A stretch of 64,000 nucleotides of DNA from an uncultured Phascolarctobacterium sp. (lineage in GTDB: Bacteria > Bacillota > Negativicutes > Acidaminococcales > Acidaminococcaceae). Shown in pieces: positions 1 to 64,000 of this stretch. Location of the stretch: positions 186,001-250,000 of the forward strand of contig CASDXO010000008.1 of the NCBI GenBank assembly GCA_949285135.1. Direction: 5' to 3'. The position numbers and the translations under genes were made by a program. The stretch's first letter is position 1. Each line of letters begins with the position of its first letter. Under the pieces are notes generated by a model. That model did no database searches. It saw nothing but the letters and a program-made list of their open reading frames with translations, and was not told the origin of the DNA.

Positions 1-225
1 ATTAGTTCCGGATATATGAAACGTCAGCTTTATCGTCTTACCATCAATATATCCGTCACCTGTAAGCGTGCTGCCATGCGAATAAGCACGCTTTTCAGTC
101 TTACTTCTTACTGAAACATCTCCGGAACTTTCTAGCTTAAACTTATACGGTAAGCTCTCCCCGTTGATATAAAGCTGATGCTGTGGTTCATTAGGATATT
201 TAGGATAGAATTCTTCTCTAATCAA
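1..225 (-). CDS. Phage tail protein, partial (probable distal tail component)
   Basis: An open frame starts at a TTG at 225 and runs off the window after about 75 residues without a stop. The TTG overlaps the tape-measure stop codon (TTGA), a coupled junction typical of tail operons. The visible part is polar and looks beta-rich, beginning IREEFYPKYPNEPQHQLYIN after the initiator. I do not recognise a family motif. In siphoviruses the gene after the tape measure usually encodes the distal tail protein that joins the tube to the receptor-binding apparatus, so that role is inferred from position only. No better start codon is visible nearby. Confidence 0.55.
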   Translation of the reverse strand, partial: MIREEFYPKYPNEPQHQLYINGESLPYKFKLESSGDVSVRSKTEKRAYSHGSTLTGDGYIDGKTIKLTFHISGTN

Positions 226-2948
226 AATATTCTTACACCTCTCATTCCGGCAGCCACAACGCTGTTTACATCGCCCATAAACTCTTCATAATCACTACCG
301 GTATTGATATCACCGTAATTATTGAATGTCATAACAGCACTGCTCAGATTTTGGTTTTCTTCATTGCCATACATAAAACCAGCAATAGCCTCCAGCACGC
401 TGCTGCGTAAGGGAATAACAGCTTCCGGATAAGACTTTTCACCGATAAGCGCATGAACAGGGCCAGTAATGATACCGCCAGCAGCAAGATGTGGTTCCTT
501 ATAACCGAAGTCTATACCATCACCACCGGAACCATAGCTCATAGACTTTGCGTCACTACCTAGGTTAGTAACAGCACCGCTGGCTGCACCTATACTGGCA
601 GCACCACTCAACCCTGCTGTCAAAAGGCCTGTAGCAACACCGGCAGCTCCCGGATTAAGAACTAATTTCTCCCATGTCGCCGGTGCTAAAGATTCTGCCA
701 TCGCAGCTCCCTGTGCTGCAATAGCAGCTGTTTCTTTACCCATTAAGGCTTTACTTAATGCAGCTGCAGCAATTCTTTGTACCTGCCATTGCAGGAACAT
801 CTTGACGATTTCCTTGCCAAGATTCTGCAGCGTTTTACCAAAGTTCTGACCTGAAACAATGGCATTGGCAAAGCCTTGCGCCAAACCATCTTTTAAGGTA
901 TTTGCTGCCTCTAAAGCAAAAGAAGCGTAGCTTTGTTCAGCTTCCAGCCGCCAGTCGTAATACTGCTGCATAAGCTCCTGCTGCTCCAGCTGATTCTGCA
1001 TGAAGGCAGCCTTTTCCTCAGTAAGATATTCCATGTAGCGTTCAAGCTCGCCTTGCTTCTGCATCTCATCCAGCTCAGCCTTATAAGCCTGCATCAAAGT
1101 TTCCTGTGATAACAGCTGGTCATTCATCTGCTGGTTAATCATTAAACGGTTTTGTGCAGCTTGACTCGCTGCATCTGCTTCCATAGCCTTGCGCTGTTCA
1201 AGCATAGCTGCTGCAGAAGCAATAACATTAGCATCACCAGTCTGCATAGCTCTTTCATACAGCTGCTGTGCCTCTGTTGTAGCATTGGCAAATTTATCCT
1301 GCCATTCCTGTACAGCGTCAATCCTTTGGTCACGTTCTTTTACGATACCTGCATAAACCTTATCAAATTCAGAAAGGCCCTCAATCTGGATATCCATAGA
1401 GAAATTCTTATAATCTCTTTGTAAGTCAATAGTCCTGTCTTTAGCTTCATTCAGCTGCTCATTAATACGGTCAATCTCTCTGGCAATTTTATTTACCCCT
1501 TTGGAGGTTTGCCCACTGTCACCTGCGCCAGTTTCTGCAGGCGCACTGGATTTTAAGCCCAGGTTATCTACATCAGCACTTTTAAAATCATTGACAATAT
1601 CTGTAGGAGCATTTTCTGATTCATAACGGAATTTAAGTTTTACCAGGTTGCTGTCAGCAATCTGCTGATTAGCCTTAGCAGCTTCAATGGTAGCCTGCGC
1701 GCCTTTTTGTACATTATCTGCCCATTCTTTAGCCTGATTGGCAAGGTCACTGCTTGCACCAACCAAAGCCATCAAATTATTAAGACCGGAAGCTGCGCTG
1801 CTTACCATTTCGGCAAACGCATTCTTTATTTCAGCTTCAGCACCGAGAACGCTATTCTGCATGGTTATACAGAAATAATCCCATTGCACAACAAGCCAGT
1901 CCCAATTCTGCCAGATAAGATACGCTGCTGCACCAATACCGGCCGCAGCCAATGCAATCGGGCCAGTTATGCCAGCAAAAGCTGCCGCAGTACTCGCAGC
2001 ACTTAGCCCCAGCTTTGCCATAGCAGGAATAGCTGTTGCAGTTAAAACTGCAGCAAAGGCAGCAATAGTCGCACCTGCAGCAGGCGGTACAGTATCACGG
2101 ATAGCTTCAGCAATACCACTGGACTTTACTTTGGCAGCAAAGTCAGACAAATCATCCTGAGCTTCTTTCAGAGCCGGTTTTAAATCTAAACCCTCTGTAA
2201 TCTCATCACCAATAACTACCATAGTCTGACCAATACTGTCCTGAATATTACTTAGCATGCCGTTAATGGTAGATGACTGCTCCTGCATCATGCCGCCAAA
2301 CTTACTGTTCATACCGGATATGATCGCCTGGATACCAGTTGCGCTGTCAATCGTTCCTTTTTCAGCCATTTTCATGGCCTGTGGAATGCTTGTTCCCATG
2401 GCATCTGCTAACATCTGCCAGGCAGGAACACCGGCTTCTGCCAGCTGCAGCATTTCTTCTGCAGATACTTTACCTTTAGCCTGCATCTGACCAATAGCTA
2501 TAGTAAGGCGGTCTATACCATCCTGTCCCATACCTAAAGCAGCTGCACTGTCACCAACAGCAGTCAGTACAGGAATAACCTGCTGCGCAGTAAAGCCAAA
2601 AGCCAGCATCTTTTTAGAAGCCTGCAAAAGTCCTGGTAATTCAAACGGAGTATTGGCAGCAAATGATTCCAGTTCAGCCAGAAAGTCTTTGGCAAGTGTT
2701 GCATCTTTAAGCAGCGTAGTAAAAGCCTTGCGTGTTTGCTCCATATCTGCAGCAGCCTTCACTGATGCAGCACCAATACCGGCAATGGCGAGGCCTAAAC
2801 CGCCTAAGACTTCCAAAGAACTTTCACTGATACCCAGACCTTTACTGCCAAACTTCTGTTTCAAGATTTTCTGTGCACTGTCAATTTCCTTACGCAGTCC
2901 ATCTATCTTAGCGCCTACTACTACCTGCAGACTTGCTACTGTTCCCAT
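222..2948 (-). CDS. Phage tail tape measure protein
   Basis: This 908-residue protein should set tail length and be packed inside the tail tube of a siphovirus. The N-terminal 240 residues match the tape-measure domain pattern (ADMEQTRKAFTTLLKD near residue 67, then a conserved stretch with EEMLQLAEAGVPAWQMLADA near 165). A hydrophobic Ala/Ile-rich region at about 285-345 could form membrane segments used in DNA entry. A long Glu/Gln-rich predicted coiled coil spans about 490-690, and the C terminus is Gly/Ala-rich. It is the longest gene in the late operon and follows the two chaperone frames. A GGGAGGTGAGAGC ribosome site precedes the ATG. The length implies a tail of roughly 130 nm if the usual residue-to-length rule applies. 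Confidence 0.93.
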   Translation of the reverse strand: MGTVASLQVVVGAKIDGLRKEIDSAQKILKQKFGSKGLGISESSLEVLGGLGLAIAGIGAASVKAAADMEQTRKAFTTLLKDATLAKDFLAELESFAANTPFELPGLLQASKKMLAFGFTAQQVIPVLTAVGDSAAALGMGQDGIDRLTIAIGQMQAKGKVSAEEMLQLAEAGVPAWQMLADAMGTSIPQAMKMAEKGTIDSATGIQAIISGMNSKFGGMMQEQSSTINGMLSNIQDSIGQTMVVIGDEITEGLDLKPALKEAQDDLSDFAAKVKSSGIAEAIRDTVPPAAGATIAAFAAVLTATAIPAMAKLGLSAASTAAAFAGITGPIALAAAGIGAAAYLIWQNWDWLVVQWDYFCITMQNSVLGAEAEIKNAFAEMVSSAASGLNNLMALVGASSDLANQAKEWADNVQKGAQATIEAAKANQQIADSNLVKLKFRYESENAPTDIVNDFKSADVDNLGLKSSAPAETGAGDSGQTSKGVNKIAREIDRINEQLNEAKDRTIDLQRDYKNFSMDIQIEGLSEFDKVYAGIVKERDQRIDAVQEWQDKFANATTEAQQLYERAMQTGDANVIASAAAMLEQRKAMEADAASQAAQNRLMINQQMNDQLLSQETLMQAYKAELDEMQKQGELERYMEYLTEEKAAFMQNQLEQQELMQQYYDWRLEAEQSYASFALEAANTLKDGLAQGFANAIVSGQNFGKTLQNLGKEIVKMFLQWQVQRIAAAALSKALMGKETAAIAAQGAAMAESLAPATWEKLVLNPGAAGVATGLLTAGLSGAASIGAASGAVTNLGSDAKSMSYGSGGDGIDFGYKEPHLAAGGIITGPVHALIGEKSYPEAVIPLRSSVLEAIAGFMYGNEENQNLSSAVMTFNNYGDINTGSDYEEFMGDVNSVVAAGMRGVRIF

Positions 2949-2960
2949 GCTCTCACCTCC

Positions 2961-3257
2961 CTACAAATTAAATTCCTGTTTTATTTCCTCATAAACAGCC
3001 TCTTTATTTTCCTCTTTTTTACGATGCGCAAAGAACTTTTTAAGCGGCGGGCATTTTTTCGGATTAGCTACCTGGTAATGCGGGTATGCTGACCAGGTAA
3101 TAAACAAATCCTCCAAGCGTTCATACCTGCGCTGCCACCCCTGTATCATATCCAAAACATCAGTAATAGTAAGCTTTTCAACCTCACAAGGTTTCAGATT
3201 TAATTCACCGTAGCAGAACGGCAAAAGCTCATCTATTATTTCGCTGATGCTTTGGAC
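2961..3257 (-). CDS. Tail assembly chaperone, -1 frameshift extension (gpGT-type T part)
   Basis: This is the downstream frame of a two-frame tail chaperone. The frame is open from the slippery site at 3263-3257 to the stop at 2961, 98 codons with no interruption. A TTG at 3224 could begin an independent 87-residue product, but position between tail tube and tape measure, together with the phase, fits the G/GT arrangement. A -1 slip on the upstream frame would give a fusion of about 220 residues (122 plus 98). The sequence is Trp/Tyr/Lys-rich (DMIQGWQRRYERLEDLF) and unlike anything else here. In known phages the long form binds the tape measure and recruits tail tube protein, and is not part of the virion. 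Confidence 0.75.
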   Translation of the reverse strand, partial: VQSISEIIDELLPFCYGELNLKPCEVEKLTITDVLDMIQGWQRRYERLEDLFITWSAYPHYQVANPKKCPPLKKFFAHRKKEENKEAVYEEIKQEFNL

Positions 3258-3622
3258 TTTTTTCCTCCTTTTTCTTCTTCCAGTTCTGTATCCTCTTCAT
3301 TATTCTTTTTGGTATACCCAATAGCACCGGCTTTAGCTAAAGCAACCATGATCAAATTGCCTAACTCTGTCATACTGTTATTCTCAAGCCACTTTTCCAA
3401 CAGCCTGATAGCTTTTTTCTGAGTAATTCCAGGATGGTTTTCCTGCAGACCAATAAACAGGCAGGCAACAGTGTCTGTATGGCTGAACGGATAGGAATTA
3501 ACCATTTTCAAAATGTTTCTGGTAGAAATAATGTTCTCCAAAGTCATTAAAGACTGGATTGTATACTTTAAAATGTATTGTTTTCCACCAATAGTAAGCG
3601 TCACTGATTTATCCAAATTCAT
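3236..3622 (-). CDS. Tail assembly chaperone, zero-frame product (gpG-type)
   Basis: This is a 128-residue protein between the tail tube and tape-measure genes, the invariant place of the tail assembly chaperone in siphovirus late operons. It begins with a short beta-rich stretch (SVTLTIGGKQYILKYT), continues with helices, and ends in a highly charged Glu/Lys tail (ELEEEKGGKKSKASAK). That tail is encoded by the slippery sequence. Ribosomes that do not slip make this short form; those that do make the long form. The short form normally coats the tape measure before tail tube polymerisation. A terminator-like hairpin lies just upstream, between this gene and the tail tube gene. Confidence 0.8.
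   Translation of the reverse strand: MNLDKSVTLTIGGKQYILKYTIQSLMTLENIISTRNILKMVNSYPFSHTDTVACLFIGLQENHPGITQKKAIRLLEKWLENNSMTELGNLIMVALAKAGAIGYTKKNNEEDTELEEEKGGKKSKASAK
3257..3263 (-). promoter_or_regulatory. Programmed -1 ribosomal frameshift heptamer A AAA AAG
   Basis: On the minus strand the zero-frame codons read GGA AAA AAG, which makes the heptamer A_AAA_AAG, the same slippery sequence as Escherichia coli dnaX. It sits 8 codons before the stop of the first chaperone frame. A -1 slip enters the frame that ends at 2961 with no stop in between. A purine run AAGGAGG lies immediately upstream and could pair with 16S rRNA, although the spacing is much shorter than the dnaX stimulator. No strong downstream hairpin was found by eye. 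Confidence 0.75.
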
Positions 3623-3640
3623 ATTGTCCTCCCAATATAC

Positions 3641-3668
3641 AAAAAGAGCAGGTATTTAAACCTGCTCT
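3641..3668 (-). terminator. Rho-independent terminator after the tail tube gene
   Basis: On the minus strand AGAGCAGG and CCTGCTCT form an 8-bp stem around an 8-base loop and are followed by five T residues. It lies in the 52-base gap between the tail tube gene and the chaperone. Partial termination here would keep tube protein output high and chaperone/tape-measure output low. Confidence 0.75.
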
Positions 3669-3674
3669 AATTTT

Positions 3675-4157
3675 TTATGCTTCAGCTGGATCAGGCTCAT
3701 CAGTACTGAATACCGGTTCGCCAATACCGCTGAAAGTAACCGTAGCAGTCGCTACATCATCATGCGGATTATCGTCGCTGAACTCTGTAATATTGGCCCA
3801 GCCTTTAACTGCATTGCCGTTTTTATCACGACGCATAATATATAACGGAATATCTTTCAGAAATGCGTGTCTGATGATGTCAAAACCTTCATCATTCAGT
3901 TTATAGACACATTCCTGTTCAATACTCCATTTCTTTGTTCCCTGCAGCGTTTCACCCCAACCGCCGGAAGCTTTATCAGACGCATCAATCTCATCTGCGC
4001 TCATAGATAACGGAGAATTTTTCTGCCCACCGACAAGTACCCACGGTCCGGATGTTGTCGCACCCTCACCATAAGCTACATATAAGAGTACATTTTTACC
4101 TGCCAGACTTTGACTGGCGCCAGTAAATTTAGGTAAATTTTCTTCAACAATAGCCAT
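3675..4157 (-). CDS. Phage major tail tube protein (TP901-1 type)
   Basis: This 160-residue protein matches the TP901-1-like major tail protein family. Features are an N-terminal KNVLLYVAYG strand, a central conserved segment (SADEIDASDKASGGWGETL, residues about 53-71), a stretch with IIRHAFLKDIPLYIM, and a C-terminal DVATATVTFSGIGEP strand motif common to tube proteins. It should polymerise as stacked hexamers into the tail tube around the tape measure. Its place after the head-tail joining genes and before the chaperone supports the call. The gene is followed directly by a terminator, as often seen for highly expressed virion proteins. Confidence 0.88.
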   Translation of the reverse strand: MAIVEENLPKFTGASQSLAGKNVLLYVAYGEGATTSGPWVLVGGQKNSPLSMSADEIDASDKASGGWGETLQGTKKWSIEQECVYKLNDEGFDIIRHAFLKDIPLYIMRRDKNGNAVKGWANITEFSDDNPHDDVATATVTFSGIGEPVFSTDEPDPAEA

Positions 4158-4169
4158 TGCTCTTACCTC

Positions 4170-4610
4170 CTAAATCATTTGCTGTTCAATTTTAAGACCC
4201 GCCCTGATACTTCCATGCTGCCAAATTCTGCTGTCGCTCCAGTCTTCCGCATGTACTTCCACCAGCTCAATATTAAGACAGATAAGATTATACTTATCTA
4301 TCTCCAAAGCATCGCTTTCAGCCATCATAGTTAATACCGTAACTATCTCATCCAGCATTTGATTAATAATCTTTTTGCCGCAATAGTCGCTGTACACATC
4401 AATAGTTATAGTACAGTTCCATAACGCTGCATCCGTCTTACTGCCATCTGGCACAGCGCTTATCGGGCCAATAACACAAAAAGATGAAGCTGACGGCTTA
4501 CCATCTTCAAATGGTGTAGAATCATCCAAAATCGGATATCCTTTAAGGCATTTATTCAGTGTTTTATAAACAGCAGCCTGTACTGCCGTTATAGGTACAG
4601 TTCTAATCAT
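4170..4610 (-). CDS. Tail terminator/completion protein, DUF3168-like
   Basis: This 146-residue protein starts IRTVPITAVQAAVYKTLNKC and contains an alternating beta/alpha pattern with CTITIDVYSD in the middle. This is the usual profile of the DUF3168/gp17-like tail completion proteins, which cap the tail tube and make the interface with the head connector. Its start overlaps the end of the HK97 gp10-like gene by 4 bases (ATGA), so the two are translationally coupled. The assignment rests on size, gene order and general sequence character rather than on a catalytic motif. A minor capsid role is a less likely alternative. Confidence 0.7.
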   Translation of the reverse strand: MIRTVPITAVQAAVYKTLNKCLKGYPILDDSTPFEDGKPSASSFCVIGPISAVPDGSKTDAALWNCTITIDVYSDYCGKKIINQMLDEIVTVLTMMAESDALEIDKYNLICLNIELVEVHAEDWSDSRIWQHGSIRAGLKIEQQMI

Positions 4611-5074
4611 GGCATATCCTTTAATATTTTCTTAATTTCATTTTCAACCTTAGGCTTTTCACTTTGAAAAGCCGGATTAATGAAAGGCCGTGCTTTGCGT
4701 GCCGGAAGTCTGATTGGTCCGCGGGCATACTTTATAGTTGTGCCATCAGTAAATTTTAATGCTGTTTGCTTCTTTGGCTTCACAATAGACGGTTCAACAC
4801 CGTATTCAATTAAGTGTGCATGCGGTGCTTTTTTGTAATCAGCTTTGACAACCGATTGTAGGCGATTACCATTGAAACGTGCTGCCAAGCTGTCACGCAA
4901 AGTACCGGTACGCACAGGAACATGACTTTTGGCATCATCACGGATATTACGGCCACTTTTGCTTATCGCCTTTGCAATAGCCTTAGAATTTTTAGTATCA
5001 TACAATTTCAATTTATGGATGGCCTCATCAAGTCCCTCTATCTCCATTGAGATAGTCATAGAATTCTTACCCAT
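4607..5074 (-). CDS. HK97 gp10 family head-tail joining protein
   Basis: This 155-residue protein has the hallmark of the HK97 gp10-like family, a segment reading HVPVRTGTLRDSL (residues about 53-65) preceded by a basic helix with SGRNIRDDAKS. The family acts in tail completion or head-tail joining in siphoviruses. The C terminus is Lys-rich. It lies between the head closure gene and the DUF3168-like gene, exactly where gp10 lies in HK97-like genomes. It overlaps the next gene by 4 bases, and only 2 bases separate it from the gene before. Confidence 0.87.
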   Translation of the reverse strand: MGKNSMTISMEIEGLDEAIHKLKLYDTKNSKAIAKAISKSGRNIRDDAKSHVPVRTGTLRDSLAARFNGNRLQSVVKADYKKAPHAHLIEYGVEPSIVKPKKQTALKFTDGTTIKYARGPIRLPARKARPFINPAFQSEKPKVENEIKKILKDMP

Positions 5075-5076
5075 AT

Positions 5077-5415
5077 TTAACCAGCCTGCAAAATATTAGT
5101 TTCAATTCGGCAATAAGGCGGAACTGTTTCCAGCTCTGTGATGCTGATTATCTTATAGACCTTATCATCCTGCACAATCCTCATAGCCGTGTTTAATTCG
5201 ACTTCCGGTTTACGTATGGTAAAAATAACCGGCACAAAATTCATATGTTGCCCGGAATATTCCTTTTGAGTAATCGTGCCTGTTTCCTTACTGGCCCAAC
5301 ACTTCATTAAATTTTCCCAGACTGCAGGCAGCTTACCGCCAAGCTCATCTCTTTTTCCGGCAGCAGAATTAAACTGTATGCTGATAAGCCTGTTCAATTT
5401 TCCGGGATTGATCAT
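5077..5415 (-). CDS. Phage head-tail adaptor (head closure, SPP1 gp16-like)
   Basis: This 112-residue protein opens with INPGKLNRLISIQF, the typical start of head-tail adaptor proteins, and continues with the conserved pattern of a small beta-barrel (VWENLMKCWASKETGT, then a strand region ending ETNILQAG). These proteins form a dodecameric ring below the connector that keeps packaged DNA in place until the tail docks. It overlaps the upstream connector gene by 4 bases. Length and order agree with the family. Confidence 0.83.
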   Translation of the reverse strand: MINPGKLNRLISIQFNSAAGKRDELGGKLPAVWENLMKCWASKETGTITQKEYSGQHMNFVPVIFTIRKPEVELNTAMRIVQDDKVYKIISITELETVPPYCRIETNILQAG

Positions 5416-5951
5416 AAAACACGCCCTCTGTTCAGCAATGCCTTAACACCAAAAGGCACTTCCGCAAGCATTTTACCGTTCTCATCATAAGGCAGACGAT
5501 TATTATACATAGCAGAAACAAGCAGCTTAACCGCTGTCTTAACATCTTCCATCTGTACATCATCCTTGCCGGTAACATATTCCACAGTAATATCAGCATC
5601 AGCCGGCAAATCAGAAATAACTACTTTGCTGTAAACATCACCGCAAGCAATACGATAAAGCAATTCTTTTTCTGTACCATCCGGCAAAACAGCTTTTACT
5701 GCAGTTACCTTTTGCAGATATTTAGAACGCGGCAGCTCCATTTCCGGCACCACTTCAGCAGCTGAAAAGGTAACTTTTAGTGTCTGCGTATAATAGGCCT
5801 GTTTCTGATAGTTTTCACAGTAAAGTCTGGCAGAAATAATAAAGGACTCTATTAAAGAGTCCTCAGTATTACCATCCAGCCGCAGGTATAGTTTCATTTC
5901 ATCCAGGTCAACCGGCTCCTTTTCCGGTCCCTGTACATATTCAAGTTTCAT
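5412..5951 (-). CDS. Phage head-tail connector (gp6/gp15-like)
   Basis: This 179-residue protein resembles the DNA-packaging/connector family of HK97 gp6. The N-terminal signature is PVDLDEMKLYLRLDGNTEDSLIESFI, quoted here in two parts (PVDLDEMKLYLRLD and EDSLIESFIISAR), followed by a Tyr-rich helix. The C-terminal half has KTAVKLLVSAMYNNR, also typical. It forms the ring attached under the portal. It is the first gene after the capsid and begins 15 bases beyond the capsid stop, in a region that folds into a small hairpin. Confidence 0.83.
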   Translation of the reverse strand: MKLEYVQGPEKEPVDLDEMKLYLRLDGNTEDSLIESFIISARLYCENYQKQAYYTQTLKVTFSAAEVVPEMELPRSKYLQKVTAVKAVLPDGTEKELLYRIACGDVYSKVVISDLPADADITVEYVTGKDDVQMEDVKTAVKLLVSAMYNNRLPYDENGKMLAEVPFGVKALLNRGRVL

Positions 5952-5952
5952 A

Positions 5953-5972
5953 AGCCTGTATCAAATCAGGCT
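5953..5972 (-). other. Small hairpin spanning the capsid stop codon
   Basis: AGCCTG and CAGGCT form a 6-bp stem with an 8-base loop; the capsid TGA lies at the edge of the loop. There is no T run, so it is not a terminator. It could lower translation of the connector gene relative to capsid or protect the capsid message end. Function is inferred. Confidence 0.4.
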
Positions 5973-7234
5973 GCAGCCTTAGTATGAATTGCATCAGCAA
6001 AAACGAAGGCTTCTTCATAGCGCACGCCAAAGTCTTCACGCAGAATGCCACGCATTAAGGTCAAATCGTTTTCAAAGGCAGAAACCTGTTTGCCACCATC
6101 AGTATAGCTTGCATCCTGAGAAATAGAAATCTGCAACGCACCGGCTGTACCAATCAGGAAATGTTTCCAATCGCCAAAGAAAATCTGCGTCAAACCATTT
6201 TCATCACTGCCAACAGTAATATTGTTGTCAATTTTAAAAGGATAGCCACAAAGCTTACCGTCTTTCATTTCATCTTTAAAGATATAGGAGCCGTTTTCAG
6301 TCTGCATGCCGTACAAATCAGCCCACAATACGCCAGGAATTCTCCATCCCAGATTAGGATTGATAAGCTTTACAGATAAAATCTTACCTACCATCTGATA
6401 AATAACCGCGGCACTAATCTTGCCGTTTACAGTAATCTTATTAGCAGCGCACGCAACGGTGATGCCTTTAGGCGCATTTTCACTGCCGGTACCATACAAA
6501 GAGGTAATATCTTCCGCTTCCGCAATACCGCTTACCAGCTCATCACGCACAAAGTGGTCTGCAGCCATACTGGAATCCAGCAGCAGCTCATTACTGATAG
6601 GGATAATACTGGCCAGCTTTTTAGCATTCAGCTTGATGCTTCCCAAAGTAACCTTGCTGTTACCAATAGGCTGATTTTCGCCAACCCATTTAAAGTTGGC
6701 TGCACCAGTTTGTTTTACCAGGTTGAGATTGCCATTAGGCAACGGCAGCTCTGTGATTCCCATAGAGCGAGTGACACCAGTTTGACGCAACAAAGGAATA
6801 ATTTCGTTATACAGATTCTGCGGAATCATATAGCCCCCATCGCCGGGAGTGCCTTCTACCATAGCAGCTCTGATATATTCGTCCTGCGGATACATGCGCT
6901 CGGCAATCTCATCAAAGCTTTCATCACGGCTGCGAGAGGCCAGCAGTGCTACCTTTACGAAACGAGCTGCCCTGATACCAGCTTCCAGTTTTTCTTCCTG
7001 TTTGCGTTGAGCGACAGGACTGCTTTGCGGAGGTACGCTGCTTTCCAGACTGCGCATTTCTTCTTCACGCACAATACTGTCTGCCAGCTGCATGGCTTCA
7101 CTGCGATAGTTGTCATATTCTTTCTGTTCATCATCAGATAAAGAACGCTGCGCAGTTTCTGCACCATTCAGCAATTCACGCATCTTTTTGATAATTCCGG
7201 CACGTTTCTGTTTCATTTGCAAAATTTTATCCAT
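5966..7234 (-). CDS. Phage major capsid protein, HK97 fold
   Basis: This protein of about 422 residues has the two-part layout of HK97-type capsid proteins. An N-terminal charged coiled coil (about 1-95, the delta scaffold region removed by the protease) is followed by the shell domain. Recognisable segments are GYMIPQNLYNEIIPLLRQ, ANFKWVGENQPIGNS and KKLASIIPISNELLLDSS. The C terminus (LRGILREDFGVRYEEAFVF) is also family-typical. Three ATGs are possible (7243, 7240, 7234). Only 7234 has a ribosome site (GGAAGG) at normal spacing, because it abuts the first ATG. The neighbouring S78-like protease supports processing of the N-terminal region. Confidence 0.93.
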   Translation of the reverse strand: MDKILQMKQKRAGIIKKMRELLNGAETAQRSLSDDEQKEYDNYRSEAMQLADSIVREEEMRSLESSVPPQSSPVAQRKQEEKLEAGIRAARFVKVALLASRSRDESFDEIAERMYPQDEYIRAAMVEGTPGDGGYMIPQNLYNEIIPLLRQTGVTRSMGITELPLPNGNLNLVKQTGAANFKWVGENQPIGNSKVTLGSIKLNAKKLASIIPISNELLLDSSMAADHFVRDELVSGIAEAEDITSLYGTGSENAPKGITVACAANKITVNGKISAAVIYQMVGKILSVKLINPNLGWRIPGVLWADLYGMQTENGSYIFKDEMKDGKLCGYPFKIDNNITVGSDENGLTQIFFGDWKHFLIGTAGALQISISQDASYTDGGKQVSAFENDLTLMRGILREDFGVRYEEAFVFADAIHTKAAA

Positions 7235-7239
7235 GGTCA

Positions 7240-7890
7240 TCATCCTTCCATTTCCAGTAAATCCAGTTCTCTTTTTAATGTTTGTAAATCAGCATTTATG
7301 CTGCGGCGCTTTTTATCAGCAAGGTAGTTCCGGAACTCCTGCAGCTCACTGTCTGTTATATTCGGCAGGCCGCGTTCAACACCTACATCTGCATCAGCAG
7401 GAACACTTACAGAAGATACCTCATATGGTGTCCATTGCCTTGCAATCTTGCAGGGACCTTCAAAGCGTCCGCAGGTTGACTTCTGTCCGGCAGCAACTTC
7501 TTCCCAGGCTCCAACACCATAACCTACTGAAATCCCTTTCAGCGTACCGCGCAGCACCTTCTGATAAATCATCTCGGAAAACTCATCCTCATCAAAACGA
7601 ATTTTCGCTTTGCATCTGTGTTCTGCTGCATCAAGTACAGGGTCGATTATGGCACCTATAACCCGATCTGTATCGTGGTTAAATAACGCAACACCCATTT
7701 CAGACAGGCGCGTCAAATCAACGTTTCCTGCTTCATGGCCCAATATTTCGTTATAATATTCACCGCGGCGCCAGTCAAAGCGCTTTACAGATTTTTCAGA
7801 AGAAAAGCTAATAGGCACAGTTCTGCTTTCCTGATCCACAGCTCCATCAAGCTGCATTTCACGATAAAAAAGCTTACTTTTCTCCGGCAT
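7240..7890 (-). CDS. HK97 family prohead protease (peptidase family S78)
   Basis: This 216-residue serine protease should mature the prohead by cutting the capsid scaffold region and itself. The catalytic pattern is visible: a His in VALFNHDTDRVIG (about residue 70) and the nucleophile Ser in GTLKGISVGYGV (about residue 117). The fold continues to SVSVPADADVGVE, a conserved stretch near the end of the core. Its C-terminal tail is Arg/Leu-rich. The ATG overlaps the end of the portal gene by 17 bases and has a GGAGGTGAAGAATA ribosome site. The order portal-protease-capsid is diagnostic for HK97-like heads. Confidence 0.92.
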   Translation of the reverse strand: MPEKSKLFYREMQLDGAVDQESRTVPISFSSEKSVKRFDWRRGEYYNEILGHEAGNVDLTRLSEMGVALFNHDTDRVIGAIIDPVLDAAEHRCKAKIRFDEDEFSEMIYQKVLRGTLKGISVGYGVGAWEEVAAGQKSTCGRFEGPCKIARQWTPYEVSSVSVPADADVGVERGLPNITDSELQEFRNYLADKKRRSINADLQTLKRELDLLEMEG

Positions 7891-9142
7891 TATTCTTCAC
7901 CTCCTTCCCCTGCATCTCATAGGCTTTAATCCTTGCCTGCCAGTACGGCGCAGCTAGGTCAGAGCCAATCATATTCAGCGGCACATAGATAGTTTCACCG
8001 CCATCAACACTGTTCATGTTTTCTTTGGCACGAATATCATTAGCATTCAAAAAGCCCCATTGCCTGCCAATAGCATAAGCTTTATATCTGCTTTCTATAT
8101 CGCCGCGCACCAGTCCATCCATGACAAATTCAATTTCATACCGGTCATGCTCATCATCCCTGATAAGCTTCCGCATCAGCTCCTGTTCCCAGTTCACACA
8201 CTCTGGCATAATGGAATGTTTGGCAAAGTTTATATCCTGGCTTTCAATATTGCTGAAAGTAGCATGCTCCAAATCTGCAATCATATGCGGAGGCACACCA
8301 AAGATACGGGCAATTTCCGTCACAGAATATTTTCTGCTTTCTAAAAACTGCGCTTCTTCCGGCGGTACGCCTATTTGCTCATACTTCATGCCTTCTTCCA
8401 GTAAGATAGTCTTACCAGTGTTTTCTACACCGCTGTAACGCTGGTCAAATTTTCTTTCCAGTCTTTTCTGTGCTTCTTCCGATAAGCTTTCCGGATGCAT
8501 CAAAACGCCGGAAGGCCGAGCTCCATTTTTAAAGAACTTTCTGCCGTAGTTTTTTAAATCAAGGCTTAAACCCATGGTTTCAGCAAACATCCTGATAACA
8601 GACTTACCGGCAATACCGTCAAAGCCCAGTCCGGGAATATGCAGCATTTCATAAGCACGAAAAACTCTATGGCTGCCATCATATAAGACAGCATCATAAA
8701 AAAGCTCACCAGTCTTTAAACTGCGCTGTGGAAATACGCTGTCAGGATGCAAAGGCCATAAAGCTTTTGCCTGCCAGTCTTTATCGAACTCAATCCAGGC
8801 AAAGGCATTGCCATGCAGCTTGAGCGACGCTTCCATGATTGAACGGAAGTTATAGCTGGTCATATTAGGATTAGGTGAATTATGCAGCAGATAATACAGC
8901 GGATGATCCGTCGCTCTTTCTTTGCCTTCCGGCCCTTTTCTGTACAGAATAAGCGGCATGGAGGCAACCGTTCGGGCATACAGATTAACACAGGCAAAAA
9001 CAGCATCAATACTTAACGCCTTTTCAGCAGATACCTTGCCGCTGATGAGCGGCATTGGCGCTTCTGAACAAAGCCATTTGCCATCAGTTTTGCCTAAATC
9101 CATCCGCAGCGATAAATTGGTAAAAGGTATTCGCAGTTCCAA
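7874..9142 (-). CDS. Phage portal protein, HK97 type
   Basis: The protein is about 422 residues long and matches the HK97 portal family. It has the early segment SIDAVFACVNLYARTVASMP, the wing/stem pattern ending in the helix region GVPPHMIADLEHATFSNIE, and a C-terminal tail with DIRAKENMNSVDGG. Twelve copies form the ring through which DNA enters and leaves the capsid. An upstream TTG at 9160 overlaps the terminase end. The TTG at 9142, reading MELRIPFTN, has AAGGGGGTG six bases ahead and is chosen as the start. No ATG offers an alternative near the conserved N terminus. Confidence 0.9.
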   Translation of the reverse strand: MELRIPFTNLSLRMDLGKTDGKWLCSEAPMPLISGKVSAEKALSIDAVFACVNLYARTVASMPLILYRKGPEGKERATDHPLYYLLHNSPNPNMTSYNFRSIMEASLKLHGNAFAWIEFDKDWQAKALWPLHPDSVFPQRSLKTGELFYDAVLYDGSHRVFRAYEMLHIPGLGFDGIAGKSVIRMFAETMGLSLDLKNYGRKFFKNGARPSGVLMHPESLSEEAQKRLERKFDQRYSGVENTGKTILLEEGMKYEQIGVPPEEAQFLESRKYSVTEIARIFGVPPHMIADLEHATFSNIESQDINFAKHSIMPECVNWEQELMRKLIRDDEHDRYEIEFVMDGLVRGDIESRYKAYAIGRQWGFLNANDIRAKENMNSVDGGETIYVPLNMIGSDLAAPYWQARIKAYEMQGKEVKNNAGEK

Positions 9143-9156
9143 TACTTCACCCCCTT

Positions 9157-10929
9157 TCAAAAGGTCTGCAAATCAGCATCCTCATATTTACTGCGTTTAG
9201 GCTTACTTTTAGGCAGCCTGCTCAAAGCATTTATAAGCGCTGCAGCCGGGTCAATACGCTGAGTATCATCCTTATTCTTTTTGCTCAGCTTAATATTTTC
9301 ATTACTGTCTGTGTATGCATAAGCATTACCTAAAGCCCAGGTAAGCAACGGATTTCCGTCATGCACAACCTTGCGGCTGACAATAAGCTCACGCAGCCAG
9401 TTAGTAGCTTCAGACAGATTCAACGTAGTCTGACGCACCTCTACCGGTATACGGCCTTCCTTCTTCTGCAATTCAGTCATATAGAAAGTAGCATTAAACG
9501 GGTCAAAGCAGTCTTCTTTAGGCTTTTTGCCCTGCTGTTTGATAAAGCCGTCCACATACTCAGTTATGCTATTGTAGTCAACTACAGCACCATCAGTTTC
9601 CGTTACCCAACCATCTTTTATCCAGTCCTGATAAGGTACGCGGTCACTTTTGCGATGCTGCTCCACAGCATCTTCCGGAATAAAACCATGCGCCCAGACG
9701 GCTACCCTGCCATCCGGCAGATTACATGCACCGCCATAAGCAGTAAGGTCTATTTTCTTCGATAAGTCATATCCGGCCAGATGCTCCCTGTTCTTAATCA
9801 TCTGCAGGAAGTCTTTTCGCGGAACAGCAAGCTCCTTCCATATTTTCAGCTGGTCGCTGGATAAATATTTTGCCTCGCTGTCCTGCTGCCATAGATTGCA
9901 GCGTTTAGTCAAAAACTCGCGTACCTTATCCGGATCACCGCTGCCATAAGCCCGGTTATACTCATCTTTAATTTCCTTCATAAGGTTTTGTGAATACTCA
10001 TTTTCATGCTGCAGAATAGGATTCGCTTTCACCCAGCAAGCCGGAGAGCTTACATCGTCGCCGTCTTCCATTTCACGAATCATAGCAAAATAGCTCTCAT
10101 CCTGCATTTCACCGCGCAGCAGCTTGCAGGCGCTTTCATATTCCTTCTTACAGGGATTATTTTCCGCGTCTTTACCGGCAGTAGAAATAATAATCATCAA
10201 AGACTGATACCTTTTGCCAAAGCCGGATTTTAGTACGTCGACAATCTCTGAACTGGGATGCGCGTGGTATTCGTCAATGATTACGATACATGGCGCGCCA
10301 GAGTCCTTATTCTTTGTATCTTTGGATAACGGCCGCAGCCAGCCGCTGCGAGTTTTATGCGTAATGTAGGTATGTTTGATGCGCAAACATTTCAAAATCT
10401 TAGCGGATTTTTTACCCATTTCAGAAGCATCGCCCCAGACCCGTTTTGCCTGCTGCTTATCAACGGCAGCGCACTCTACTTCCGGCATATTTTCAAACTT
10501 GCGCAGTTCCGGCTGATAAGGCGGATAAATAGCATCTGCACACATACCATACAGAGCCACACCGCTCATCTCAGTACTCTTAACATTGCCGCGCGCCCTG
10601 AAATTAAAAGCCGTAGTGAAGCGGCGTTTGCCTGTCTTCATATGCACCCAGCCAAAGATGCAGCCTAAGTCAAAATACTGAAACGGCAGCAGCTGGATGA
10701 GCTGTCCGGCATACGGCCCGCGCACGTGGCAGCAGTACTGTTCAAACCAGTCAAAAATCCTGTCCGCCCTTGTTTTATCAAAAACATAGGGAAACTCTTC
10801 CGTTCCCTGCCGCTTTAAGTCCTGCAGATGACGCTGGCAGGCAAGAAACTCCATGCGGCAACAGGGACGCAAGCCGTCGACAATCTCCTGCGCATAGCGA
10901 TGCGTTACATACATATCTTCATAACTCAT
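9157..10929 (-). CDS. Phage terminase large subunit
   Basis: This 590-residue packaging motor has an N-terminal ATPase and a C-terminal nuclease. The Walker A-like loop is RARGNVKSTE around residues 110-119, and the Walker B strand is CIVIIDEYHAH with the catalytic Glu. The nuclease domain begins with LAGYDLSKKIDLTAYGG, supplying the first metal-binding Asp. A second acidic segment, DCFDPFNATFYM, lies about 100 residues later. Length and motifs fit the Terminase_1 family of HK97-like phages. The ATG overlaps the small subunit stop by 4 bases. Confidence 0.95.
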   Translation of the reverse strand: MSYEDMYVTHRYAQEIVDGLRPCCRMEFLACQRHLQDLKRQGTEEFPYVFDKTRADRIFDWFEQYCCHVRGPYAGQLIQLLPFQYFDLGCIFGWVHMKTGKRRFTTAFNFRARGNVKSTEMSGVALYGMCADAIYPPYQPELRKFENMPEVECAAVDKQQAKRVWGDASEMGKKSAKILKCLRIKHTYITHKTRSGWLRPLSKDTKNKDSGAPCIVIIDEYHAHPSSEIVDVLKSGFGKRYQSLMIIISTAGKDAENNPCKKEYESACKLLRGEMQDESYFAMIREMEDGDDVSSPACWVKANPILQHENEYSQNLMKEIKDEYNRAYGSGDPDKVREFLTKRCNLWQQDSEAKYLSSDQLKIWKELAVPRKDFLQMIKNREHLAGYDLSKKIDLTAYGGACNLPDGRVAVWAHGFIPEDAVEQHRKSDRVPYQDWIKDGWVTETDGAVVDYNSITEYVDGFIKQQGKKPKEDCFDPFNATFYMTELQKKEGRIPVEVRQTTLNLSEATNWLRELIVSRKVVHDGNPLLTWALGNAYAYTDSNENIKLSKKNKDDTQRIDPAAALINALSRLPKSKPKRSKYEDADLQTF

Positions 10930-11390
10930 GCCATCATCACATCGCTATCCAGTCCGGCATCCTCATTAGCTGCAGCGCCAGCTCGTTTAATAACAAGGCG
11001 GGCGCGCGCCGTCGGTGTCAGCCCCAGCTTCTCTGCGTAACTCAAAGCCTGCTTGCCAAAGGCATCCAGCTTCTTTTTGTCTGGATAGAATTTAACCGCT
11101 TCTTCCTCAAACAGGGCCTGATACCTGCAGAAATTTGCCAGCACGCGTGCATCCACGTTATCAAAAAGTTCAATCTCCAAACCTTCCTTAACCAGTTCCT
11201 TCCAGATTTTATAAGCCGCAGCACACGACTTTTCTTTTAAAAAGGCTGGAACTTTCAGCTTTACGTTTTTGCGAGTCAGCTTTTCTTCCGCAGCCTTGCG
11301 CTGCTCAATCTCTGCCAGCGTACGATGCTTACCAATTTTCTGTTTTCTGTTAAAATCAATAACTTTACTACTCTGAGCCGGTGTCGGCAT
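10926..11390 (-). CDS. Phage terminase small subunit, P27 family
   Basis: A protein of about 154 residues with the P27-like terminase small subunit pattern. A basic N terminus (KVKLKVPAFLKEKSCAAAYKIWKELVKEG in part) is followed by FDNVDARVLANFCRYQALFEEE and a C-terminal helix FGKQALSYAEKLGLTPTARAR. It should recognise the phage pac/cos site and load the motor. The frame is open to a GTG at 11402. The ATG at 11390 (MPTPAQSSKV) has AGGTGG at good spacing and is preferred. It is the first gene of the head operon, 109 bases after the HNH gene. Confidence 0.88.
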   Translation of the reverse strand: MPTPAQSSKVIDFNRKQKIGKHRTLAEIEQRKAAEEKLTRKNVKLKVPAFLKEKSCAAAYKIWKELVKEGLEIELFDNVDARVLANFCRYQALFEEEAVKFYPDKKKLDAFGKQALSYAEKLGLTPTARARLVIKRAGAAANEDAGLDSDVMMA

Positions 11391-11498
11391 AATCATCACC
11401 ACCTTTCATAATCAGCAAAAATAATCTGATAGGGGAATTTTTTAAACAAACGAGTGGGGCGCGGTCTAAAGCTTTTTGCTCACAGAGATTTGCCTACC

Positions 11499-11867
11499 CT
11501 ACCCCTTTTTCACAATACGGGAGCCAAATCCGCCGTCTTCTCTGGCTGTTTTGATATTATGACAGCGTTCACACAAAGGCTGATGATTGTTCTTATCCCA
11601 AAACAAAGCTTTATCACCTTTATGCGGCACGATATGGTCGACAACCGTCGCCAGCTCGCCGCACACAGCACAGAGAGGATTTCTGGCTAAAAACCATTTG
11701 CGGTATCTTTGCCAGCGTGAATCATAACCACGCTCATTACTGCTGCCGCGATACCTGTCATATTTCAGATGCGCTTCATTCAAATGCTCATCACAATAGC
11801 CGCAGGCATTGGCAGTAAGATTAAGACATCCAAGCTTGCGGCATTCTCTTTTAATCCTTGCTGGCAC
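11499..11867 (-). CDS. Phage HNH endonuclease next to terminase
   Basis: A protein of about 122 residues with an HNH nuclease core: CAVCGELATVVDHIVPHKGD holds the first Cys pair and the DH of the active site. The finger closes with NNHQPLCERCHNIKTARED. A second Cys-rich N-terminal stretch (CRKLGCLNLTANACGYCDEH) is typical of the small phage HNH proteins located beside terminase. In such phages the HNH protein is needed with terminase for cos cleavage. The ORF is open upstream to 11891. The GTG at 11867 (VPARIKREC) follows AGAGGTGAGAAT and agrees with family N termini. Confidence 0.88.
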   Translation of the reverse strand: MPARIKRECRKLGCLNLTANACGYCDEHLNEAHLKYDRYRGSSNERGYDSRWQRYRKWFLARNPLCAVCGELATVVDHIVPHKGDKALFWDKNNHQPLCERCHNIKTAREDGGFGSRIVKKG

Positions 11868-11888
11868 ATTCTCACCTCTTTCAGCCAA

Positions 11889-11922
11889 CAAAAAAGCACC
11901 TGCAAAACTAATTGCAAGTGCT
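11889..11922 (-). terminator. Rho-independent terminator closing the early operon
   Basis: On the minus strand AGCACTTGCAA and TTGCAGGTGCT form an 11-bp stem (one G-U pair), followed by six T residues. It lies between the RinA/ArpU-like regulator and the HNH gene, so it separates early from late transcription. Late expression would need readthrough or a promoter in the 110 bases around it. Confidence 0.85.
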
Positions 11923-12007
11923 TAATGATTTTCAGTTTTCTTTTTCACTAACATATTACCACAGCCAAAAGCAAAAATCTGTATACATTTTGTGCAATCC
12001 ACGCCGT

Positions 12008-12472
12008 TTAAACTCCCAAAGCTATAGCAAACTTCTTCATAGCTTTATCGTACTGATAGTACACACTTCTTCTGGAACTGTAGCCCAGCCTGTCTGCTAT
12101 AACCTCCATGCTGAAGCCATCAATATGACGCATTATCAGGATGTCTGCATAATGCTCACAGTTCCTGCCCAGACTGATAATTGCCAGAGCATCCTCAACC
12201 AGCTTCACCTCTTCCTGCTTAGCAGCCAGCCGGCAGTAAAGCTGCTGCATCTCGTCTGCAATATTGCTCATGGAAGCATGATAAGCAGGCGTATTGCTTC
12301 TGCCGCCGTCATAGCTCGTTCCCTTGAGCGGTGCAGGGCCACTACACAACAGCAGCTTCTGTATCTTATTGCGGATGTTTTCAATAGCCATGCGGCTCAC
12401 TCTGTAATTTTCCAGCTTGTTTACCGCCTGTTTATATTTATTTTTCTCCACCGGCTTCACATCCTTTGCCAT
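12008..12472 (-). CDS. Late gene regulator, ArpU/RinA-like (sigma-like HTH)
   Basis: A protein of about 154 residues. The first half is a basic helical region with KNKYKQAVNKLENYRVSRMAI quoted in part (NKLENYRVSRMAIENIRNKI). The C terminus holds a sigma-70 region 4-like helix-turn-helix: ADILIMRHIDGFSMEVIADRL, then GYSSRRSVYYQYDKAMKKFA. This layout is that of ArpU/RinA phage late-transcription activators, and the position just before the terminase genes fits. The frame is open to 12535, but the segment before 12472 overlaps the upstream gene by nearly 100 bases. The ATG at 12472 (MAKDVKPVEK) is the most likely start. Confidence 0.75.
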   Translation of the reverse strand: MAKDVKPVEKNKYKQAVNKLENYRVSRMAIENIRNKIQKLLLCSGPAPLKGTSYDGGRSNTPAYHASMSNIADEMQQLYCRLAAKQEEVKLVEDALAIISLGRNCEHYADILIMRHIDGFSMEVIADRLGYSSRRSVYYQYDKAMKKFAIALGV

Positions 12473-12728
12473 TCCAGTACACGCAGCCGCGGCAATATTC
12501 GGCAGCTGCCGGAAGCCGCTCACTGAAATCAACATCCAGTAAATCTACCTTATGCGCATCAAACTTAGCTGCATAACTGTCCAAAAACTTCTGCACCAAA
12601 TCCTTATGCACTACTGCGCCAACAGCAATCATGTTATCAAACACACCCGGAATATTGCGGATGATATACATGTCTGCCGCACAGCGCTCCATCTTCACCA
12701 GTCTGCCATTTATCTGATAAGCTAACAT
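12438..12728 (-). CDS. Phage protein of unknown function, C-terminal CxxC...C
   Basis: A protein of about 96 residues that I do not recognise. It has a hydrophobic core (CAADMYIIRNIPGVFDNMIA) and a small Cys cluster at the end (CRGCVYWNGKGCE) that could bind a metal. The chosen ATG at 12728 follows AGGAAAGGCAGG and overlaps the upstream stop by 7 bases, implying coupled translation. The upstream extension to 12764 is out of keeping because it only translates the tail of the previous gene in another frame. Its place, downstream of the replication genes, is usual for small recombination or Holliday-junction genes, but no such motif is visible. Confidence 0.7.
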   Translation of the reverse strand: MLAYQINGRLVKMERCAADMYIIRNIPGVFDNMIAVGAVVHKDLVQKFLDSYAAKFDAHKVDLLDVDFSERLPAAAEYCRGCVYWNGKGCEAGGEK

Positions 12729-13417
12729 TCCTGTTCCTGCCTTTCCTTTCTGCGTTCTCTGCATTCAACCATCCTTGTACATAAGCAGCCGCTAAACTTA
12801 TCTATATAGCCAATAGTCCTATAACCATTTGTTCTGCATTTCAGTAAGCCTTTGCACTCGCCGCAGGTCTGGTCCTGCCGTATAATCTCACGCAGCTCTC
12901 CGGCAGAATCCTGTACCAGTCTTATAGCAGCATCCGGCCAATATTTTACCGCAAAGCTTTCTAACTCCTGTTCAGTTATCCCGCTGTCACAGCAGGCAGC
13001 CGCGCCGTTAAAGTTACCGCTTTTAGCCAGTTCAAACATCCTGGCCAGCTTCTGTTTATTATTCAAATACCCAGGCGCTTTTGACTTCTTTGCTGCAGTC
13101 TTAGACGCAGGCGGCTGCACTTCCGGAACAGGCTGCTCAGGCGCAACCTGTTCTGCTGCAGAACTTACTCTGCTGATAATCTCCCACATCTTTTCAATGT
13201 CCGGATATCTTTTGCATTCAGCAACAGCCAGCTCAATAGCTTTATCCCAGGTCACAGTATCAACCACACAGAAAGCATCCAGCCATTCTTCACACAGCTC
13301 CTGCCGCAGCTTAACATTCATGCTGGCAGTAAATTCACCCTGTACGCTTACTATCGGCAGTTTCTTCTGGTCAAACTTGTAAAATGCTTTCAGTACGCTC
13401 TGTCTGTTGATATTCAT
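12722..13417 (-). CDS. Phage early protein with C-terminal cysteine cluster
   Basis: This 231-residue protein is not recognised. Residues 1-85 are helical (SVLKAFYKFDQKKLPIV, then LCEEWLDAFCVVD). A Pro/Ala/Lys-rich linker at about 90-118 follows, and a helical domain at 120-180 contains GITEQELESFAVKYWPDAA, reminiscent of a small HTH. The C terminus carries CGECKGLLKC and a later CLCTRMVECRER, a probable zinc site. It starts 4 bases inside the end of the DnaD-like gene (ATGA), so it is coupled to a replication protein. A helicase-loader accessory is one possibility, but there is no Walker motif. Confidence 0.7.
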   Translation of the reverse strand: MNINRQSVLKAFYKFDQKKLPIVSVQGEFTASMNVKLRQELCEEWLDAFCVVDTVTWDKAIELAVAECKRYPDIEKMWEIISRVSSAAEQVAPEQPVPEVQPPASKTAAKKSKAPGYLNNKQKLARMFELAKSGNFNGAAACCDSGITEQELESFAVKYWPDAAIRLVQDSAGELREIIRQDQTCGECKGLLKCRTNGYRTIGYIDKFSGCLCTRMVECRERRKERQEQEC

Positions 13418-14253
13418 GCAATCCCCTCCTGACGGTAAAACTCTTCCAGCGTAACTGCTTCAGCCTTGTTATCATTTGGAAAACCATCTTCGAGCCAGTT
13501 GGTAATGATACCCAGAAGGTAGTTTTGCGGATTACGAATAGCCTTTTCCTTGTTGGCTGCTTTCAGCTCCCTAACAGCTTGCAGTAACCAGCGTGGTGAA
13601 GCAGTAACAGCAAAGGTCTGCAGCTCATACATGGTGTCAGAACTGAATCTGTCTTTAAGTCCTGGAAACGCTGCATTATACTCGCTTACAGCCAGCACAA
13701 CGTCAGGATGTACTGCTATCTCAGAGAGCAGCTTCTTGTTGTTGTCTGTCTTGTTTATTTTATTTTTTAATATATTATTCTTGTTATGTGTTTCCAAAAC
13801 TGTTCCCTGACGTGTTCCCTTTTCTGTTTCCACAGCAGCTGTTTTATCTGCGCAATCGCAGTCAGCATCTGCCTCTAAAGGTGTCGCCAAAGGTGTTCCC
13901 TTTTGTGTATCCAAAGGTGTATCCGGCAGCTGATAATACTCCCAGTTTAATATGCGGACTACAGTGCCTTCTTTTTTGCTCTTAGTTGCAATAAAACCAA
14001 CTGCAGCAAGCCGGTTAAATTCAACAGTAAGCTTTTTCAGTGATACGCCACAGCTTTTGGCAAATTTACGGTAGCTGATAAACAGTTCACCAGGATTAAG
14101 AACGACATCTTTATCACTGGTTATCTGCCATTTAGTAACGCTGTGGCAGGCCTGCAGCAGCAAGGTAATCAGTATTACCTTGCCTTCTGCATCAGCACTG
14201 CACCATGCCCTGCTTTTAAGCAGCTTTCTATGCAGCTTTATCCAGCCGGTCAT
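13414..14253 (-). CDS. Phage replication initiation protein, winged-helix/DnaD-like
   Basis: This 279-residue protein starts TGWIKLHRKLLKSRAWCSAD, the signature N terminus of Firmicute phage replisome organisers. A winged-helix pattern follows (ELFISYRKFAKSCGVSLKKL, then FIATKSKKEGTVVRILNWEYY). A low-complexity Thr-rich linker (about 115-165) leads to a C-terminal helical domain (VVLAVSEYNAAFPGLKDRFSSD, given in part) like DnaD domain 2. It would bind the phage origin and recruit helicase and loader. The linker DNA contains several copies of a TCCCTTTTG/CCAAAGGTG-like unit, a possible origin-type repeat, but this is weak. The sliding clamp homologue lies just upstream. Confidence 0.82.
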   Translation of the reverse strand: MTGWIKLHRKLLKSRAWCSADAEGKVILITLLLQACHSVTKWQITSDKDVVLNPGELFISYRKFAKSCGVSLKKLTVEFNRLAAVGFIATKSKKEGTVVRILNWEYYQLPDTPLDTQKGTPLATPLEADADCDCADKTAAVETEKGTRQGTVLETHNKNNILKNKINKTDNNKKLLSEIAVHPDVVLAVSEYNAAFPGLKDRFSSDTMYELQTFAVTASPRWLLQAVRELKAANKEKAIRNPQNYLLGIITNWLEDGFPNDNKAEAVTLEEFYRQEGIA

Positions 14254-14257
14254 AGCA

Positions 14258-15406
14258 TCACCCTCTCATAGGCGCAACTAAATAAGCACTGTCGCTGCCG
14301 CTACTGCGAATATACAGCTGATCCAGCTTCCCTTTTGTACTGATGGTTACAGCGTCGCCGGAAAGATTGCTGATAATACGCATTAAGCGGTTAACAGGCA
14401 AATAGTTTTCGCTTTCATTTTCATCGCCTTCCATACTGTCCAGCGGAATAATCTCAATGCCGTTACCGGCTACGCTGTCAGTACTCAGGTAGATGTTTTC
14501 CGTATCGCTGCAGATTCTCACCTTACTGGTAGCTTCTTCTGCAGTATCTCCTGCAATAACGGCAGCACGCGCTAAAGCAGCTATAAGCCTGCTTTTATTA
14601 ACTGTAATATGCTTTATGGCAGGCTTATTAAATATCCGATCACACGCAAAGAACTGTCCGGAAAGCGGATAACACAGATAATCAAAACGCGGCGCAGTAA
14701 CAAAGATAATATCCTTTGCATCACGCACCAAACGTACTTCCGCACCTTCTGCCAGCTCTGCAATATGCTGCAGATGCAGCGGCAAAAGCTGCAATACAGT
14801 TTCCTGATAACAGCCTGTAGACGGCACTACATATTTAGCGGCGCAGCTGCTCTGCGCCCCATAGCAGACGGCACTGCTATCTGCTGCTATCTTAATCTGC
14901 ACGCAGCCTCTTATACCTGCCGCGTCTTTGGCAATCGCCACGCTGCAGAACCTTGCCGCCTCATACATAAACTGCGTATTTATAAGACAGCTGCCATTCT
15001 GCGGCACCTTGATTTCCGGCAGCTCTGCATTTAAGGCAGTAAGATTATACTCACTTCCGGCTACATTGATTTTCAGTTCCTTGCTTTCAAAGGTCAGCGC
15101 TACATCACCGCTGCAGGTTTTAGCCATGGCCATAAACCGCTTGCAGTCTATATACATATCTGCGTTTTCCGTTGATACCGTGCTTTTGCCTTCCATACGG
15201 TAGGTAAGCTGTTCGCCATTACCGGCTTTGCCAAAGATAAGCATATAGTTTTTATCGCGATGCGGACAGACAGCAGTAATACGCATGGTATTAAACAGCT
15301 GCTTTGCATCCTCATCCTTCTTTTTACCTGCAGGCGCGCTGATCAGAGCCAATAGCTCCATAGTCTTTTTTAATTCTTCTGAACTTACAATGACTTTTAC
15401 AGACAT
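14258..15406 (-). CDS. Phage-encoded sliding clamp homologue (DnaN/beta-like)
   Basis: This 382-residue protein has the length and three-domain rhythm of bacterial DNA polymerase III beta. It starts MSVKVIVSSEELKKTMELL, has a repeated pattern of mixed beta strands, and ends YLVAPMRG, very close to the YLxMPMR ending of DnaN. The C-terminal segment AYLVAPMRG and the preceding NYLPVNRLMRIISNL occupy the place where clamps bind their partner proteins. It should encircle DNA and tether a polymerase or another clamp-binding protein. The neighbours are replication genes. The N-terminal third diverges from host DnaN, so a specialised clamp that competes with or replaces host beta is possible. Confidence 0.8.
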   Translation of the reverse strand: MSVKVIVSSEELKKTMELLALISAPAGKKKDEDAKQLFNTMRITAVCPHRDKNYMLIFGKAGNGEQLTYRMEGKSTVSTENADMYIDCKRFMAMAKTCSGDVALTFESKELKINVAGSEYNLTALNAELPEIKVPQNGSCLINTQFMYEAARFCSVAIAKDAAGIRGCVQIKIAADSSAVCYGAQSSCAAKYVVPSTGCYQETVLQLLPLHLQHIAELAEGAEVRLVRDAKDIIFVTAPRFDYLCYPLSGQFFACDRIFNKPAIKHITVNKSRLIAALARAAVIAGDTAEEATSKVRICSDTENIYLSTDSVAGNGIEIIPLDSMEGDENESENYLPVNRLMRIISNLSGDAVTISTKGKLDQLYIRSSGSDSAYLVAPMRG

Positions 15407-15425
15407 AAACCTCTACCTCATAAAT

Positions 15426-15491
15426 AAAAGGCTGCCTATACTTCCCAGCATATTTGTTCTGCGCCGTTGCTTGTATATAGTGCAGCCTTTT
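15426..15491 (-). terminator. Long-loop hairpin with T tail upstream of the clamp gene
   Basis: On the minus strand AAAAGGCTGC and GCAGCCTTTT form a 10-bp stem, with inner complementary CTATA/TATAG pieces and a loop of about 46 bases. TTATTTA follows. It may attenuate transcription into the clamp and replication genes. Confidence 0.5.
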
Positions 15492-15495
15492 TAAA

Positions 15496-15834
15496 CTATA
15501 TATTTTTTACCCTCCACATCTTAGTTTTTTCCGGCGGTTTATTATTCCAGCGCCTAATCATTTCTTCTGTGGAAACCTTTGCCTGCAGGCTGTTACCACA
15601 TTTACACCGGATATATTTATAGCTGCTGTTATAGCCCGTTCCCTTAGTAATGTGTACCTTACGTCCACAGCTACGGCAGCGAGCCAGCTCTGCTACACCA
15701 AACATATCCTGCTGATCAGGCAGGCAGAAAAAATAGTATTCTGCTTCTGCATGCAGGCCCACACAACAACTACAAGGATAATAGTCAATACTGCGCTTAC
15801 TGTACCAGCGGCAGTTAATGCAATCACTGTTCAT
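15496..15834 (-). CDS. Lar-like zinc-ribbon phage protein
   Basis: This 112-residue protein carries two Cys clusters: DCINCRWY...PCSCC at the N terminus and CRSCGRKVHITKGTG...CKCGNSL in the second half. It ends with a segment containing STEEMIRRWNNKP. The second part, CxxCG-CxCG followed by an Ala/Glu helix and WN, is the pattern of the Lar (restriction alleviation) zinc proteins common in phage early regions. A role in softening host restriction is therefore plausible, but it is not shown for this sequence. It overlaps the LysM gene by 11 bases. Confidence 0.65.
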   Translation of the reverse strand: MNSDCINCRWYSKRSIDYYPCSCCVGLHAEAEYYFFCLPDQQDMFGVAELARCRSCGRKVHITKGTGYNSSYKYIRCKCGNSLQAKVSTEEMIRRWNNKPPEKTKMWRVKNI

Positions 15835-16093
15835 GGCACATCATCCTGAAAACAAGCTTCTGCCCTGGAACGATATATCTGCTAAACGCATTATCCCGTT
15901 TAGCTTCGCAGTAAATCTCACGCCAGTCCCGCTCATCCTGATACTGATATTTCAGCTCACGGATAATACCATGGAGCGTATCTCCCTGCTTCACATAAAC
16001 TGTAACAGGCTGATACCTTACCGGCTGCTGCGTATACTGAAACAGACAGTAACAGCCTGCAAGCAGCAATGTACTTAAAATAAAAGCTTTCAT
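15824..16093 (-). CDS. Membrane-anchored LysM protein (YneA-like layout)
   Basis: An 89-residue protein with an N-terminal hydrophobic segment (KAFILSTLLLAGCYCLF) and a LysM-type repeat: VTVYVKQGDTLHGIIREL, then ERDWREIYCEAKRDN and YIVPGQKLVF. A short anchor plus one LysM matches cell-division suppressor YneA of Bacillus in architecture. It would be on the outer face of the membrane, touching peptidoglycan. The Gly-Cys in the hydrophobic part (LLAGC) could be a lipobox. The start at 16093 has GGGGAGTGATAAA ahead. The longer frame to 16198 crosses two hairpins and is rejected. Division arrest or receptor masking are guesses. Confidence 0.7.
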   Translation of the reverse strand: MKAFILSTLLLAGCYCLFQYTQQPVRYQPVTVYVKQGDTLHGIIRELKYQYQDERDWREIYCEAKRDNAFSRYIVPGQKLVFRMMCHEQ

Positions 16094-16111
16094 TTTATCA
16101 CTCCCCGTGTT

Positions 16112-16145
16112 AAAATAAAAGGCGAAATCTGCTGTAGGTTTCACC
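16112..16145 (-). terminator. Terminator-like hairpin before the LysM gene
   Basis: Minus strand GGTGAAA and TTTCGCC pair in a 7-bp stem (one G-U), followed by TTTTATTTT. It lies between the small zinc gene and the LysM gene, only about 20 bases before the LysM start codon, and may act as an attenuator. Confidence 0.5.
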
Positions 16146-16149
16146 ATTG

Positions 16150-16179
16150 GGAAGTATGATGCGCCAACATCATACTTCC
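16150..16179. repeat. Perfect 12-bp inverted repeat with six-base loop
   Basis: GGAAGTATGATG, loop CGCCAA, then CATCATACTTCC. On the plus strand it is followed by ATTTTTT, so it would terminate rightward rather than leftward transcripts. No rightward gene ends here, so it may block antisense transcription into the early operon or stabilise the leftward message. Confidence 0.65.
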
Positions 16180-16184
16180 ATTTT

Positions 16185-16385
16185 TTATGCAAAAACATCT
16201 GACCACCTTGCCTGCAATCTATGCAGCTGCTTTATCTTCCTGCTTTGCTGGCACTGGTAACACAGTCTGTCATCCGCGCAGACATAACCAGTTTCCTGCG
16301 CTGTAACCAGATAGTGATAATGGCTGATAGCCTTACCGCAGCGCAGGCAGCGTTTCTTTTTCTTATTAACTGCTTTATACTGCAT
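16185..16385 (-). CDS. Small phage zinc-finger protein
   Basis: A 66-residue basic protein with two Cys pairs, CLRCGKAISHYHYL and DDRLCYQCQQSRK, which should hold one zinc. The rest is Lys/Arg/Gln-rich. It is a common type of small early phage protein with no assigned function. The ATG at 16385 has ATGAGGATAAACAGC in front and overlaps the preceding gene by 11 bases. The frame extends upstream to 16520, but that part only overlaps the previous gene and looks non-coding. Confidence 0.65.
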   Translation of the reverse strand: MQYKAVNKKKKRCLRCGKAISHYHYLVTAQETGYVCADDRLCYQCQQSRKIKQLHRLQARWSDVFA

Positions 16386-16560
16386 GCTGTTTATCCTCAT
16401 CCGGCAAATAAATAACTTTTGTATCGGTAAAACCGACAGGTGGTTTAATGGTCCCGATACGCAAACCAAACTGCAAAAGCCATTTTGCAAGCTGCTTCTG
16501 AGCAGTTTTATTCTGTTCAAAAGCTTCCGAATTTACGACATTACAAATATAGCCATCCAT
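16375..16560 (-). CDS. First gene of the leftward early operon, unknown 61-residue protein
   Basis: A small protein beginning MDGYICNVVNSEAFEQNKTA and continuing with KQLAKWLLQFGLRIG. It has no recognised domain. The start has AGGAG at good spacing (ATAGGAGAAATT). It is the first gene after the divergent, rightward accessory gene at 16,702. A palindrome (16592-16610) lies just upstream, so its expression may be controlled there or arrive by readthrough from the early promoter at 18.4 kb. Confidence 0.6.
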   Translation of the reverse strand: MDGYICNVVNSEAFEQNKTAQKQLAKWLLQFGLRIGTIKPPVGFTDTKVIYLPDEDKQHAV

Positions 16561-16591
16561 AATTTCTCCTATTTTTTGTATTATTTGATGA

Positions 16592-16610
16592 TTTCAACTA
16601 ACAATTGAAA
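16592..16610. promoter_or_regulatory. Palindrome upstream of the early operon
   Basis: TTTCAA, seven bases, TTGAAA: a 19-base dyad in the 141-base gap between divergent genes. The position fits an operator for the leftward genes. No convincing promoter pair was found for the leftward direction, only TAATAC with a poor -35. Confidence 0.4.
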
Positions 16611-16637
16611 TTTTGTTTATAAATACCATCAGTAATT

Positions 16638-16666
16638 TTGACTTTAATAAATTATTTTGATAACAT
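16638..16666 (+). promoter_or_regulatory. Promoter for the 16,702 gene
   Basis: TTGACT, 17 bases, TAACAT, ending 35 bases before the ATG at 16702. It gives this gene its own rightward transcription, independent of the phage early promoter. Confidence 0.65.
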
Positions 16667-16701
16667 ATCTAATAAAAAATTAAGAAGCAAGGTATTAAAA
16701 C

Positions 16702-17502
16702 ATGAAAGTCAGTGATCGTTTTCTATATGATTCATTTTTAGAAAAAAATTTCTATCAAAAGGTAATTTCTCAATACTATACTATTCAACACTATGATATG
16801 TATTATCAAAATCACTTTGACAGAATCAATTTCTACAATCAATTGACATTAAATTTAGATCCATATGCAAATACTTTACAAAGGTACTTTAACTTACAGA
16901 CAAGCACAATCTATTCTTTTAATGATTCAATTTATAACTTTCTTTCCTTACAATATTCAAATTATTCCAGTATACTAAGTTCAAATAAATTAAACATAAT
17001 AACTCAAAGTATCTTAGAAGCAGCGTATGATCCAATGTATTTTATCCCGACACTTCATCGTAATGATTCTGCAAAATATATAGAAAAAGAAATCTCTAAA
17101 CTAAAATTTTTCTCAAATGATGAACGTAATTATATACTTGCTGGAGCAGGTAACATTTCAAATGCAAATAATGCGATACCTGATTACGAGTTAACTAAAA
17201 AAGCACAAAATTTGATTAAAGAGTTTATTCCATCAATACTATTACAAAACTTATCTTTAGATAAACTCAAAGAAATAGTAATGATTATAATAAGTATCAT
17301 TTCTATTTATTACGCTAACCAAGCACATCAAGATGCGATTCTATCTCATCAAGATGCTATCCAATCCCATCAAGACAATATGACTATTCAAAATCAAAAC
17401 GATAGAATCATTGAATTATTAAAAGAGAACAACGAAATTAATAAAGCTTTGTTGAAAAAACAAATTCAAAATAACAAATTATTGAAGGAACGATTAAAGT
17501 AA
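16702..17502 (+). CDS. AT-rich accessory gene: membrane segment plus heptad coiled coil
   Basis: This 266-residue protein is not recognised. Residues 1-185 are Tyr/Asn/Gln-rich and probably globular (FNLQTSTIYSFNDSIYNF). One hydrophobic segment at about 191-204 (IVMIIISIISIYYA) is followed by three copies of HQDA/N at residues 209, 216 and 223. The 7-residue spacing means they lie on one face of a helix. A Glu/Asn/Lys coiled coil runs to the C terminus. No signal peptide is seen. Codon and base use are more AT-rich than the phage structural genes, suggesting a cargo gene (moron). It is oriented against the early operon around it and has its own promoter. Superinfection exclusion is a guess. 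Confidence 0.7.
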   Translation: MKVSDRFLYDSFLEKNFYQKVISQYYTIQHYDMYYQNHFDRINFYNQLTLNLDPYANTLQRYFNLQTSTIYSFNDSIYNFLSLQYSNYSSILSSNKLNIITQSILEAAYDPMYFIPTLHRNDSAKYIEKEISKLKFFSNDERNYILAGAGNISNANNAIPDYELTKKAQNLIKEFIPSILLQNLSLDKLKEIVMIIISIISIYYANQAHQDAILSHQDAIQSHQDNMTIQNQNDRIIELLKENNEINKALLKKQIQNNKLLKERLK

Positions 17503-17517
17503 TATTTAAGGCTTACG

Positions 17518-17706
17518 TCAATTCTGACTTACTTTAAGAATTACAGCAGCATTCAATCCGATATACAGACTTTTCATATACTTTCTGTCAGGTATTATCT
17601 TTTTTTCTTCTGCTTCTAAAAGTACAAGTATCTTTCTTATCCGAAAATCAATCATTTGCTCCAAGCTCTGCGCTGCAGAGCTTTTTTCTTTTTCCACTAC
17701 CCCCAC
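17518..17706 (-). CDS. Small leftward phage protein, unknown
   Basis: Predicted 62-residue basic helical protein (SAAQSLEQMIDFRIRKILVL, then KKIIPDRKYMKSLYIGLNAA). Its GTG start region shares a near-identical 25-base leader with the gene that starts at 18132. It belongs to the leftward transcript from the Cro side and converges with the 16,702 gene, 15 bases away. No domain is recognised. It is real if the leftward early transcript continues through the two opposing accessory genes. Confidence 0.5.
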   Translation of the reverse strand: MGVVEKEKSSAAQSLEQMIDFRIRKILVLLEAEEKKIIPDRKYMKSLYIGLNAAVILKVSQN

Positions 17707-17719
17707 GCCCCTTTCTTTT
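17695..17719. repeat. 25-base direct repeat, copy 1
   Basis: Matches 18130-18154 at 23 of 25 positions. Both copies lie over the start/leader of a small leftward gene, and the pair flanks the opposing 67-residue gene. Confidence 0.8.
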
Positions 17720-17734
17720 GTAGATTACCCGTAC

Positions 17735-17740
17735 TATAAT
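17735..17740 (+). promoter_or_regulatory. Probable -10 element for the 17,767 gene
   Basis: TATAAT 27 bases before the ATG. The -35 region is poor (TTTCTT at 17-base spacing), so only the -10 is supported. Confidence 0.45.
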
Positions 17741-17766
17741 GAATTTATAGACAGGAGGTGAAAATA

Positions 17767-17961
17767 ATGACTACCGAAGAATTAGATAAAAAATTAAAAG
17801 AAGCTTTAGATAACTTTTCAGAAGAAATAAGAGGTACCTACGAAGAATATGACAGAGCACCGGCAACAAAAGATGATATTCATAATCTGGCTCGTCATAC
17901 ATTCTACGCATTGGATACCTTCCGGCAAGAAATCAAAAAATACTTAGATAGCAATAAATAA
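17767..17961 (+). CDS. Small acidic rightward protein, unknown
   Basis: A 64-residue acidic helical protein (TTEELDKKLKEALDNFSEEI, then NLARHTFYALDTFRQEIKKY). It has no recognised domain. The ATG at 17767 has AGGAGGTG at ideal spacing; the upstream ATG at 17758 lies inside that ribosome site and is rejected. It carries its own -10 element and terminator and points against the early operon, which is the layout of a moron. It ends one base before the end of the convergent gene at 17962. Confidence 0.7.
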   Translation: MTTEELDKKLKEALDNFSEEIRGTYEEYDRAPATKDDIHNLARHTFYALDTFRQEIKKYLDSNK

Positions 17962-18132
17962 TCATCTGGAACCAGCTGAGTTATCAACTGGTTCTTTTTT
18001 CATTTCAAATTCTACCCTCAGACATTTTTCAAGCTGATAACAAAGTGCATCCAGTTCCTTACTTTTTTCATCAATATCCTGCAATAATTTCTTTGCTTTC
18101 TCTGAGTCACGGATGTTTACACTTATTAGCAC
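17962..18132 (-). CDS. Small leftward phage protein behind the Cro-like gene
   Basis: A 56-residue frame starting with GTG at 18132, 5 bases after the Cro-like stop. GTGAGGGGA-type purines in front serve as ribosome site. The product is helical and charged (NIRDSEKAKKLLQDIDEKSK, then ELDALCYQLEKCL), like a short coiled coil. It is too short for common gene-calling cut-offs. Its last codons coincide with the terminator hairpin of the convergent gene. Support comes from the coupled position after cro and the amino-acid pattern. Confidence 0.55.
   Translation of the reverse strand: MLISVNIRDSEKAKKLLQDIDEKSKELDALCYQLEKCLRVEFEMKKEPVDNSAGSR
17969..18000 (+). terminator. Terminator of the 17,767 gene
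   Basis: GAACCAG and CTGGTTC form a 7-bp stem with a 12-base loop, followed by six T residues on the plus strand, starting 7 bases after the stop codon. It lies over the C-terminal codons of the opposing small gene. Confidence 0.85.
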
Positions 18133-18154
18133 TCCCCTCACGCCCCTTTCTTTT
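18130..18154. repeat. 25-base direct repeat, copy 2
   Basis: Partner of 17695-17719 (23 of 25 identical). It spans the end of the Cro-like gene and the start of the following small gene. Confidence 0.8.
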
Positions 18155-18356
18155 TTTCTTTGATACTTTTACTGAACAAAACTTTTAATTCTTTATCTGG
18201 AAAAAACTTTTCTTTTATGCAAAATGCTTCTTCAATATTGAACTTTGATAATCCATTAACTTTTTGTGCTGCTGTATTACGATGAATTTTCAAAGCGTGT
18301 GCTATATCTTCAATAGTTATACCTTTAATAGCCATTTCAATCTTCAATTGCAACAT
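18138..18356 (-). CDS. Cro-like HTH repressor
   Basis: This 72-residue protein has an XRE/Cro-type helix-turn-helix in GITIEDIAHALKIHRNTAAQ (residues about 12-31), followed by a recognition helix context KVNGLSKFNIEEA. It is the first gene of the leftward early transcript and is divergent from the CI-like gene. The 150-base gap between them contains two promoters and repeated operators. By position it would repress the repressor promoter and commit the phage to lysis. The basic C-terminal tail (KSIKEKKKGA) may add DNA contact. Confidence 0.85.
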   Translation of the reverse strand: MLQLKIEMAIKGITIEDIAHALKIHRNTAAQKVNGLSKFNIEEAFCIKEKFFPDKELKVLFSKSIKEKKKGA

Positions 18357-18377
18357 TTTTCCACCGCCTTTCTACGC

Positions 18378-18388
18378 ATTTGCATATT
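18378..18388. promoter_or_regulatory. Immunity operator copy 1
   Basis: ATTTGCATATT, lying just downstream of the leftward early -10 at the expected transcription start. Related copies are at 18409-18420, 18434-18447 (reverse) and 18465-18475. Confidence 0.6.
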
Positions 18389-18397
18389 TCAATTATC

Positions 18398-18426
18398 ATA
18401 TTATATTCATTTGCGTATTATGTCAA
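18398..18426 (-). promoter_or_regulatory. Leftward early promoter (PR-like)
   Basis: TTGACA at 18426-18421, a 17-base spacer, TAATAT at 18403-18398: near-perfect consensus. It drives the Cro-like gene, 42 bases downstream. One operator copy (ATTTGCGTATTA) lies in its spacer. Confidence 0.85.
18409..18420. promoter_or_regulatory. Immunity operator copy 2
   Basis: ATTTGCGTATTA, inside the spacer of the leftward early promoter, where bound repressor would block RNA polymerase. Confidence 0.6.
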
Positions 18427-18433
18427 TAGATAA

Positions 18434-18447
18434 AATATGCAAACGCA
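18434..18447. promoter_or_regulatory. Immunity operator copy 3, inverted
   Basis: AATATGCAAACGCA is the inverted version of the TTTGCATATT unit and sits between the two divergent promoters, upstream of both -35 boxes. A fourth, weaker half-site (TTTACGCAAAA) lies in the spacer of the rightward promoter at 18465-18475. Confidence 0.55.
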
Positions 18448-18457
18448 CATTTTTTTG

Positions 18458-18486
18458 TTGACTATTTACGCAAAAAGACTTATTAT
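18458..18486 (+). promoter_or_regulatory. Repressor promoter (PRM-like)
   Basis: TTGACT at 18458-18463, 17-base spacer, TATTAT at 18481-18486. Transcription would start near 18493, inside or next to the AAGGAGGG ribosome site, so the repressor leader is very short. Confidence 0.8.
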
Positions 18487-18506
18487 TGCTTTAAGGAGGG
18501 TAATCT

Positions 18507-18869
18507 ATGAAAATAGGTGCAATTTTACAAGAGTTATTACAGGAAAAAAATATTAAACCAGCAGAACTATCTCGTGTAATAAATGTTCCAGCAAGCACAA
18601 TCTACAGCATTATAAAAAGAGATAATATGAAAGTAGATATTGATATTTTGATTAAAATCTCTGATGCTTTAGGCGTTCCTGCAGAATACTTTTACGATAA
18701 ACGAACAACTAACAAATCTACTGATTTTTCTTTAGATGAAATTGAACTCATAAAAAAATACCGCCAGCTTAATGCTGACGGTAAAGAACGTATTAACAAT
18801 ATATTAGATGTTGAAATAGACCAGCTTAGACGTAAAGAAATGAAACAATCCGAAAACAAGGTCGGATAA
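18507..18869 (+). CDS. CI-like phage repressor (XRE family)
   Basis: This 120-residue protein has an N-terminal XRE helix-turn-helix (KPAELSRVINVPASTIYSII, residues about 17-36) and a helical C-terminal part, probably for dimerisation (ELIKKYRQLNADGKERINNI). There is no peptidase S24 domain, so it is not inactivated by RecA-stimulated self-cleavage. Induction must occur through another route, for example an antirepressor or a metalloprotease. It is transcribed divergently from the Cro-like gene and should hold the prophage silent. An AAGGAGGG ribosome site precedes the ATG. Confidence 0.88.
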   Translation: MKIGAILQELLQEKNIKPAELSRVINVPASTIYSIIKRDNMKVDIDILIKISDALGVPAEYFYDKRTTNKSTDFSLDEIELIKKYRQLNADGKERINNILDVEIDQLRRKEMKQSENKVG

Positions 18870-18916
18870 TTTTTGTGGAGTTTAAGAAATAAATCATTTA
18901 TTAGGAGATGCTGAAA

Positions 18917-19864
18917 ATGAAAAGATGTCCAGATTGCGGATGGCCTATGGATGGTAAAACCTGCCAACATTGTAAATTAGAAAATTACGATAATAATACA
19001 TATATTCGTTATACTTCACCAGCAGTAATTGATAAAACACTCAATACATTAGAAGGTATTATTACTGGTATTACTATCGACAACAAATTGAATTCTAATG
19101 AAATTGCAGAATTAAATAAATGGTGTTTCGAACATGCACCATTAGCAAATAAAATGCCCTACAGTGAGTTATTTGACACTATTTTTACTGCTTTAGAAGA
19201 TGATATTCTCACATTAGAAGAACAACAAGATTTACTGTGGCTTTGTCAAAGACTACATAGCGATGGATTATATTACGATACTGTAACCAGTGATATGCAA
19301 AAATTACATGGAATTTTACATGGTATTTTGGCAGATGGCAAAATTACAAAAGATGAATTAAAAGGTCTCCAAAATTGGCTTGCTGATAACGAGCAGCTCT
19401 CTACCTACTACCCATATGATGAAATCTGTTCATTGGTTTCAGCAGTATTAAAAGATAATGTTGTTACCCAAGAAGAAGAAAATATGTTAAAGGCTTTTTT
19501 CAGTCAATTTGCAGAAATAAACACTAATACTAATCCTTTATCTTCTGAAATGAAACAATGTTTATGCAAGCAAGGTATTTGCGCACTTGCTCCAGATATA
19601 ACATTTGAAGATCATTTATTTTGTTTTACTGGCAAATCAAACAAAGCAACACGTTCCGAGATTGCCAATGTAGTCCAAGAAGCTGGTGGTAAATATCACG
19701 ATAGCGTCATTCAAAAAACTAATTATTTAATTGTCGGTAACGAAGGTAATACTTGCTGGGCATTCTCATGCTATGGCCGAAAAATAGAAAAAGCTATCGA
19801 ATTACGCAAAAAAGGTAATCACATTATGATTATTAATGAGATAGATTTTTGGGATTGTATGTAA
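18917..19864 (+). CDS. Zinc-ribbon, TerB-like, BRCT-domain protein
   Basis: A 315-residue protein with three parts. A zinc ribbon (CPDCGWPMDGKTCQHCK) occupies residues 3-19. Two helical repeats of TerB-like character follow, at about 40-110 and 125-200 (GIITGITIDNKLNSNEI, then GILADGKITKDELKGLQNWL). A C-terminal BRCT domain runs from about 230 to 315 (HLFCFTGKSNKATRSEIANV, then YLIVGNEGNTCWAF). BRCT domains of this type bind DNA ends or nicks or phosphopeptides. The start at 18917 is chosen because AGGAG abuts the earlier ATG at 18908. It follows the repressor and may be expressed in the lysogen. A DNA-damage or phage-DNA sensing role is plausible but unproven. Confidence 0.75.
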   Translation: MKRCPDCGWPMDGKTCQHCKLENYDNNTYIRYTSPAVIDKTLNTLEGIITGITIDNKLNSNEIAELNKWCFEHAPLANKMPYSELFDTIFTALEDDILTLEEQQDLLWLCQRLHSDGLYYDTVTSDMQKLHGILHGILADGKITKDELKGLQNWLADNEQLSTYYPYDEICSLVSAVLKDNVVTQEEENMLKAFFSQFAEINTNTNPLSSEMKQCLCKQGICALAPDITFEDHLFCFTGKSNKATRSEIANVVQEAGGKYHDSVIQKTNYLIVGNEGNTCWAFSCYGRKIEKAIELRKKGNHIMIINEIDFWDCM

Positions 19865-19920
19865 GGTAAGATAAAATTTATAGATTTTTAAATATAAAAT
19901 CTATTAGGAGTTGTTTTATA

Positions 19921-20358
19921 ATGAAAAAACTCATGCTCTTATTAACCTTAGCGATTATGTCTATAAGCTCTATTTGCCATGCCTTTGAACAACCAGACCC
20001 AAATCGCTGGATATGGTTAAATTCAGATGATAAATATGGTTTTTGGTTAGATAAACAAACTTTAAAATTTGAAAAAATAAATAAACTTTCTACGCATCAG
20101 GGACACAATTCTGCTAATATTTGGATTCAAGTCTATAATACTGAAACAGATCAAGTTGCATTGCAAAATGTAATATTAGATTTTGATTGTACATTATTAG
20201 GACCTGTGTCAATTACACTGTATGATACAAATAGAAAATTGATTGACTCTTATAATCATCCAGCAATCGAATTCACTCCAATTATCCCTGATACCAATGG
20301 TGAATTTATTTACCTGGTAGTAAAATCAATAAAAGAAGAACAGGATAAAACAAAATGA
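19921..20358 (+). CDS. Exported protein encoded in the lysogeny region
   Basis: A 145-residue protein with a clear signal peptide: Lys-Lys, a hydrophobic core (LMLLLTLAIMSISSI) and a cleavage region CHAFEQ, so cutting after HA near residue 21 is expected. The mature part is about 124 residues and beta-rich (RWIWLNSDDKYGFWLDKQTL, then ANIWIQVYNTETDQ). Proteins of this general form, exported with a Trp-rich start, are frequent in Negativicutes, but I know no function. It is followed by an overlapping gene (ATGA). An envelope protein made by the lysogen, possibly altering phage adsorption, fits the context. Confidence 0.72.
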   Translation: MKKLMLLLTLAIMSISSICHAFEQPDPNRWIWLNSDDKYGFWLDKQTLKFEKINKLSTHQGHNSANIWIQVYNTETDQVALQNVILDFDCTLLGPVSITLYDTNRKLIDSYNHPAIEFTPIIPDTNGEFIYLVVKSIKEEQDKTK

Positions 20359-20642
20359 TTACATTAACAAATCTTAACCAACCTAAAGCAATCCCTGCAT
20401 TTTTCGATACCAAAGAAGATTTTATTGAATACACCATAGAAGAAGCTACATGGGCTTCTCTCCCCACCGGCGAAGTTCCCACCATGCAAAAATGGGGCTT
20501 CACTAAAGTGGTTGATGATGTTACCACTAATGAGTGCGGCAAAGAAGATGAACTCATCCATTGGGAAGCAGATATGGATGCCTGCTTAAAGTTCTGGAGC
20601 GATGCCGTAGAAGGCTGGGAAGTAAAAGCTTCTATTAACTAA
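20355..20642 (+). CDS. Unknown 95-residue acidic protein
   Basis: A small acidic protein, Trp-rich in the second half (TWASLPTGEVPTMQKWGFTK, then FWSDAVEGWEV). It has no signal peptide and no recognised domain. It overlaps the exported-protein gene by 4 bases, so the two form a unit. Its GC content is somewhat higher than that of the surrounding AT-rich genes. It ends 86 bases before the methylase gene, in a gap with no clear terminator. Confidence 0.6.
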   Translation: MITLTNLNQPKAIPAFFDTKEDFIEYTIEEATWASLPTGEVPTMQKWGFTKVVDDVTTNECGKEDELIHWEADMDACLKFWSDAVEGWEVKASIN

Positions 20643-20728
20643 ATTCAGCATTTCACATAGTTTAAAAGACCATTTAACGAAGAAAGTAGTAAATAAAATT
20701 ATGAAGATATTATTAAAGGAGATTACCC

Positions 20729-22186
20729 ATGAGTGCCACGGATAACTTATCAAAATGTCAGATATTTACCCCTCAAGGCATAGTGGAAGACCTTTTGAAT
20801 TATGTACAATACAAAGAAAATATTGCAAATAAATATGTCTTAGAAAACTCATGTGGTCATGGCAATATTTTACGAGAAATTGTAAGAAGATATATAGTTG
20901 ATGCAAAAAACAACAACTTATCAACACAGGAGATAAAGACCGGCCTCGAAACATATATTCACGGTTATGATATTGACGAAAATTGCTGCACTGCTTGCGC
21001 ACAAACTCTTTCTGAGATAGCAGCTGAATATAATATTTTTGATGTTAATTGGAATATTTATCATAAGGATTTCTTACAAGAATATATAAATAATCAAATA
21101 ACAATACAATTTGACTATATTATATCTAATCCCCCATATATAAACTATACGGAGTTAGATATTAAAAACAGACAGTTTGTAAGAGAAAATTTTGAATCCT
21201 GTACAAAAGGTAAATTCGATTATTTTTATCCTTTTGTAGAAGCAAGTTTAAATCTTTTAGCATCAGCAGGTCAGTTATCATTTATTGTTCCCAATAGTAT
21301 ATTTAAAAATGTTTATGCAGAAAAACTCAGAGATTCAATAAAACCATTTATCAAAACAATTATTGACTATTCCAGTCGTTCTCTTTTTGATAAAGCTTTA
21401 ACCTCCTCTGTTATCTTTACATGTCAAAATGGATGTAATAACTCATCCTTAGAATATGTCAATGCGGTTAATAACTTCAATTTCAACATAAACAAAAATA
21501 TGCTTGGACAAAAGTGGATGTTTATTAACCAACAACCACCGAATAGAAATATAAGATTTGGCGATAGATTTCATGCTTCAACAGGTATTGCAACACTCCT
21601 AAATAAAGCTTTTTTAATCAAAGAAGAAGATTTAGAAGACCTAAACGACCTCTATTATATATTAAATGTAGGTCAACAGACATTTAAGATTGAAAAAGCT
21701 TCACTTAGGCCAGCTGCCAGTCCAAAGTCAAAAACTTATGAAAAGAACTACTATATCATCTATCCATATAAACGTCTTCCGAATAATAAGTACGCTAAAT
21801 TTGAAGATGTTTATGAATTTAGAGCAGCATTTCCACGTACCGCTGAATACCTTCAAATATACAAAACTAAACTCTTACAGAGAAAATCAGATAACTCTGC
21901 AAGGTGGTTTGAATATGGGCGTTCTCAAGCCTTACGCAGCATAAACCAGGAAAAGTTGCTATTATCTACAATAATTACCAATAGTGTGCCTATATACAGA
22001 ATTGATGCAGAAACTGTTCCTTTCACAGGTATCTTCATCACTTCACCGCAAGGAAATAATTTAGAAGATGCGACCAAAATTTTAGAATCAAAAAAGTTTC
22101 TGGATTATATTAAAGTTATTGGCATAAACGCCAATGGAACTTCTAAACGCATTACAGTAAAAGACATCAATAATTTTATTTTATAG
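20729..22186 (+). CDS. N6-adenine DNA methyltransferase, Eco57I/TaqI-like
   Basis: This 485-residue enzyme should transfer methyl groups from S-adenosylmethionine to adenine. Motifs are QIFTP at residues 11-15, the AdoMet loop VLENSCGHGNIL at about 37-48, and the catalytic SNPPY at 133-137. A helical region and a target-recognition domain occupy the C-terminal 200 residues (STGIATLLNKAFL, and later FTGIFITSPQGNN). There is no nuclease domain in the protein, so it is not a type IIG fusion. It is the first gene of a tight rightward cluster with a GHKL/histidine kinase protein, a receiver and an HNH nuclease. It would supply the self-marking half of a restriction-like system. A good GGAG ribosome site precedes it. 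Confidence 0.88.
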   Translation: MSATDNLSKCQIFTPQGIVEDLLNYVQYKENIANKYVLENSCGHGNILREIVRRYIVDAKNNNLSTQEIKTGLETYIHGYDIDENCCTACAQTLSEIAAEYNIFDVNWNIYHKDFLQEYINNQITIQFDYIISNPPYINYTELDIKNRQFVRENFESCTKGKFDYFYPFVEASLNLLASAGQLSFIVPNSIFKNVYAEKLRDSIKPFIKTIIDYSSRSLFDKALTSSVIFTCQNGCNNSSLEYVNAVNNFNFNINKNMLGQKWMFINQQPPNRNIRFGDRFHASTGIATLLNKAFLIKEEDLEDLNDLYYILNVGQQTFKIEKASLRPAASPKSKTYEKNYYIIYPYKRLPNNKYAKFEDVYEFRAAFPRTAEYLQIYKTKLLQRKSDNSARWFEYGRSQALRSINQEKLLLSTIITNSVPIYRIDAETVPFTGIFITSPQGNNLEDATKILESKKFLDYIKVIGINANGTSKRITVKDINNFIL

Positions 22187-22197
22187 GTGGGTTTATT

Positions 22198-24549
22198 ATG
22201 GCTGAAATAAATTTCCAGATTTCATCACGTGCTACTGTATTACTTGGCCGTGAAAATATAGCAAAAGCTGAAGGTGCCTTAATAGAATTAATAAAAAATA
22301 CCTATGATGCAGATGCTTCTCTTTGCTATATATTATTTGATACAAAAAATGACTGTCTTTACATTATTGATAACGGTACTGGTATGTCTGAAAATACCAT
22401 CCAAAACAACTGGATGGTCATTGGAACAGAAAATAAACGAATAGACTATATCTCTGAAAAAAAACGTATTCGGTCTGGTGAAAAAGGTATAGGTCGCTTT
22501 GCATTAGACAGATTAGGTAGTGTTTGTGAACTATATACCAAAACAACTACATCAGACAATGTTCTTTACTGGAAAGTTAATTGGTCTGACTTTGAAAAAT
22601 CAAACCAAATGATTAATGAAGTTAAAGCTGAGTTAGAATACAAGTCATTGTCTTTTACTGAAGCTCTTCCCTCCTGCTTAAAAGAAAACCTGAGTAATAT
22701 CAATGCGCAAATTTTAGAAAACTTTGAAAATCATACTAATATCGAGTTTAATACTGGTACTATTATCAAAATTTCCTCTCTGCGAGATGATTGGACTGAA
22801 AAAAAATTACAAGACTTAAAAACCAGCATGGGTTATTTAATTCCAGCAATAGTTGAAAATGATGAATATAACATAGTATTACAAGATTCTCCCACTGCAG
22901 AACCTTTATTAAGACAAAATAATATACAAGATGAATATGACTATAGAGTTTCAGCAACATTCACTGGTGAGCAGTTTGAATTAACTATTTATCGTAATGA
23001 ATATAACTTAAATATAATGCCAGACAAATTATTTGAAGAGGAGCTTTTTAAAAATTTCCCTTATAGAAAATGTGATTTTGAACAAGGGTATTTTAAGAAA
23101 ACTTACTCTATTCAAGAAATGTTAGGACTTCAAGAAAACGATCCTGGTAATTTAATTGAAAAGATGAAAGCCATAGGCTCATTTAAGTTTGAATATTATT
23201 TCATGAAACAATATGTTACTGATAATCACATCAATACATTTTTCTACAAGCCTATAAGTAAGCATAGAAAAGAATGGTTATCTCATAATTATGGCATAAA
23301 GTTATACAGAGATAATTTTATAATAAGACCTTATGGTGAACCAAACTCAGATTTTGCTGACTGGCTGAATTTAACTTCACGTAACGCTGCAGATCCTACC
23401 GGTATTGGTCATAAAAGGAGAACTTGGAAAGTATTAAATAGTCAAAGTAATGGTATAGTTTATATTTCCAGATTTAAAAATAAGTTAATTGCTGATAAAT
23501 CAAGCCGTGAGGGTATTATTGATAATGAATATTATTCTTTGTTTAAGAATTCACTTATTGCTATTATAAATAAATTTGAGAAAGACAGAGCTGAAATCGG
23601 CTATGCCTGCAAGCTATATTATGATAAAACCCAAGAATACGAGCAAGCCAAAAAAGATGCCGATGAATTTATAAAAAAATATAAACGTGAAAAGAAACGA
23701 AAAACTAATAATAATACTAATAATGCTAATTCCAAGGCAAATGATGAAGATAAACATACTGAAATTTTAGTTAAAGCTTTAGATGCCCGTAAACAGGAAG
23801 CGGAAGATTTACTTTCTGAATTGAAATTAATGAGAGCTTTATCAACAAACGGCTTAATTACTACCTCTATTGTTCATGACTTACGTGGCCTTACTGGCCG
23901 TATAGCTTCACGATCCGAACAATTTGAAGAATTTATTGATGATAAAGACTTCTTACAAGAGCTTATTCAAGGATTAAAAACAGATGACAGATTTTTATTG
24001 GCATGGATAACTGTAATTACAACTCAATTAAAACGTGATAAACGCACAAGAAAATTATTAAACATATACAACGCAATTACCTCATCAACAAATTTAATAA
24101 AATCAATTTTAACGCAGAAAAATGTTAAACTAACTCTCACATCAAAAGATAGAAATTTTAAATCACGATTATTTCAAACAGACCTTGATGCTATTTTATA
24201 TAATCTAATAATCAATTCTTGCGAAGCGTTTGAACGAGATTGCATTATTGATAAAGAAATATGCATAGATCTTGAGTTAAAAAGCGATTATTATGTTATT
24301 CATTATTCAGATAATGGCAAGGGTGTTTCTAAGAGTTTTGAAAATAAATATGATATTTTCAAGTTTTCAACAACTACTAAAACTGATAGTAATGGTAACA
24401 AAATCGGTTTAGGCTTAGGTATGCATATCGTTGCTACTACTATTGAAGAATACAACGGCAAATACGTCTTAGTAGACGAAGATTCTCGTCCAGGTTTTAA
24501 ATTAGACATAATAATACCACTAACAGGAAGTGCAAATAATGGAAAATAA
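22198..24549 (+). CDS. Dual GHKL ATPase protein: Hsp90/MutL-like N half, histidine-kinase C half
   Basis: A 783-residue protein with two ATP-binding modules. The N-terminal GHKL fold has E30/N34 in ALIELIKNTYDADA, the DNGTGM box at 58-63 and GEKGIGRFA at 94-102, as in Hsp90, MutL and MORC. The region to about 500 resembles the middle domains of such proteins. A Lys-rich linker (about 490-525) leads to a dimerisation/phosphotransfer helix with SIVHDLRGLTGRI (H560). A second HATPase domain follows, with N673 in LIINSCEAF, DNGKGV at 705-710 and GLGLGMHIV from 737. There is no membrane segment. It overlaps the receiver gene by 11 bases, the obvious phosphotransfer partner. It is probably a cytoplasmic sensor that clamps DNA or a phage product and then phosphorylates the receiver. 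Confidence 0.85.
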   Translation: MAEINFQISSRATVLLGRENIAKAEGALIELIKNTYDADASLCYILFDTKNDCLYIIDNGTGMSENTIQNNWMVIGTENKRIDYISEKKRIRSGEKGIGRFALDRLGSVCELYTKTTTSDNVLYWKVNWSDFEKSNQMINEVKAELEYKSLSFTEALPSCLKENLSNINAQILENFENHTNIEFNTGTIIKISSLRDDWTEKKLQDLKTSMGYLIPAIVENDEYNIVLQDSPTAEPLLRQNNIQDEYDYRVSATFTGEQFELTIYRNEYNLNIMPDKLFEEELFKNFPYRKCDFEQGYFKKTYSIQEMLGLQENDPGNLIEKMKAIGSFKFEYYFMKQYVTDNHINTFFYKPISKHRKEWLSHNYGIKLYRDNFIIRPYGEPNSDFADWLNLTSRNAADPTGIGHKRRTWKVLNSQSNGIVYISRFKNKLIADKSSREGIIDNEYYSLFKNSLIAIINKFEKDRAEIGYACKLYYDKTQEYEQAKKDADEFIKKYKREKKRKTNNNTNNANSKANDEDKHTEILVKALDARKQEAEDLLSELKLMRALSTNGLITTSIVHDLRGLTGRIASRSEQFEEFIDDKDFLQELIQGLKTDDRFLLAWITVITTQLKRDKRTRKLLNIYNAITSSTNLIKSILTQKNVKLTLTSKDRNFKSRLFQTDLDAILYNLIINSCEAFERDCIIDKEICIDLELKSDYYVIHYSDNGKGVSKSFENKYDIFKFSTTTKTDSNGNKIGLGLGMHIVATTIEEYNGKYVLVDEDSRPGFKLDIIIPLTGSANNGK

Positions 24550-25270
24550 TACAATCATAATAGGAATATTAGATGATGATACCAGTAAAATTACCAATAT
24601 AAAAGGTCGTTTAAAGCACAAATATAAAACAGAAGAATTTAATGATAACGAGAAAATTTTTGCTTTTAAACAAATAGAATCATATAAAAACTATACAATA
24701 AAGATTATTAGTCTAACATTAGATGAGCATACCGATGCAAACTCAATAGTAGCAGAAGTTAAACAAAATAATATTGACTGTTTAATAATCGATTATAAAT
24801 TAAATAGTTTTGTATCTACTTATCTAAATAACGGCGTAGAACTATCTAAACAGATATTACAACTACTAAATGATTTCCCTTTGCTTATTTTAACTTCTTA
24901 TGAAGAAGAATTAAACCAAAAAGAAATTTTTGAACCATTTATGATAGTAGATTATATTGCTTTTACCCATTCTAAAAGTTATTCTTTAATGATTACTAAC
25001 AAACTAATTGACGCAGTTATATTCTACAATAAAAACCAAATTTCTCTCGAAGAAAAATTAAAAACCCTAATGGCCATTCCATATGAAAAAAGAAATGCTG
25101 ATATTGATTCACAAATATTAGAAATTGATTCAAAACTTGAGCATAGAATATGTGGTGAATCAGCTATACCTAAAAAACTAAAAGAAGACCTTAATGAAAA
25201 TAAATTTGAAGATCTCTTAAATAAACTTGATACTATAATACGAAAGTATGAAAATGATAATGGAAAATAA
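24539..25270 (+). CDS. Stand-alone receiver (response regulator) domain protein
   Basis: The 243-residue protein carries the receiver pentad: D12/D13 in IGILDDD, D85 in CLIIDYKLN as the phosphate acceptor, T119 in LLILTSYEEE and K146 in IAFTHSK. The first loop is about 30 residues longer than in CheY. The C-terminal 100 residues are helical with no DNA-binding domain, so output must be by protein contact. The ATG at 24539 follows AGGAAGTGC and overlaps the kinase gene. The gene end overlaps the HNH nuclease start in the same way (both junctions share ATGGAAAATAA), implying fixed stoichiometry. The likely job is to relay phosphorylation from the GHKL/kinase protein to the nuclease. Confidence 0.82.
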   Translation: MENNTIIIGILDDDTSKITNIKGRLKHKYKTEEFNDNEKIFAFKQIESYKNYTIKIISLTLDEHTDANSIVAEVKQNNIDCLIIDYKLNSFVSTYLNNGVELSKQILQLLNDFPLLILTSYEEELNQKEIFEPFMIVDYIAFTHSKSYSLMITNKLIDAVIFYNKNQISLEEKLKTLMAIPYEKRNADIDSQILEIDSKLEHRICGESAIPKKLKEDLNENKFEDLLNKLDTIIRKYENDNGK

Positions 25271-25853
25271 ATTTAGAGAATATACTCCTAAACATTCAGT
25301 ATTAAAACGAGAATATAAAAATTATACAACTTATAAAAAATATTTAATAAAAGATTTTCATCATCGTTGCGGTTATTGTCATGATCATGATAAGTTTTTT
25401 GGTGGAACTAGAAATTATCAAATAGATCACTTTGTTCCTAAAACAAGGTTTAGTGATTTAGAAACTAAATATGATAACTTAATATACTCTTGCCCTTTTT
25501 GTAACAGGTCTAAATGGGACAAGTGGGTTGGAACAACACCAGACGAAAATATTAAAGATAATAAAGGATTCATTCATCCATGCGATGATGATTATGAAAA
25601 GCACTTTATCCGTAATGAAAAATTTGAGATTATACCAACCGATGAAATTGGGCAGTATATGTATAAAGAATTAAGCCTGTATTTAAAACGCCATAGTGTA
25701 ATCAACTTTTTAGATAGGCTAGATTCAAAAATTGTTAAAATAAAAAAATTACAATCTGAAAAAAATGTACAGCTAACGGATGAAGAAGAAAAGGTATTTT
25801 ACAAAGCTTTATATCATTTTCATGACTATTTCAATGTACTAAACGATTATTAA
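25260..25853 (+). CDS. HNH endonuclease, PtuB-like, of the kinase/receiver cluster
   Basis: This 197-residue protein has an HNH core with a structural zinc site: C37/C40 in RCGYCHDH, catalytic D56-H57 in NYQIDHFVPK, N73, then C78/C81 and N82 in CPFCNRSKW. The pattern resembles HNH effectors such as PtuB of Septu, which work with an ATPase partner. The C-terminal part is helical and charged. Three in-frame ATGs exist (25248, 25254, 25260). The third corresponds to the coupled start used at the previous junction. It should be the DNA- or RNA-cutting effector of the cluster, held inactive until signalled. An ordinary restriction nuclease paired with the methylase is the alternative. Confidence 0.85.
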   Translation: MENKFREYTPKHSVLKREYKNYTTYKKYLIKDFHHRCGYCHDHDKFFGGTRNYQIDHFVPKTRFSDLETKYDNLIYSCPFCNRSKWDKWVGTTPDENIKDNKGFIHPCDDDYEKHFIRNEKFEIIPTDEIGQYMYKELSLYLKRHSVINFLDRLDSKIVKIKKLQSEKNVQLTDEEEKVFYKALYHFHDYFNVLNDY

Positions 25854-25868
25854 ACGGGATACTATACT

Positions 25869-26612
25869 ATGAATATCTTACCAAAAATTGACCAGTTATA
25901 TAATGAACTGCGCAGCCTGCGCCCTTTAAACGCTTCTGAGCTTAAACGGCTGCGTGATGAATTCGTCATCGAAACTACCTATAATTCTAATGCTATCGAA
26001 GGCAACACCCTTACCTTGCGTGAAACTGCACTTATCCTGCAGGAAGGTATCACCATTGCCGAAAAACCTCTGCGTGATCATCTCGATGTTATCGGCTTTA
26101 AAGATGCTTTTTACTATATGATTGATTTAGCCGGTAAAAACGAGCCGCTTACAGAAAAAGCTATCCTTGATATCCATGCATTGGTGCTGATGAACAACGC
26201 AGAAGCACGAGGTAAATATCGTCGAGTTCCGGTACAGATTTTAGGTGCTGCTCACACTCCCCCACAGCCTTATCTTGTACAACCTGCTATTGAACAGCTT
26301 TTACAAAACTATGCTGTATGGCAGCAGGAAAAACATATTATCGAAGCTGTCGCCCTGCTGCATCTTGAATTTGAAGCAATCCATCCGTTTATTGACGGCA
26401 ACGGCCGTACCGGCAGAATACTTTTAAACTTTGAACTTATCAAACATGGCCTACTGCCTGTTGATATTAAGTTTACTGATCGCCGTAAATATTATGACTG
26501 CTTTGACAGCTATCATACAAACAGCAAAAATCCGCAGGCATTAGTTGAACTGATTGCCGGTTATGAACAGGCAGAACTGCAGAAATATATTGATATTATC
26601 AAAATGCAGTAA
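25869..26612 (+). CDS. Fic family protein, class II (N-terminal inhibitory helix)
   Basis: This 247-residue protein has the complete Fic motif HPFIDGNGRTGR starting at H172, so AMP transfer (or related nucleotidylation) to a target protein is expected. The inhibitory motif S40-N-A-I-E44-G-N near the N terminus marks it as class II, auto-inhibited by a glutamate finger in cis. Base composition is closer to the host and structural genes than to the AT-rich cluster just upstream, so it may have a separate origin. It lies 15 bases after the HNH gene and 12 before a 70-residue gene. It might be cargo, toxin-like, or part of the same operon. Confidence 0.9.
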   Translation: MNILPKIDQLYNELRSLRPLNASELKRLRDEFVIETTYNSNAIEGNTLTLRETALILQEGITIAEKPLRDHLDVIGFKDAFYYMIDLAGKNEPLTEKAILDIHALVLMNNAEARGKYRRVPVQILGAAHTPPQPYLVQPAIEQLLQNYAVWQQEKHIIEAVALLHLEFEAIHPFIDGNGRTGRILLNFELIKHGLLPVDIKFTDRRKYYDCFDSYHTNSKNPQALVELIAGYEQAELQKYIDIIKMQ

Positions 26613-26624
26613 GAGGTATCAATC

Positions 26625-26837
26625 ATGACAAACAACCATGAAGAATTAAAAAAGATGCGCGAATATATAAAAACTTGTCATATTGGCAGCTTTTATGAAT
26701 TTGTTGATACTTGCGACAATCGACCAAGTTTAGAAGCCTGGTCAGAAATCCTGGATACTGATGCAGCTGCCTGCCAGATGATAAAGTCATATATAGAAAG
26801 CTATTCCCTATCAGACGACTTTAACCAATACGTCTGA
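26625..26837 (+). CDS. Small acidic protein behind the Fic gene
   Basis: A 70-residue acidic protein (NNHEELKKMREYIKTCHIGS, then DTDAAACQMIKSYIESYSLS) with no recognised domain. A GAGG ribosome site precedes the ATG, 12 bases after the Fic stop, so the two are probably co-transcribed. Small partners of Fic proteins are known as antitoxins in class I systems, but class II Fic proteins do not need one. A regulatory partner is therefore only a suggestion. No rightward terminator follows before the integrase. Confidence 0.6.
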   Translation: MTNNHEELKKMREYIKTCHIGSFYEFVDTCDNRPSLEAWSEILDTDAAACQMIKSYIESYSLSDDFNQYV

Positions 26838-26913
26838 TATCAAAATTTACTGTTTTTGACATATCACAAGCTGGTATTTATCAAAAACTCCTAAAACTGA
26901 AACATGAGAAAAT

Positions 26914-26944
26914 AAAAAACGCCCAGCGCGGCAACGCTGAGCGT
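26914..26944 (-). terminator. Leftward terminator between Fic unit and integrase
   Basis: Minus strand ACGCTCAGCG, loop TTGCCG, CGCTGGGCGT, then TTTTT. The stem is 10 bp with one G-U. It points away from the integrase, so it terminates leftward, not rightward, transcription. Confidence 0.75.
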
Positions 26945-27006
26945 CTGCAGTAAGTACGGCAATACTTGCTGCAAATGTAACAACCCACAAGCACAAGGCT
27001 GTGTAC
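26914..27006 (-). ncRNA. Candidate leftward small RNA with two hairpins
   Basis: A TATAAT (27018-27013 on the minus strand) could start a transcript near 27006. It would run through hairpin 26946-26973 (stem of 11 positions with one mismatch, loop TTGCCG) and end at the hairpin plus T run at 26944-26914. No open frame of note lies in it. The -35 is weak (AGTTAA at 17 bases), so the existence of the transcript is an inference from structure. Confidence 0.4.
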
Positions 27007-27033
27007 GCTAATATTATAGCATACACCAGCCTT
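26995..27033. repeat. Imperfect 16/17-base inverted repeat upstream of integrase
   Basis: AAGGCTGTGTACGCTA, loop ATATTA, then TAGCATACACCAGCCTT. The arms differ by one mismatch and one bulge. A third partial copy (AAGGCTGGTAT) lies at 27057-27067 over the integrase ribosome site. It could be an operator, or a hairpin controlling integrase expression. Confidence 0.65.
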
Positions 27034-27071
27034 AGTTAACTATACTCAAAATTAGAAAGGCTGGTATTTTT

Positions 27072-28610
27072 ATGTCCGAAATTAAAAGAGCTGTCATTTA
27101 TGCACGCTTCTCTTCTGATATGCAGCGTGAAGAATCTATTGAAGCGCAGGTACGTGCCTGCAAGGAATACTGCAGAAAGAAGCTGTATGTAGTTACCAAC
27201 ATCTACGTGGATGAAGCTAAAAGCGCTCGTGACGTTTTAAAACGTGATGCCTATAATCAGATGCTGGCAGACGCTATCGCCCATAAATTTGATGTCATTA
27301 TCTTTCATAAGATTGATCGTAACGCTCGTAATGAATTTAACTACTATACCTTTAAGCATACTCTCTCTACCCTCGGTATCGGCTACGAATATGCTGCCCA
27401 GAATATAGATTTTTCTCCGGAAGGTCAGATGATGGAAAGCATGCTCGTAGGCTTTGCAGCCTATTACAGCCGCAACCTTGCCAAAGAAACCAAAAAAGGC
27501 CTGAACGAAAACGCTTACAAAGCACAGTTTAACGGCGGCAAACCGCCCTTAGGCTATAAGATTGTAGATAAGCGCTATGTAATTGAGCCGACAGAAGCCG
27601 AAGCCGTAAAACTCATATTTTCCATGTATCTTGCCGGTCATGGTTATGGAGCTATAGCGCATGCTTTATCAGCTAAAGGCTTCCGTACTCGCGAAGGCAG
27701 AAATTTCGGCAAAAACAGCCTGTACGACATTTTAGGCAACGAGAAGTATACTGGCACCTATACGTTTAATAAAACCAACAGGAAGGAAAACAGACCGCGT
27801 AACATGCATGTTGACTCCCCTGCTGATGATTTTATCAGGATTGAGGATGCTATTCCGGCCATTATCAGCAAAAACGACTTTGCTGCAGCACAGAAAAAAC
27901 GTGCATTAAATAAAAGGCGTACCGCCAGCTATGCAGCTAAGGCTGTATATCTGTTATCCGGAAAAGTATTTTGCGGCTGCTGTGGCAGCGCGATGAACGG
28001 TCACAGAACAATGAGCAGAAATCATGAATACGTTTACTATGACTGCTCAAAAAAAGAGCGTGTAGCGGCAGAACATTGCCCTCAGGCACGTCTTAATCGT
28101 GACAGCCTTGAGAAATGGGTTTTAGAGGTAATAAAAAAAGAGATATTCTCCCCCGTTGCGAGGAAAAATATCTCTGAGCTTTTAACTAAAGAATATGATA
28201 AGTATGTACAGACCATACCAAAAGAAAATACCTCTCTTGCTTCTGATAAGGCCATGCTGGAACGCAGACTGAATAATTTATATACGCTGGTAGAAAATGG
28301 TGATGCAGATGAATTTGTACTTGCCAGAATAAATAAATTAAAAGCTGATATCAGAGCCGTTACAGAAAAAATATCTCAGCTGCAGAACATGAAAAATATT
28401 CCGCAGATAACTGAAAAAGAAATTTCTGATACTCTTGCAGCTCTGTATGAGCATATCACAATCAAAAAAGATGTAGAAAGCCGCAAAGCACTGATAAATT
28501 TATTTGTTGATAAGGTTATTGTAGAAAATAAAAAAATCTCTCTGCAGATAACCACAGAGAGAGTTTTAGGTTTGTCTGGTGCCGAAGGCCGGACTCGAAC
28601 CGGCACGTAG
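27072..28610 (+). CDS. Prophage integrase, large serine recombinase
   Basis: This 512-residue enzyme should integrate and excise the prophage. The catalytic domain has YARFSSD with S14 as nucleophile. A recombinase domain follows from about 150 (GGKPPLGYKIVDKRYVIEPT, then GNEKYTGTYTFNK). The zinc ribbon lies at about 300-340 (CGCCGSAMNG, then YYDCS and HCPQA). A coiled coil occupies about 385-450 and is needed for synapsis control. The stop codon lies inside the 3' end of tRNA-Leu on the opposite strand, so the last ten residues (AEGRTRTGT) are encoded by the tRNA sequence. Serine integrases seldom use tRNA genes, which makes this junction notable. The gene points outward at the prophage end. 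Confidence 0.93.
   Translation: MSEIKRAVIYARFSSDMQREESIEAQVRACKEYCRKKLYVVTNIYVDEAKSARDVLKRDAYNQMLADAIAHKFDVIIFHKIDRNARNEFNYYTFKHTLSTLGIGYEYAAQNIDFSPEGQMMESMLVGFAAYYSRNLAKETKKGLNENAYKAQFNGGKPPLGYKIVDKRYVIEPTEAEAVKLIFSMYLAGHGYGAIAHALSAKGFRTREGRNFGKNSLYDILGNEKYTGTYTFNKTNRKENRPRNMHVDSPADDFIRIEDAIPAIISKNDFAAAQKKRALNKRRTASYAAKAVYLLSGKVFCGCCGSAMNGHRTMSRNHEYVYYDCSKKERVAAEHCPQARLNRDSLEKWVLEVIKKEIFSPVARKNISELLTKEYDKYVQTIPKENTSLASDKAMLERRLNNLYTLVENGDADEFVLARINKLKADIRAVTEKISQLQNMKNIPQITEKEISDTLAALYEHITIKKDVESRKALINLFVDKVIVENKKISLQITTERVLGLSGAEGRTRTGT
28577..28610. other. Probable attachment site junction (attR/attL side)
   Basis: The integrase frame and the tRNA 3' end overlap in this interval, so the phage/host crossover lies here or just to the right. 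The other prophage end is outside the window, so the core sequence cannot be read by comparing the two ends. Confidence 0.55.
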
Positions 28611-28664
28611 GGCTACTACGCTTGATTTTGAGTCAAGTGCGTCTGCCAATTCCGCCACTTCGGC
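28577..28664 (-). tRNA. tRNA-Leu(CAA), prophage integration target
   Basis: This is an 88-base class II tRNA. The acceptor stem is GCCGAAG/CTTCGGC, followed by an A discriminator and encoded CCA. The anticodon arm is CTTGA, loop CTCAAAA, TCAAG, with anticodon CAA (reads UUG). The variable arm is long (CGTAG/CTACG), as expected for leucine, and the T arm has GGTTCGAGTCC. The tRNA is complete, so integration has kept or regenerated its 3' end. Confidence 0.97.
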
Positions 28665-28740
28665 AAATTGTTCCAATCAACTCGGAACAATGAAAATTAT
28701 ACTCTCATATAATAGAAAAGTCAATCATTTTTATTGAAAT

Positions 28741-29226
28741 TTAGAACATTACATCGCCTGGCTGATAATCAACAGTAGTTTTTACAAAAGCAATCTCATT
28801 ACAATAGGGATATTGTGGACAATAAACACATTCTTTCCAAACCTTTTGCGGCAGCTTTTCTTTGGCTGTTTCTATATAATCGCATTTAGAAAAGAATCCA
28901 GGCTGATAAGTTAGCGTAAAAAACATTTTTACGCCTCTTTCAATCCCCTCCTGCTCCAGTAAGGCAACTATCCTTCGCCCAATACCTGAACATTTCATAT
29001 CCGGGTCAACCGCGAGTGAACGAATTTCAGCAAGTTTATCCCAAACAAAGTGCAATGCGCCGCAGCCTATAAGTCTGTTATTTTCTACAGCTACAATATA
29101 ATCACGCAAATTTTCATATATGCTGTTGCGGGAACGCGGCAACATCAGCCCTTCACGGGCATAATCGTTTAAAAGCTTATGAATATTTTCAACATCACTG
29201 AATTTTGCAGCTCTATAGGTAATCAT
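28741..29226 (-). CDS. GNAT acetyltransferase, ArgA-like (N-acetylglutamate synthase type)
   Basis: This 161-residue enzyme has the GNAT core with acetyl-CoA loop region AEIRSLAVDPDMKCSGIGRR (residues about 68-87). It has the C-terminal features of the short ArgA-like group: TLTYQPGFFSKCDY, then a Cys/Tyr cluster CVYCPQYPYCNEIA. Members of this group make N-acetylglutamate for arginine synthesis, although some only acetylate other amino acids. The frame extends to a TTG at 29244. The ATG at 29226 is used because GGAGGAG precedes it. A consensus promoter lies upstream. It is the first host gene beyond the prophage. Confidence 0.8.
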   Translation of the reverse strand: MITYRAAKFSDVENIHKLLNDYAREGLMLPRSRNSIYENLRDYIVAVENNRLIGCGALHFVWDKLAEIRSLAVDPDMKCSGIGRRIVALLEQEGIERGVKMFFTLTYQPGFFSKCDYIETAKEKLPQKVWKECVYCPQYPYCNEIAFVKTTVDYQPGDVMF

Positions 29227-29256
29227 ATCGAACAACTCCTCCAAATATCTACTGAT

Positions 29257-29285
29257 ATATTATCATGCATCAGCGGTTTGGACAA
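29257..29285 (-). promoter_or_regulatory. Promoter of the acetyltransferase gene
   Basis: TTGTCC, 17 bases, TAATAT. The start of transcription would lie about 25 bases before the ATG. No terminator separates it from the end of the hydrogenase operon. Confidence 0.65.
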
Positions 29286-29309
29286 TCTTATTTTAATCAT
29301 GTCAGCAGA

Positions 29310-30032
29310 TTATAAACGCTCATTAAGAATATCAGCAGCCGCACATAACGCTGCAATCATTGCGCTTGGTCTGGGCGGACATCCCGGAACTGTTATATCG
29401 ACCGGTACAATGTCGGCAGCACTGCCACAAATCGCATACGTGCTGCCATATGTAGCACCACCGCAGGCACAGGCACCACAGGCCATAACCAGCTTAGGTT
29501 CCGGCATGGCCTCATACGTCATGCGAAGAGCCTGCTCCAGATTACGTGTTACCACCCCTGTTACCATGAGCATATCTGCATGTCTGGGTGAAGCTACAAA
29601 AGCTATACCAAAACGATGCAAATCATATATAGGATTACTTAAAGCTCCCATTTCAAAATCACAGGCGTTACAGCTACCTGCATCAAGATGACGAACGTGC
29701 AATGATCTGCCTAATTTAGCAGTAATCATCTCACCTATCTGTACTTGCGTTTCTGTAAGTATACTGCCAAGTACTTCTTTATTACCATGCTGCAGTGCTC
29801 CCTGCATACAGGCTTCTACACACCGACCGCAGAAAATACATTTTTTATAATCTACTTCAGGCTTGCCATTAATCATCGTAATGGCCTGAACAGGACATAT
29901 CTCAGCACATTTACCGCAGCAGTCACAACTGTTTGAACATTGCAGCTGCCCTCTCATCCTGTTATGCCCGGTAAAAGAAATATTCTCTGTTACAATTCTT
30001 TTAGCTAAGATAGCTTCTATCATTTTCAGCAT
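29310..30032 (-). CDS. hyfI: Group 4 hydrogenase: ferredoxin-small subunit fusion (HyfH+HyfI-like)
   Basis: This 240-residue protein fuses two subunits that are separate in Escherichia coli. Residues 30-80 form a polyferredoxin-like domain with two [4Fe-4S] motifs (CDCCGKCAEICP and CIFCGRCVEAC). From about 105 it is the small subunit (NuoB/HyfI type) holding the proximal cluster, with Cys in GSCNACDFEMG, ACGACACGG and VPGCPPRPS. It passes electrons between a soluble donor and the catalytic subunit encoded just upstream. It is the last gene of the six-gene operon. The symbol names the larger half; the N-terminal part corresponds to HyfH/HycF. Confidence 0.85.
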   Translation of the reverse strand: MLKMIEAILAKRIVTENISFTGHNRMRGQLQCSNSCDCCGKCAEICPVQAITMINGKPEVDYKKCIFCGRCVEACMQGALQHGNKEVLGSILTETQVQIGEMITAKLGRSLHVRHLDAGSCNACDFEMGALSNPIYDLHRFGIAFVASPRHADMLMVTGVVTRNLEQALRMTYEAMPEPKLVMACGACACGGATYGSTYAICGSAADIVPVDITVPGCPPRPSAMIAALCAAADILNERL

Positions 30033-30043
30033 AACAGTTCCTC

Positions 30044-31549
30044 CTATCGGTCAAGGCATGCATAGCACAGCTCAAAGCTTTTATTAATCAGAGGAAAGTC
30101 TGGAATGATGTCACCCTGCACCGCTACTGTCAATGCAGGCCAGTTAGGATACGATGCAGAACGCACAAACAACCTGTCAATTTTTCCTGCTTCGTCCAAT
30201 ATAAGCCAGTGCAGGTTATCTCCACGGGCAGACTCACTTATACCCCAACTGCCTTCCAATGTTCTTAAGTTACCAAGGTCACAATGCAGCTCGCTTTCAG
30301 GTTCTTTTCTCAGCCTGCTGATTAACTGCTTTATCAGACGTATGCTTTCATATACCTCACCAACACGTACTTTAATACGAGCCTCTACGTCACCGGCAGT
30401 TTCAGTAATAACATTAAAGTCAAGTTCATCATATATACCAAAACCCATATCTTTCCTGCTGTCACGCAAACTGCCGCTGGCACGTGCACCTACACCGACC
30501 ATGGCCAGTTCAAAAGCCGTATTCTGCCGTATAATGCCGGTAGTGCGAATTCTGTTGACAAAATTATTTTGCTCCCACATGATGTGAACAATATCTTTAT
30601 ATTCTTTTTCCAGTTCTCGCAAAACATCGTCTATTTCTTCCATGCAGTGCTCGTCGACATCATGGTTTACACCGCCGGGAATAATCAATCCGCGCAAAAA
30701 TCTGTTGCCTGCCAGCATTTCATTTATCTGCATCAAGTATTCTTTCAGGCGGCTCCCCATACTGATAACAGGAGAAAACCCTACACCTGCACAGATATTA
30801 CCAGTATCACCAACATGATTATATAAACGTTCCATTTCAGCAGCCAATGTACGAATAAGCCATGCTCGTCTTGGTACCATGGCATCAGAAAGTTTTTCCA
30901 CTGCCTGACAAAAACTCAGGGTATTGGCAACACTGCAGGCACCGCAGATACGTTCCACTACAGGCAGTGCTTCCATGGGAGTTTTGCCTTCAACACTCTT
31001 TTCAATGCCACGGTGAGTATAAAACAGCCTGGCATCCAGCTGAAGCATTGCTTCACCAGCCTGACTGAAACGAAAATGTCCTGGTTCAATAATGCCGGCA
31101 TGAATAGGCCCGACAGGCACTTCGTATAATCCTTCGCCGCCGGAAGTAAGCATTTCGTACTGTCTGTTTCCTCTGACCTGAAAATCTACCGGATATTTTT
31201 TCAGTAACGGATGAAAATCTTCCGGAAACGATTCATGCAGTACCAACGGTCTAAGATCAGGATGCTCTCTTGGTATAAAACCAAACATATCATGCAGCTC
31301 ACGTTCATACCAGGCAGCCGCCGGCAGAATAGGCGTCAGAGAGGGATAGCTCAGGTCACTGTCCGCAGTAAATTCTGCTTTCAGAACATCCATATCTCTT
31401 TTTTCAGCATTATAAAACAAACAGTAAATAGCCAGCCCACCGCCATTCGGTGTTTCATCCGCACCAAACATGGCAGCCAGAGGATTTTTGCCTGCGGCAC
31501 TGAATATATTGGCAGCACCGCGTAAATTTTCCGGTTGTACCTGCAGCAC
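30044..31549 (-). CDS. hyfG: Group 4 [NiFe] hydrogenase large subunit, HyfG/HycE-like
   Basis: This 501-residue catalytic subunit has an N-terminal NuoC-like domain (about 1-125, with PAAAWYERELHDMFG) and a NuoD-like hydrogenase domain from GPIHAGIIEPGHFRFSQAGE on. The nickel ligands are ERICGACS at the L1 site and CYAC at the end. Two points differ from HycE. The usual His after L1 is Asn (ACSVAN). The C terminus stops directly at CYACLDR, with no extension for a maturation protease. The residue pair before the last Cys pair is EL rather than DP. It should reduce protons or oxidise H2 at the membrane arm encoded upstream. Confidence 0.87.
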   Translation of the reverse strand: MLQVQPENLRGAANIFSAAGKNPLAAMFGADETPNGGGLAIYCLFYNAEKRDMDVLKAEFTADSDLSYPSLTPILPAAAWYERELHDMFGFIPREHPDLRPLVLHESFPEDFHPLLKKYPVDFQVRGNRQYEMLTSGGEGLYEVPVGPIHAGIIEPGHFRFSQAGEAMLQLDARLFYTHRGIEKSVEGKTPMEALPVVERICGACSVANTLSFCQAVEKLSDAMVPRRAWLIRTLAAEMERLYNHVGDTGNICAGVGFSPVISMGSRLKEYLMQINEMLAGNRFLRGLIIPGGVNHDVDEHCMEEIDDVLRELEKEYKDIVHIMWEQNNFVNRIRTTGIIRQNTAFELAMVGVGARASGSLRDSRKDMGFGIYDELDFNVITETAGDVEARIKVRVGEVYESIRLIKQLISRLRKEPESELHCDLGNLRTLEGSWGISESARGDNLHWLILDEAGKIDRLFVRSASYPNWPALTVAVQGDIIPDFPLINKSFELCYACLDR

Positions 31550-31553
31550 GTTA

Positions 31554-33029
31554 TCACCTTCCTATTATCAATACCGCATGATTTAAAAGATTATTTATCC
31601 AGGGAATATTTTCAAACCCGGCACCAACAAAACACGTTAATAAAAGCAGTAATGCCAAAACAGGCGTATCAAGCCTGTCCAGCAAATCGCCCAGAGAAGG
31701 ACGGCGCGGCTGATCACACAACATACGCATACCATGGTAAAGGATGCCTATCAGTACTCCTGCCAATAAAATTATCAGCAGGCTGCCAACAAACCAATGT
31801 TCTTCTCTGAAAAGAGCCGTCAAAATATAAAACTTGCTGAAAAACAGCCCCATCGGCGGCAGTCCAAGTATTCCCAGCATACTGATGAGCCACAGAGTGG
31901 CCGTATGAGGTACCTCTTTAATCATACCATGAATACGCATCAAATTTCTGGTCTGGTATTCCTGAATAATGGTACCAGCAACATAAAATAAGACAAATTT
32001 TATTAATGCATGGCTATACATATGCAGCATAACTGCTTTTAAAGAAAAAGCAGTGAATACACCTACACCAGCTACCATAATACCAATATTTTCCATGGAA
32101 GAATACGCCAAAATACGTTTTACGTCACGCTGGACAACAACAAACGGAACAGCAACTGCCACCGTCAGGACGGCAAAAAACAGCAGCATACTGCTCATCA
32201 TCTCAACTCCTGCTGTCGGCAGAAGAATAACAAGATTGCGCAGCAGTACATATAAAGCGCAGCTGCATAAAGCTCCGGATAACATACCGCTGGTCAAAGA
32301 CGGTGCCTCAGCATAGGCATCCGGCAGCCAGGTGTGCATGGGAGCCATTCCAACCTTGGTCCCGTAGCCAATTAAAATAAATAAAAGTGCCATTTTTGTC
32401 AGCGATGAGTCAAGCACAGCCGCATGCTCATATAAATACAGCCAGCTGAGAGGATTGGCATTTCCCAGAGCATCAATCTGCGCATAATATAGTATCAAAG
32501 TACCTAAAAGAGCCAAACAGATGCCAACTGTACAAACCATAATATATTTCCATGTCGCTTCCAGTGCGCTGCGAGTAAATTTAAAGGAAATCAGTAAGGC
32601 TGATATTAACGTAGTAGCCTCAATAGCAACCCACATCAGGCCAAGATTATTTACCAGCAGTACGATAAACATGGTCCAGACAAACATCTGCATCAAGGCA
32701 AAATATCTTCCAGTCTGCAGCTGTTCGTTTTTTAAAACACCACTTTTTTCTTCCCGTACCAGATAGGAACGCGCTGTCCAGGTTGCAGCCAAATAAAGCG
32801 TGGTAATGATAATCAATACCCAGCAGTTTAAGGCATCCAAATAGAAATACTCACTGTTAAAAGGACGGGCAGGATTAAATTGCTGCAGCAGCATATAAAC
32901 TAAAACTCCTACCCCTGAAGCTGTTATCCTGTGCAGCCAGTGTAAAGAAGTATTGGAAAACCTGCCGCTTAAAGCAAGCGCCGCACATAAAGGCGGAAGA
33001 CATAGCAGTGCATAAATAAGTTCCAGCAT
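31554..33029 (-). CDS. hyfF: Group 4 hydrogenase membrane subunit, HyfF-like (Mrp-type antiporter fold)
   Basis: This 491-residue polytopic protein (about 13-14 hydrophobic segments) belongs to the NuoL/M/N and MrpA/D antiporter-like family. Conserved features are a Glu in LMWVAIEATTLISALLISFK, a Lys in GTKVGMAPMHTWLPDAYAEA and AYSSMENIGIMVAGV. These make the charged axis used for proton transfer. The product should pump protons in the membrane arm of the hydrogenase. It lies directly between hyfE-like and hyfG-like genes with 4-base gaps. Confidence 0.88.
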   Translation of the reverse strand: MLELIYALLCLPPLCAALALSGRFSNTSLHWLHRITASGVGVLVYMLLQQFNPARPFNSEYFYLDALNCWVLIIITTLYLAATWTARSYLVREEKSGVLKNEQLQTGRYFALMQMFVWTMFIVLLVNNLGLMWVAIEATTLISALLISFKFTRSALEATWKYIMVCTVGICLALLGTLILYYAQIDALGNANPLSWLYLYEHAAVLDSSLTKMALLFILIGYGTKVGMAPMHTWLPDAYAEAPSLTSGMLSGALCSCALYVLLRNLVILLPTAGVEMMSSMLLFFAVLTVAVAVPFVVVQRDVKRILAYSSMENIGIMVAGVGVFTAFSLKAVMLHMYSHALIKFVLFYVAGTIIQEYQTRNLMRIHGMIKEVPHTATLWLISMLGILGLPPMGLFFSKFYILTALFREEHWFVGSLLIILLAGVLIGILYHGMRMLCDQPRRPSLGDLLDRLDTPVLALLLLLTCFVGAGFENIPWINNLLNHAVLIIGR

Positions 33030-33033
33030 CTTC

Positions 33034-33663
33034 TCACCCTTTCAGCTTTCTCAAAACATTAGTATCCGTTGTTTTAAAGGACAGTCGCAGACGCGATGTA
33101 AGGATAACCAAAATAACTACGGCAATCAGCACATCCAGAAAAATGCCAAGTTCAATTATCAGCGGCAACCCTTCAGTCATGATAAGTCCCAGAAGATAGA
33201 TACCATTTTCCATAGTGATTAGCCCTATCATCTGCATTATGGCACGACTGCGCATAACAATAAGCGTCAGCCCCGTCATAATCATGAACATTGATGAAGC
33301 AACAATGTCACGTCCCTGAGATCCCGGCAGCAAACTGTCAAGTACTACATAACTGAGAGCCAGGAAACATGCTGCCGCCGCAGTAGAATAATTTACATTA
33401 ATATCACTGGCAATTTCTTTTTCATCACTGAGCTGCCGTACTACCTTTAAAATAGCGTATGGAATAAAGATAACTTTAACAGCAATTGTCAAAACTCCAG
33501 GTAAAAATGCATGCCATCCACCGCCATGGCTCATGCCAACGACCAGACACGCAGCAGCAATAAGGGCAGACTGAACACTAAGGCAGAAAATTCCGCGTTT
33601 TAAATCCATAATACGCGTCTGCAGAAAAACGATAAACATCAGTGTTACTACTAAAAATTCCAC
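33034..33663 (-). CDS. hyfE: Group 4 hydrogenase membrane subunit, HyfE-like
   Basis: This 209-residue protein has about six hydrophobic segments and a central polar loop (QLSDEKEIASDINVNYSTAA). It ends with a basic cytoplasmic tail (RLRLSFKTTDTNVLRKLKG). Size, hydropathy and gene order match HyfE of hydrogenase-4, a NuoK-like component of the membrane arm. The N terminus (TRIMDLKRGIFCLSVQSAL) is also typical. The GTAAACTGTGG region ahead of the start is adjacent to the hyfC-like stop, and co-transcription is evident. Confidence 0.82.
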   Translation of the reverse strand: MEFLVVTLMFIVFLQTRIMDLKRGIFCLSVQSALIAAACLVVGMSHGGGWHAFLPGVLTIAVKVIFIPYAILKVVRQLSDEKEIASDINVNYSTAAAACFLALSYVVLDSLLPGSQGRDIVASSMFMIMTGLTLIVMRSRAIMQMIGLITMENGIYLLGLIMTEGLPLIIELGIFLDVLIAVVILVILTSRLRLSFKTTDTNVLRKLKG

Positions 33664-33674
33664 AGTTTACCTCC

Positions 33675-34559
33675 TTACTGCGCTGCAATAGCCAGCAGCA
33701 GCATAATACCGGCAGCAGCTAAATACACGCGTACCTTAAATAATCGCATCTTATTATTTAAGGTTTCCACTACAGCAACAAGAGCAGCAGAAACAATTAC
33801 CTTCAACAGTACCGGAATATCCAGCGGCAAATACAGCATGGAGAACAAAAGCAAAAATATCAGCAGTTTCAGCTGACTTGCCCAGTGAATAAGAGCCAGC
33901 AAGCGTCCTGAATATTCCAATGTCATACATTCATGAATCATTGTAAGTTCCAGATGGGTATCCGGATTATCTACCGGTATACGGCTGTTTTCTGCCAGCA
34001 ATACCAAAAAGAAAGCTAAGCAGGTCAAAACTCCGGCAACAGTAAGATTAACTTCACTGGGATCAAGTGACATTCCCCCCAGAAAAGTACTTCCTGTATG
34101 CAACACATTAGACAAAACAGCCAGCATTATAACAGGTTCAACAAAAGCCGCAACATATATTTCTCTGCTGCCGCCCATGCCGCCAAAAGCAGTCGCAGCA
34201 TCGAGAGATGAGAGCGCCATGAAAAAACGCCCTACAGCCATTATATACACAAATACAAACACATCTCCAAAAGATGCCTGCCCCCCGAATAAATTTGGCA
34301 GCATACAGGCAGCAGCTACTGTAGAAGCAAAATATACGCAGGGTGCAGCAAGAAAAATGATGCTCGTATACGGTGTCACAAAAGTTGGTTTACGCCACCA
34401 TTTATATAGGTCAAAATATTCCTGCAAAATACTCGAACCAACTCTGTTCTGCATAAAGGCTTTCAGTTTCTTAATAATACCTGCAATAAGCGGAGCAGTA
34501 AACAGCAGTAATACAGTCTGCAGCAGGCAATAACCAAAATCATTATAACTATTCATCAT
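33675..34559 (-). CDS. hyfC: Group 4 hydrogenase membrane anchor, HyfC/HycD-like (NuoH family)
   Basis: This 294-residue protein has about eight hydrophobic segments and the NuoH/HycD signatures. These are the amphipathic loop RVGSSILQEYFDLYKWWRKP and ENSRIPVDNPDTHLELTMIH, with the acidic residues that face the quinone-like or proton-access cavity. It connects the soluble hydrogenase module to the antiporter-like subunits. Its start overlaps the hyfB-like stop (ATGATG), so translation is coupled. Confidence 0.9.
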   Translation of the reverse strand: MMNSYNDFGYCLLQTVLLLFTAPLIAGIIKKLKAFMQNRVGSSILQEYFDLYKWWRKPTFVTPYTSIIFLAAPCVYFASTVAAACMLPNLFGGQASFGDVFVFVYIMAVGRFFMALSSLDAATAFGGMGGSREIYVAAFVEPVIMLAVLSNVLHTGSTFLGGMSLDPSEVNLTVAGVLTCLAFFLVLLAENSRIPVDNPDTHLELTMIHECMTLEYSGRLLALIHWASQLKLLIFLLLFSMLYLPLDIPVLLKVIVSAALVAVVETLNNKMRLFKVRVYLAAAGIMLLLAIAAQ

Positions 34560-36541
34560 TTATATATTGCCCCCCAAATCAACACTGCAATCATCGCCGC
34601 CATAACATAGCTTACATACAATCTTACACTGCCCTGCTGCAGTCGGCGCAGAAACGCCGATGATACAACAAAATATTTCTGCAACGGCAGATAAAGTTTT
34701 TCTGTAATCATATCGGGAATTTCCAGTTTATAAGACAATAAACGCCCAAAATACGGATGATCTTTACGTACATAAGAAACTTCACGCTTAGGCTTCAGCA
34801 AATAATCAAAAGCTCGTCGCAGCGGCTTGGAAAAACCAGTTGCCGAATACTGCTGTCGCGCAGTCGGCTCTGTACCGCAATTCCAGGTAATACTGCTGCT
34901 GACATATCTTTTTTGCGTCATGTGCACAACAACAACAAAGCACAGCACTGTAAGCACTGCAAACAACAGCAGCATATTACCGTAAGCAAGCAAGAGCTCT
35001 CCTCCGCTCTGCAACACATCAGCAATACCCGGCATATACACCGCTGTATCAGCGGGCAGTACCCTTCCCAACATAGTCAGCAATGGTGCCGGATAAATGC
35101 CCACCGTCAAAACTAAAACTGTGCTTATACCCATTGCCAGTAACATAAATCTGTCAGCTTCATGTGCCTCCTGTGCCTGTATGCTGCGTGCTCTGCCCAA
35201 AAAAGCAATACCAAAAAAGCGTACAAAACAGCCTAAAGCTAACGCCCCTGTTAAGCCAAGTAAAATAAAAGCCACAGAAGACCATAAACGTATATCCTGC
35301 CCATAACTGGTAGAAGCCAGTGTAATAAAGCTTTGCAGCGTCATCCATTCACCAATGAAGCCATTAGTCAGCGGCAAAGCCGCAAGTGCCATACAACCGA
35401 CAAAACAAAAAGCCCCTGTATACGGCAGTTTTTTCAGCAAACCACCAAATAATTCAAGATTTTTGCTGCCAGTAGCATGCATAATACTGCCGGCACTCAT
35501 AAACATCAGTACTTTAATGACGGAATGATTATAGCAGTGTACCAACGCTGCCATAAAACCTATAGTCCCCCAGTTATTGCCAGCTGTTACCTGCAGCAGC
35601 ATGCCGCAGCCAAAAGCAGCAAAAATAATGCCCATATTTTCTACGGAAGAATAAGCAAGAATCCTTTTAATGTCAGTTTCCATCTGCGCGTACAGAACGC
35701 CTAAAAATGCAGAAATAAGTCCTGCCAGCATTACTAAGATACACCACCAGTAATTCCATACAGGCACAAACGAGAATACAAAGCGACCAAAGCCATATAA
35801 AGCTATTTTCAGCATAACGCCGCTCATTAATGCGGAAACATGGCTTGGTGCAGCCGGATGCGCATTAGGCAGCCATACATGCAGCGGCACAAGTCCTGCT
35901 TTCAGAGCAAAACCGATAAAAGCAGCCACAAATACAACACTTCGCATTCCGTCAGCAAGTGTATTATTAGCCATATCAGCAAAAGCAAAAGAACTGCTGT
36001 GCGTTCCGGTTAGCAGAAAAGCAATCATAATAGCCGCCGTACCAATATGGGTCATTACCAAATACTGATAAGCAGCATTCCAGGTAACACGTTTTTCTGC
36101 TTCATGATTGACAAGCAGAAAAGAAGCTACAGCCATTACTTCCCAGAAAAAAAGAAAACTGAAAGCATCTCCCGCCAGTATTACAAAAACCATGGAACCA
36201 AGAAATAAATTCCATAAAGCACCCAGCATTCTAAGCCTTTTACCAAGATAACTCAGGGCATATCCCGCACCGTAAATGCTGGTAATAACTCCGGCACAGC
36301 CAGTAAGAAGCAGAAAGGCTGCACTCCATTTATCTCCCGTTAACGAATATGAACCCCAGCGCAAAGACTCTGTCTGCACAAAATCAAAAAGAATGAGCCC
36401 TGCCCCATATGCTGTGAGTGCACTGCCAAATATGGCAGCCAAGCTTGCCGTATAATGCGCTCCTTTTTGCCATCTATGTGGAAACAGCAGCGTAATTATG
36501 CCTATACTGTAACATAACGCTGCCAAGAAAAACAGATTCAT
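34556..36541 (-). CDS. hyfB: Group 4 hydrogenase membrane subunit, HyfB/HycC-like
   Basis: This protein of about 661 residues is the largest NuoL-like subunit, first in the operon. It has about 15 hydrophobic segments. Conserved elements are FFWEVMAVASFLLV with the key Glu, GFALKAGLVPLHVWLPNAHP with the Lys, and AYSSVENMGIIFAAFG. A soluble loop and a final membrane segment close the C terminus. It should take part in ion translocation coupled to hydrogen turnover. The ATG at 36541 has GGGGG seven bases ahead and is preferred over the TTG at 36556. The promoter lies 50-75 bases upstream. Confidence 0.9.
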   Translation of the reverse strand: MNLFFLAALCYSIGIITLLFPHRWQKGAHYTASLAAIFGSALTAYGAGLILFDFVQTESLRWGSYSLTGDKWSAAFLLLTGCAGVITSIYGAGYALSYLGKRLRMLGALWNLFLGSMVFVILAGDAFSFLFFWEVMAVASFLLVNHEAEKRVTWNAAYQYLVMTHIGTAAIMIAFLLTGTHSSSFAFADMANNTLADGMRSVVFVAAFIGFALKAGLVPLHVWLPNAHPAAPSHVSALMSGVMLKIALYGFGRFVFSFVPVWNYWWCILVMLAGLISAFLGVLYAQMETDIKRILAYSSVENMGIIFAAFGCGMLLQVTAGNNWGTIGFMAALVHCYNHSVIKVLMFMSAGSIMHATGSKNLELFGGLLKKLPYTGAFCFVGCMALAALPLTNGFIGEWMTLQSFITLASTSYGQDIRLWSSVAFILLGLTGALALGCFVRFFGIAFLGRARSIQAQEAHEADRFMLLAMGISTVLVLTVGIYPAPLLTMLGRVLPADTAVYMPGIADVLQSGGELLLAYGNMLLLFAVLTVLCFVVVVHMTQKRYVSSSITWNCGTEPTARQQYSATGFSKPLRRAFDYLLKPKREVSYVRKDHPYFGRLLSYKLEIPDMITEKLYLPLQKYFVVSSAFLRRLQQGSVRLYVSYVMAAMIAVLIWGAIYK

Positions 36542-36588
36542 CGTAATCCCCCGCAAAATTATTTGTTCACAATTATGACATATTTTAT

Positions 36589-36617
36589 ATTATAGCATTT
36601 TTAAAATTACCTGCCAA
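36589..36617 (-). promoter_or_regulatory. Promoter of the hydrogenase operon
   Basis: TTGGCA at 36617-36612, 17 bases, TATAAT at 36594-36589. Downstream of it is AATTGTGAAC, a half-site resembling Rex or CRP/FNR boxes, but the second half is poor. Confidence 0.8.
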
Positions 36618-36654
36618 TCAAACAAAAAGATTTTCCTGTAATTTTACACAAAAT

Positions 36655-36681
36655 AAAAAAGACAGCTTGGCTGTCTTTTTT
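36655..36681. terminator. Bidirectional terminator between tctC-like gene and hydrogenase operon
   Basis: GACAGC, loop TTG, GCTGTC with A/T runs on both sides. It ends the leftward tctC-like transcript before the hydrogenase promoter. Confidence 0.85.
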
Positions 36682-36701
36682 ATTTAAGCTATCTACTTAT
36701 T

Positions 36702-37670
36702 TTATTGAGCAATCTGTAAATATTTCTGATACATTTCATGATCTTCCTGCATCATTTTATCACAATCTTCACCGATAATAACAGTCGGATCAATACCTTG
36801 TTTCATAAAATATTCCTTAAATTCTTTGGAATCACATACTTTCTTAGCTGCTTTACGCAAAGTTTCCAGTTTTTCTTTAGGAGTATCTTTAGGAGCAACC
36901 AGTGCCGCCCAGGCGCGGATAGTCATATCATGACCCAATTCTTTAAAAGTGGGTACATCAGGGTAAATCTGAGAACGTGAATCAGCCATAATCGCTAAAA
37001 TCTTCAGATTACCTGCATCTACCTGACTTTTGAATACAGAAGGATCAGCCAGAGTTGCATCAATGTGTTTACCAGCAAGCGCTGCAGCTATATCAGCGGA
37101 ACCTTTCGGATAAGGAACATGTTTCAGCTGTACACCGAATTCATCTTCAAAGGATAATGCCGCAATATGCCAAATAGCACCAATACCGGAGTTACCCATT
37201 TGTACTTTGCCGGGATTAGCTTTAGCATAAGCAACAAATTCATCCAGACTGTTGTAAGGAGCTTCCGCAGGAACAATCAACGCAGCCGGAGCCGCAATAG
37301 GAGCACAGATAGAAGCATAGTCTTTATAAGTATTTTTGCACTTGCCCTGATGCGGGAACATTGCCAGTTCTACTGTTACCATGCCAAGAGTATGTCCGTC
37401 AGGTTTAGCATTAGCCAATTCTACCATACCGGTAACGCCGCCTCCGTCAGGCTTATTTACAGGCACAAATTTACTGCCGGGCAGTTCTTTTTGCATCATC
37501 TGCACCAGGCCTCTTGCCGATACATCTGTACCGCCTCCGGGAGCCTTAGGAATAATAACGCTGATATCCCCGTCAGCAGGATAAGCTGCTTTTTTGCTGT
37601 CACCACCGCAGCCGGCAATCATCATTGTCATAATCACCAATGACAAGAGCACGAATAAAAATTTTTTCAT
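36702..37670 (-). CDS. Tripartite tricarboxylate transporter solute-binding lipoprotein (TctC family)
   Basis: This 322-residue protein has a lipoprotein signal (hydrophobic core then MMIAGCGG, with Cys21 as lipid site). The TctC/Bug fold has typical markers: IIPKAPGGGTDVSARGL near the start, NKPDGGGVTGM, and HVPYPKGSADIAAALAGKHI in the second lobe. It binds carboxylic acids outside the membrane and delivers them to a TctAB permease. No TctA or TctB gene is beside it; a TctA-like permease appears only at the far end of the window. It follows a sialidase-like gene by 39 bases, so both may share the promoter near 38,770. Confidence 0.9.
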   Translation of the reverse strand: MKKFLFVLLSLVIMTMMIAGCGGDSKKAAYPADGDISVIIPKAPGGGTDVSARGLVQMMQKELPGSKFVPVNKPDGGGVTGMVELANAKPDGHTLGMVTVELAMFPHQGKCKNTYKDYASICAPIAAPAALIVPAEAPYNSLDEFVAYAKANPGKVQMGNSGIGAIWHIAALSFEDEFGVQLKHVPYPKGSADIAAALAGKHIDATLADPSVFKSQVDAGNLKILAIMADSRSQIYPDVPTFKELGHDMTIRAWAALVAPKDTPKEKLETLRKAAKKVCDSKEFKEYFMKQGIDPTVIIGEDCDKMMQEDHEMYQKYLQIAQ

Positions 37671-37709
37671 TATAACACCACTCCTCTATAAAAATTTTAT
37701 TAAAACCTT

Positions 37710-38717
37710 TCACAGTTCTGTTTTATTCAACCTGCAGCAGACAATGTTTTTACGCTGCCAGGTATAGGTAATGTCAATTCCCTCAGCATCCGCAATAATC
37801 GCCGGATAAGAAAACTCTCCAGCATCTGTTTCCAAATCAGTTATTTTCTGCCAGCTGCAACCATTGTCTGAAGATTTAAACAAACTCAGTGGTGACCTCA
37901 TCCCCCAGTTGGCTGCAACAGGATTACAAACTAAATACAAACAGCCGTCAAATGGTGCCTTGACAAGATCAATACCACTGTTATTATTGGGCATCTGCGT
38001 TGGATAGGCAGCAAGCCACGTCATACCGTTATCATCTGAATCACTGCGATATATGAAACCCTCACTGCTGCGCAGCAGCATATGTATCTTTCCAGGTGCA
38101 CTTTCCCAAAGAGCAGGCTGAATAACACCACGACCGTAAAATGACTGCATGCTTACAGCAATATCACTCTCGGCAGTTTTTTCGCCAGCCTTATACAATA
38201 AACCCTTTATGCCAATATCAGCTGACTTCTTCCAAGTGCGTCCGCCATCATCACTATAATCGGCGAACGCCTTCCACAGTCCTCGTTCCGTGGAACCCCC
38301 TGCTATAATTCTGCCATCTGTCAGCAGAATAGGCTTATTACGTACTGGTCCGCGCCCGCCGCTCTCATCACCTGCAACAAGCTCTGTCGATTCGCTCCAG
38401 CTTTCTCCTTCATCGTACGATTCCATAAACAGTGTTTTCCAATTGGAAATTTTCTGTCCTTCCTTAAAAAACAACATTATTTTGTCTTTTATCGCTAAAA
38501 GTACAGGGTTCCAATTTGCCTCCAACCCATTTGCCAGCTTGCAGGGACCAGACCAGTCTCCGTTATCATAACGACTGCACCAGACAGCAACATCGGCAGT
38601 TCCTTCTTTTCGACCGCCAAACCAGCAACATAACTTTTTACCAGCAGACAGTCTTAAAATTACAGAAGCATGACAAAAATCTGTAGGCAATTTTTCAATA
38701 ACAAATTGTTTCTGCAT
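37710..38717 (-). CDS. Sialidase/BNR-repeat family protein, cytoplasmic
   Basis: A protein of about 335 residues built as a beta-propeller with four Asp-box repeats: SYDEGESW, SDDGGRTW, SDDNGMTW and SSDNGCSW. The N-terminal strand and GRKEGTADVAVW fit the predicted-neuraminidase group. There is no signal peptide, so it should act in the cytoplasm on a small imported sugar acid or similar compound. True sialidase activity is uncertain, as the catalytic Arg triad was not traced. It precedes a carboxylate-binding lipoprotein gene, suggesting a common substrate. The start is uncertain (TTG 38723 or ATG 38717); neither has a strong ribosome site. Confidence 0.75.
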   Translation of the reverse strand: MQKQFVIEKLPTDFCHASVILRLSAGKKLCCWFGGRKEGTADVAVWCSRYDNGDWSGPCKLANGLEANWNPVLLAIKDKIMLFFKEGQKISNWKTLFMESYDEGESWSESTELVAGDESGGRGPVRNKPILLTDGRIIAGGSTERGLWKAFADYSDDGGRTWKKSADIGIKGLLYKAGEKTAESDIAVSMQSFYGRGVIQPALWESAPGKIHMLLRSSEGFIYRSDSDDNGMTWLAAYPTQMPNNNSGIDLVKAPFDGCLYLVCNPVAANWGMRSPLSLFKSSDNGCSWQKITDLETDAGEFSYPAIIADAEGIDITYTWQRKNIVCCRLNKTEL

Positions 38718-38754
38718 CAGCAAACACCATATTGTAAGATTTAATGTTGTATAT

Positions 38755-38783
38755 ATTGTATCATATTTATTTATAAGCGTAAA
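38755..38783 (-). promoter_or_regulatory. Promoter of the sialidase-tctC unit
   Basis: TTTACG, 17 bases, TACAAT, ending about 38 bases before the start codon. The -35 is a weak match. Confidence 0.5.
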
Positions 38784-38815
38784 CTATTAAACATAATTCC
38801 ATAAAAATTCCAACT

Positions 38816-38842
38816 AAAAAAGCCCGCAACAAGTGCGGGCTT
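38816..38842 (-). terminator. Terminator after the DUF3887-like gene
   Basis: AGCCCGCA, five-base loop, TGCGGGCT, then TTTTT on the minus strand: an 8-bp perfect stem. Confidence 0.9.
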
Positions 38843-38853
38843 AATCTTAATAT

Positions 38854-39291
38854 TTATTTTGCTTCTTCTTTGGCCTGTTCCTGCACTGGAACTAATGCAA
38901 AATCAGCCATCAGCGGTTTTCTGCCCGCAGTATCAAAAACAAATACCATCTGAGCCAGATTTTCTTTACTGAAAGAACCAATATAGATAACGCGATCGGC
39001 TTTATCAAATCTTTGCAGCACAGCAAATTTTGCTTCTTTGTTTTTACCAAATTTTTCTTTCACCTGTTGCAGTAGTTCAGTATATTTTTCTGCAGTAAAA
39101 TTTTCCTTTAATGCCGGAGTAAAATTGGCAGCTACCTGCTCATAAGTAACTGTCGAATCACTTAACCCTTTAATAAAAAGATCTGCAGCTGCTTCTTCTT
39201 TGGCAAAATCGCCTGCTGCACCGGCAGCCATAGCCACAGAGCTGATTACCATAGAGGCTAACAGGCTTATTAATACAACTAATTTTTTCAT
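38854..39291 (-). CDS. Exported DUF3887-like protein
   Basis: A 145-residue protein with a signal peptide (KKLVVLISLLASMVISSVAM, cleavage likely after AMA) and a single helical/beta domain of the DUF3887 type. Markers are KEEAAADLFIKGLSDSTVTY, FTPALKENFTAEKYTELLQQ and a final strand MADFALVPVQE. These proteins act outside the membrane, often on hydrolase-associated substrates, but no catalytic residue is visible here. The ATG at 39291 with GAGGTG ahead is preferred over the longer form at 39309. It is a single-gene unit between two terminators. Confidence 0.75.
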   Translation of the reverse strand: MKKLVVLISLLASMVISSVAMAAGAAGDFAKEEAAADLFIKGLSDSTVTYEQVAANFTPALKENFTAEKYTELLQQVKEKFGKNKEAKFAVLQRFDKADRVIYIGSFSKENLAQMVFVFDTAGRKPLMADFALVPVQEQAKEEAK

Positions 39292-39374
39292 GGAATACAC
39301 CTCGCTCATATAATATAATTTTACTTATTTTTATTATATCCTACCGATAAAACATTGACAATATCTGCACAAAC

Positions 39375-39401
39375 AAAAAGGCCTGCCTTACGGCAAGCCT
39401 T
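39375..39401 (-). terminator. Terminator after rpsO
   Basis: AAGGCTTGCC, four-base loop, GGCAGGCCTT, then TTTTTG on the minus strand; 10-bp stem with one mismatch or G-U. Confidence 0.88.
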
Positions 39402-39407
39402 AAAAAA

Positions 39408-39674
39408 TTATTTACGGATACCAAGTTTAGCAATAATTGCACGATAACGTTCGATATCTTTTTCCATCAGATAGTTAAGCAGACCACGACGTTTACCTAC
39501 CATTTTCAGCAGGCCGCGGCGGGAATGATGGTCTTTTTTATGTTCTTTCAGATGTTCAGTCAAATATTTGATACGTTCGGTCAAAACTGCAATCTGAACT
39601 TCCGGAGAACCGGTATCGCCTTCATGACGAGCATTTTCAAGAATAATGGATTGTTTGGTTTCGCTGGTTAACAT
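39408..39674 (-). CDS. rpsO: Ribosomal protein S15
   Basis: An 88-residue protein, the exact family length. The S15 core is present: [17 protein letters not shown] and [20 protein letters not shown]. It binds the three-way junction of 16S rRNA helices 20-22 and starts platform assembly in the small subunit. The gene stands alone, with its own structured leader (39702-39745) and terminator, downstream of the truB-ribF cluster. Self-regulation through the leader is likely. The AGGAGG ribosome site is strong. Confidence 0.97.
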
Positions 39675-39701
39675 TAATAATTCCTCCTAATTTTACAATT
39701 C

Positions 39702-39745
39702 CCAAAGCATAGCAGCCGTCGGAGTTGCGCACTTCCAAGCTTTGG
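39702..39745 (-). promoter_or_regulatory. Structured rpsO leader, probable S15 autoregulatory element
   Basis: On the minus strand CCAAAGC and GCTTTGG close a 7-bp helix. Inside it GGAAGT/ACTCC forms a second stem with a bulged A and loop GCGCA, followed by CGACGGCTGC. A helix-junction with bulges just upstream of rpsO is the expected form of an S15-binding leader. No known S15 class was matched. Confidence 0.55.
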
Positions 39746-39820
39746 TTCAAATACTATAACAGTATACCATAATGGTAAATAACAACGCAAGCTATTTGTT
39801 ATCTTTTTTACAAAACTTGC

Positions 39821-40747
39821 TTATAAGTCAAAATAATTTCTGCACGCTATCCTGTCTGACATCAGCTGCCTGCGCAATATATCTACAGAAGCAAATTTTT
39901 GTTCACTGCGGATAAATTTATGAAATTCTACTGTCATATGCTGACCATAAATATCCTTAGCAAAATCAAAAATATGCGTTTCCAGCCTTGCTGCTGCAAT
40001 ATCACCAAATGTAGGATTCATACCTATATTGGCCATTCCATAATATGATGCACCGCTCAGCGTAACACGTACTGCATACACTCCGGTATGAGGAACAGCT
40101 GCCTGCTGCGTATCAAGCTCTATGTTAGCCGTAGGAAAATCCAGCAGCCTGCCCCGCTGGCAGCCTTTGACTATTGTCCCCTCCAGCTCATATCTCCGTC
40201 CCAGCATCATGTTGGCTTCGGAAATATTGCCTGCACTGATCAGATGACGAATCTCCGTACTGCTGACAATAATCCCATTTTTACTGACAAGCGGTCTGAC
40301 AATAAGTTTAAATCCTTTCGCTTTGGCAAACTCCTGCAGAGTAGCAATATTACCACTGCCATGATACCCAAAATTAAAATTTTCCCCCACAGCTAGGCAG
40401 TTAAAATTCAGCTTGCTCAGCTGCTGCAAAAATTCTTGCGGTGATAACCCAGCCAGCTGCAGATCAAAAGGTACTTCAAGCAGTAAATCGACTCCCATTT
40501 TTTCTAAAAGCGCATATTTTTTTTCGCTGCTTATAAGAGACATGGGAGCCTCTGCAGGTCTGATTAATGAAAAAGGATGATTACGGAACGTAAAAACAGC
40601 CAGTCTGCTGTTATTCTGTGCCGCATATTCAGCTGCAGCGCCAATGACATCCTGATGACCAAGATGCAGTCCGTCAAAAGTACCCAGCGCAATGACACAG
40701 GGACGTGCAAAACTATGAAAATCTTCGAGAGAAGTAATTATCTCCAT
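39821..40747 (-). CDS. ribF: Bifunctional riboflavin kinase/FAD synthetase
   Basis: This 308-residue enzyme makes FMN and FAD. The N-terminal nucleotidyltransferase domain has IALGTFDGLHLGHQDVIG (residues about 19-36) and a conserved ISSTEIR-like element (IIVSSTEIRHLI). The C-terminal kinase domain shows RLLDFPTANIELD, the phosphate and flavin loop, and GVYAVRVTLSGASYYGMANI. It follows truB by 3 bases, as in many Firmicutes. Because it lies at the end of the rimP-infB cluster, it is probably part of that transcript. Confidence 0.96.
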   Translation of the reverse strand: MEIITSLEDFHSFARPCVIALGTFDGLHLGHQDVIGAAAEYAAQNNSRLAVFTFRNHPFSLIRPAEAPMSLISSEKKYALLEKMGVDLLLEVPFDLQLAGLSPQEFLQQLSKLNFNCLAVGENFNFGYHGSGNIATLQEFAKAKGFKLIVRPLVSKNGIIVSSTEIRHLISAGNISEANMMLGRRYELEGTIVKGCQRGRLLDFPTANIELDTQQAAVPHTGVYAVRVTLSGASYYGMANIGMNPTFGDIAAARLETHIFDFAKDIYGQHMTVEFHKFIRSEQKFASVDILRRQLMSDRIACRNYFDL

Positions 40748-40750
40748 CGT

Positions 40751-41626
40751 TTAATCCTCTTGCATCAGGTAACGGAAAAAGACCTTTTCCACCTGTATTT
40801 TTTCTTCATTGCAGGTACCGATACCTAAAAACTCTCCTGCAGGCCCTAACAAGGCGTATCTGCCAGCTGCAGTACCGGCAACGGTAGTACGTACACCATT
40901 AGTAATGCGTGCTGCCTGCCGTGCAGTCAGTTCCAGCCGCTGCATATGACTGACCGCCACCAATGGCTGTGCCAGACATTTTGCCGGGTCTGCAGTAATC
41001 TCCTGCAAGGTAAATGAGTCTTCTATTCTAAACCCGCCTACCTGCGTGCGCAGCAGAAAACTCATTGTTCCACAAGTACCAAGCGCAGCGGCAATATCTT
41101 CACCCAATACTCTGATATAAGTTCCTTTAGAACATTCCACGGCCAAAGTTAGGGATGCCTCGGTCAGATGCAGTAATTCCAGTTTGTGTATTTCTATTGG
41201 CCGCGCCTCGCGTTCAACACTGATTCCTTTACGTGCCAGCGTATAAAGCTTTTGCCCATTTACCTTCAAGGCAGAATACATGGGTGGCATCTGCATAAGA
41301 GCACCAGTAAAATTGCGCAGAACACGTACAACATTATCATGCTGCAATGCCGGCACCGGCATAGTCTTTATCACCATGCCACTGTCGTCACCTGTATCTG
41401 TCTGCCGTCCCAAAGCAATTTCAACAAGATACTGCTTACGCCCTTCCACGGCAAATTCCAGCAACCTGGTAGCGCTGCCTATAAACACAGGGAGAACTCC
41501 TGCCGCATCAGGGTCAAGAGTTCCTCCATGTCCAATTTTTTTAGTTTTCAGTACTCGCCGTAAATAAGCCACAACATCATGGGAAGTCATTCCAGGTGGT
41601 TTTAAGACATTTAAAATACCATCCAT
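40751..41626 (-). CDS. truB: tRNA pseudouridine-55 synthase
   Basis: This 291-residue enzyme converts U55 of tRNA T arms to pseudouridine. The N-terminal motif is GILNVLKPPGMTSHDVVAYL, and the catalytic Asp lies in HGGTLDPDAAGVLPVFIG. A third conserved block is SALKVNGQKLYTLARKGISV. The C-terminal PUA-like segment follows. It shares one base with the nrnA-like stop (ATAATG-type junction at 41626) and belongs to the infB cluster. Confidence 0.97.
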   Translation of the reverse strand: MDGILNVLKPPGMTSHDVVAYLRRVLKTKKIGHGGTLDPDAAGVLPVFIGSATRLLEFAVEGRKQYLVEIALGRQTDTGDDSGMVIKTMPVPALQHDNVVRVLRNFTGALMQMPPMYSALKVNGQKLYTLARKGISVEREARPIEIHKLELLHLTEASLTLAVECSKGTYIRVLGEDIAAALGTCGTMSFLLRTQVGGFRIEDSFTLQEITADPAKCLAQPLVAVSHMQRLELTARQAARITNGVRTTVAGTAAGRYALLGPAGEFLGIGTCNEEKIQVEKVFFRYLMQED

Positions 41627-42576
41627 TATAAAACCTTCCTAATTGCTTCCAAAAGCTGTTTTTGAGCTTCTTCCAACGGTGCATAAATAGTACAGCCTGC
41701 CGCCCGCAGATGTCCTCCGCCGCCAAAGCTCAACGCTATCTGCGCCACATCAGTATGACTGGAACGCATGCTGACGCGGGTAACTTTTTCTTCTACAGCC
41801 TTGAACATAATGGCAATATCTACTCCTTCAATATAACGTGGATAAGATACAAAACTGTCAGTCTGAATATCCTTGTTATATAATTCATGGGCAATAGAAA
41901 TATATGCCACTTTATTCTCAAAAGCGAAAGTCAATGTTGGCAGTACCTTGCTCAAAAGCTCCACCGTTTCACGGGTACGCATATCGAGATTATCGGAAAT
42001 AATGCTCGGCTGCACGCCATAATCAAGCAGCAGCGCCGCCCGCTGCATAGTCTTTCTGGTTGTATTTGAATACCTGAAAGAGCCACAGTCTGTTGAAATA
42101 GCAGTATACAGGCACAAGGCAGTGGCTTCGTCATGCTGCCACTGCATCTCTTCAAATAAATCACAGATAATTTCTCCGGTAGCAGCCGCAGCGGTATCAA
42201 GATACAGATAATCGGCAAACTCCGTATTGGAAATATGATGATCTATATTCAGAACAAACGGCGCCTGTACAACTTCACCAACAATACCAACCCTGTCAAA
42301 AGAGCTGGCATCAATAACTGCCAGCACATCCGCCTGCACCTTGCTGTCTGCTTCCGGACGCCGGCAGTGTTCAATACCTGGCAGAAAGCCAAACCCTCTG
42401 CCTATTTCATCATCCACAAAGACAGTAACATCCTTACCGAGACGACTCAATATATGCATGAGACCCAGTGCAGAACCCAATGTATCTCCATCCGGGCTGA
42501 CATGACAGCACAGCACGATTTTCTGCGCCTGAAGCAACAGATTGCCAGTTTCCTGCAGGCTTATCCTACTGCTCAT
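41626..42576 (-). CDS. nrnA: DHH phosphoesterase, NrnA-like (nanoRNase/pAp phosphatase)
   Basis: A protein of about 316 residues of the DHH/DHHA1 family that degrades short oligonucleotides and removes phosphate from pAp. Metal-binding motifs are SPDGDTLGSALGL, VLAVIDASSFDRVG and NIDHHISN. The DHHA1 glycine-rich end is FGGGGHLRAAGC. The ATG at 42576 overlaps the rbfA stop by 11 bases and has GGAGGAAGG in front. The longer frame from 42609 is rejected. Location between rbfA and truB is common in Firmicutes. Confidence 0.93.
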   Translation of the reverse strand: MSSRISLQETGNLLLQAQKIVLCCHVSPDGDTLGSALGLMHILSRLGKDVTVFVDDEIGRGFGFLPGIEHCRRPEADSKVQADVLAVIDASSFDRVGIVGEVVQAPFVLNIDHHISNTEFADYLYLDTAAAATGEIICDLFEEMQWQHDEATALCLYTAISTDCGSFRYSNTTRKTMQRAALLLDYGVQPSIISDNLDMRTRETVELLSKVLPTLTFAFENKVAYISIAHELYNKDIQTDSFVSYPRYIEGVDIAIMFKAVEEKVTRVSMRSSHTDVAQIALSFGGGGHLRAAGCTIYAPLEEAQKQLLEAIRKVL

Positions 42577-42931
42577 GTCCGCTGCCTTCCTCCTGCCTGA
42601 TTTTATCAAGAATGCTCTGAATATGAGCGCTGTATTCCATGGAAGTATCCTTTACGAGAATGAGGGAAGGAGCAAAGCGCAGACGGATACGTTTGGCTAT
42701 TTCACTGCGCATAAAGCCCAGCGCTTTATTTAATGCTTTCCAAGTCTCTTCCTGCTTATCTTCCGGGCCATACATGCTTACATAAATCTTGGCAATACTC
42801 ATATCGTCCGTCAGTTCCACGCCGGTAATCGTTACAAACTGAATACGCGGGTCTTTTACGTCGTGAAGCAGCATATTGCTGATTTCGTGCTGAATGGCTT
42901 CCTGTACTTTCTCAACTCTTAATCTTGCCAT
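42566..42931 (-). CDS. rbfA: Ribosome-binding factor A
   Basis: This 121-residue KH-like protein is needed for late maturation of the 30S subunit and the 16S 5' end. The N terminus (RVEKVQEAIQHEISNMLLHD) and the central VTITGVELTDDMSIAKIYVS, with RIRLRFAPSLILVKD near the end, match the family. It follows infB by 17 bases and overlaps the nrnA-like gene. The length is normal. Confidence 0.97.
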   Translation of the reverse strand: MARLRVEKVQEAIQHEISNMLLHDVKDPRIQFVTITGVELTDDMSIAKIYVSMYGPEDKQEETWKALNKALGFMRSEIAKRIRLRFAPSLILVKDTSMEYSAHIQSILDKIRQEEGSGHEQ

Positions 42932-42948
42932 AATCCACCTACTTAGGT

Positions 42949-45426
42949 CTATTCTTCCTTGATTTCTTCCATATCATAGATTTCAAAGATATCTCCCTCT
43001 TTGAGATCACGGAACTTGTCAAGGGTAATACCGCATTCAAATCCTTGCGCAACTTCTTTTACATCATCTTTGAAACGACGCAGGGATTCAATTTCACCTT
43101 CATGCACTACAATACCGTCACGTACTACTCTTACCTTGGAATTGTTGGTAACCTTACCTTCCAGTACATAGCAGCCTGCAATGAGGAGTTTGGAAATGGT
43201 AATCAGCTGACGTACTTCCACACGACCCTGAATAACTTCTTTAAATTTAGGAGCCAGCATACCTTTAATTGCTGCTTCAACATCGTTCAGAGCATCGTAA
43301 ATTACACGGTAAGTGCGTACGTCAACTTTTTCGGTTTCAGATGCTTTACGAGCATTGGCGTCAGGACGCACATTAAAGCCGATAATCAGAGCGTTGGCAG
43401 CAGAAGCCAGCATAACGTCAGATTCAGTAATAGAACCTACACCTGCATGTACTACCACTACTTTTACTTCTTCATTTTTAATTTTCTGCAAAGAAGCTTT
43501 CAGTGCTTCAATAGTACCTTGAACGTCGGCTTTAACGACAATGTTCAGTTCTTTCAGTTCGCCTTCCTGAATGCGCTGGAACAGGTCATCAAGGGATACT
43601 TTGGAATTAACCTGAATTTCTTCTTCACGTTTTTTGGCAATACGTTTTTCTGCCACGCTGCGTGCTGTCTTCTCGTCGGTAGAATCAAGAATGTCACCAG
43701 CCTGCGGTACGTCATTCAGTCCCAGAACCTCTACAGGAGTAGAAGGCAGTGCTTTTTTGACTTTTTCACCACGGTCATTAATCATGGCGCGTACTTTACC
43801 ATAAGCAGTGCCGGCAATAATGGTATCGCCGATATGCAGCGTACCTCTCTGTACGAGAACAGTAGCAACCGGGCCGCGGCCTTTATCCAGCTGTGCTTCG
43901 ATAATGGTACCATGAGCAGGCAAATTCGGATTTGCTTTCAGCTCCTGCATTTCTGCAACAAGCAATATCATTTCCAGCAAGTCGCTGATGCCGGTCTTTT
44001 GATGGGCAGATACCGGTACCATAATAGTATCGCCACCCCAATCTTCCGGAATCAGTTCATGCTCTGCCAGCTGCTGTTTTACGTGATCCGGATTAGCGCC
44101 GGGTCGGTCAATTTTATTAATGGCAACAATGATAGGTACCTTTGCTGCCTTAGCATGGTTGATTGCTTCAATAGTCTGAGGCATTACACCATCATCTGCA
44201 GCTACAACAAGGATAGCTACGTCAGTAACCTGTGCACCACGGGCACGCATAGCGGTAAACGCTTCATGACCAGGAGTATCCAAAAATACAATTTGTTTAC
44301 CCTGATAATTTACTTTATATGCACCAATATGCTGAGTAATACCGCCAGCTTCACGAGCAGTTACGTTTGTTTTTCTGATTGCATCCAGCAAAGAAGTCTT
44401 ACCATGGTCAACGTGGCCCATAACGGTAATTACGGGCGGACGCGGCAGACGTTTTGCCGGATCGTCTTCTACTTCCGGTACTTCGGTAGGATCTTCATCC
44501 GGTGCTTTCTGACCTACTTCCACGCCAAATTCTTCACCAATCAGCTGAGCAGTATCATAGTCAATATCCTGATTGATAGTAACCATCACGCCAAGCATAA
44601 ACAGCGCTTTAATAACTTCGTTTACTTCGCGTTTAATCAGAGATGCAAATTCTTTGACATTTATGCTTTCACCGATTTCAACATAAGTCGGCTTCGGCAC
44701 CTCAACAACCGGCTGTTGTACCTTCGGAGCATTATTAGCCGGACGTTTGCGATTCATCTGATGACCCGCACTGCGGTTAGGTCTGCTTTCTTTAGTTGCA
44801 TAAGAACCTTTAATCTGCGGTTTATCCTTGCGGTTATTCTTATTGTTAAAATTATTATTTTTATTGTTTCTGTTATCGCCTGCGCCGCTGCTGAAATTAG
44901 GTCTGTTATGCTGCTGCGCATTGCCCTGACTGCCACGGTTGTCATTATTACGGGAAGGCTGATTTTTAGGTACATTATTGCCCAAACGCTGAGGACGGTT
45001 ATGTGCATCCTGATTTCTGCGATTATCGGCATGAGCACCCTGTCCGCCACGATTCTGCTGCGCATTTTGCATACCGCGATTTTGGAACGCACCACCGCGA
45101 TTACTATTGTTGTTATTGCGCTGCTGTACATTGCCTTCATTACGTACATGCTGATTATGCTGCGGAGCATTTTTAACAACAGTCTGAGGTTCAGATTTTT
45201 TAACCTGTGGCTTCTGTTTGTTAACAGGAACATCTTTTTTTACAGCTTCCTTTTTTACAGGAGCAGGAGCCTTTTTATTGTACTCTTTATCAATAATAAC
45301 CAGGTCGGAATCATCTACCGCACTAAAATTGCTTTTTTCAATATTGTGGCGTTTTAAAAGATCTAAAACTTCATTTGTGGATTTGCCATATTCCTTGGCA
45401 ACTTCATATATTCTCTTCTTACCCAT
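42949..45426 (-). CDS. infB: Translation initiation factor IF-2
   Basis: This 825-residue GTPase places initiator tRNA on the 30S subunit. The N-terminal IF2_N domain is [21 protein letters not shown] long Asn/Gln/Arg-rich low-complexity linker runs from about 60 to 240, and a second IF2_N-like domain follows at about 250. The G domain has [23 protein letters not shown] and NKIDRP, and domains II-IV complete the protein. The linker is unusually rich in Asn, which produces long open antisense frames. It is preceded by ylxQ and followed by rbfA. Confidence 0.98.
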
Positions 45427-45457
45427 TCAGCCACCTCCATATCAGATCTTATGGGAA

Positions 45458-45760
45458 TTATTTTTTATTGATCATATTTACAAAATTTCTGTCTGTTACC
45501 GCTATAGCAGTTCTTCTGGCTTTACCGATTGCCGCTCCCAGTTCATCTCGGTTTAAAACCTCCAAAACCGGAATTCCTGCTATTTCAGCCAGATAATACA
45601 TATCTTTTTTAGAATTCGGTGCTGCATCTGCTGCCACCAGCAAAAGCTTTGCCTTACCGGATTTTACGGCAATACGTACAGCCACATCGCCGGAAGCAAG
45701 CTTGCCGGCTTTTTGTGCCAGTCCCAGAGCAAAAGCAATATTACTGTTGCCCATGGTCAA
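45458..45760 (-). CDS. L7Ae-family ribosomal-associated protein YlxQ
   Basis: This 100-residue protein has the L7Ae/L30e fold: LGLAQKAGKLASGDVAVRIA, then KLLLVAADAAPNSKKDMYYL. This group binds kink-turn RNA and lies between nusA and infB across Firmicutes. Its start overlaps the end of the ylxR-like gene by 20 bases. The exact RNA partner is unknown for most members. Confidence 0.9.
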   Translation of the reverse strand: MTMGNSNIAFALGLAQKAGKLASGDVAVRIAVKSGKAKLLLVAADAAPNSKKDMYYLAEIAGIPVLEVLNRDELGAAIGKARRTAIAVTDRNFVNMINKK

Positions 45761-46013
45761 AATCCTCCAGCAGCTTTTTATATACTTCGTCGCTTACAGG
45801 CTTTTCCAGTGCTCTTTCCAGACGTTTCTCCTTAACGGCTTTCGTAATGCAGTCTTTATCAGGGCACACATAAGCCCCGCGACCGTTCTTTTTACCCGTC
45901 AGGTCGAGACTAATCTCACCTTCAGGAGAACGTACAATTCGCAGCAGCGACTTTTTGTCCTTCATCTCATTGCAGCCAACACATTTTCTCTGCGGGATTT
46001 TCTTAGTCCTGAT
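45741..46013 (-). CDS. YlxR-family (DUF448) RNA-binding protein
   Basis: A 90-residue protein with IPQRKCVGCNEMKDKKSLLR, the signature of the YlxR/DUF448 family, followed by GRGAYVCPDKDCI and a helical end. The family binds nucleic acid and has been linked to RNase P and nucleoid functions in other Firmicutes. The ATG at 46013 overlaps the nusA end by 11 bases and has GGAG in front. The longer frame to 46061 reads through nusA and is rejected. Confidence 0.9.
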   Translation of the reverse strand: MRTKKIPQRKCVGCNEMKDKKSLLRIVRSPEGEISLDLTGKKNGRGAYVCPDKDCITKAVKEKRLERALEKPVSDEVYKKLLEDFDHGQQ

Positions 46014-47076
46014 CATTATTTTCCTGCTCCGTATCTGCTTCAGCAGCAGCCTGAGATTCACTCTTAATATCTATCTTCCAGCCAGTAAGTTTGGCAGCCA
46101 GACGAGCGTTCTGTCCTTCCTTGCCGATGGCCAGAGACAGCTGGTAATCAGGCACTACCACGCGGCAGATTTTTTCATTTTCATCTACCTGAGTACTTAC
46201 AACCTTAGCCGGGCTGAGCGCATTGGCAACGTATTGAGCCGGATCCTCACTGTATTTAACGATATCAATTTTTTCACCGCGCAGCTCATTGACAATGGTC
46301 TGCACACGCATACCTTTATGACCCACGCAAGCGCCTACCGGATCAATGTTGTCATCCTGAGTATAAACGGAAATCTTGGAACGCATACCGGGTTCTCTGG
46401 CAACGGATTTAATTTCTACCACACCGTCATGGATTTCCGGCACTTCCAGCTCAAACAATCTTTTCAGCAGGCCCGGATGGGTACGGGAAACCATGATTTG
46501 AGGTCCCTTGCTGGTACGTTTAACCTCAATGATATAGGTTTTCATACGTTCATGATACTGATAAACTTCACCGGGAATCTGCTCTGTAGCAGCAAGTACT
46601 GCCTCTACTTTACCCAGATCAATATAGACATTTTTATTTTCAATACGCTGTACTACACCGGTAACGATATCATTTTCACGACTGGAAAAACGCTCGTAAA
46701 CCATGCCGCGTTCTGCTTCGCGGATACGCTGCACTACTACCTGTTTGGCATTCTGTGCCGCAATGCGGCCAAAGTTTTTGGGGGTTACCTCAGTTTCAAC
46801 AATATCGCCAACTTCATAGCGGCTGTCAATTTCATGTGCATCAGCCAGAGAAATTTCGTTAGCTTCTGCAGTTTCACCTTCTACCACTTCACGCTGAGCA
46901 TATACATGGATCTCTCCGCTCAGTTTGTTCATATCTACTCTTACATTTTGGACAGAGCCAAAATTCTTTTTGTAAGCAGTTACCAAAGCTTCTTCAACAG
47001 CCTGGAACAGAAGTTCAGGTTCAATCCCTTTCTCCTTTCCCAATTCTTGGATTGCTAAGATAAAATCTGCATTCAA
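46003..47076 (-). CDS. nusA: Transcription termination/antitermination factor NusA
   Basis: A 357-residue protein with an N-terminal polymerase-binding domain ([20 protein letters not shown]), an S1 domain ([20 protein letters not shown]) and two KH domains ([20 protein letters not shown], then [20 protein letters not shown]). It ends with a short acidic tail. It lacks the extra C-terminal acidic repeats of proteobacterial NusA, as usual in Firmicutes. It modulates pausing, termination and rRNA antitermination. Gene order rimP-nusA-ylxR-ylxQ-infB is standard. Confidence 0.98.
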
Positions 47077-47097
47077 TTAATACGCCTCCTAAATATT

Positions 47098-47574
47098 TTA
47101 AAAATCAATATGCGGTCTGATATTTGCTATCAGTTTACGTTCAATCCTTACTGGATTTTTAAATTCCCTGCCCTTGATTATCTTTCTTACTTCCACAGCT
47201 TCTTCATCATGAGAAACCAGTACTGCAACAAGCTGCTTCATATCTTCCCAGGGAGCATAAAAGGAAATGTCTACCTTGGTACCATAGGCATCCACAAAGT
47301 CTTTATCCTTCTTTAACGGACGGTCAATGCCGGGGGAGGAAACCTCAAGAAAATATTTATCCTGAATCGGATCCTTCTCATCCAGTACGGCAGTAAGCTT
47401 TTCACTTACAAGCTGGCAGTCATCAATTTCAACGCCTTCAGGTTTATCAATAAAAATGCGCAAATACCAGTCTTTTTCGCGCACATATTCCACATCGACC
47501 AGCGTAATGTCCGTATCCTTGAGGATAGGCTCCATTAACTCTGTAATCAATGCTTCTATTTCCCTTGCCTGCAT
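47098..47574 (-). CDS. rimP: Ribosome maturation factor RimP
   Basis: A protein of about 158 residues that helps 30S assembly. The N-terminal domain has EIEALITELMEPILKDTDIT and VEYVREKDWYLRIFIDKPEG. The SM-like C-terminal part has FLEVSSPGIDRPLKKDKDF, the family signature. The frame extends to 47652, but GGAGGTG at 47588-47582 selects the ATG at 47574 (MQAREIEAL). A hairpin lies upstream at 47626-47646. It is the first gene of the nusA-infB operon. Confidence 0.95.
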   Translation of the reverse strand: MQAREIEALITELMEPILKDTDITLVDVEYVREKDWYLRIFIDKPEGVEIDDCQLVSEKLTAVLDEKDPIQDKYFLEVSSPGIDRPLKKDKDFVDAYGTKVDISFYAPWEDMKQLVAVLVSHDEEAVEVRKIIKGREFKNPVRIERKLIANIRPHIDF

Positions 47575-47625
47575 CTTCATCACCTCCACGATATTAAATT
47601 GTATTTTTGCTTTAATAAGCGGAAA

Positions 47626-47646
47626 GAGCGGGTATTGAACCCACTC
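47626..47646 (-). other. Leader hairpin upstream of rimP
   Basis: On the minus strand GAGTGGGT, a five-base loop, ACCCGCTC, then TTT. An 8-bp stem at this place is common in front of Firmicute rimP-nusA operons and may act in attenuation by NusA. The T run is too short for a strong terminator. Confidence 0.55.
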
Positions 47647-47716
47647 TTTCAAAATAACAGATATATTTTCTGCTAATATTATAACATTATCCTGCGCCTA
47701 TGGCAAGCCTTTACTA

Positions 47717-48472
47717 CTATATACGCTGCTGCTCAGCTTTAAGGAACACATATTTTTCTTCATTTGAAAGTTCCTGGCAGAATTTATAGCCATAACCAGA
47801 AAATTTTTTCACTTCATTTACAGCAGTAATATTTTCTTCTGCACACCAGCGTACCATATAGCCGCGTGCCATCTTGGCCTCAGTTGCTTTTACTTTATAT
47901 TTAACTGTGTTGCCTACGGCAAAAATACAGCTGATAAATTCAACATCTTTTTCAAGATAAGGCTCAACCGCCTTGCTGTATTCCCTGGAAGCAAGATTAA
48001 GTATAACTCTGTCTTCGCGTGTAAGCTCACGATAAAGACTTTCACCCCAAAAAGAATACAAATCACCAAAGCTATCACAGGCAAGCTTGGCCTGCATTTC
48101 CAATCTGTAAGGCACAACACCGTCATCAGCACGCAATATTCCATAAAATCCTGACAGGATGCGAAGATTATCACATACATACTGCCATGCCCGCAAATCA
48201 AAAACCCGTGGCCCCATATGCGTATATTGCAGACCATCATAAGCAAGCACTGCAGGCGTCAACCCCTGCTGCAGGTTCATCTTACGTATTCGTTCATAAT
48301 TCTGCTGTGCCAGCTTATCATTGCATTGCCATAACTCCTTGAGCTGCGCATAATCCATCTGACGCATAACATGCAGCAACTTTTCAGTCTGCTGTAAAAA
48401 TACCGGCTGCCGACAACTGCAGGCTTCATCGTCTATCCGCATCTGCTTGGCCGGGGAAATTATTATCTTCAT
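47717..48472 (-). CDS. yaaA: Peroxide stress protein YaaA
   Basis: This 251-residue protein of the YaaA/DUF328 family lowers free iron and protects DNA during peroxide stress in Escherichia coli. Typical segments are MKIIISPAKQM at the start, QGLTPAVLAYDGLQYTHMG, and LRADDGVVPYRLEMQAKLAC. The C-terminal FSGYGYKF segment is also conserved. It has its own GGGAGG ribosome site. For an anaerobe with oxygen-sensitive hydrogenases, such a gene is sensible. It is transcribed leftward, away from the small gene at 48,653. Confidence 0.93.
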   Translation of the reverse strand: MKIIISPAKQMRIDDEACSCRQPVFLQQTEKLLHVMRQMDYAQLKELWQCNDKLAQQNYERIRKMNLQQGLTPAVLAYDGLQYTHMGPRVFDLRAWQYVCDNLRILSGFYGILRADDGVVPYRLEMQAKLACDSFGDLYSFWGESLYRELTREDRVILNLASREYSKAVEPYLEKDVEFISCIFAVGNTVKYKVKATEAKMARGYMVRWCAEENITAVNEVKKFSGYGYKFCQELSNEEKYVFLKAEQQRI

Positions 48473-48652
48473 TTTTACCTCCCGGATATTGCTGATTATA
48501 TCATCCGATAATATATACTGGCGTTTACATAAAATAATTTTACATTATTCTAACAAAACCATTTATATTTTAACTAACTTTAACATAAGTATAAAGGAAA
48601 TTTTGTCGCTTATAGACAATTAAAAATAAAGCTGAAAAAGGAGGCCTTAACC

Positions 48653-48886
48653 GTGAGTGAAAGTTTAATGAATACAGATATCACCTGCATATCCATACAT
48701 GACGCTGCCTGCCACAACTGCTGCAAACGCAGTATAGGCTGCCATTCCCGCTGCGGCGAATATAAAAAATGGCATTTCACCCGTAAAATTATCGCTTTAC
48801 TGCAGCAGTCCAAAGCACAGCCAGACAAAAAGAAATACTATACATACATATTTAAAAATAACAGAAAATATTCCTTATCTTTCTAA
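48653..48886 (+). CDS. Small Cys/His-rich protein, phage-type
   Basis: A 77-residue protein with a zinc-binding pattern CHNCCKRSIGCHSRCGEYKK (residues about 21-40). It resembles the small CxxC-R-GCHxxC-Y proteins common in Firmicute phages, whose function is unknown. The GTG start has AAGGAGG at good spacing. It is the only rightward gene in the host part of the window. The C terminus is Lys/Tyr-rich and basic. It may be a remnant or domesticated phage gene. Confidence 0.65.
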   Translation: MSESLMNTDITCISIHDAACHNCCKRSIGCHSRCGEYKKWHFTRKIIALLQQSKAQPDKKKYYTYIFKNNRKYSLSF

Positions 48887-48919
48887 ACAGATTCTGCTCT
48901 ACAGAAATTATAATAAAAC

Positions 48920-48955
48920 ATAAGAGTACTGCCTGCAACCAGTCAGTACTCTTAT
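48920..48955. terminator. Bidirectional terminator between converging genes
   Basis: ATAAGAGTACTG, twelve-base loop, CAGTACTCTTAT: a perfect 12-bp stem between the small Cys-rich gene and the [FeFe] hydrogenase gene. Confidence 0.8.
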
Positions 48956-48966
48956 AACATTCCAGT

Positions 48967-50493
48967 TTATTTTATTTCTTCAAACATTTCACTGCCCATC
49001 TTGCAGATTGGACATTTATACCCTTCGGGCAAACTGTCGCCTTCATAAATATAACCGCAAACTTTGCAGCGATATTTTTTGGTTGCTGCAACTTTTTCTT
49101 CTGCAACAGGAGCGATATAATGGCCACCAAGATCGCTGCTTCTGTCCTGATACATGGTATGCAGCATTTCTTCTGCTAATTCACTGAGCGGCTCACCATA
49201 AAATTCTTCATATACCTTCTGTATCTGAGGATTAAGATGACTGCTTCGTACGGCTACGCTGCTGTCTCTTTGATACAGACCCTGAATACGTTTCTCTCTT
49301 AACGCATCTCCCTTGTATTCTCTGTCTTTAGGCTGACCACCACCACCGATGCAGCCGCCAGGACAGGTCATAACTTCTACAAAGTCATACTTCGCTTCAC
49401 CGCTTTTTATCTTTTCAACCAGCTTGCGGGCATTGGCCGTGCCATAAACCACAGCAACTTTTAAAGTTGTACCGTCAATAGTAAGCTCAGCGTTGCGGAT
49501 TCCCTGCATGCCACGGACAGCTTCAAGCTGCAGCAAATCAGCAGGAACATCTTCTTTGGTAATAAATGCATAAGCACTGCGTACAGCTGCTTCCATAACA
49601 CCGCCAGTGTTGCCAAAAATAATACCTGCGCCACTGCCCAATCCCATAAAGTCATCAAAGGCAGCATCTTCCAGCGCAGCAAAATCAATTTTTTCGTCTT
49701 TCGCCAGCATAGCAAGTTCACGGGTAGTAATAACAAAATCCATATCACGCATAGTTTCATCGCCATGATATTTGCCGGCAGCGCACATTTCATCTCTGCG
49801 AATTTCAAATTTTTTCGCTGTACATGGTGTAAGTGCTACATTAACAATTTTTTTCGGGTCAAGTCCCATTTTTTTCGCAAAATAAGTCTTAATTGTCGGC
49901 CCCTGCATACCTATAGGGCTCTTGGCTGTTGACAGATGCCCCAGCATGTCGGGATAATATGTCTCCATAAATTTTACCCATGCAGGGCAGCAGCTGGTAA
50001 ACTGCGGCAGCTTTTTATCTTCATGCTGCAGACGTTCTACCAATTCACTTGCTTCTTCCATAATAGTCAGGTCGGCAGCAAAGTTGGTATCAAGCACATA
50101 ATCAACGCCCAGCATTTTCAGCAAGGCTACCATCTTACCCTCTACAAAACTGCCGTCAGTCATGCCGAATTCTTCGCCCAATGCAACGCGCACTGACGGA
50201 GAAGTGCTGACAATGACAATTTTATCAGGGTCACGCAAAGCTTCTGCTACCTGATAAATTTCAAATTTCTCTGTAATAGAATCAACCGGGCAAACATTAG
50301 CACACTGACCGCAGTTAATGCAGACAGGAACATCATTAGTAAACTGCAGATCGTAAGTACCACATACCCCTATTTCATTAGTACAAACAGTTTTGCAGGC
50401 ACCACATTTGATGCACTTAAATTCCAACCTCTGCACAGACGGATTATCCGGTTCAATGGCTACACGGATATCAGTAAATTGATGCTTGGACAT
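48967..50493 (-). CDS. [FeFe] hydrogenase with C-terminal rubredoxin domain
   Basis: A 508-residue soluble enzyme that makes or uses H2. The N-terminal two-cluster ferredoxin domain has CIKCGACKTVC and CINCGQCANVCP. The H-cluster domain carries the three signatures FTSCCPAWVKF, TPCTAKKFE and MTCPGGCIGGGGQP. The final 45 residues form a rubredoxin (RCKVCGYIYEG, then KCPICKMGSEMFEE). The start at 50493 (MSKHQFTD) has GGAGGGATATTT in front; the longer frame is rejected. The rubredoxin may link hydrogen turnover to peroxide- or oxygen-reducing partners, or to an NAD-linked reductase. It has its own promoter and terminator. Confidence 0.93.
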   Translation of the reverse strand: MSKHQFTDIRVAIEPDNPSVQRLEFKCIKCGACKTVCTNEIGVCGTYDLQFTNDVPVCINCGQCANVCPVDSITEKFEIYQVAEALRDPDKIVIVSTSPSVRVALGEEFGMTDGSFVEGKMVALLKMLGVDYVLDTNFAADLTIMEEASELVERLQHEDKKLPQFTSCCPAWVKFMETYYPDMLGHLSTAKSPIGMQGPTIKTYFAKKMGLDPKKIVNVALTPCTAKKFEIRRDEMCAAGKYHGDETMRDMDFVITTRELAMLAKDEKIDFAALEDAAFDDFMGLGSGAGIIFGNTGGVMEAAVRSAYAFITKEDVPADLLQLEAVRGMQGIRNAELTIDGTTLKVAVVYGTANARKLVEKIKSGEAKYDFVEVMTCPGGCIGGGGQPKDREYKGDALREKRIQGLYQRDSSVAVRSSHLNPQIQKVYEEFYGEPLSELAEEMLHTMYQDRSSDLGGHYIAPVAEEKVAATKKYRCKVCGYIYEGDSLPEGYKCPICKMGSEMFEEIK

Positions 50494-50529
50494 AAATATC
50501 CCTCCTGTATTATATACCTTGACAACCAT

Positions 50530-50558
50530 ATTATAGGCTATTTATCAAAAGAGTGCAA
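50530..50558 (-). promoter_or_regulatory. Promoter of the [FeFe] hydrogenase gene
   Basis: TTGCAC, 17 bases, TATAAT, ending 37 bases before the start codon. Confidence 0.8.
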
Positions 50559-50605
50559 CAAAAAACCGTTTTCCGTTAAAAGTTTATTTTATTTCTGTTT
50601 AATTA

Positions 50606-50636
50606 AAAACACCGAGATAAAAATCTCGGTGTTTTT
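50606..50636 (-). terminator. Terminator after polC
   Basis: AAAACACCGAGAT, loop, ATCTCGGTGTTTT: a stem of about 13 bp with flanking T run on the minus strand, directly at the polC stop. Confidence 0.9.
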
Positions 50637-50638
50637 TA

Positions 50639-53600
50639 TCAGCCAAACAAATCTATCTGATTGGTTTCCGGCAATCCGTTTAAAGCTCCCATTTCAGCAA
50701 GACGTTCAATTACTGTCTTGCTTATCTGGGCTCTTATGCGTAAATCCTCCTGAGAAATAAAGGGATTATTTCTGTCACGAACTTTGGCAATGCTTAGCGC
50801 AGCACTGGCACCAACACCACTCAGCGCAGCCAATGGCGGTCGGATGCCTTTTTCCGTTACAGTAAACTTAATCGGATCAGATGCATAGATATCAATATTG
50901 TCAAATTCCAGTCCACGTTCCAGCATTTCATTGGCCAGTTCCAGATAGGTAGCCGCAACTTTATCCTGGGTAGTCGCCTGATTGCCCTGATGATAGACGT
51001 TCTTCAAAAAATCTTTGATAAAAGCCTTGCCTTTGACGATATAGGCTGTATCAAATTCCGGTGCACGTACTGTAAAATAAGCGGCATAAAACTCACGCGG
51101 ATAATGCACCTTACAGTAAGCAATGCGATAGGCCATTAGTACATAAGCAACAGCATGGGCTTTAGGGAACAGATACTGCACTTTTTCACAGGATTTTATA
51201 TACCACTCCGGCACGCCTGCACCTTTCATGGCCTCCAGCATAGCAGGCTCCAAACCTTTTTTGGCAGCCTTGCCTTTACGCACGTGCTCCATGATTTTAA
51301 ACGCCATACTTGGCTCTACGCCTTTGGCAATAAGACTGGTCATTACGTCGTCACGTGTGGAAATAGTTTCCTCTACCGGCTTTCCTTCTTTAAGCAAATC
51401 CTGCGCATTATTCAGCCATACATCCGTCCCATGAGAATAACCTGATACGCGTACTACATCACTGAAATTTTTCGGCTGTACATCGTTAATCATAGTGCGA
51501 ACAAAGTTAGTACCGCACTCCGGTATACCGAAAGTGCCTACATCACTGAAAATCTGCTCCGGCGTTACACCTAATGACGAAGTATTCTGGAACAGACGCA
51601 TGGTTGCCTCATCTCCTACAGGAATTTCCTTTGGAGGAATAGCAGTCAGTTCTTCCAGCATCTTGATGACAGTAGGATCATCGTGCCCCAGTATATCAAG
51701 CTTAACTAGACGGTCATTAATGCTGTGATAATCAAAGTGTGTAGTTATCGTAGATGAATCCTTTTCATCGGCAGGCCTGTTCATAGGTGAAATATAATGG
51801 ATGTCCATATTACGCGGCACTACCATAATGCCGCCCGGATGCTGCCCCGTTGTACGTTTAATACCGGCAAACCCCTCTACCAGCGAAGCAATATAGGCCG
51901 GATGCACATGCTTATTCTTGCTTTCATAAAACTTGCGTACGTATCCCTGTGCCGTCTTAATTGCTATGGTAGAAATAGTACCGGCACGACATACATTATC
52001 TCTGCCAAACAGCTCTTCCGTATATTTATGGGCAGTAGGCTGATAATCGCCTGAGAAGTTAAGGTCTATATCAGGAACTTTGTCCCCATGAAAACCCATA
52101 AATACGGCAAATGGTATATCATGTCCGTCTCGCAGCATGGGTGTACCGCACTCTGGACATTTTTTCTCCGGCAAATCAAAGCCTGAGGCATATTCTTCAT
52201 TAAGAAAGAACTCGCTGTGCCGGCATTTAGGACACCTGTAGTGAGGCTTCAGCGGATTAACCTCAGTAATATCGATCATCGTTGCTACAAAAGACGAACC
52301 GACACTGCCTCTGGAACCTACCAGATAACCATCATCAAGCGATTTTTTTACCAGCTTATGAGCAATATAATACAGCACAGAGAAGCCATGATTAATGATA
52401 GAGTCAAGCTCCATTTTTAATCTGTCGGCTACAATATCCGGCAAGTTGTCACCATACCACTCATGGGCTCGCTGATAGGACATTTCTTTAATCGCCTTTT
52501 CAGCACCGGGAATAAATGGCGAATAAAGCTGATCTCTGTCCGGCACCGGCTTGATTTTTTCAATCATATCGGCGATTTTGTTAGTATTGGTGACGCATAC
52601 TTCATAGGCAATGTCTTTGCCTAAATACGCAAATTCAGCCAGCATTTCTTCTGTGGTGCGATAATAGAGCGGCGGCTGTTCTTCTGCATCCTTGTAGTTC
52701 TGTCCAGCCTGTAAAATGGCACGCAGCGTCGCATCTTCCGGATTTAAAAAATGCACGTCACAGGTAGCAACAGTCAGCTTGCCCATCTTCTTGCCCAGTT
52801 CATAGATACGCTTATTATAATTTTCAATATCTTTCACCGTACAGCGGTTTTCACGCACCAGGAACATATTATTGCCGGTAGGCTGAATTTCCAGATAATC
52901 ATAAAATGCAGCTATCTCTTCCAGCTCTTCGTCAGAAGCGCCGCTGAGCAGCGCGCGGTACAATTCACCTGCTTCACAGGCAGAGCCCAGAAGCAGTCCT
53001 TCGCGATGTTCTTCAATAATCTGCCTTGGCAAAAGCGGTCTTTTATGCAGATAACGCAGATGACTGATAGTAACCAGCTTGTACAGATTACGCAGGCCGG
53101 TTTCGTTTTTCGCCAGAATAATAATATGGTAACTGGGAATCTTGGGCACACGGCTTTTTTTAATCGTGTCCGTAGGCTCGCGGTCAAGATCGCCAGCTTT
53201 AAGCTTATGGTCACCAATAAGATAGCCTTCCATACCAAAGATCAGTTTTAAGTCGCTGCCTTCTGCAGCATCAAAACAGAACGGAAAAGCCTGCACTACG
53301 CCATGGTCAGTGATGGCCAGCGCTTTATGTCCCCATTTGACAGCCTTATGCACCAAGTCTTCCATAGGTGTAAGCCCATCCATCTTACTCATCTTGGTAT
53401 GGCAATGCAGTTCGACACGTTTGATTTCCGCATTATCCATGCGCTCTTCTATGTCTACCTTCATGATTCCTGTCGGCGTCATAACCATCTCATCAAACAT
53501 GAATCTGTCCGGTGCTACATTACCCATAATCCGCAGCCTCATACCGGGTTTCAATAAATTTTTAAACTGGTTACACTCAGCTCTTGCGTCACTGCCCTCA

Positions 53601-54328
53601 TCTCTGCCGCCAAAAAACATTTTGACATAGATACCGTTTGTATCATCGCTAACATTAAAAGTCAGTGAAATTTTACCAGTTCTGAACTCTTTTTCCACAA
53701 AAGATGTCAGTTTACCATCCTTGTCTATACTCTTGACAAAAGTTCCTTCAATAACAACTCTGTTTTCTTCCTCAAAAACAGTTTCCAGCTTTCTGACTTT
53801 GCCTTTAAAGTTTTTGCCCCATAAAAGCCCGTTGTCCTTTTTTGTTCCGTACAGCTGATTATATGCCTGTTCATAGGCAGCATCATATTCTTCCTGTCTG
53901 TCACAGGACGGTATTGGCTCTTTAGGCTCAGCTTCACCAATTTCTATTTCAGGCGGCTCCTCCGACAGCGGAATATCATCCGGATAAGGAACCCCGCCAC
54001 AGTCAGTAATTTCTACCTCCTGCTCCTGCACGGCTGCAATTTCAGCCGCAGGCATTGTGCAGCTGCTACCGTCACCATCGCAGATAAAATCAACTTTATC
54101 CAAAGAAAAAGCAACCGCCAGTTTTGCGGCAGCTGCTTGCATAACATCCGGCCTGATATGAGCTGCACATTCAAAATGCAGTTCCCACAGCCTTGAACTT
54201 TCATCAATACAAATTTTACTGATATGCATTAACTGTAACTGCATTAATTCAGTTGGCGATAAAGACTGAGAAGACAAAAAAGCCAACAAGCGATCCCTGT
54301 CAGGTATAATGCAATATTTTGTCTGCAT
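50639..54328 (-). CDS. polC: DNA polymerase III PolC-type alpha subunit lacking the exonuclease domain
   Basis: A protein of about 1229 residues, against about 1430 for Bacillus PolC. It has an N-terminal region, an OB domain, a PHP domain (RVELHCHTKMSKMDGLTPME, AITDHGVVQAFP) and a zinc finger (CPKCRHSEFF, KKCPECGTPM). The palm carries PDIDLNFSGDYQPTAH and GIKRTTGQHPGGIMV, and a tail follows. In normal PolC the DnaQ-like exonuclease of about 190 residues interrupts the PHP domain. Here the sequence runs directly from FGMEGYLIGDHK to PSYHIIILAKNETGLRNLYK, with no DxE motif. Proofreading must come from another protein. The ATG at 54328 with AAAGG ahead is preferred over the GTG at 54343. Confidence 0.95.
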   Translation of the reverse strand: MQTKYCIIPDRDRLLAFLSSQSLSPTELMQLQLMHISKICIDESSRLWELHFECAAHIRPDVMQAAAAKLAVAFSLDKVDFICDGDGSSCTMPAAEIAAVQEQEVEITDCGGVPYPDDIPLSEEPPEIEIGEAEPKEPIPSCDRQEEYDAAYEQAYNQLYGTKKDNGLLWGKNFKGKVRKLETVFEEENRVVIEGTFVKSIDKDGKLTSFVEKEFRTGKISLTFNVSDDTNGIYVKMFFGGRDEGSDARAECNQFKNLLKPGMRLRIMGNVAPDRFMFDEMVMTPTGIMKVDIEERMDNAEIKRVELHCHTKMSKMDGLTPMEDLVHKAVKWGHKALAITDHGVVQAFPFCFDAAEGSDLKLIFGMEGYLIGDHKLKAGDLDREPTDTIKKSRVPKIPSYHIIILAKNETGLRNLYKLVTISHLRYLHKRPLLPRQIIEEHREGLLLGSACEAGELYRALLSGASDEELEEIAAFYDYLEIQPTGNNMFLVRENRCTVKDIENYNKRIYELGKKMGKLTVATCDVHFLNPEDATLRAILQAGQNYKDAEEQPPLYYRTTEEMLAEFAYLGKDIAYEVCVTNTNKIADMIEKIKPVPDRDQLYSPFIPGAEKAIKEMSYQRAHEWYGDNLPDIVADRLKMELDSIINHGFSVLYYIAHKLVKKSLDDGYLVGSRGSVGSSFVATMIDITEVNPLKPHYRCPKCRHSEFFLNEEYASGFDLPEKKCPECGTPMLRDGHDIPFAVFMGFHGDKVPDIDLNFSGDYQPTAHKYTEELFGRDNVCRAGTISTIAIKTAQGYVRKFYESKNKHVHPAYIASLVEGFAGIKRTTGQHPGGIMVVPRNMDIHYISPMNRPADEKDSSTITTHFDYHSINDRLVKLDILGHDDPTVIKMLEELTAIPPKEIPVGDEATMRLFQNTSSLGVTPEQIFSDVGTFGIPECGTNFVRTMINDVQPKNFSDVVRVSGYSHGTDVWLNNAQDLLKEGKPVEETISTRDDVMTSLIAKGVEPSMAFKIMEHVRKGKAAKKGLEPAMLEAMKGAGVPEWYIKSCEKVQYLFPKAHAVAYVLMAYRIAYCKVHYPREFYAAYFTVRAPEFDTAYIVKGKAFIKDFLKNVYHQGNQATTQDKVAATYLELANEMLERGLEFDNIDIYASDPIKFTVTEKGIRPPLAALSGVGASAALSIAKVRDRNNPFISQEDLRIRAQISKTVIERLAEMGALNGLPETNQIDLFG

Positions 54329-54360
54329 AAAAAATCCTTTCACATATCAATAAACGTAAT

Positions 54361-55059
54361 CTAATTATCTAAAGAAACTACTCCCTGGATGCACTGCAAA
54401 CCACGGATGATTTCCATGATATCAATACCTTTTTCAACTTTCAGGTACAGCTCTAAAACAAGTTTATTTTCTTTATTATTATTTTTTACGTTCAAAGTTT
54501 TAACCTTGATGCCCTTATCAGCCAGATATCCTGTAACATCGGTAATGGCACCCGGTCTGTTATTAATGGTAACACGGATAAAACGGCGCTCACTGCGGCT
54601 GCTGCCGGCAAAATGTTTTTCCCAGCTGTGAAAAGTCACCAGCGTAATCATGGTTATAGCCGTAGCCACTGTACCTATCAGGTACATACCACTACCAACA
54701 GCAAGCCCTATTGCGGATACAATCCATAAACTTGCAGCAGTTGTCAGTCCTCGAATAGTAAGACCTTCATGCAGGATAGTACCGGCACCTAAAAAACCTA
54801 TACCGCTGACAACCTGGGCAGCGATACGCGCCGAATCTCTTCTCGTTTCAAAACTGGCAGTCTGAATATCGTCAAAACCATAAATAGATACCAGCATGAA
54901 AAGCGTCGAGCCGACACAGACGAGTATATGTGTTCTGAAGCCTGCGGGCCTGTCGCCACTGCCTCTTTCAATACCAACAATGCCGCCCAGCACTGCTGCC
55001 ACAAGAAGCCGCAGCGCCATTGTCATTTCTACTGATGATACCCACGGTATTTCAAACAT
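54361..55059 (-). CDS. MgtC/SapB family membrane protein
   Basis: A 232-residue protein with about four hydrophobic segments. The MgtC signature is LLVAAVLGGIVGIERGSGDR, followed by GFRTHILVCVGSTLFML and VSGIGFLGAGTILHEG. A C-terminal soluble ACT-like domain (about 150-232) follows. The group is linked to growth in low magnesium and to control of ATP synthase in some pathogens; its role here is unknown. It lies between proS and polC. Confidence 0.9.
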   Translation of the reverse strand: MFEIPWVSSVEMTMALRLLVAAVLGGIVGIERGSGDRPAGFRTHILVCVGSTLFMLVSIYGFDDIQTASFETRRDSARIAAQVVSGIGFLGAGTILHEGLTIRGLTTAASLWIVSAIGLAVGSGMYLIGTVATAITMITLVTFHSWEKHFAGSSRSERRFIRVTINNRPGAITDVTGYLADKGIKVKTLNVKNNNKENKLVLELYLKVEKGIDIMEIIRGLQCIQGVVSLDN

Positions 55060-55083
55060 CGGACCACCCCATTAATATATATT

Positions 55084-56793
55084 TTACAGCTTGTCCAGCA
55101 TCTCTCTGACAGCCGCTATATAATCTCCGTCCAGAGGCAGCATCTGTACTTCACCGGTTCTGCGTACCTTGATTTCCATCTTACCTTCTGCCAGAGTCTT
55201 CGGGCCAACAACAATACGTAAAGGATACCCAATTAAATCAGCATCCTTAAATTTAACACCGGGACGCTCGTTGCGGTCATCAATTACTGTTTCAATGCCA
55301 GCTTTTTGCAGCTGTGCATAAATTTCTTCTGCTTTTTGAGTAGAAGCTTCATCTTTCGTATTAACAGGTACAACCAGCACTTCATACGGAGCAATAGCCG
55401 CAGGCCAGATCATACCGTCCTTATCATTGTTCTGCTCAATGGCAGCAGCCATGGTACGGCTTACACCGACACCGTAACAGCCCATAACCATAGGCTTTTC
55501 CTTACCGTTTTCATCAAGGAAGGTAGCATGCATTGCTTCACTGTATTTAGTGTATAATTTGAAAACCTGCCCTACCTCGATGCCGCGTGCTTTGCTTACC
55601 TTACCACCACAATGCGGACAAGGGTCGCCTTCCTGAATCAGGCGGATATCAGCTACATAAGTAGGAGTGAAATCTCTGCCCGGATTTACATTCAGCAGAT
55701 GATAGCCTTCTTTATTGGCGCCGCAGCAAATATTGTGCATTTTCATAACGGTACTGTCAACAACAACGATAGTTTTTTCTGGATCAATACCAACAGGGCC
55801 CATATAACCGCCTACGGTACCGGCTTCTGCCAGCATGCTTTCCTCTGCCATTTCTACTTCATTAACACCGACAGTATTAATAACTTTTACCTCGTTAACT
55901 TCGTGGTCACCGCGAACAAAGCACAGAATCAGGCCTTTTTCACTGCTAAATGCTACTGCCTTAACAGATTTATCTACCGGCAGCTGCAGATATGCGCATA
56001 CATCGGCAATAGTCTTGCAGTCCGGAGTCTTAACCTCCTCAACAGCTTTTGCTTCTTCTGCCGGAGCTTCAATTACATGCAGCTCAGCTTTTTCAACATT
56101 AGCTGCATAATTACATTCGTTGCAGTATACAATCTCCGCCTCACCGCTGTCAGCAATTACCATAAACTCATGGCTGCCGCTGCCGCCGATGGCACCGCTG
56201 TCAGCTTCAACAGGACGGAAGGTAAGTCCGCAGCGATTAAAGATACGGGTATATGCATCATACATCAGCTTATAGGAAGCATCAAGACCGGCTTCATCGC
56301 GGTCAAAGGAATAAGCGTCTTTCATAATAAACTCACGCCCGCGCATCAGACCAAAACGGGGACGACGTTCATCACGGAATTTATTCTGAATCTGATAAAC
56401 ATTAAGCGGCAGCTGACGATAAGAACGCACATCGCCGCGAATCAGACTGGTAACCATTTCTTCGTGAGTAGGGCCGAGGCAGAATTCTCTGTTATGACGG
56501 TCTTTTAAGCGGAACATTTCTTCACCGTATACGCCCCAGCGTCCGCTCTCCTGCCAAATTTCTGCCGGCTGGACGATAGGCATCAGCAGTTCCTGTGCAC
56601 CGCTGGCATCCATCTCTTCACGAACAATATTTTCAATCTTCTTCAGTACACGCCATGCCAGAGGCAGATAATTATACATGCCTCCTGCTGATTTACGCAG
56701 AAAACCAGCTCTGAGCATCAGCTGATGGCTGATAACCTCAGCTTCCGCCGGTACTTCACGCAATGTGGGCGCAAACATTTTAGAAACTCTCAT
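55084..56793 (-). CDS. proS: Prolyl-tRNA synthetase, bacterial type
   Basis: This 569-residue class II synthetase charges tRNA-Pro. Motif 1 region is [20 protein letters not shown], and motif 2 is in [21 protein letters not shown] long editing insertion (about 225-390) hydrolyses Ala-tRNA-Pro. Motif 3 lies in [19 protein letters not shown], and an anticodon-binding domain ends the protein. Its ATG overlaps the ispG stop (ATGA). The length is typical of the bacterial (ProRS-II) form. Confidence 0.97.
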
Positions 56794-57866
56794 TTATTCT
56801 TTTCCTTCCTCTCAAGCAATATTTTATCAATTTCATTAAACAGCTCATCAATAATGCATTCTTCGGGAACCTTTTTCAGAATAACACCTTTTCTGAAAAT
56901 AAGACCCTCGTTAATGCCGCCGGCAATACCCACGTCAGCTTCCCTTGCTTCACCGGGACCATTAACTACGCAGCCCATAACAGCTACAGTAATCGGCTCG
57001 CTGATATTTGCCAGCCGGCGTTCTACCTCCAGAGCCAATTTTTCCAGGTTTATCTTGGTCCTGCCGCAGGTCGGGCAGGAAATCAGGGTAGGCCCGTATT
57101 CCCGCAGACCCAGCGCTTTCAAAATATCATAGGCTACTTTTACCTCACGTACCGGGTCGCCAGTAAGAGATACACGGATTGTATCACCAATACCTTCTGC
57201 CAGCAAAGTACCAATACCGACAGCAGATTTAATAATGCCGCTGTTGACTGTACCGGCTTCAGTAATGCCCACATGCAGCGGATAATCGCACTGTGATGCC
57301 AGCAGTCGATAAGCTGCTATCGTCAGCGGAACATCATGGGCTTTCAGTGAAACCTTGATATTCCTGTAATCCATATCCTCCAAAATATGAATATGCCTCC
57401 AGGCAGCTTCTACCAAAGCCTCCGCAGTAGGATGTCCGTATTTTTCCAGCAAATCTTTCGGCAATGAACCTGCATTAACACCAATACGAATTGGAATATT
57501 CCTTTTTTTTGCCGCTTCGACTACAGCAGCAACACGGTCATTGCCACCTATATTACCTGGGTTAAGTCGGAGCCCGTCCACACCGGCATCAATAGCTGCA
57601 AGTGCAAGTTTATAATCAAAATGAATATCAGCGATTACCGGAATTGGGCTTTCGCTTACGATTCTTTTAATGCCCTCTGCAGCAGCCATGTCTGGCACGG
57701 CACACCGAATAATTTCACAGCCTGCTGCAGCCAGTTCGCCTATTTGACGCAAGGTAGCTGCAGCATCATCGGTGCGAGTATTGGTCATAGACTGAACCGA
57801 TATGGGCGCATCGCTGCCTATCTTTACCTTTCCAACCTGTATCTGACGTGTTTTTCTGCGTTCCAC
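56790..57866 (-). CDS. ispG: 4-hydroxy-3-methylbut-2-enyl diphosphate synthase (flavodoxin/ferredoxin)
   Basis: This 358-residue [4Fe-4S] enzyme carries out the penultimate step of the MEP isoprenoid pathway. The TIM-barrel N half has [19 protein letters not shown] and [20 protein letters not shown]. The cluster-binding residues are in [17 protein letters not shown] and [17 protein letters not shown]. It lies directly after rseP and shares the operon with dxr, another MEP pathway gene. Confidence 0.97.
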
Positions 57867-57881
57867 AGCATTCCACCTCTT

Positions 57882-58898
57882 TTATCTCGTAATATCTTTA
57901 AATGTTGAAAACAGTGTTATTGCCAGAATCAAAGCAACACCAATAGTCTGAATGGTATTCATAGCCTTGCTGCCTAAAGGTTTGCCGCGTACACCTTCCA
58001 GCAGCAGCAGCACAAAATGTCCGCCGTCTAAAGCAGGCAGCGGCAGTAAGTTAATAACGCCCAGATTGATGCTCAAAAAGGCCACAAAACTTATCAGCGG
58101 CAGCACGCCTTTTTCCGCTACCTCACCTGCCATCTGCGCTACACCGATAGGCCCCGCTACCTCTGCCGGAGCTTTGCCGGTAATTATCTTTTGCAGTCCG
58201 TCTACCATGGCAAAAATAATATATTTCGTATAGCCGAAGCCCATCTTTACAGAATCTAAGACACCCGGCTTTTCAGTAACAAACGCAGGTGAAATACCGA
58301 TTAGAGGACGTCCCAGCTGTTCGTCAAATTCCGGGGTCATCACAAAAGTTTGTACCTGCCCGTTTCTTTCTGCCGTAACACTTACTTCCTCAGTACCATT
58401 TGCCTGCAATGAAGCAATAATATCGTTCCAGGCAGTTATCTGTTTATCATTAATGGCAATTATTTTATCGCCTACCTGCAGACCGGCTCTGTCCGCCGCC
58501 TTTTCGGCAACGACGGTTCCCAATACAGGTTCATCAACCGGCTTTTCAACGCCGTTAATCATAAAAATGCCGGAAAATAAAATCACAGGCAATAAAAAAT
58601 TCATCAGTGAGCCTGCCAAAATAACCAGCATTCTTGCCGGAATGGATTTAGATTTGAAAGAATTCTCCTCTACAGGGTCATCCGGATCCATACCTGCAAT
58701 TTTATTATAGCCACCCAAAGGAATGGCTCGTAAACTATATAAAGTTTCTCCGTCTTTTTGCTGATAAATCTTTGGTCCGAAGCCAATAGCAAATTCATCT
58801 ACACGCATACCGGTCAGCTTGGCAGTAATAAAATGACCGAATTCATGTACGGTTACCAAGACACCAAACACAAAGATTGCAGCTAAAATCGTTAACAA
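57882..58898 (-). CDS. rseP: Site-2 metalloprotease RseP
   Basis: This 338-residue intramembrane zinc protease has HEFGH in the first membrane segment (GVLVTVHEFGHFITAKLTG). It also has a PDZ domain in the middle (PVLGTVVAEKAADRAGLQVG) and the second metal motif in LLPLPALDGGHFVLLLLEG. It cleaves membrane-anchored regulators or spent signal peptides. The order cdsA-dxr-rseP-ispG-proS is widely conserved. The length is shorter than the proteobacterial enzyme because there is only one PDZ domain. Confidence 0.95.
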   Translation of the reverse strand: MLTILAAIFVFGVLVTVHEFGHFITAKLTGMRVDEFAIGFGPKIYQQKDGETLYSLRAIPLGGYNKIAGMDPDDPVEENSFKSKSIPARMLVILAGSLMNFLLPVILFSGIFMINGVEKPVDEPVLGTVVAEKAADRAGLQVGDKIIAINDKQITAWNDIIASLQANGTEEVSVTAERNGQVQTFVMTPEFDEQLGRPLIGISPAFVTEKPGVLDSVKMGFGYTKYIIFAMVDGLQKIITGKAPAEVAGPIGVAQMAGEVAEKGVLPLISFVAFLSINLGVINLLPLPALDGGHFVLLLLEGVRGKPLGSKAMNTIQTIGVALILAITLFSTFKDITR

Positions 58899-58921
58899 AA
58901 TTCAGCCTCCTGTTATAAAAC

Positions 58922-60073
58922 TCACAATTCTGCAATAATTTTACGGGCCAAAAGCCGCGCTTTACTGTCAGCAGCTTCAATATCTTCTATTTCTGGCTGC
59001 AGAACATTCTCGTGCAGAGAGGTTACTTTCTCTGTGATATAAGGAATATCAAGATACTTAATTTTATCCGCCAGAAAAGCATAAACAGCCTCTTCGTTGG
59101 CGGCATTAAATACACATGGCAGCGTGCCACCAGCTTTGCCGCAGGCAATAGCAGTCTTCAGCGACGGAAAAGCATCAGTATCAGGTGCTTCAAAGGTCAG
59201 GGAAGCAGCCTTGACCAAATCAAGCTGTTCAAACGCCTGAGGAAATCTTTCCGGATAAGACAGGGCATACTGGATGGGCAGTCGCATGTCAGGTTCGCCA
59301 AGCTGCGCAATAACACTGCCATCACAAAATTCTACCAGCGAATGCACAATACTTTGAGGATGCACAACAACATCTATTTTGTCATACGGAATATTAAAAA
59401 GCCAATGGGCTTCTATTACTTCAAGTCCCTTATTAGCCAGTGTAGAGGAATCCACGGTAATCTTTTTCCCCATGCTCCAGTTCGGATGGTTCAGACATTG
59501 AGCCAAAGTAACATTTGCCAGCTCACTGCGTTTTTTGCCGCGAAACGGCCCGCCGGAAGCAGTTATAATCAGGCGTTTGACTTCACTTTCCCTGCCTGCC
59601 CGCAGCGACTGAAAAATTGCACTGTGCTCGCTGTCTACCGGCGTAAGGCTTACATTATGTTCTTTTACCTTACGCATAACGATGCTGCCAGCAGCGACCA
59701 GTGTTTCCTTATTGGCCAGCGCTATATCTTTACCGCATTCTATTGCCGCCAGCGTAGGACGCAGACCAGCATAGCCCACCATGGAAGCAAGGACAGTATC
59801 TGCTTCGCTGTAAGTAGCAGCAGCAAGCAGTCCTTCCTCACCAGCAAGAATTTCTGTTTTGCCATGATAACGTTGCAGCAGCCGCGCAGCTGCTTCTTTA
59901 TCTGTAAGCACAGCCAAATCCGGTTCAAACTCCCGAATCTGCCGTTCCAGTATCTCATCACTTTTATGAGCAGCCAGCACCCTTATCTTCAGCTTATCCG
60001 GATTAGCAGCCGCAACTTCCAGCGTTTGACAGCCAATAGAGCCTGTGCTTCCCAATACTGAAATATTTTTCAT
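58922..60073 (-). CDS. dxr: 1-deoxy-D-xylulose 5-phosphate reductoisomerase
   Basis: This 383-residue NADPH enzyme makes MEP, the first committed step of isoprenoid synthesis. The dinucleotide motif is VLGSTGSIGCQTLEVAA. The metal and substrate region has LTPVDSEHSAIFQSL and LIITASGGPFRGKKR. The C-terminal domain contains GSVIAQLGEPDMRLPIQYAL. It is flanked by cdsA and rseP as in many Firmicutes. Confidence 0.97.
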   Translation of the reverse strand: MKNISVLGSTGSIGCQTLEVAAANPDKLKIRVLAAHKSDEILERQIREFEPDLAVLTDKEAAARLLQRYHGKTEILAGEEGLLAAATYSEADTVLASMVGYAGLRPTLAAIECGKDIALANKETLVAAGSIVMRKVKEHNVSLTPVDSEHSAIFQSLRAGRESEVKRLIITASGGPFRGKKRSELANVTLAQCLNHPNWSMGKKITVDSSTLANKGLEVIEAHWLFNIPYDKIDVVVHPQSIVHSLVEFCDGSVIAQLGEPDMRLPIQYALSYPERFPQAFEQLDLVKAASLTFEAPDTDAFPSLKTAIACGKAGGTLPCVFNAANEEAVYAFLADKIKYLDIPYITEKVTSLHENVLQPEIEDIEAADSKARLLARKIIAEL

Positions 60074-60096
60074 AAAGCTACTCCTTTATCGTTCAT

Positions 60097-60966
60097 TTAA
60101 AAACAGCTCAGAAAAACCAGCAGGTAATACGTGACCGGAGCCGCAAACAGCAGGCTGTCAAAACGGTCAAGCACACCGCCATGTCCCGGAAAAATCTTAC
60201 CGGAATCTTTAATATCAAAAGAACGCTTGATTATTGACTCAATAAGATCACCCAGTGGCGCAAAGAAAGCAATCCCCAATGCCAGAACAACTGCCTGCCA
60301 AATCGGCAGATGCAAATAACTGGAAGCAAGCCAGCTTACAACAGCTGTGCAGCCAACAAAACCTGCAGCTGCTCCCTCCAAGGATTTTTTAGGACTGACA
60401 CTGCAAAAGGGACGCTTGCCAAACGCGCTGCCAAAGAAATAAGCTACAGTATCACTGGCCCAGGTTCCCAGCAGCACAGTCCATAAAAGAGCTTCGCCAA
60501 AATCCATAACGGTAAACCCCAAATTAACAGGAAATCCGGGAATTCCACGCAGGATAATGACATGAGCAAACAAAACTCCACAGTAAACCATGCCCCAGAT
60601 AGAAAGAGAAGTACTTCCCACCCAGTTTGTTTCGCCGCAGCGACAATGTCTTACCAAACCTTCCAGCGCGTTAAAAATAAAGAACAATGTTATGAACATC
60701 GTAGAAAATGCCAGCAAAAACAAGGGATCCACACCGGAATAATATCCCAGCGCAGCCATACCTACGGTCAGTAAGGTGCCAAGACCTGAAGTCAAGTAGT
60801 ACACATTATACCCTTTCTGTGCAGCCATATTATGCAGTTCATACCAGCCGACCGCTGCCAAAAAAAGTACTGCAGCAGAAAAAATTATTCCGCCTTTGGT
60901 AATAATACCGACAGCAATAATTATACCGATGATGCCAGTAATAATTCGCGTTAACATTTTATACAC
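60097..60966 (-). CDS. cdsA: Phosphatidate cytidylyltransferase
   Basis: This 289-residue membrane enzyme, with about eight hydrophobic segments, makes CDP-diacylglycerol for phospholipid synthesis. The signature near residue 170-205 reads TWASDTVAYFFGSAFGKRPF and continues SPKKSLEGAAAGFVGC. The metal-binding C-terminal pattern is KRSFDIKDSGKIFPGHGGVL, then DRFDSLLF. It follows uppS by 7 bases. Confidence 0.96.
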   Translation of the reverse strand: MYKMLTRIITGIIGIIIAVGIITKGGIIFSAAVLFLAAVGWYELHNMAAQKGYNVYYLTSGLGTLLTVGMAALGYYSGVDPLFLLAFSTMFITLFFIFNALEGLVRHCRCGETNWVGSTSLSIWGMVYCGVLFAHVIILRGIPGFPVNLGFTVMDFGEALLWTVLLGTWASDTVAYFFGSAFGKRPFCSVSPKKSLEGAAAGFVGCTAVVSWLASSYLHLPIWQAVVLALGIAFFAPLGDLIESIIKRSFDIKDSGKIFPGHGGVLDRFDSLLFAAPVTYYLLVFLSCF

Positions 60967-60973
60967 CCATTCA

Positions 60974-61756
60974 TTATTTATTCACCAGGCCGCCAAAACG
61001 ACGCTCACGTCCCTGGAAAGCACTGATAGCCTGCAACAGATGTTCCTCTGAAAAGTCAGGCCAATATACATCAGTAGTCCAGATTTCAGCATAGGCTATC
61101 TGCCAGAGTAAAAAATTACTTATTCTTAAATCTCCGCCGGGTCGTATAAGCAGATCCGGTGCCGGCAGCCCATCTGTATAGAGGTGCTGCTCAAAAACTT
61201 TATCAGTTATTTCATCTACGGCAAGGCTGCCGTCAACAGCTTCCTGAGCAATACGTTTTACCGCCTGCAGGATTTCTGCCTGCCCGCCATAGTTTATAGC
61301 CAAATTTAAAATTATCCCGGTATTGTTTCTGGTTTCTTCAACAGCATGTTCCATTTTTTGCCTTACTACTTCCGGCAATCCTTCTTTGGAACCAATGAAA
61401 CGCACCTGGACATTATTTTCCTTAAACTCATCTATTTCGTTAGTCAGATACCGGCTGAGAAGCTCCATGATAAAATTGACTTCCGTTACCGGGCGCTTCC
61501 AATTTTCCGTAGAAAACGCATATGCACTGATAACCTTAATGCCGATTTTGTCGGCAGCTTTAACTATCCTTTTTAAGGTTTCCGCACCGGCCTGATGGCC
61601 ATAAGTACGAATCTTGCCCTGGGCCTTAGCCCAGCGTCCGTTACCATCCATAATGATAGCAATATGCTGCGGAATATTTGTCAAATCAATCCCGCTTAAA
61701 TCCAAAGCTGCATCCGGCGTATTATTCCTTCTGGTTTGAAACAGGCCCTTAAACAC
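60974..61756 (-). CDS. uppS: Undecaprenyl diphosphate synthase (cis-prenyltransferase)
   Basis: This 260-residue cytosolic enzyme makes the C55 lipid carrier for peptidoglycan and other envelope polymers. The signatures are IAIIMDGNGRWAKAQGKIRT with catalytic Asp, TYGHQAGAETLKRIVK, and LLIRPGGDLRISNFLLWQ. The N-terminal 20 residues are poorly conserved. It directly precedes cdsA, so lipid carrier and phospholipid synthesis are co-expressed. Confidence 0.97.
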   Translation of the reverse strand: MFKGLFQTRRNNTPDAALDLSGIDLTNIPQHIAIIMDGNGRWAKAQGKIRTYGHQAGAETLKRIVKAADKIGIKVISAYAFSTENWKRPVTEVNFIMELLSRYLTNEIDEFKENNVQVRFIGSKEGLPEVVRQKMEHAVEETRNNTGIILNLAINYGGQAEILQAVKRIAQEAVDGSLAVDEITDKVFEQHLYTDGLPAPDLLIRPGGDLRISNFLLWQIAYAEIWTTDVYWPDFSEEHLLQAISAFQGRERRFGGLVNK

Positions 61757-61791
61757 CGTAAATCAACCTTTCACAAAAAGTTATAGATAAT

Positions 61792-61825
61792 AAAAAATGG
61801 GCAGACCTCCATAAGGAGGCCGCCG
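61792..61825 (-). terminator. Terminator after the ferredoxin gene
   Basis: A GC-rich hairpin (CCTCC, four-base loop, GGAGG, extended by GGC/GCC pairs with bulges) followed by ATTTTTTA on the minus strand. It separates the ferredoxin gene from uppS. Confidence 0.7.
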
Positions 61826-61831
61826 TCTTTA

Positions 61832-61996
61832 TTATTGAATAGCGCCTACCGGGCAAGCAGCTGCACAAGCACCGCATTCAACACATTCTTCAGAAATCTC
61901 ATATTTGCCGTCAGCTTCATGAATAGCGCCTACCGGGCAGGTAGCAGCACAGGTACCGCAGCCAACACAAGCTTCTTTGTCAATTTTCAATGCCAT
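61832..61996 (-). CDS. 2[4Fe-4S] ferredoxin
   Basis: A 54-residue clostridial-type ferredoxin. It has two internal repeats, CVGCGTCAATCPVGAI and CVECGACAAACPVGAI, each holding one [4Fe-4S] cluster, in a protein that starts MALKIDKEA. It should serve as low-potential electron carrier for enzymes such as pyruvate:ferredoxin oxidoreductase and the hydrogenases in this window. The two halves are so alike at the DNA level that they appear as a near-repeat. It has its own AGGAGGTGC ribosome site and terminator. Confidence 0.96.
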   Translation of the reverse strand: MALKIDKEACVGCGTCAATCPVGAIHEADGKYEISEECVECGACAAACPVGAIQ

Positions 61997-62015
61997 ATCT
62001 TTGCACCTCCTCTCT

Positions 62016-62219
62016 TTATCTGTACACTATGGTAAGAACTAATTTATCATCAGACAGAACTTGCTGTCTAACTACATATTTACGTACATCACGCGAAGCA
62101 TAATCAGCAATATCTTCACGCGGCGGCACTAAAGGCTGAATTTCATACTTTATCTGCCGTTCCGCCAGTCTACGCTCAGCTTCCTCTAAAGGCAGAGCCA
62201 GCACATTAGGAAATTCCAT
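62016..62219 (-). CDS. Small PASTA-like protein downstream of frr
   Basis: A 67-residue protein with a PASTA-like rhythm: VLALPLEEAERRLAERQIKY, then YVVRQQVLSDDKLVLTIV. It has no signal peptide or membrane segment, unlike PASTA kinases or penicillin-binding proteins. The ATG at 62219 overlaps the frr stop by one base (TGATG), so it is coupled to frr. A function is not known to me. Confidence 0.7.
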   Translation of the reverse strand: MEFPNVLALPLEEAERRLAERQIKYEIQPLVPPREDIADYASRDVRKYVVRQQVLSDDKLVLTIVYR

Positions 62220-62782
62220 CAAATTTCCATAACCTCTTTTTCTTTGTTAGCAGTTACGGCATCAATGTCTTTCATAATTTTATCTGTGATTTTCTGTACA
62301 TCGTCAGTACCTTTTTTAGCTTCATCTTCGGTAATCTCTTTTGCTTTTTCAGCTTTTTTAATAGCATCATTAGCATCACGGCGCAGGTTGCGAACAACTA
62401 CACGGAAGTCCTCAGCTTTTTTATGTACTACCTTAACCAAATCTTTGCGGCGTTCTTCTGTCAGCTGAGGCAGATTAAGACGAATACATACACCGTCGCT
62501 GTTCGGATTAAGTCCAAGGTCAGATTTCATAATAGCCTTTTCAATATCTTTAATAAGGTTCTTTTCCCACGGCTGGATGACAATCATTCTCGGTTCCGGT
62601 ACGGTAACACTGGCAACCTGAGTTACCGGTGTAGGAGTACCGTAATATTCTACCATAACCTTCTCCAAAAGAGAAGGTGTGGCACGACCGGCACGCAATG
62701 TTGCCAGATCTACGCGCAATGCGTCTACGGACTTATGCATTTTTTCTTCTATGCCGCTGATGATTTCTTTTACAGTTGCCAT
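62219..62782 (-). CDS. frr: Ribosome recycling factor
   Basis: A 187-residue protein with the RRF two-domain fold: ALRVDLATLRAGRATPSLLE near the start, then VMVEYYGTPTPVTQVASVTV and EERRKDLVKVVHKKAEDFRV. It splits post-termination ribosomes with EF-G. It follows pyrH by 3 bases, the usual order. Confidence 0.98.
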   Translation of the reverse strand: MATVKEIISGIEEKMHKSVDALRVDLATLRAGRATPSLLEKVMVEYYGTPTPVTQVASVTVPEPRMIVIQPWEKNLIKDIEKAIMKSDLGLNPNSDGVCIRLNLPQLTEERRKDLVKVVHKKAEDFRVVVRNLRRDANDAIKKAEKAKEITEDEAKKGTDDVQKITDKIMKDIDAVTANKEKEVMEI

Positions 62783-62785
62783 AAA

Positions 62786-63547
<762 letters not shown>

Positions 63548-63640
63548 TTAATTTCTACATGCATTGAATTTTTCCTCTTTTATTTTTGAACTTTAAGTGA
63601 GAAAAGCGCAAAATAAAATTTATCTGTTATCAGCTCTCTG

Positions 63641-63689
63641 AAAAAAATAACTGCGCCGGCAAGCTGCTTTCTGCAGCAGCCTGCGGCAC
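63641..63689 (-). terminator. Terminator after the TctA-like gene
   Basis: A long GC-rich hairpin on the minus strand (GCCGCAGGCTGC paired with GCAGCTTGCCGGC, with small mismatches), followed by seven T residues a few bases on. It isolates the transporter from pyrH. Confidence 0.8.
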
Positions 63690-63704
63690 AGTATTAGGTT
63701 AAAA

Positions 63705-64000
63705 TTACATATTTTTTCTCTGCATCCTGCGGATAACCGAACCGATAAACGGCGACAGCAGCGACAGCAAAGCAATAATCAGGAAAAACAAACACAAAGG
63801 ACGTGTATAGAAAATACTGAAAGAGCCATCACTCATAATAAGTGAACCAACAAAATTCTGTTCTGCCATACTGCCAAGAATAATACCAATAATGATAGCC
63901 GACATGGAAAATCCCAGTTTATTAAGGAAATAGCCAATAAACCCGGAGGCAACCATCAGATACACATCATTGATGGAATTATTATAAGAATAAGTACCGA
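63705..64000 (-). CDS. Tripartite tricarboxylate transporter permease TctA, 3' part
   Basis: The frame is open to the window edge, with 97 C-terminal residues seen. The sequence GTYSYNNSINDVYLMVASG, then GYFLNKLGFSMSAIIIGIIL and GSMAEQNFVGSLIM, matches the end of TctA permeases (the NNS...DV, GY..RK.GF and PMAE patterns). It has three hydrophobic segments, then a basic tail RRMQRKNM. The rest of the gene and any TctB/TctC partners lie outside the window. With the solute-binding gene at 36.7 kb it shows that TTT import of carboxylates is used more than once in this genome. Confidence 0.88.
   Translation of the reverse strand, partial: GTYSYNNSINDVYLMVASGFIGYFLNKLGFSMSAIIIGIILGSMAEQNFVGSLIMSDGSFSIFYTRPLCLFFLIIALLSLLSPFIGSVIRRMQRKNM

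Follow-up and report, generated by a model that had tools for sequence, protein, structure and literature searches.

A hydrogenase-like membrane complex of Phascolarctobacterium with four conserved pocket cysteines and no detected HypD

Complexes built around a hydrogenase-type large subunit differ in what they are thought to do with it. Group 4 [NiFe] hydrogenases are characterized in print by two motifs of this subunit, L1 (RxCGxCxxxH) and L2 (DPCxxCxxH/R) (PMC4378227). Enzymes of HydDB group 4f are described as H2-evolving in several papers, and a 2026 rumen study counts them among the energy-converting hydrogenases. For Jettenia ecosi J2, one 3b and one 4f enzyme are reported. The authors of the Desulfotomaculum ruminis genome describe an EhrL with four cysteines and suggest that it is possibly a true hydrogenase. 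The sulfane sulfur reductase MBS of Pyrococcus is a NiFe-free relative whose large subunit is derived from a hydrogenase. In the literature seen, no report was found that hosts of four-cysteine Ehr or group 4f complexes lack Hyp proteins, which is no proof that none has been printed.

A six-gene operon and its large subunit

The DNA considered here, the window, is a stretch of 64,000 nucleotides from an uncultured Phascolarctobacterium sp. On its minus strand, from 36556 to 29310, six genes follow one another in the order hyfB, hyfC, hyfE, hyfF, hyfG and fused small subunit, with a seventh gene directly downstream:

34556..36556, minus strand: HyfB-like antiporter-type membrane subunit, 666 aa; E139 and K219 conserved
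33675..34559, minus strand: HyfC/NuoH-like membrane subunit, 294 aa; PF00146, 107 bits
33034..33663, minus strand: HyfE-like membrane subunit, 209 aa; 73 bits, below the NCBIfam cut-off of 136
31554..33029, minus strand: HyfF-like antiporter-type membrane subunit, 491 aa; E137 and K225 conserved
30044..31549, minus strand: HyfG/EhrL-like large subunit, 501 aa, GTG start; NuoC-like (30 kDa) and NuoD-like (49 kDa) domains fused
29310..30032, minus strand: EhrS-like small subunit, 240 aa; NuoB-like domain to which two ferredoxin motifs of [4Fe-4S] type are fused
28741..29244, minus strand: GNAT N-acetyltransferase, directly downstream of the operon

There is no hyfD, and the equivalents of HyfH and HyfI are fused. 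Two antiporter-like subunits, a NuoH-like, a HyfE-like, a large and a small subunit encoded in one operon make up the gene content by which Ehr complexes are recognized. The order hyfB-C-E-F-G-small is the commonest among 136 operon loci, many of them cut by contig ends: it occurs exactly in 66, and in 15 more with the acetyltransferase. The latter is found at this position in those 15 of the 136 loci, mostly in close relatives, and probably lies outside the complex. The charged residues of the antiporter-like pump subunits HyfB and HyfF are nearly invariant, and the small subunit has proximal-cluster ligands of hydrogenase type (CNAC, C188 and C218), in the CxxC...C...C arrangement of group 4 [NiFe] hydrogenases.

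Beside the operon, at 20729-28610, lie ORFs resembling by eye a DNA methyltransferase, a HATPase-type protein, an HNH protein and a Fic protein, with a serine recombinase-like ORF after them (27072-28610, also by eye); this stretch looks like an inserted island, possibly related to defence. Further away, at 222-15406, lies a prophage-like block, in which ORFs resembling tape measure, capsid, portal and terminase genes were recognized by eye.

The large subunit matches Complex1_30kDa, Complex1_49kDa and NiFeSe_Hases of Pfam, each above its cut-off. It terminates in NKSFELCYACLDR directly before the stop codon, its final residues being FELCYACLDR, while E. coli HyfG continues for 32 residues beyond the shared DR. 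L1 reads ERICGACSVAN, with C202, C205 and Asn209, the last of which aligns with the His of CGICGFAH in E. coli HyfG, and the last cysteine pair reads FELCYAC (C495 and C498), with EL against DP in E. coli HyfG. Both CxxC motifs of a group 4 [NiFe] hydrogenase are present, and the printed L1 and L2 motifs are departed from at two points (Asn for His, EL for DP). The first-pass annotation of this DNA had noted the CYACLDR ending without a C-terminal extension, Asn in CGACSVAN for the His of HycE, EL for DP and the retention of all four cysteines, and was right on each of these points; the 501-aa ORF does end there.

Subunit 5 of E. coli formate hydrogenlyase (7z0s chain E) is the closest solved structure by sequence and again the top fold match of an AlphaFold model of the protein (mean pLDDT 85.9). 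The final residues have pLDDT below 50 both in this model and in a second one made from 79 sequences, so that the models are of no use for the geometry of the pocket. E155 aligns with the proton-transfer Glu21 of MBH and is present in 140 of 140 alignment rows, redundant rows included; it was rejected as proof of H2 chemistry, since the cysteine-less relatives L186 and L193 keep it as well.

Complex I ranks directly after formate hydrogenlyase in the fold matches, and Asn209 aligns with an Asn of the complex I motif, two points that favour a ferredoxin:quinone reductase, either a functional forerunner or a parallel of complex I. This reading is unlikely in view of the residues that mark NuoD. 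A nearly invariant Gly203 stands at the position of the quinone-site Tyr87, and a hydrogenase-like GPIHAGIIEPGHF makes up the His38 region, so that equivalents of Tyr87 and His38 are both lacking; moreover, the proximal cluster is of the CxxC type, against an adjacent CC in complex I (PMC7684303).

Maturation genes in the host and its relatives

The genome of the window (1.89 Mb, 13 contigs, 100% complete) contains one PF00374 match, the HyfG-like gene itself. Profile searches of this genome found no HypD, HypA or HycI, no HypF above cut-off (best 40.9 against 466.1 bits, from partial matches) and no HypE above cut-off (best match 3.2e-11). The partial HypF matches, far below the cut-off, fall in regions that HypF has in common with TsaC/YrdC and TsaD-type proteins. 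A second genome of the genus agrees on the absence of HypD, HypE and HypA, and in E. coli, used as a control, HypD and HycI were detected. Of the Hyp proteins that make the NiFe(CN)2CO centre of a group 4 [NiFe] hydrogenase, the search covered HypA, HypD, HypE and HypF; the first two were not found, and the last two not above cut-off. The first-pass annotation had named a complete lack of Ni-incorporation genes as the finding that would speak against it, and for this same set together with HycI such a lack is largely what was observed. At 48967-50529 the window also holds a group A [FeFe] hydrogenase-like ORF (TIGR02512 above cut-off), whose C-terminal stretch resembles rubredoxin by eye; it may allow the organism to deal with H2 in the absence of a NiFe enzyme.

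Counterparts of the large subunit, here called FELC proteins, occur in 64 of 150 related genomes (its own included) at identities of at least about 43%, and HypD was found in 88 of the 150 with one and the same profile. HypD is present in all 40 FELC genomes that have another [NiFe] large subunit and in none of the 24 that have no other; it therefore tracks other hydrogenases and not the FELC complex. The additional homologue is a PF00374 match at 1.7e-30 or better in 39 of the 40 HypD-bearing genomes and a fragment with 31% identity in the remaining one (G046). On the HypD-less side, 20 genomes have a single PF00374 match, and the second homologues of the other four (G075, G078, G093 and G130) were rejected as hidden hydrogenases, being NuoD-like without CxxC. 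Of the 24 FELC-only genomes, 15 reach a completeness of 97% or more, and G061 and G078 each consist of one contig. Neither HypA nor HypE rises above cut-off in any of the 24, and a Ni-only site served by HypA is accordingly not supported. Within the family of the window organism, HypD accompanies a different hydrogenase, with an EchE that has DPCISCxER as its ending, and the two often share a contig.

A further set of 47 genomes stems from 48 of the best 80 loci (of at least 582) of a contig scan, two loci sharing one genome, and comes without completeness figures. Among the matches listed, HypD occurs in 29 of them, all with at least two PF00374 matches, and 18 are without it. Of these 18, again among the matches listed, seven have the FELC protein as their sole PF00374 match (Anaerospora hongkongensis G153, Anoxybacillus sp. 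J5B_2022 G161, G170, G182, G188, G193 and Sulfoacidibacillus thermotolerans G194), six have a second, uninspected match (G150, G151, G168, G181, G195 and G196) and five have an apparent other hydrogenase (G171, G177, G178, G183 and G184). The absence of Hyp proteins is that seen in profile searches of draft assemblies, and draft genomes can miss HypD, as is evident from the last five genomes and from G056 and G058, two incomplete genomes with Ech where HypD was not found despite another [NiFe] hydrogenase.

The two incomplete genomes with Ech lend themselves to the view that the complex is an ordinary [NiFe] hydrogenase of group 4 whose Hyp genes were missed through assembly gaps or divergence. 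The four cysteines, the hydrogenase-type small subunit and the retained E155 agree with this view, as does the designation of related complexes as group 4f H2-evolving enzymes in the literature. It is nonetheless very unlikely, given that HypD is missing from every FELC-only genome, nearly complete and single-contig ones among them, that the profile concerned detects HypD in more than half of the relatives, and that HypA and HypE stay below cut-off in the same genomes. FELC genomes that do carry HypD could load the normal cofactor.

A hyp locus of another kind was met in the same survey. In genome G102 (C1:1336000-1352000, at 3232-15879 of this region, minus strand), hypF, hypD and hypE form a complete set amid nitrogenase-like genes, with two NifH-like genes, HydF and three genes resembling nitrogenase component 1 as neighbours. 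The four genomes of this family (G065, G095, G102 and G132) have HypD and HypE and no PF00374 match among those listed. The locus may represent a cofactor system, so far undescribed, in which Hyp proteins are employed in the absence of any NiFe hydrogenase, and a second HypD copy in G074, G090, G110 and G122 may be of the same kind.

Variation and selection in the FELC clade

Operon regions were read from 57 of the FELC genomes and the gene alone from four more, two genomes with the gene split over contigs being left out. The contig scan yielded at least 582 relatives from many phyla, the best 80 including Negativicutes, Desulfosporosinus, Anoxybacillus, Acidobacteria, Myxococcota, Chloroflexi, Planctomycetes and others; among these 80, the nearest named relatives of the window protein are Phascolarctobacterium MAGs. 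One of the two patterns of the scan was NKSFELCY, which biases it towards the motif, a bias from which the search of relatives is free. Together, the relatives and the best 80 provide 123 distinct FELC proteins.

None of the 123, among the matches listed, has a C-terminal extension. Close relatives with an extension, which the first-pass annotation had regarded as the sign of a truncation, were thus not encountered, and a truncated ordinary HycE was rejected. The EchE proteins of HypD-bearing relatives end at CxxCxER, likewise without extension, so that its absence cannot be taken as a sign of missing Ni. As to the earlier suggestion that no protease step is needed, it is consistent with the failure to find HycI, while the missing extension from which it started is nothing special.

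EL replaces DP in all FELC proteins. Among the matches listed, the cysteine pattern of the 123 is CCCC in 120 and SCSC in three, and at position 209, which has changed at least three times on the tree, 80 have His, 42 Asn and one Ser. The SCSC proteins (L072, L126 and L134), in which the first cysteine of each pair has become Ser and the second is kept, form one clade (G134, Anaerospora hongkongensis and Desulfosporosinus UBA8487) and, judged by sequence, are a natural intermediate towards cysteine-less Ehr. They may also recall a sulfur-compound reductase with an exposed proximal cluster, as in Pyrococcus MBS, a related complex that has lost the NiFe site and kept two of the four cysteines (PMC7684303). 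For the FELC complex such a function is highly improbable: catalysis by MBS depends on a proximal cluster with three cysteine ligands and a shortened loop, whereas FELC operons keep CNxC and two further cysteines (CNxC in 120 of 121 small subunits, C188 in 119 and C218 in 119).

In a tree of 111 rows, the FELC proteins join cysteine-less relatives from genomes G173, G200 and G201 and are separated both from E. coli HyfG and from the EchE found in the same family; the tree is a quick one with long branches, and the exact placement of the cysteine-less rows is unsure. These outgroups come from a phylum-wide search around G173 that covered eight genomes only; the cysteine-less L186 reads SGTS...FNLSYSG. 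Within these limits, the tree supports the distinct group 4 branch that had been proposed at first pass.

Over the 93 scored FELC rows of the tree, the presence of HypD changes at least 16 times, a figure that HypD genes missed in drafts would inflate, and the cysteine pattern changes once. All four cysteines are present in 35 of the 36 HypD-less tree rows, where 84 of 472 columns are invariant, and in 24 of the 24 HypD-less FELC genomes of the relatives set. Their codons in 20 HypD-less genomes are a mixture of TGC and TGT, with zero replacements and synonymous change only. The cysteines are therefore kept for a reason independent of HypD. The exchange of His for Asn was rejected as the key to lost maturation, since the HypD-less rows comprise 23 with His and 13 with Asn; Asn also stands at position 209 in seven HypD-bearing rows.

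Two explanations are touched by these data. A decaying remnant would account for the cofactor genes that were not found; this is almost certainly wrong, as the six-gene order is the commonest among the loci examined, conservation is strong and the cysteine codons change only synonymously. Purifying selection on catalytic-site residues without Hyp proteins would, on the other hand, suit a true hydrogenase that receives its cofactor by an unknown, Hyp-independent route. This is quite unlikely, because the operon has no recurring neighbour resembling a maturation factor and because the window's family has Asn in place of the L1 His and EL stands for DP throughout. The clusters that do recur near subsets of the FELC operons are ArsR-like, ferredoxin-like, RidA-like and serine dehydratase-like (names by eye); a maturation-like one was not found among them.

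A proposed function and the known systems

The evidence leans towards an ion pump of the Ehr or HydDB group 4f kind that resembles complex I and is fed by ferredoxin, with a pocket that does not hold a Hyp-built NiFe(CN)2CO centre. As far as its genes can tell, the complex of the window is unlikely to be a hydrogenase as usually understood. The first-pass annotation had thought of a different maturation or catalytic bias, which captures the deviation and understates it, since canonical [NiFe] hydrogenase function is itself in doubt. Electrons, probably donated by ferredoxin, would come in through the small subunit's two ferredoxin-type [4Fe-4S] clusters and cross the proximal cluster of this subunit to the four-cysteine pocket of the large one. 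The energy released would drive ions through HyfC and the antiporter-like HyfB and HyfF. No route to the Fe(CN)2CO unit is known without HypD, HypE and HypF, and it is simplest to suppose that in these hosts the unit never reaches the complex. In Hyp-less hosts, the window organism included, the pocket would hold something other than NiFe(CN)2CO, assembled without HypA, HypD, HypE and HypF, the simplest candidates being redox-active thiols or a metal held by the four thiolates. As final electron acceptor, something other than a proton is most likely, and HypD in other FELC hosts would serve their other hydrogenases. Against this proposal stands the rest of the active site, which is hydrogenase-like (four cysteines, proximal cluster and E155). 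Its extension to the whole cysteine-retaining Ehr/group 4f clade, whose members would then not be hydrogenases and would combine a Hyp-independent pocket centre with ion pumping and a non-proton acceptor, is offered tentatively, as a possibility of some weight.

Among the known systems, E. coli hydrogenase 4 and formate hydrogenlyase (HyfG, HycE; group 4a) have the same subunit types as the window complex. HyfG has the 32-residue extension, the L1 His and DPC, none of which is found in the window protein, and its host has HypD and HycI, neither of which was detected here. The FELC complex probably belongs to HydDB group 4f (EhfE of Desulfosporosinus orientis, Jettenia ecosi, Desulfitobacterium hafniense): J. 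ecosi J2 carries a FELC protein (L169), which falls in the FELC clade together with proteins of Desulfosporosinus members other than D. orientis. This group is annotated as H2-evolving, whereas the Hyp pattern argues against H2 chemistry in many hosts; the pattern, which is no proof, points the other way and would call the annotation into question. Matches to group 4f are used to deduce H2 metabolism from genomes and metagenomes, and such deductions need a second look if the pattern holds. Pyrococcus MBS has two of the cysteines only and a proximal cluster with three cysteine ligands (PMC7684303), against four cysteines and CNAC, C188 and C218 in the window complex. With Ehr (Geobacter; D. ruminis Desru_3260-3265), the window shares the same six-gene set, with NuoL-like, NuoH-like, HyfE-like, large and small subunits, and FELC proteins form a clade with the cysteine-less Ehr-type L186, L193 and L187. 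Most Ehr members are without the metal-binding cysteines that would be NiFe ligands, while the window protein keeps all four. Between hydrogenases and complex I there is thus a series of natural intermediates, with four cysteines and Hyp proteins, four without, two, and none, in which the replacement of the NiFe site becomes directly testable.
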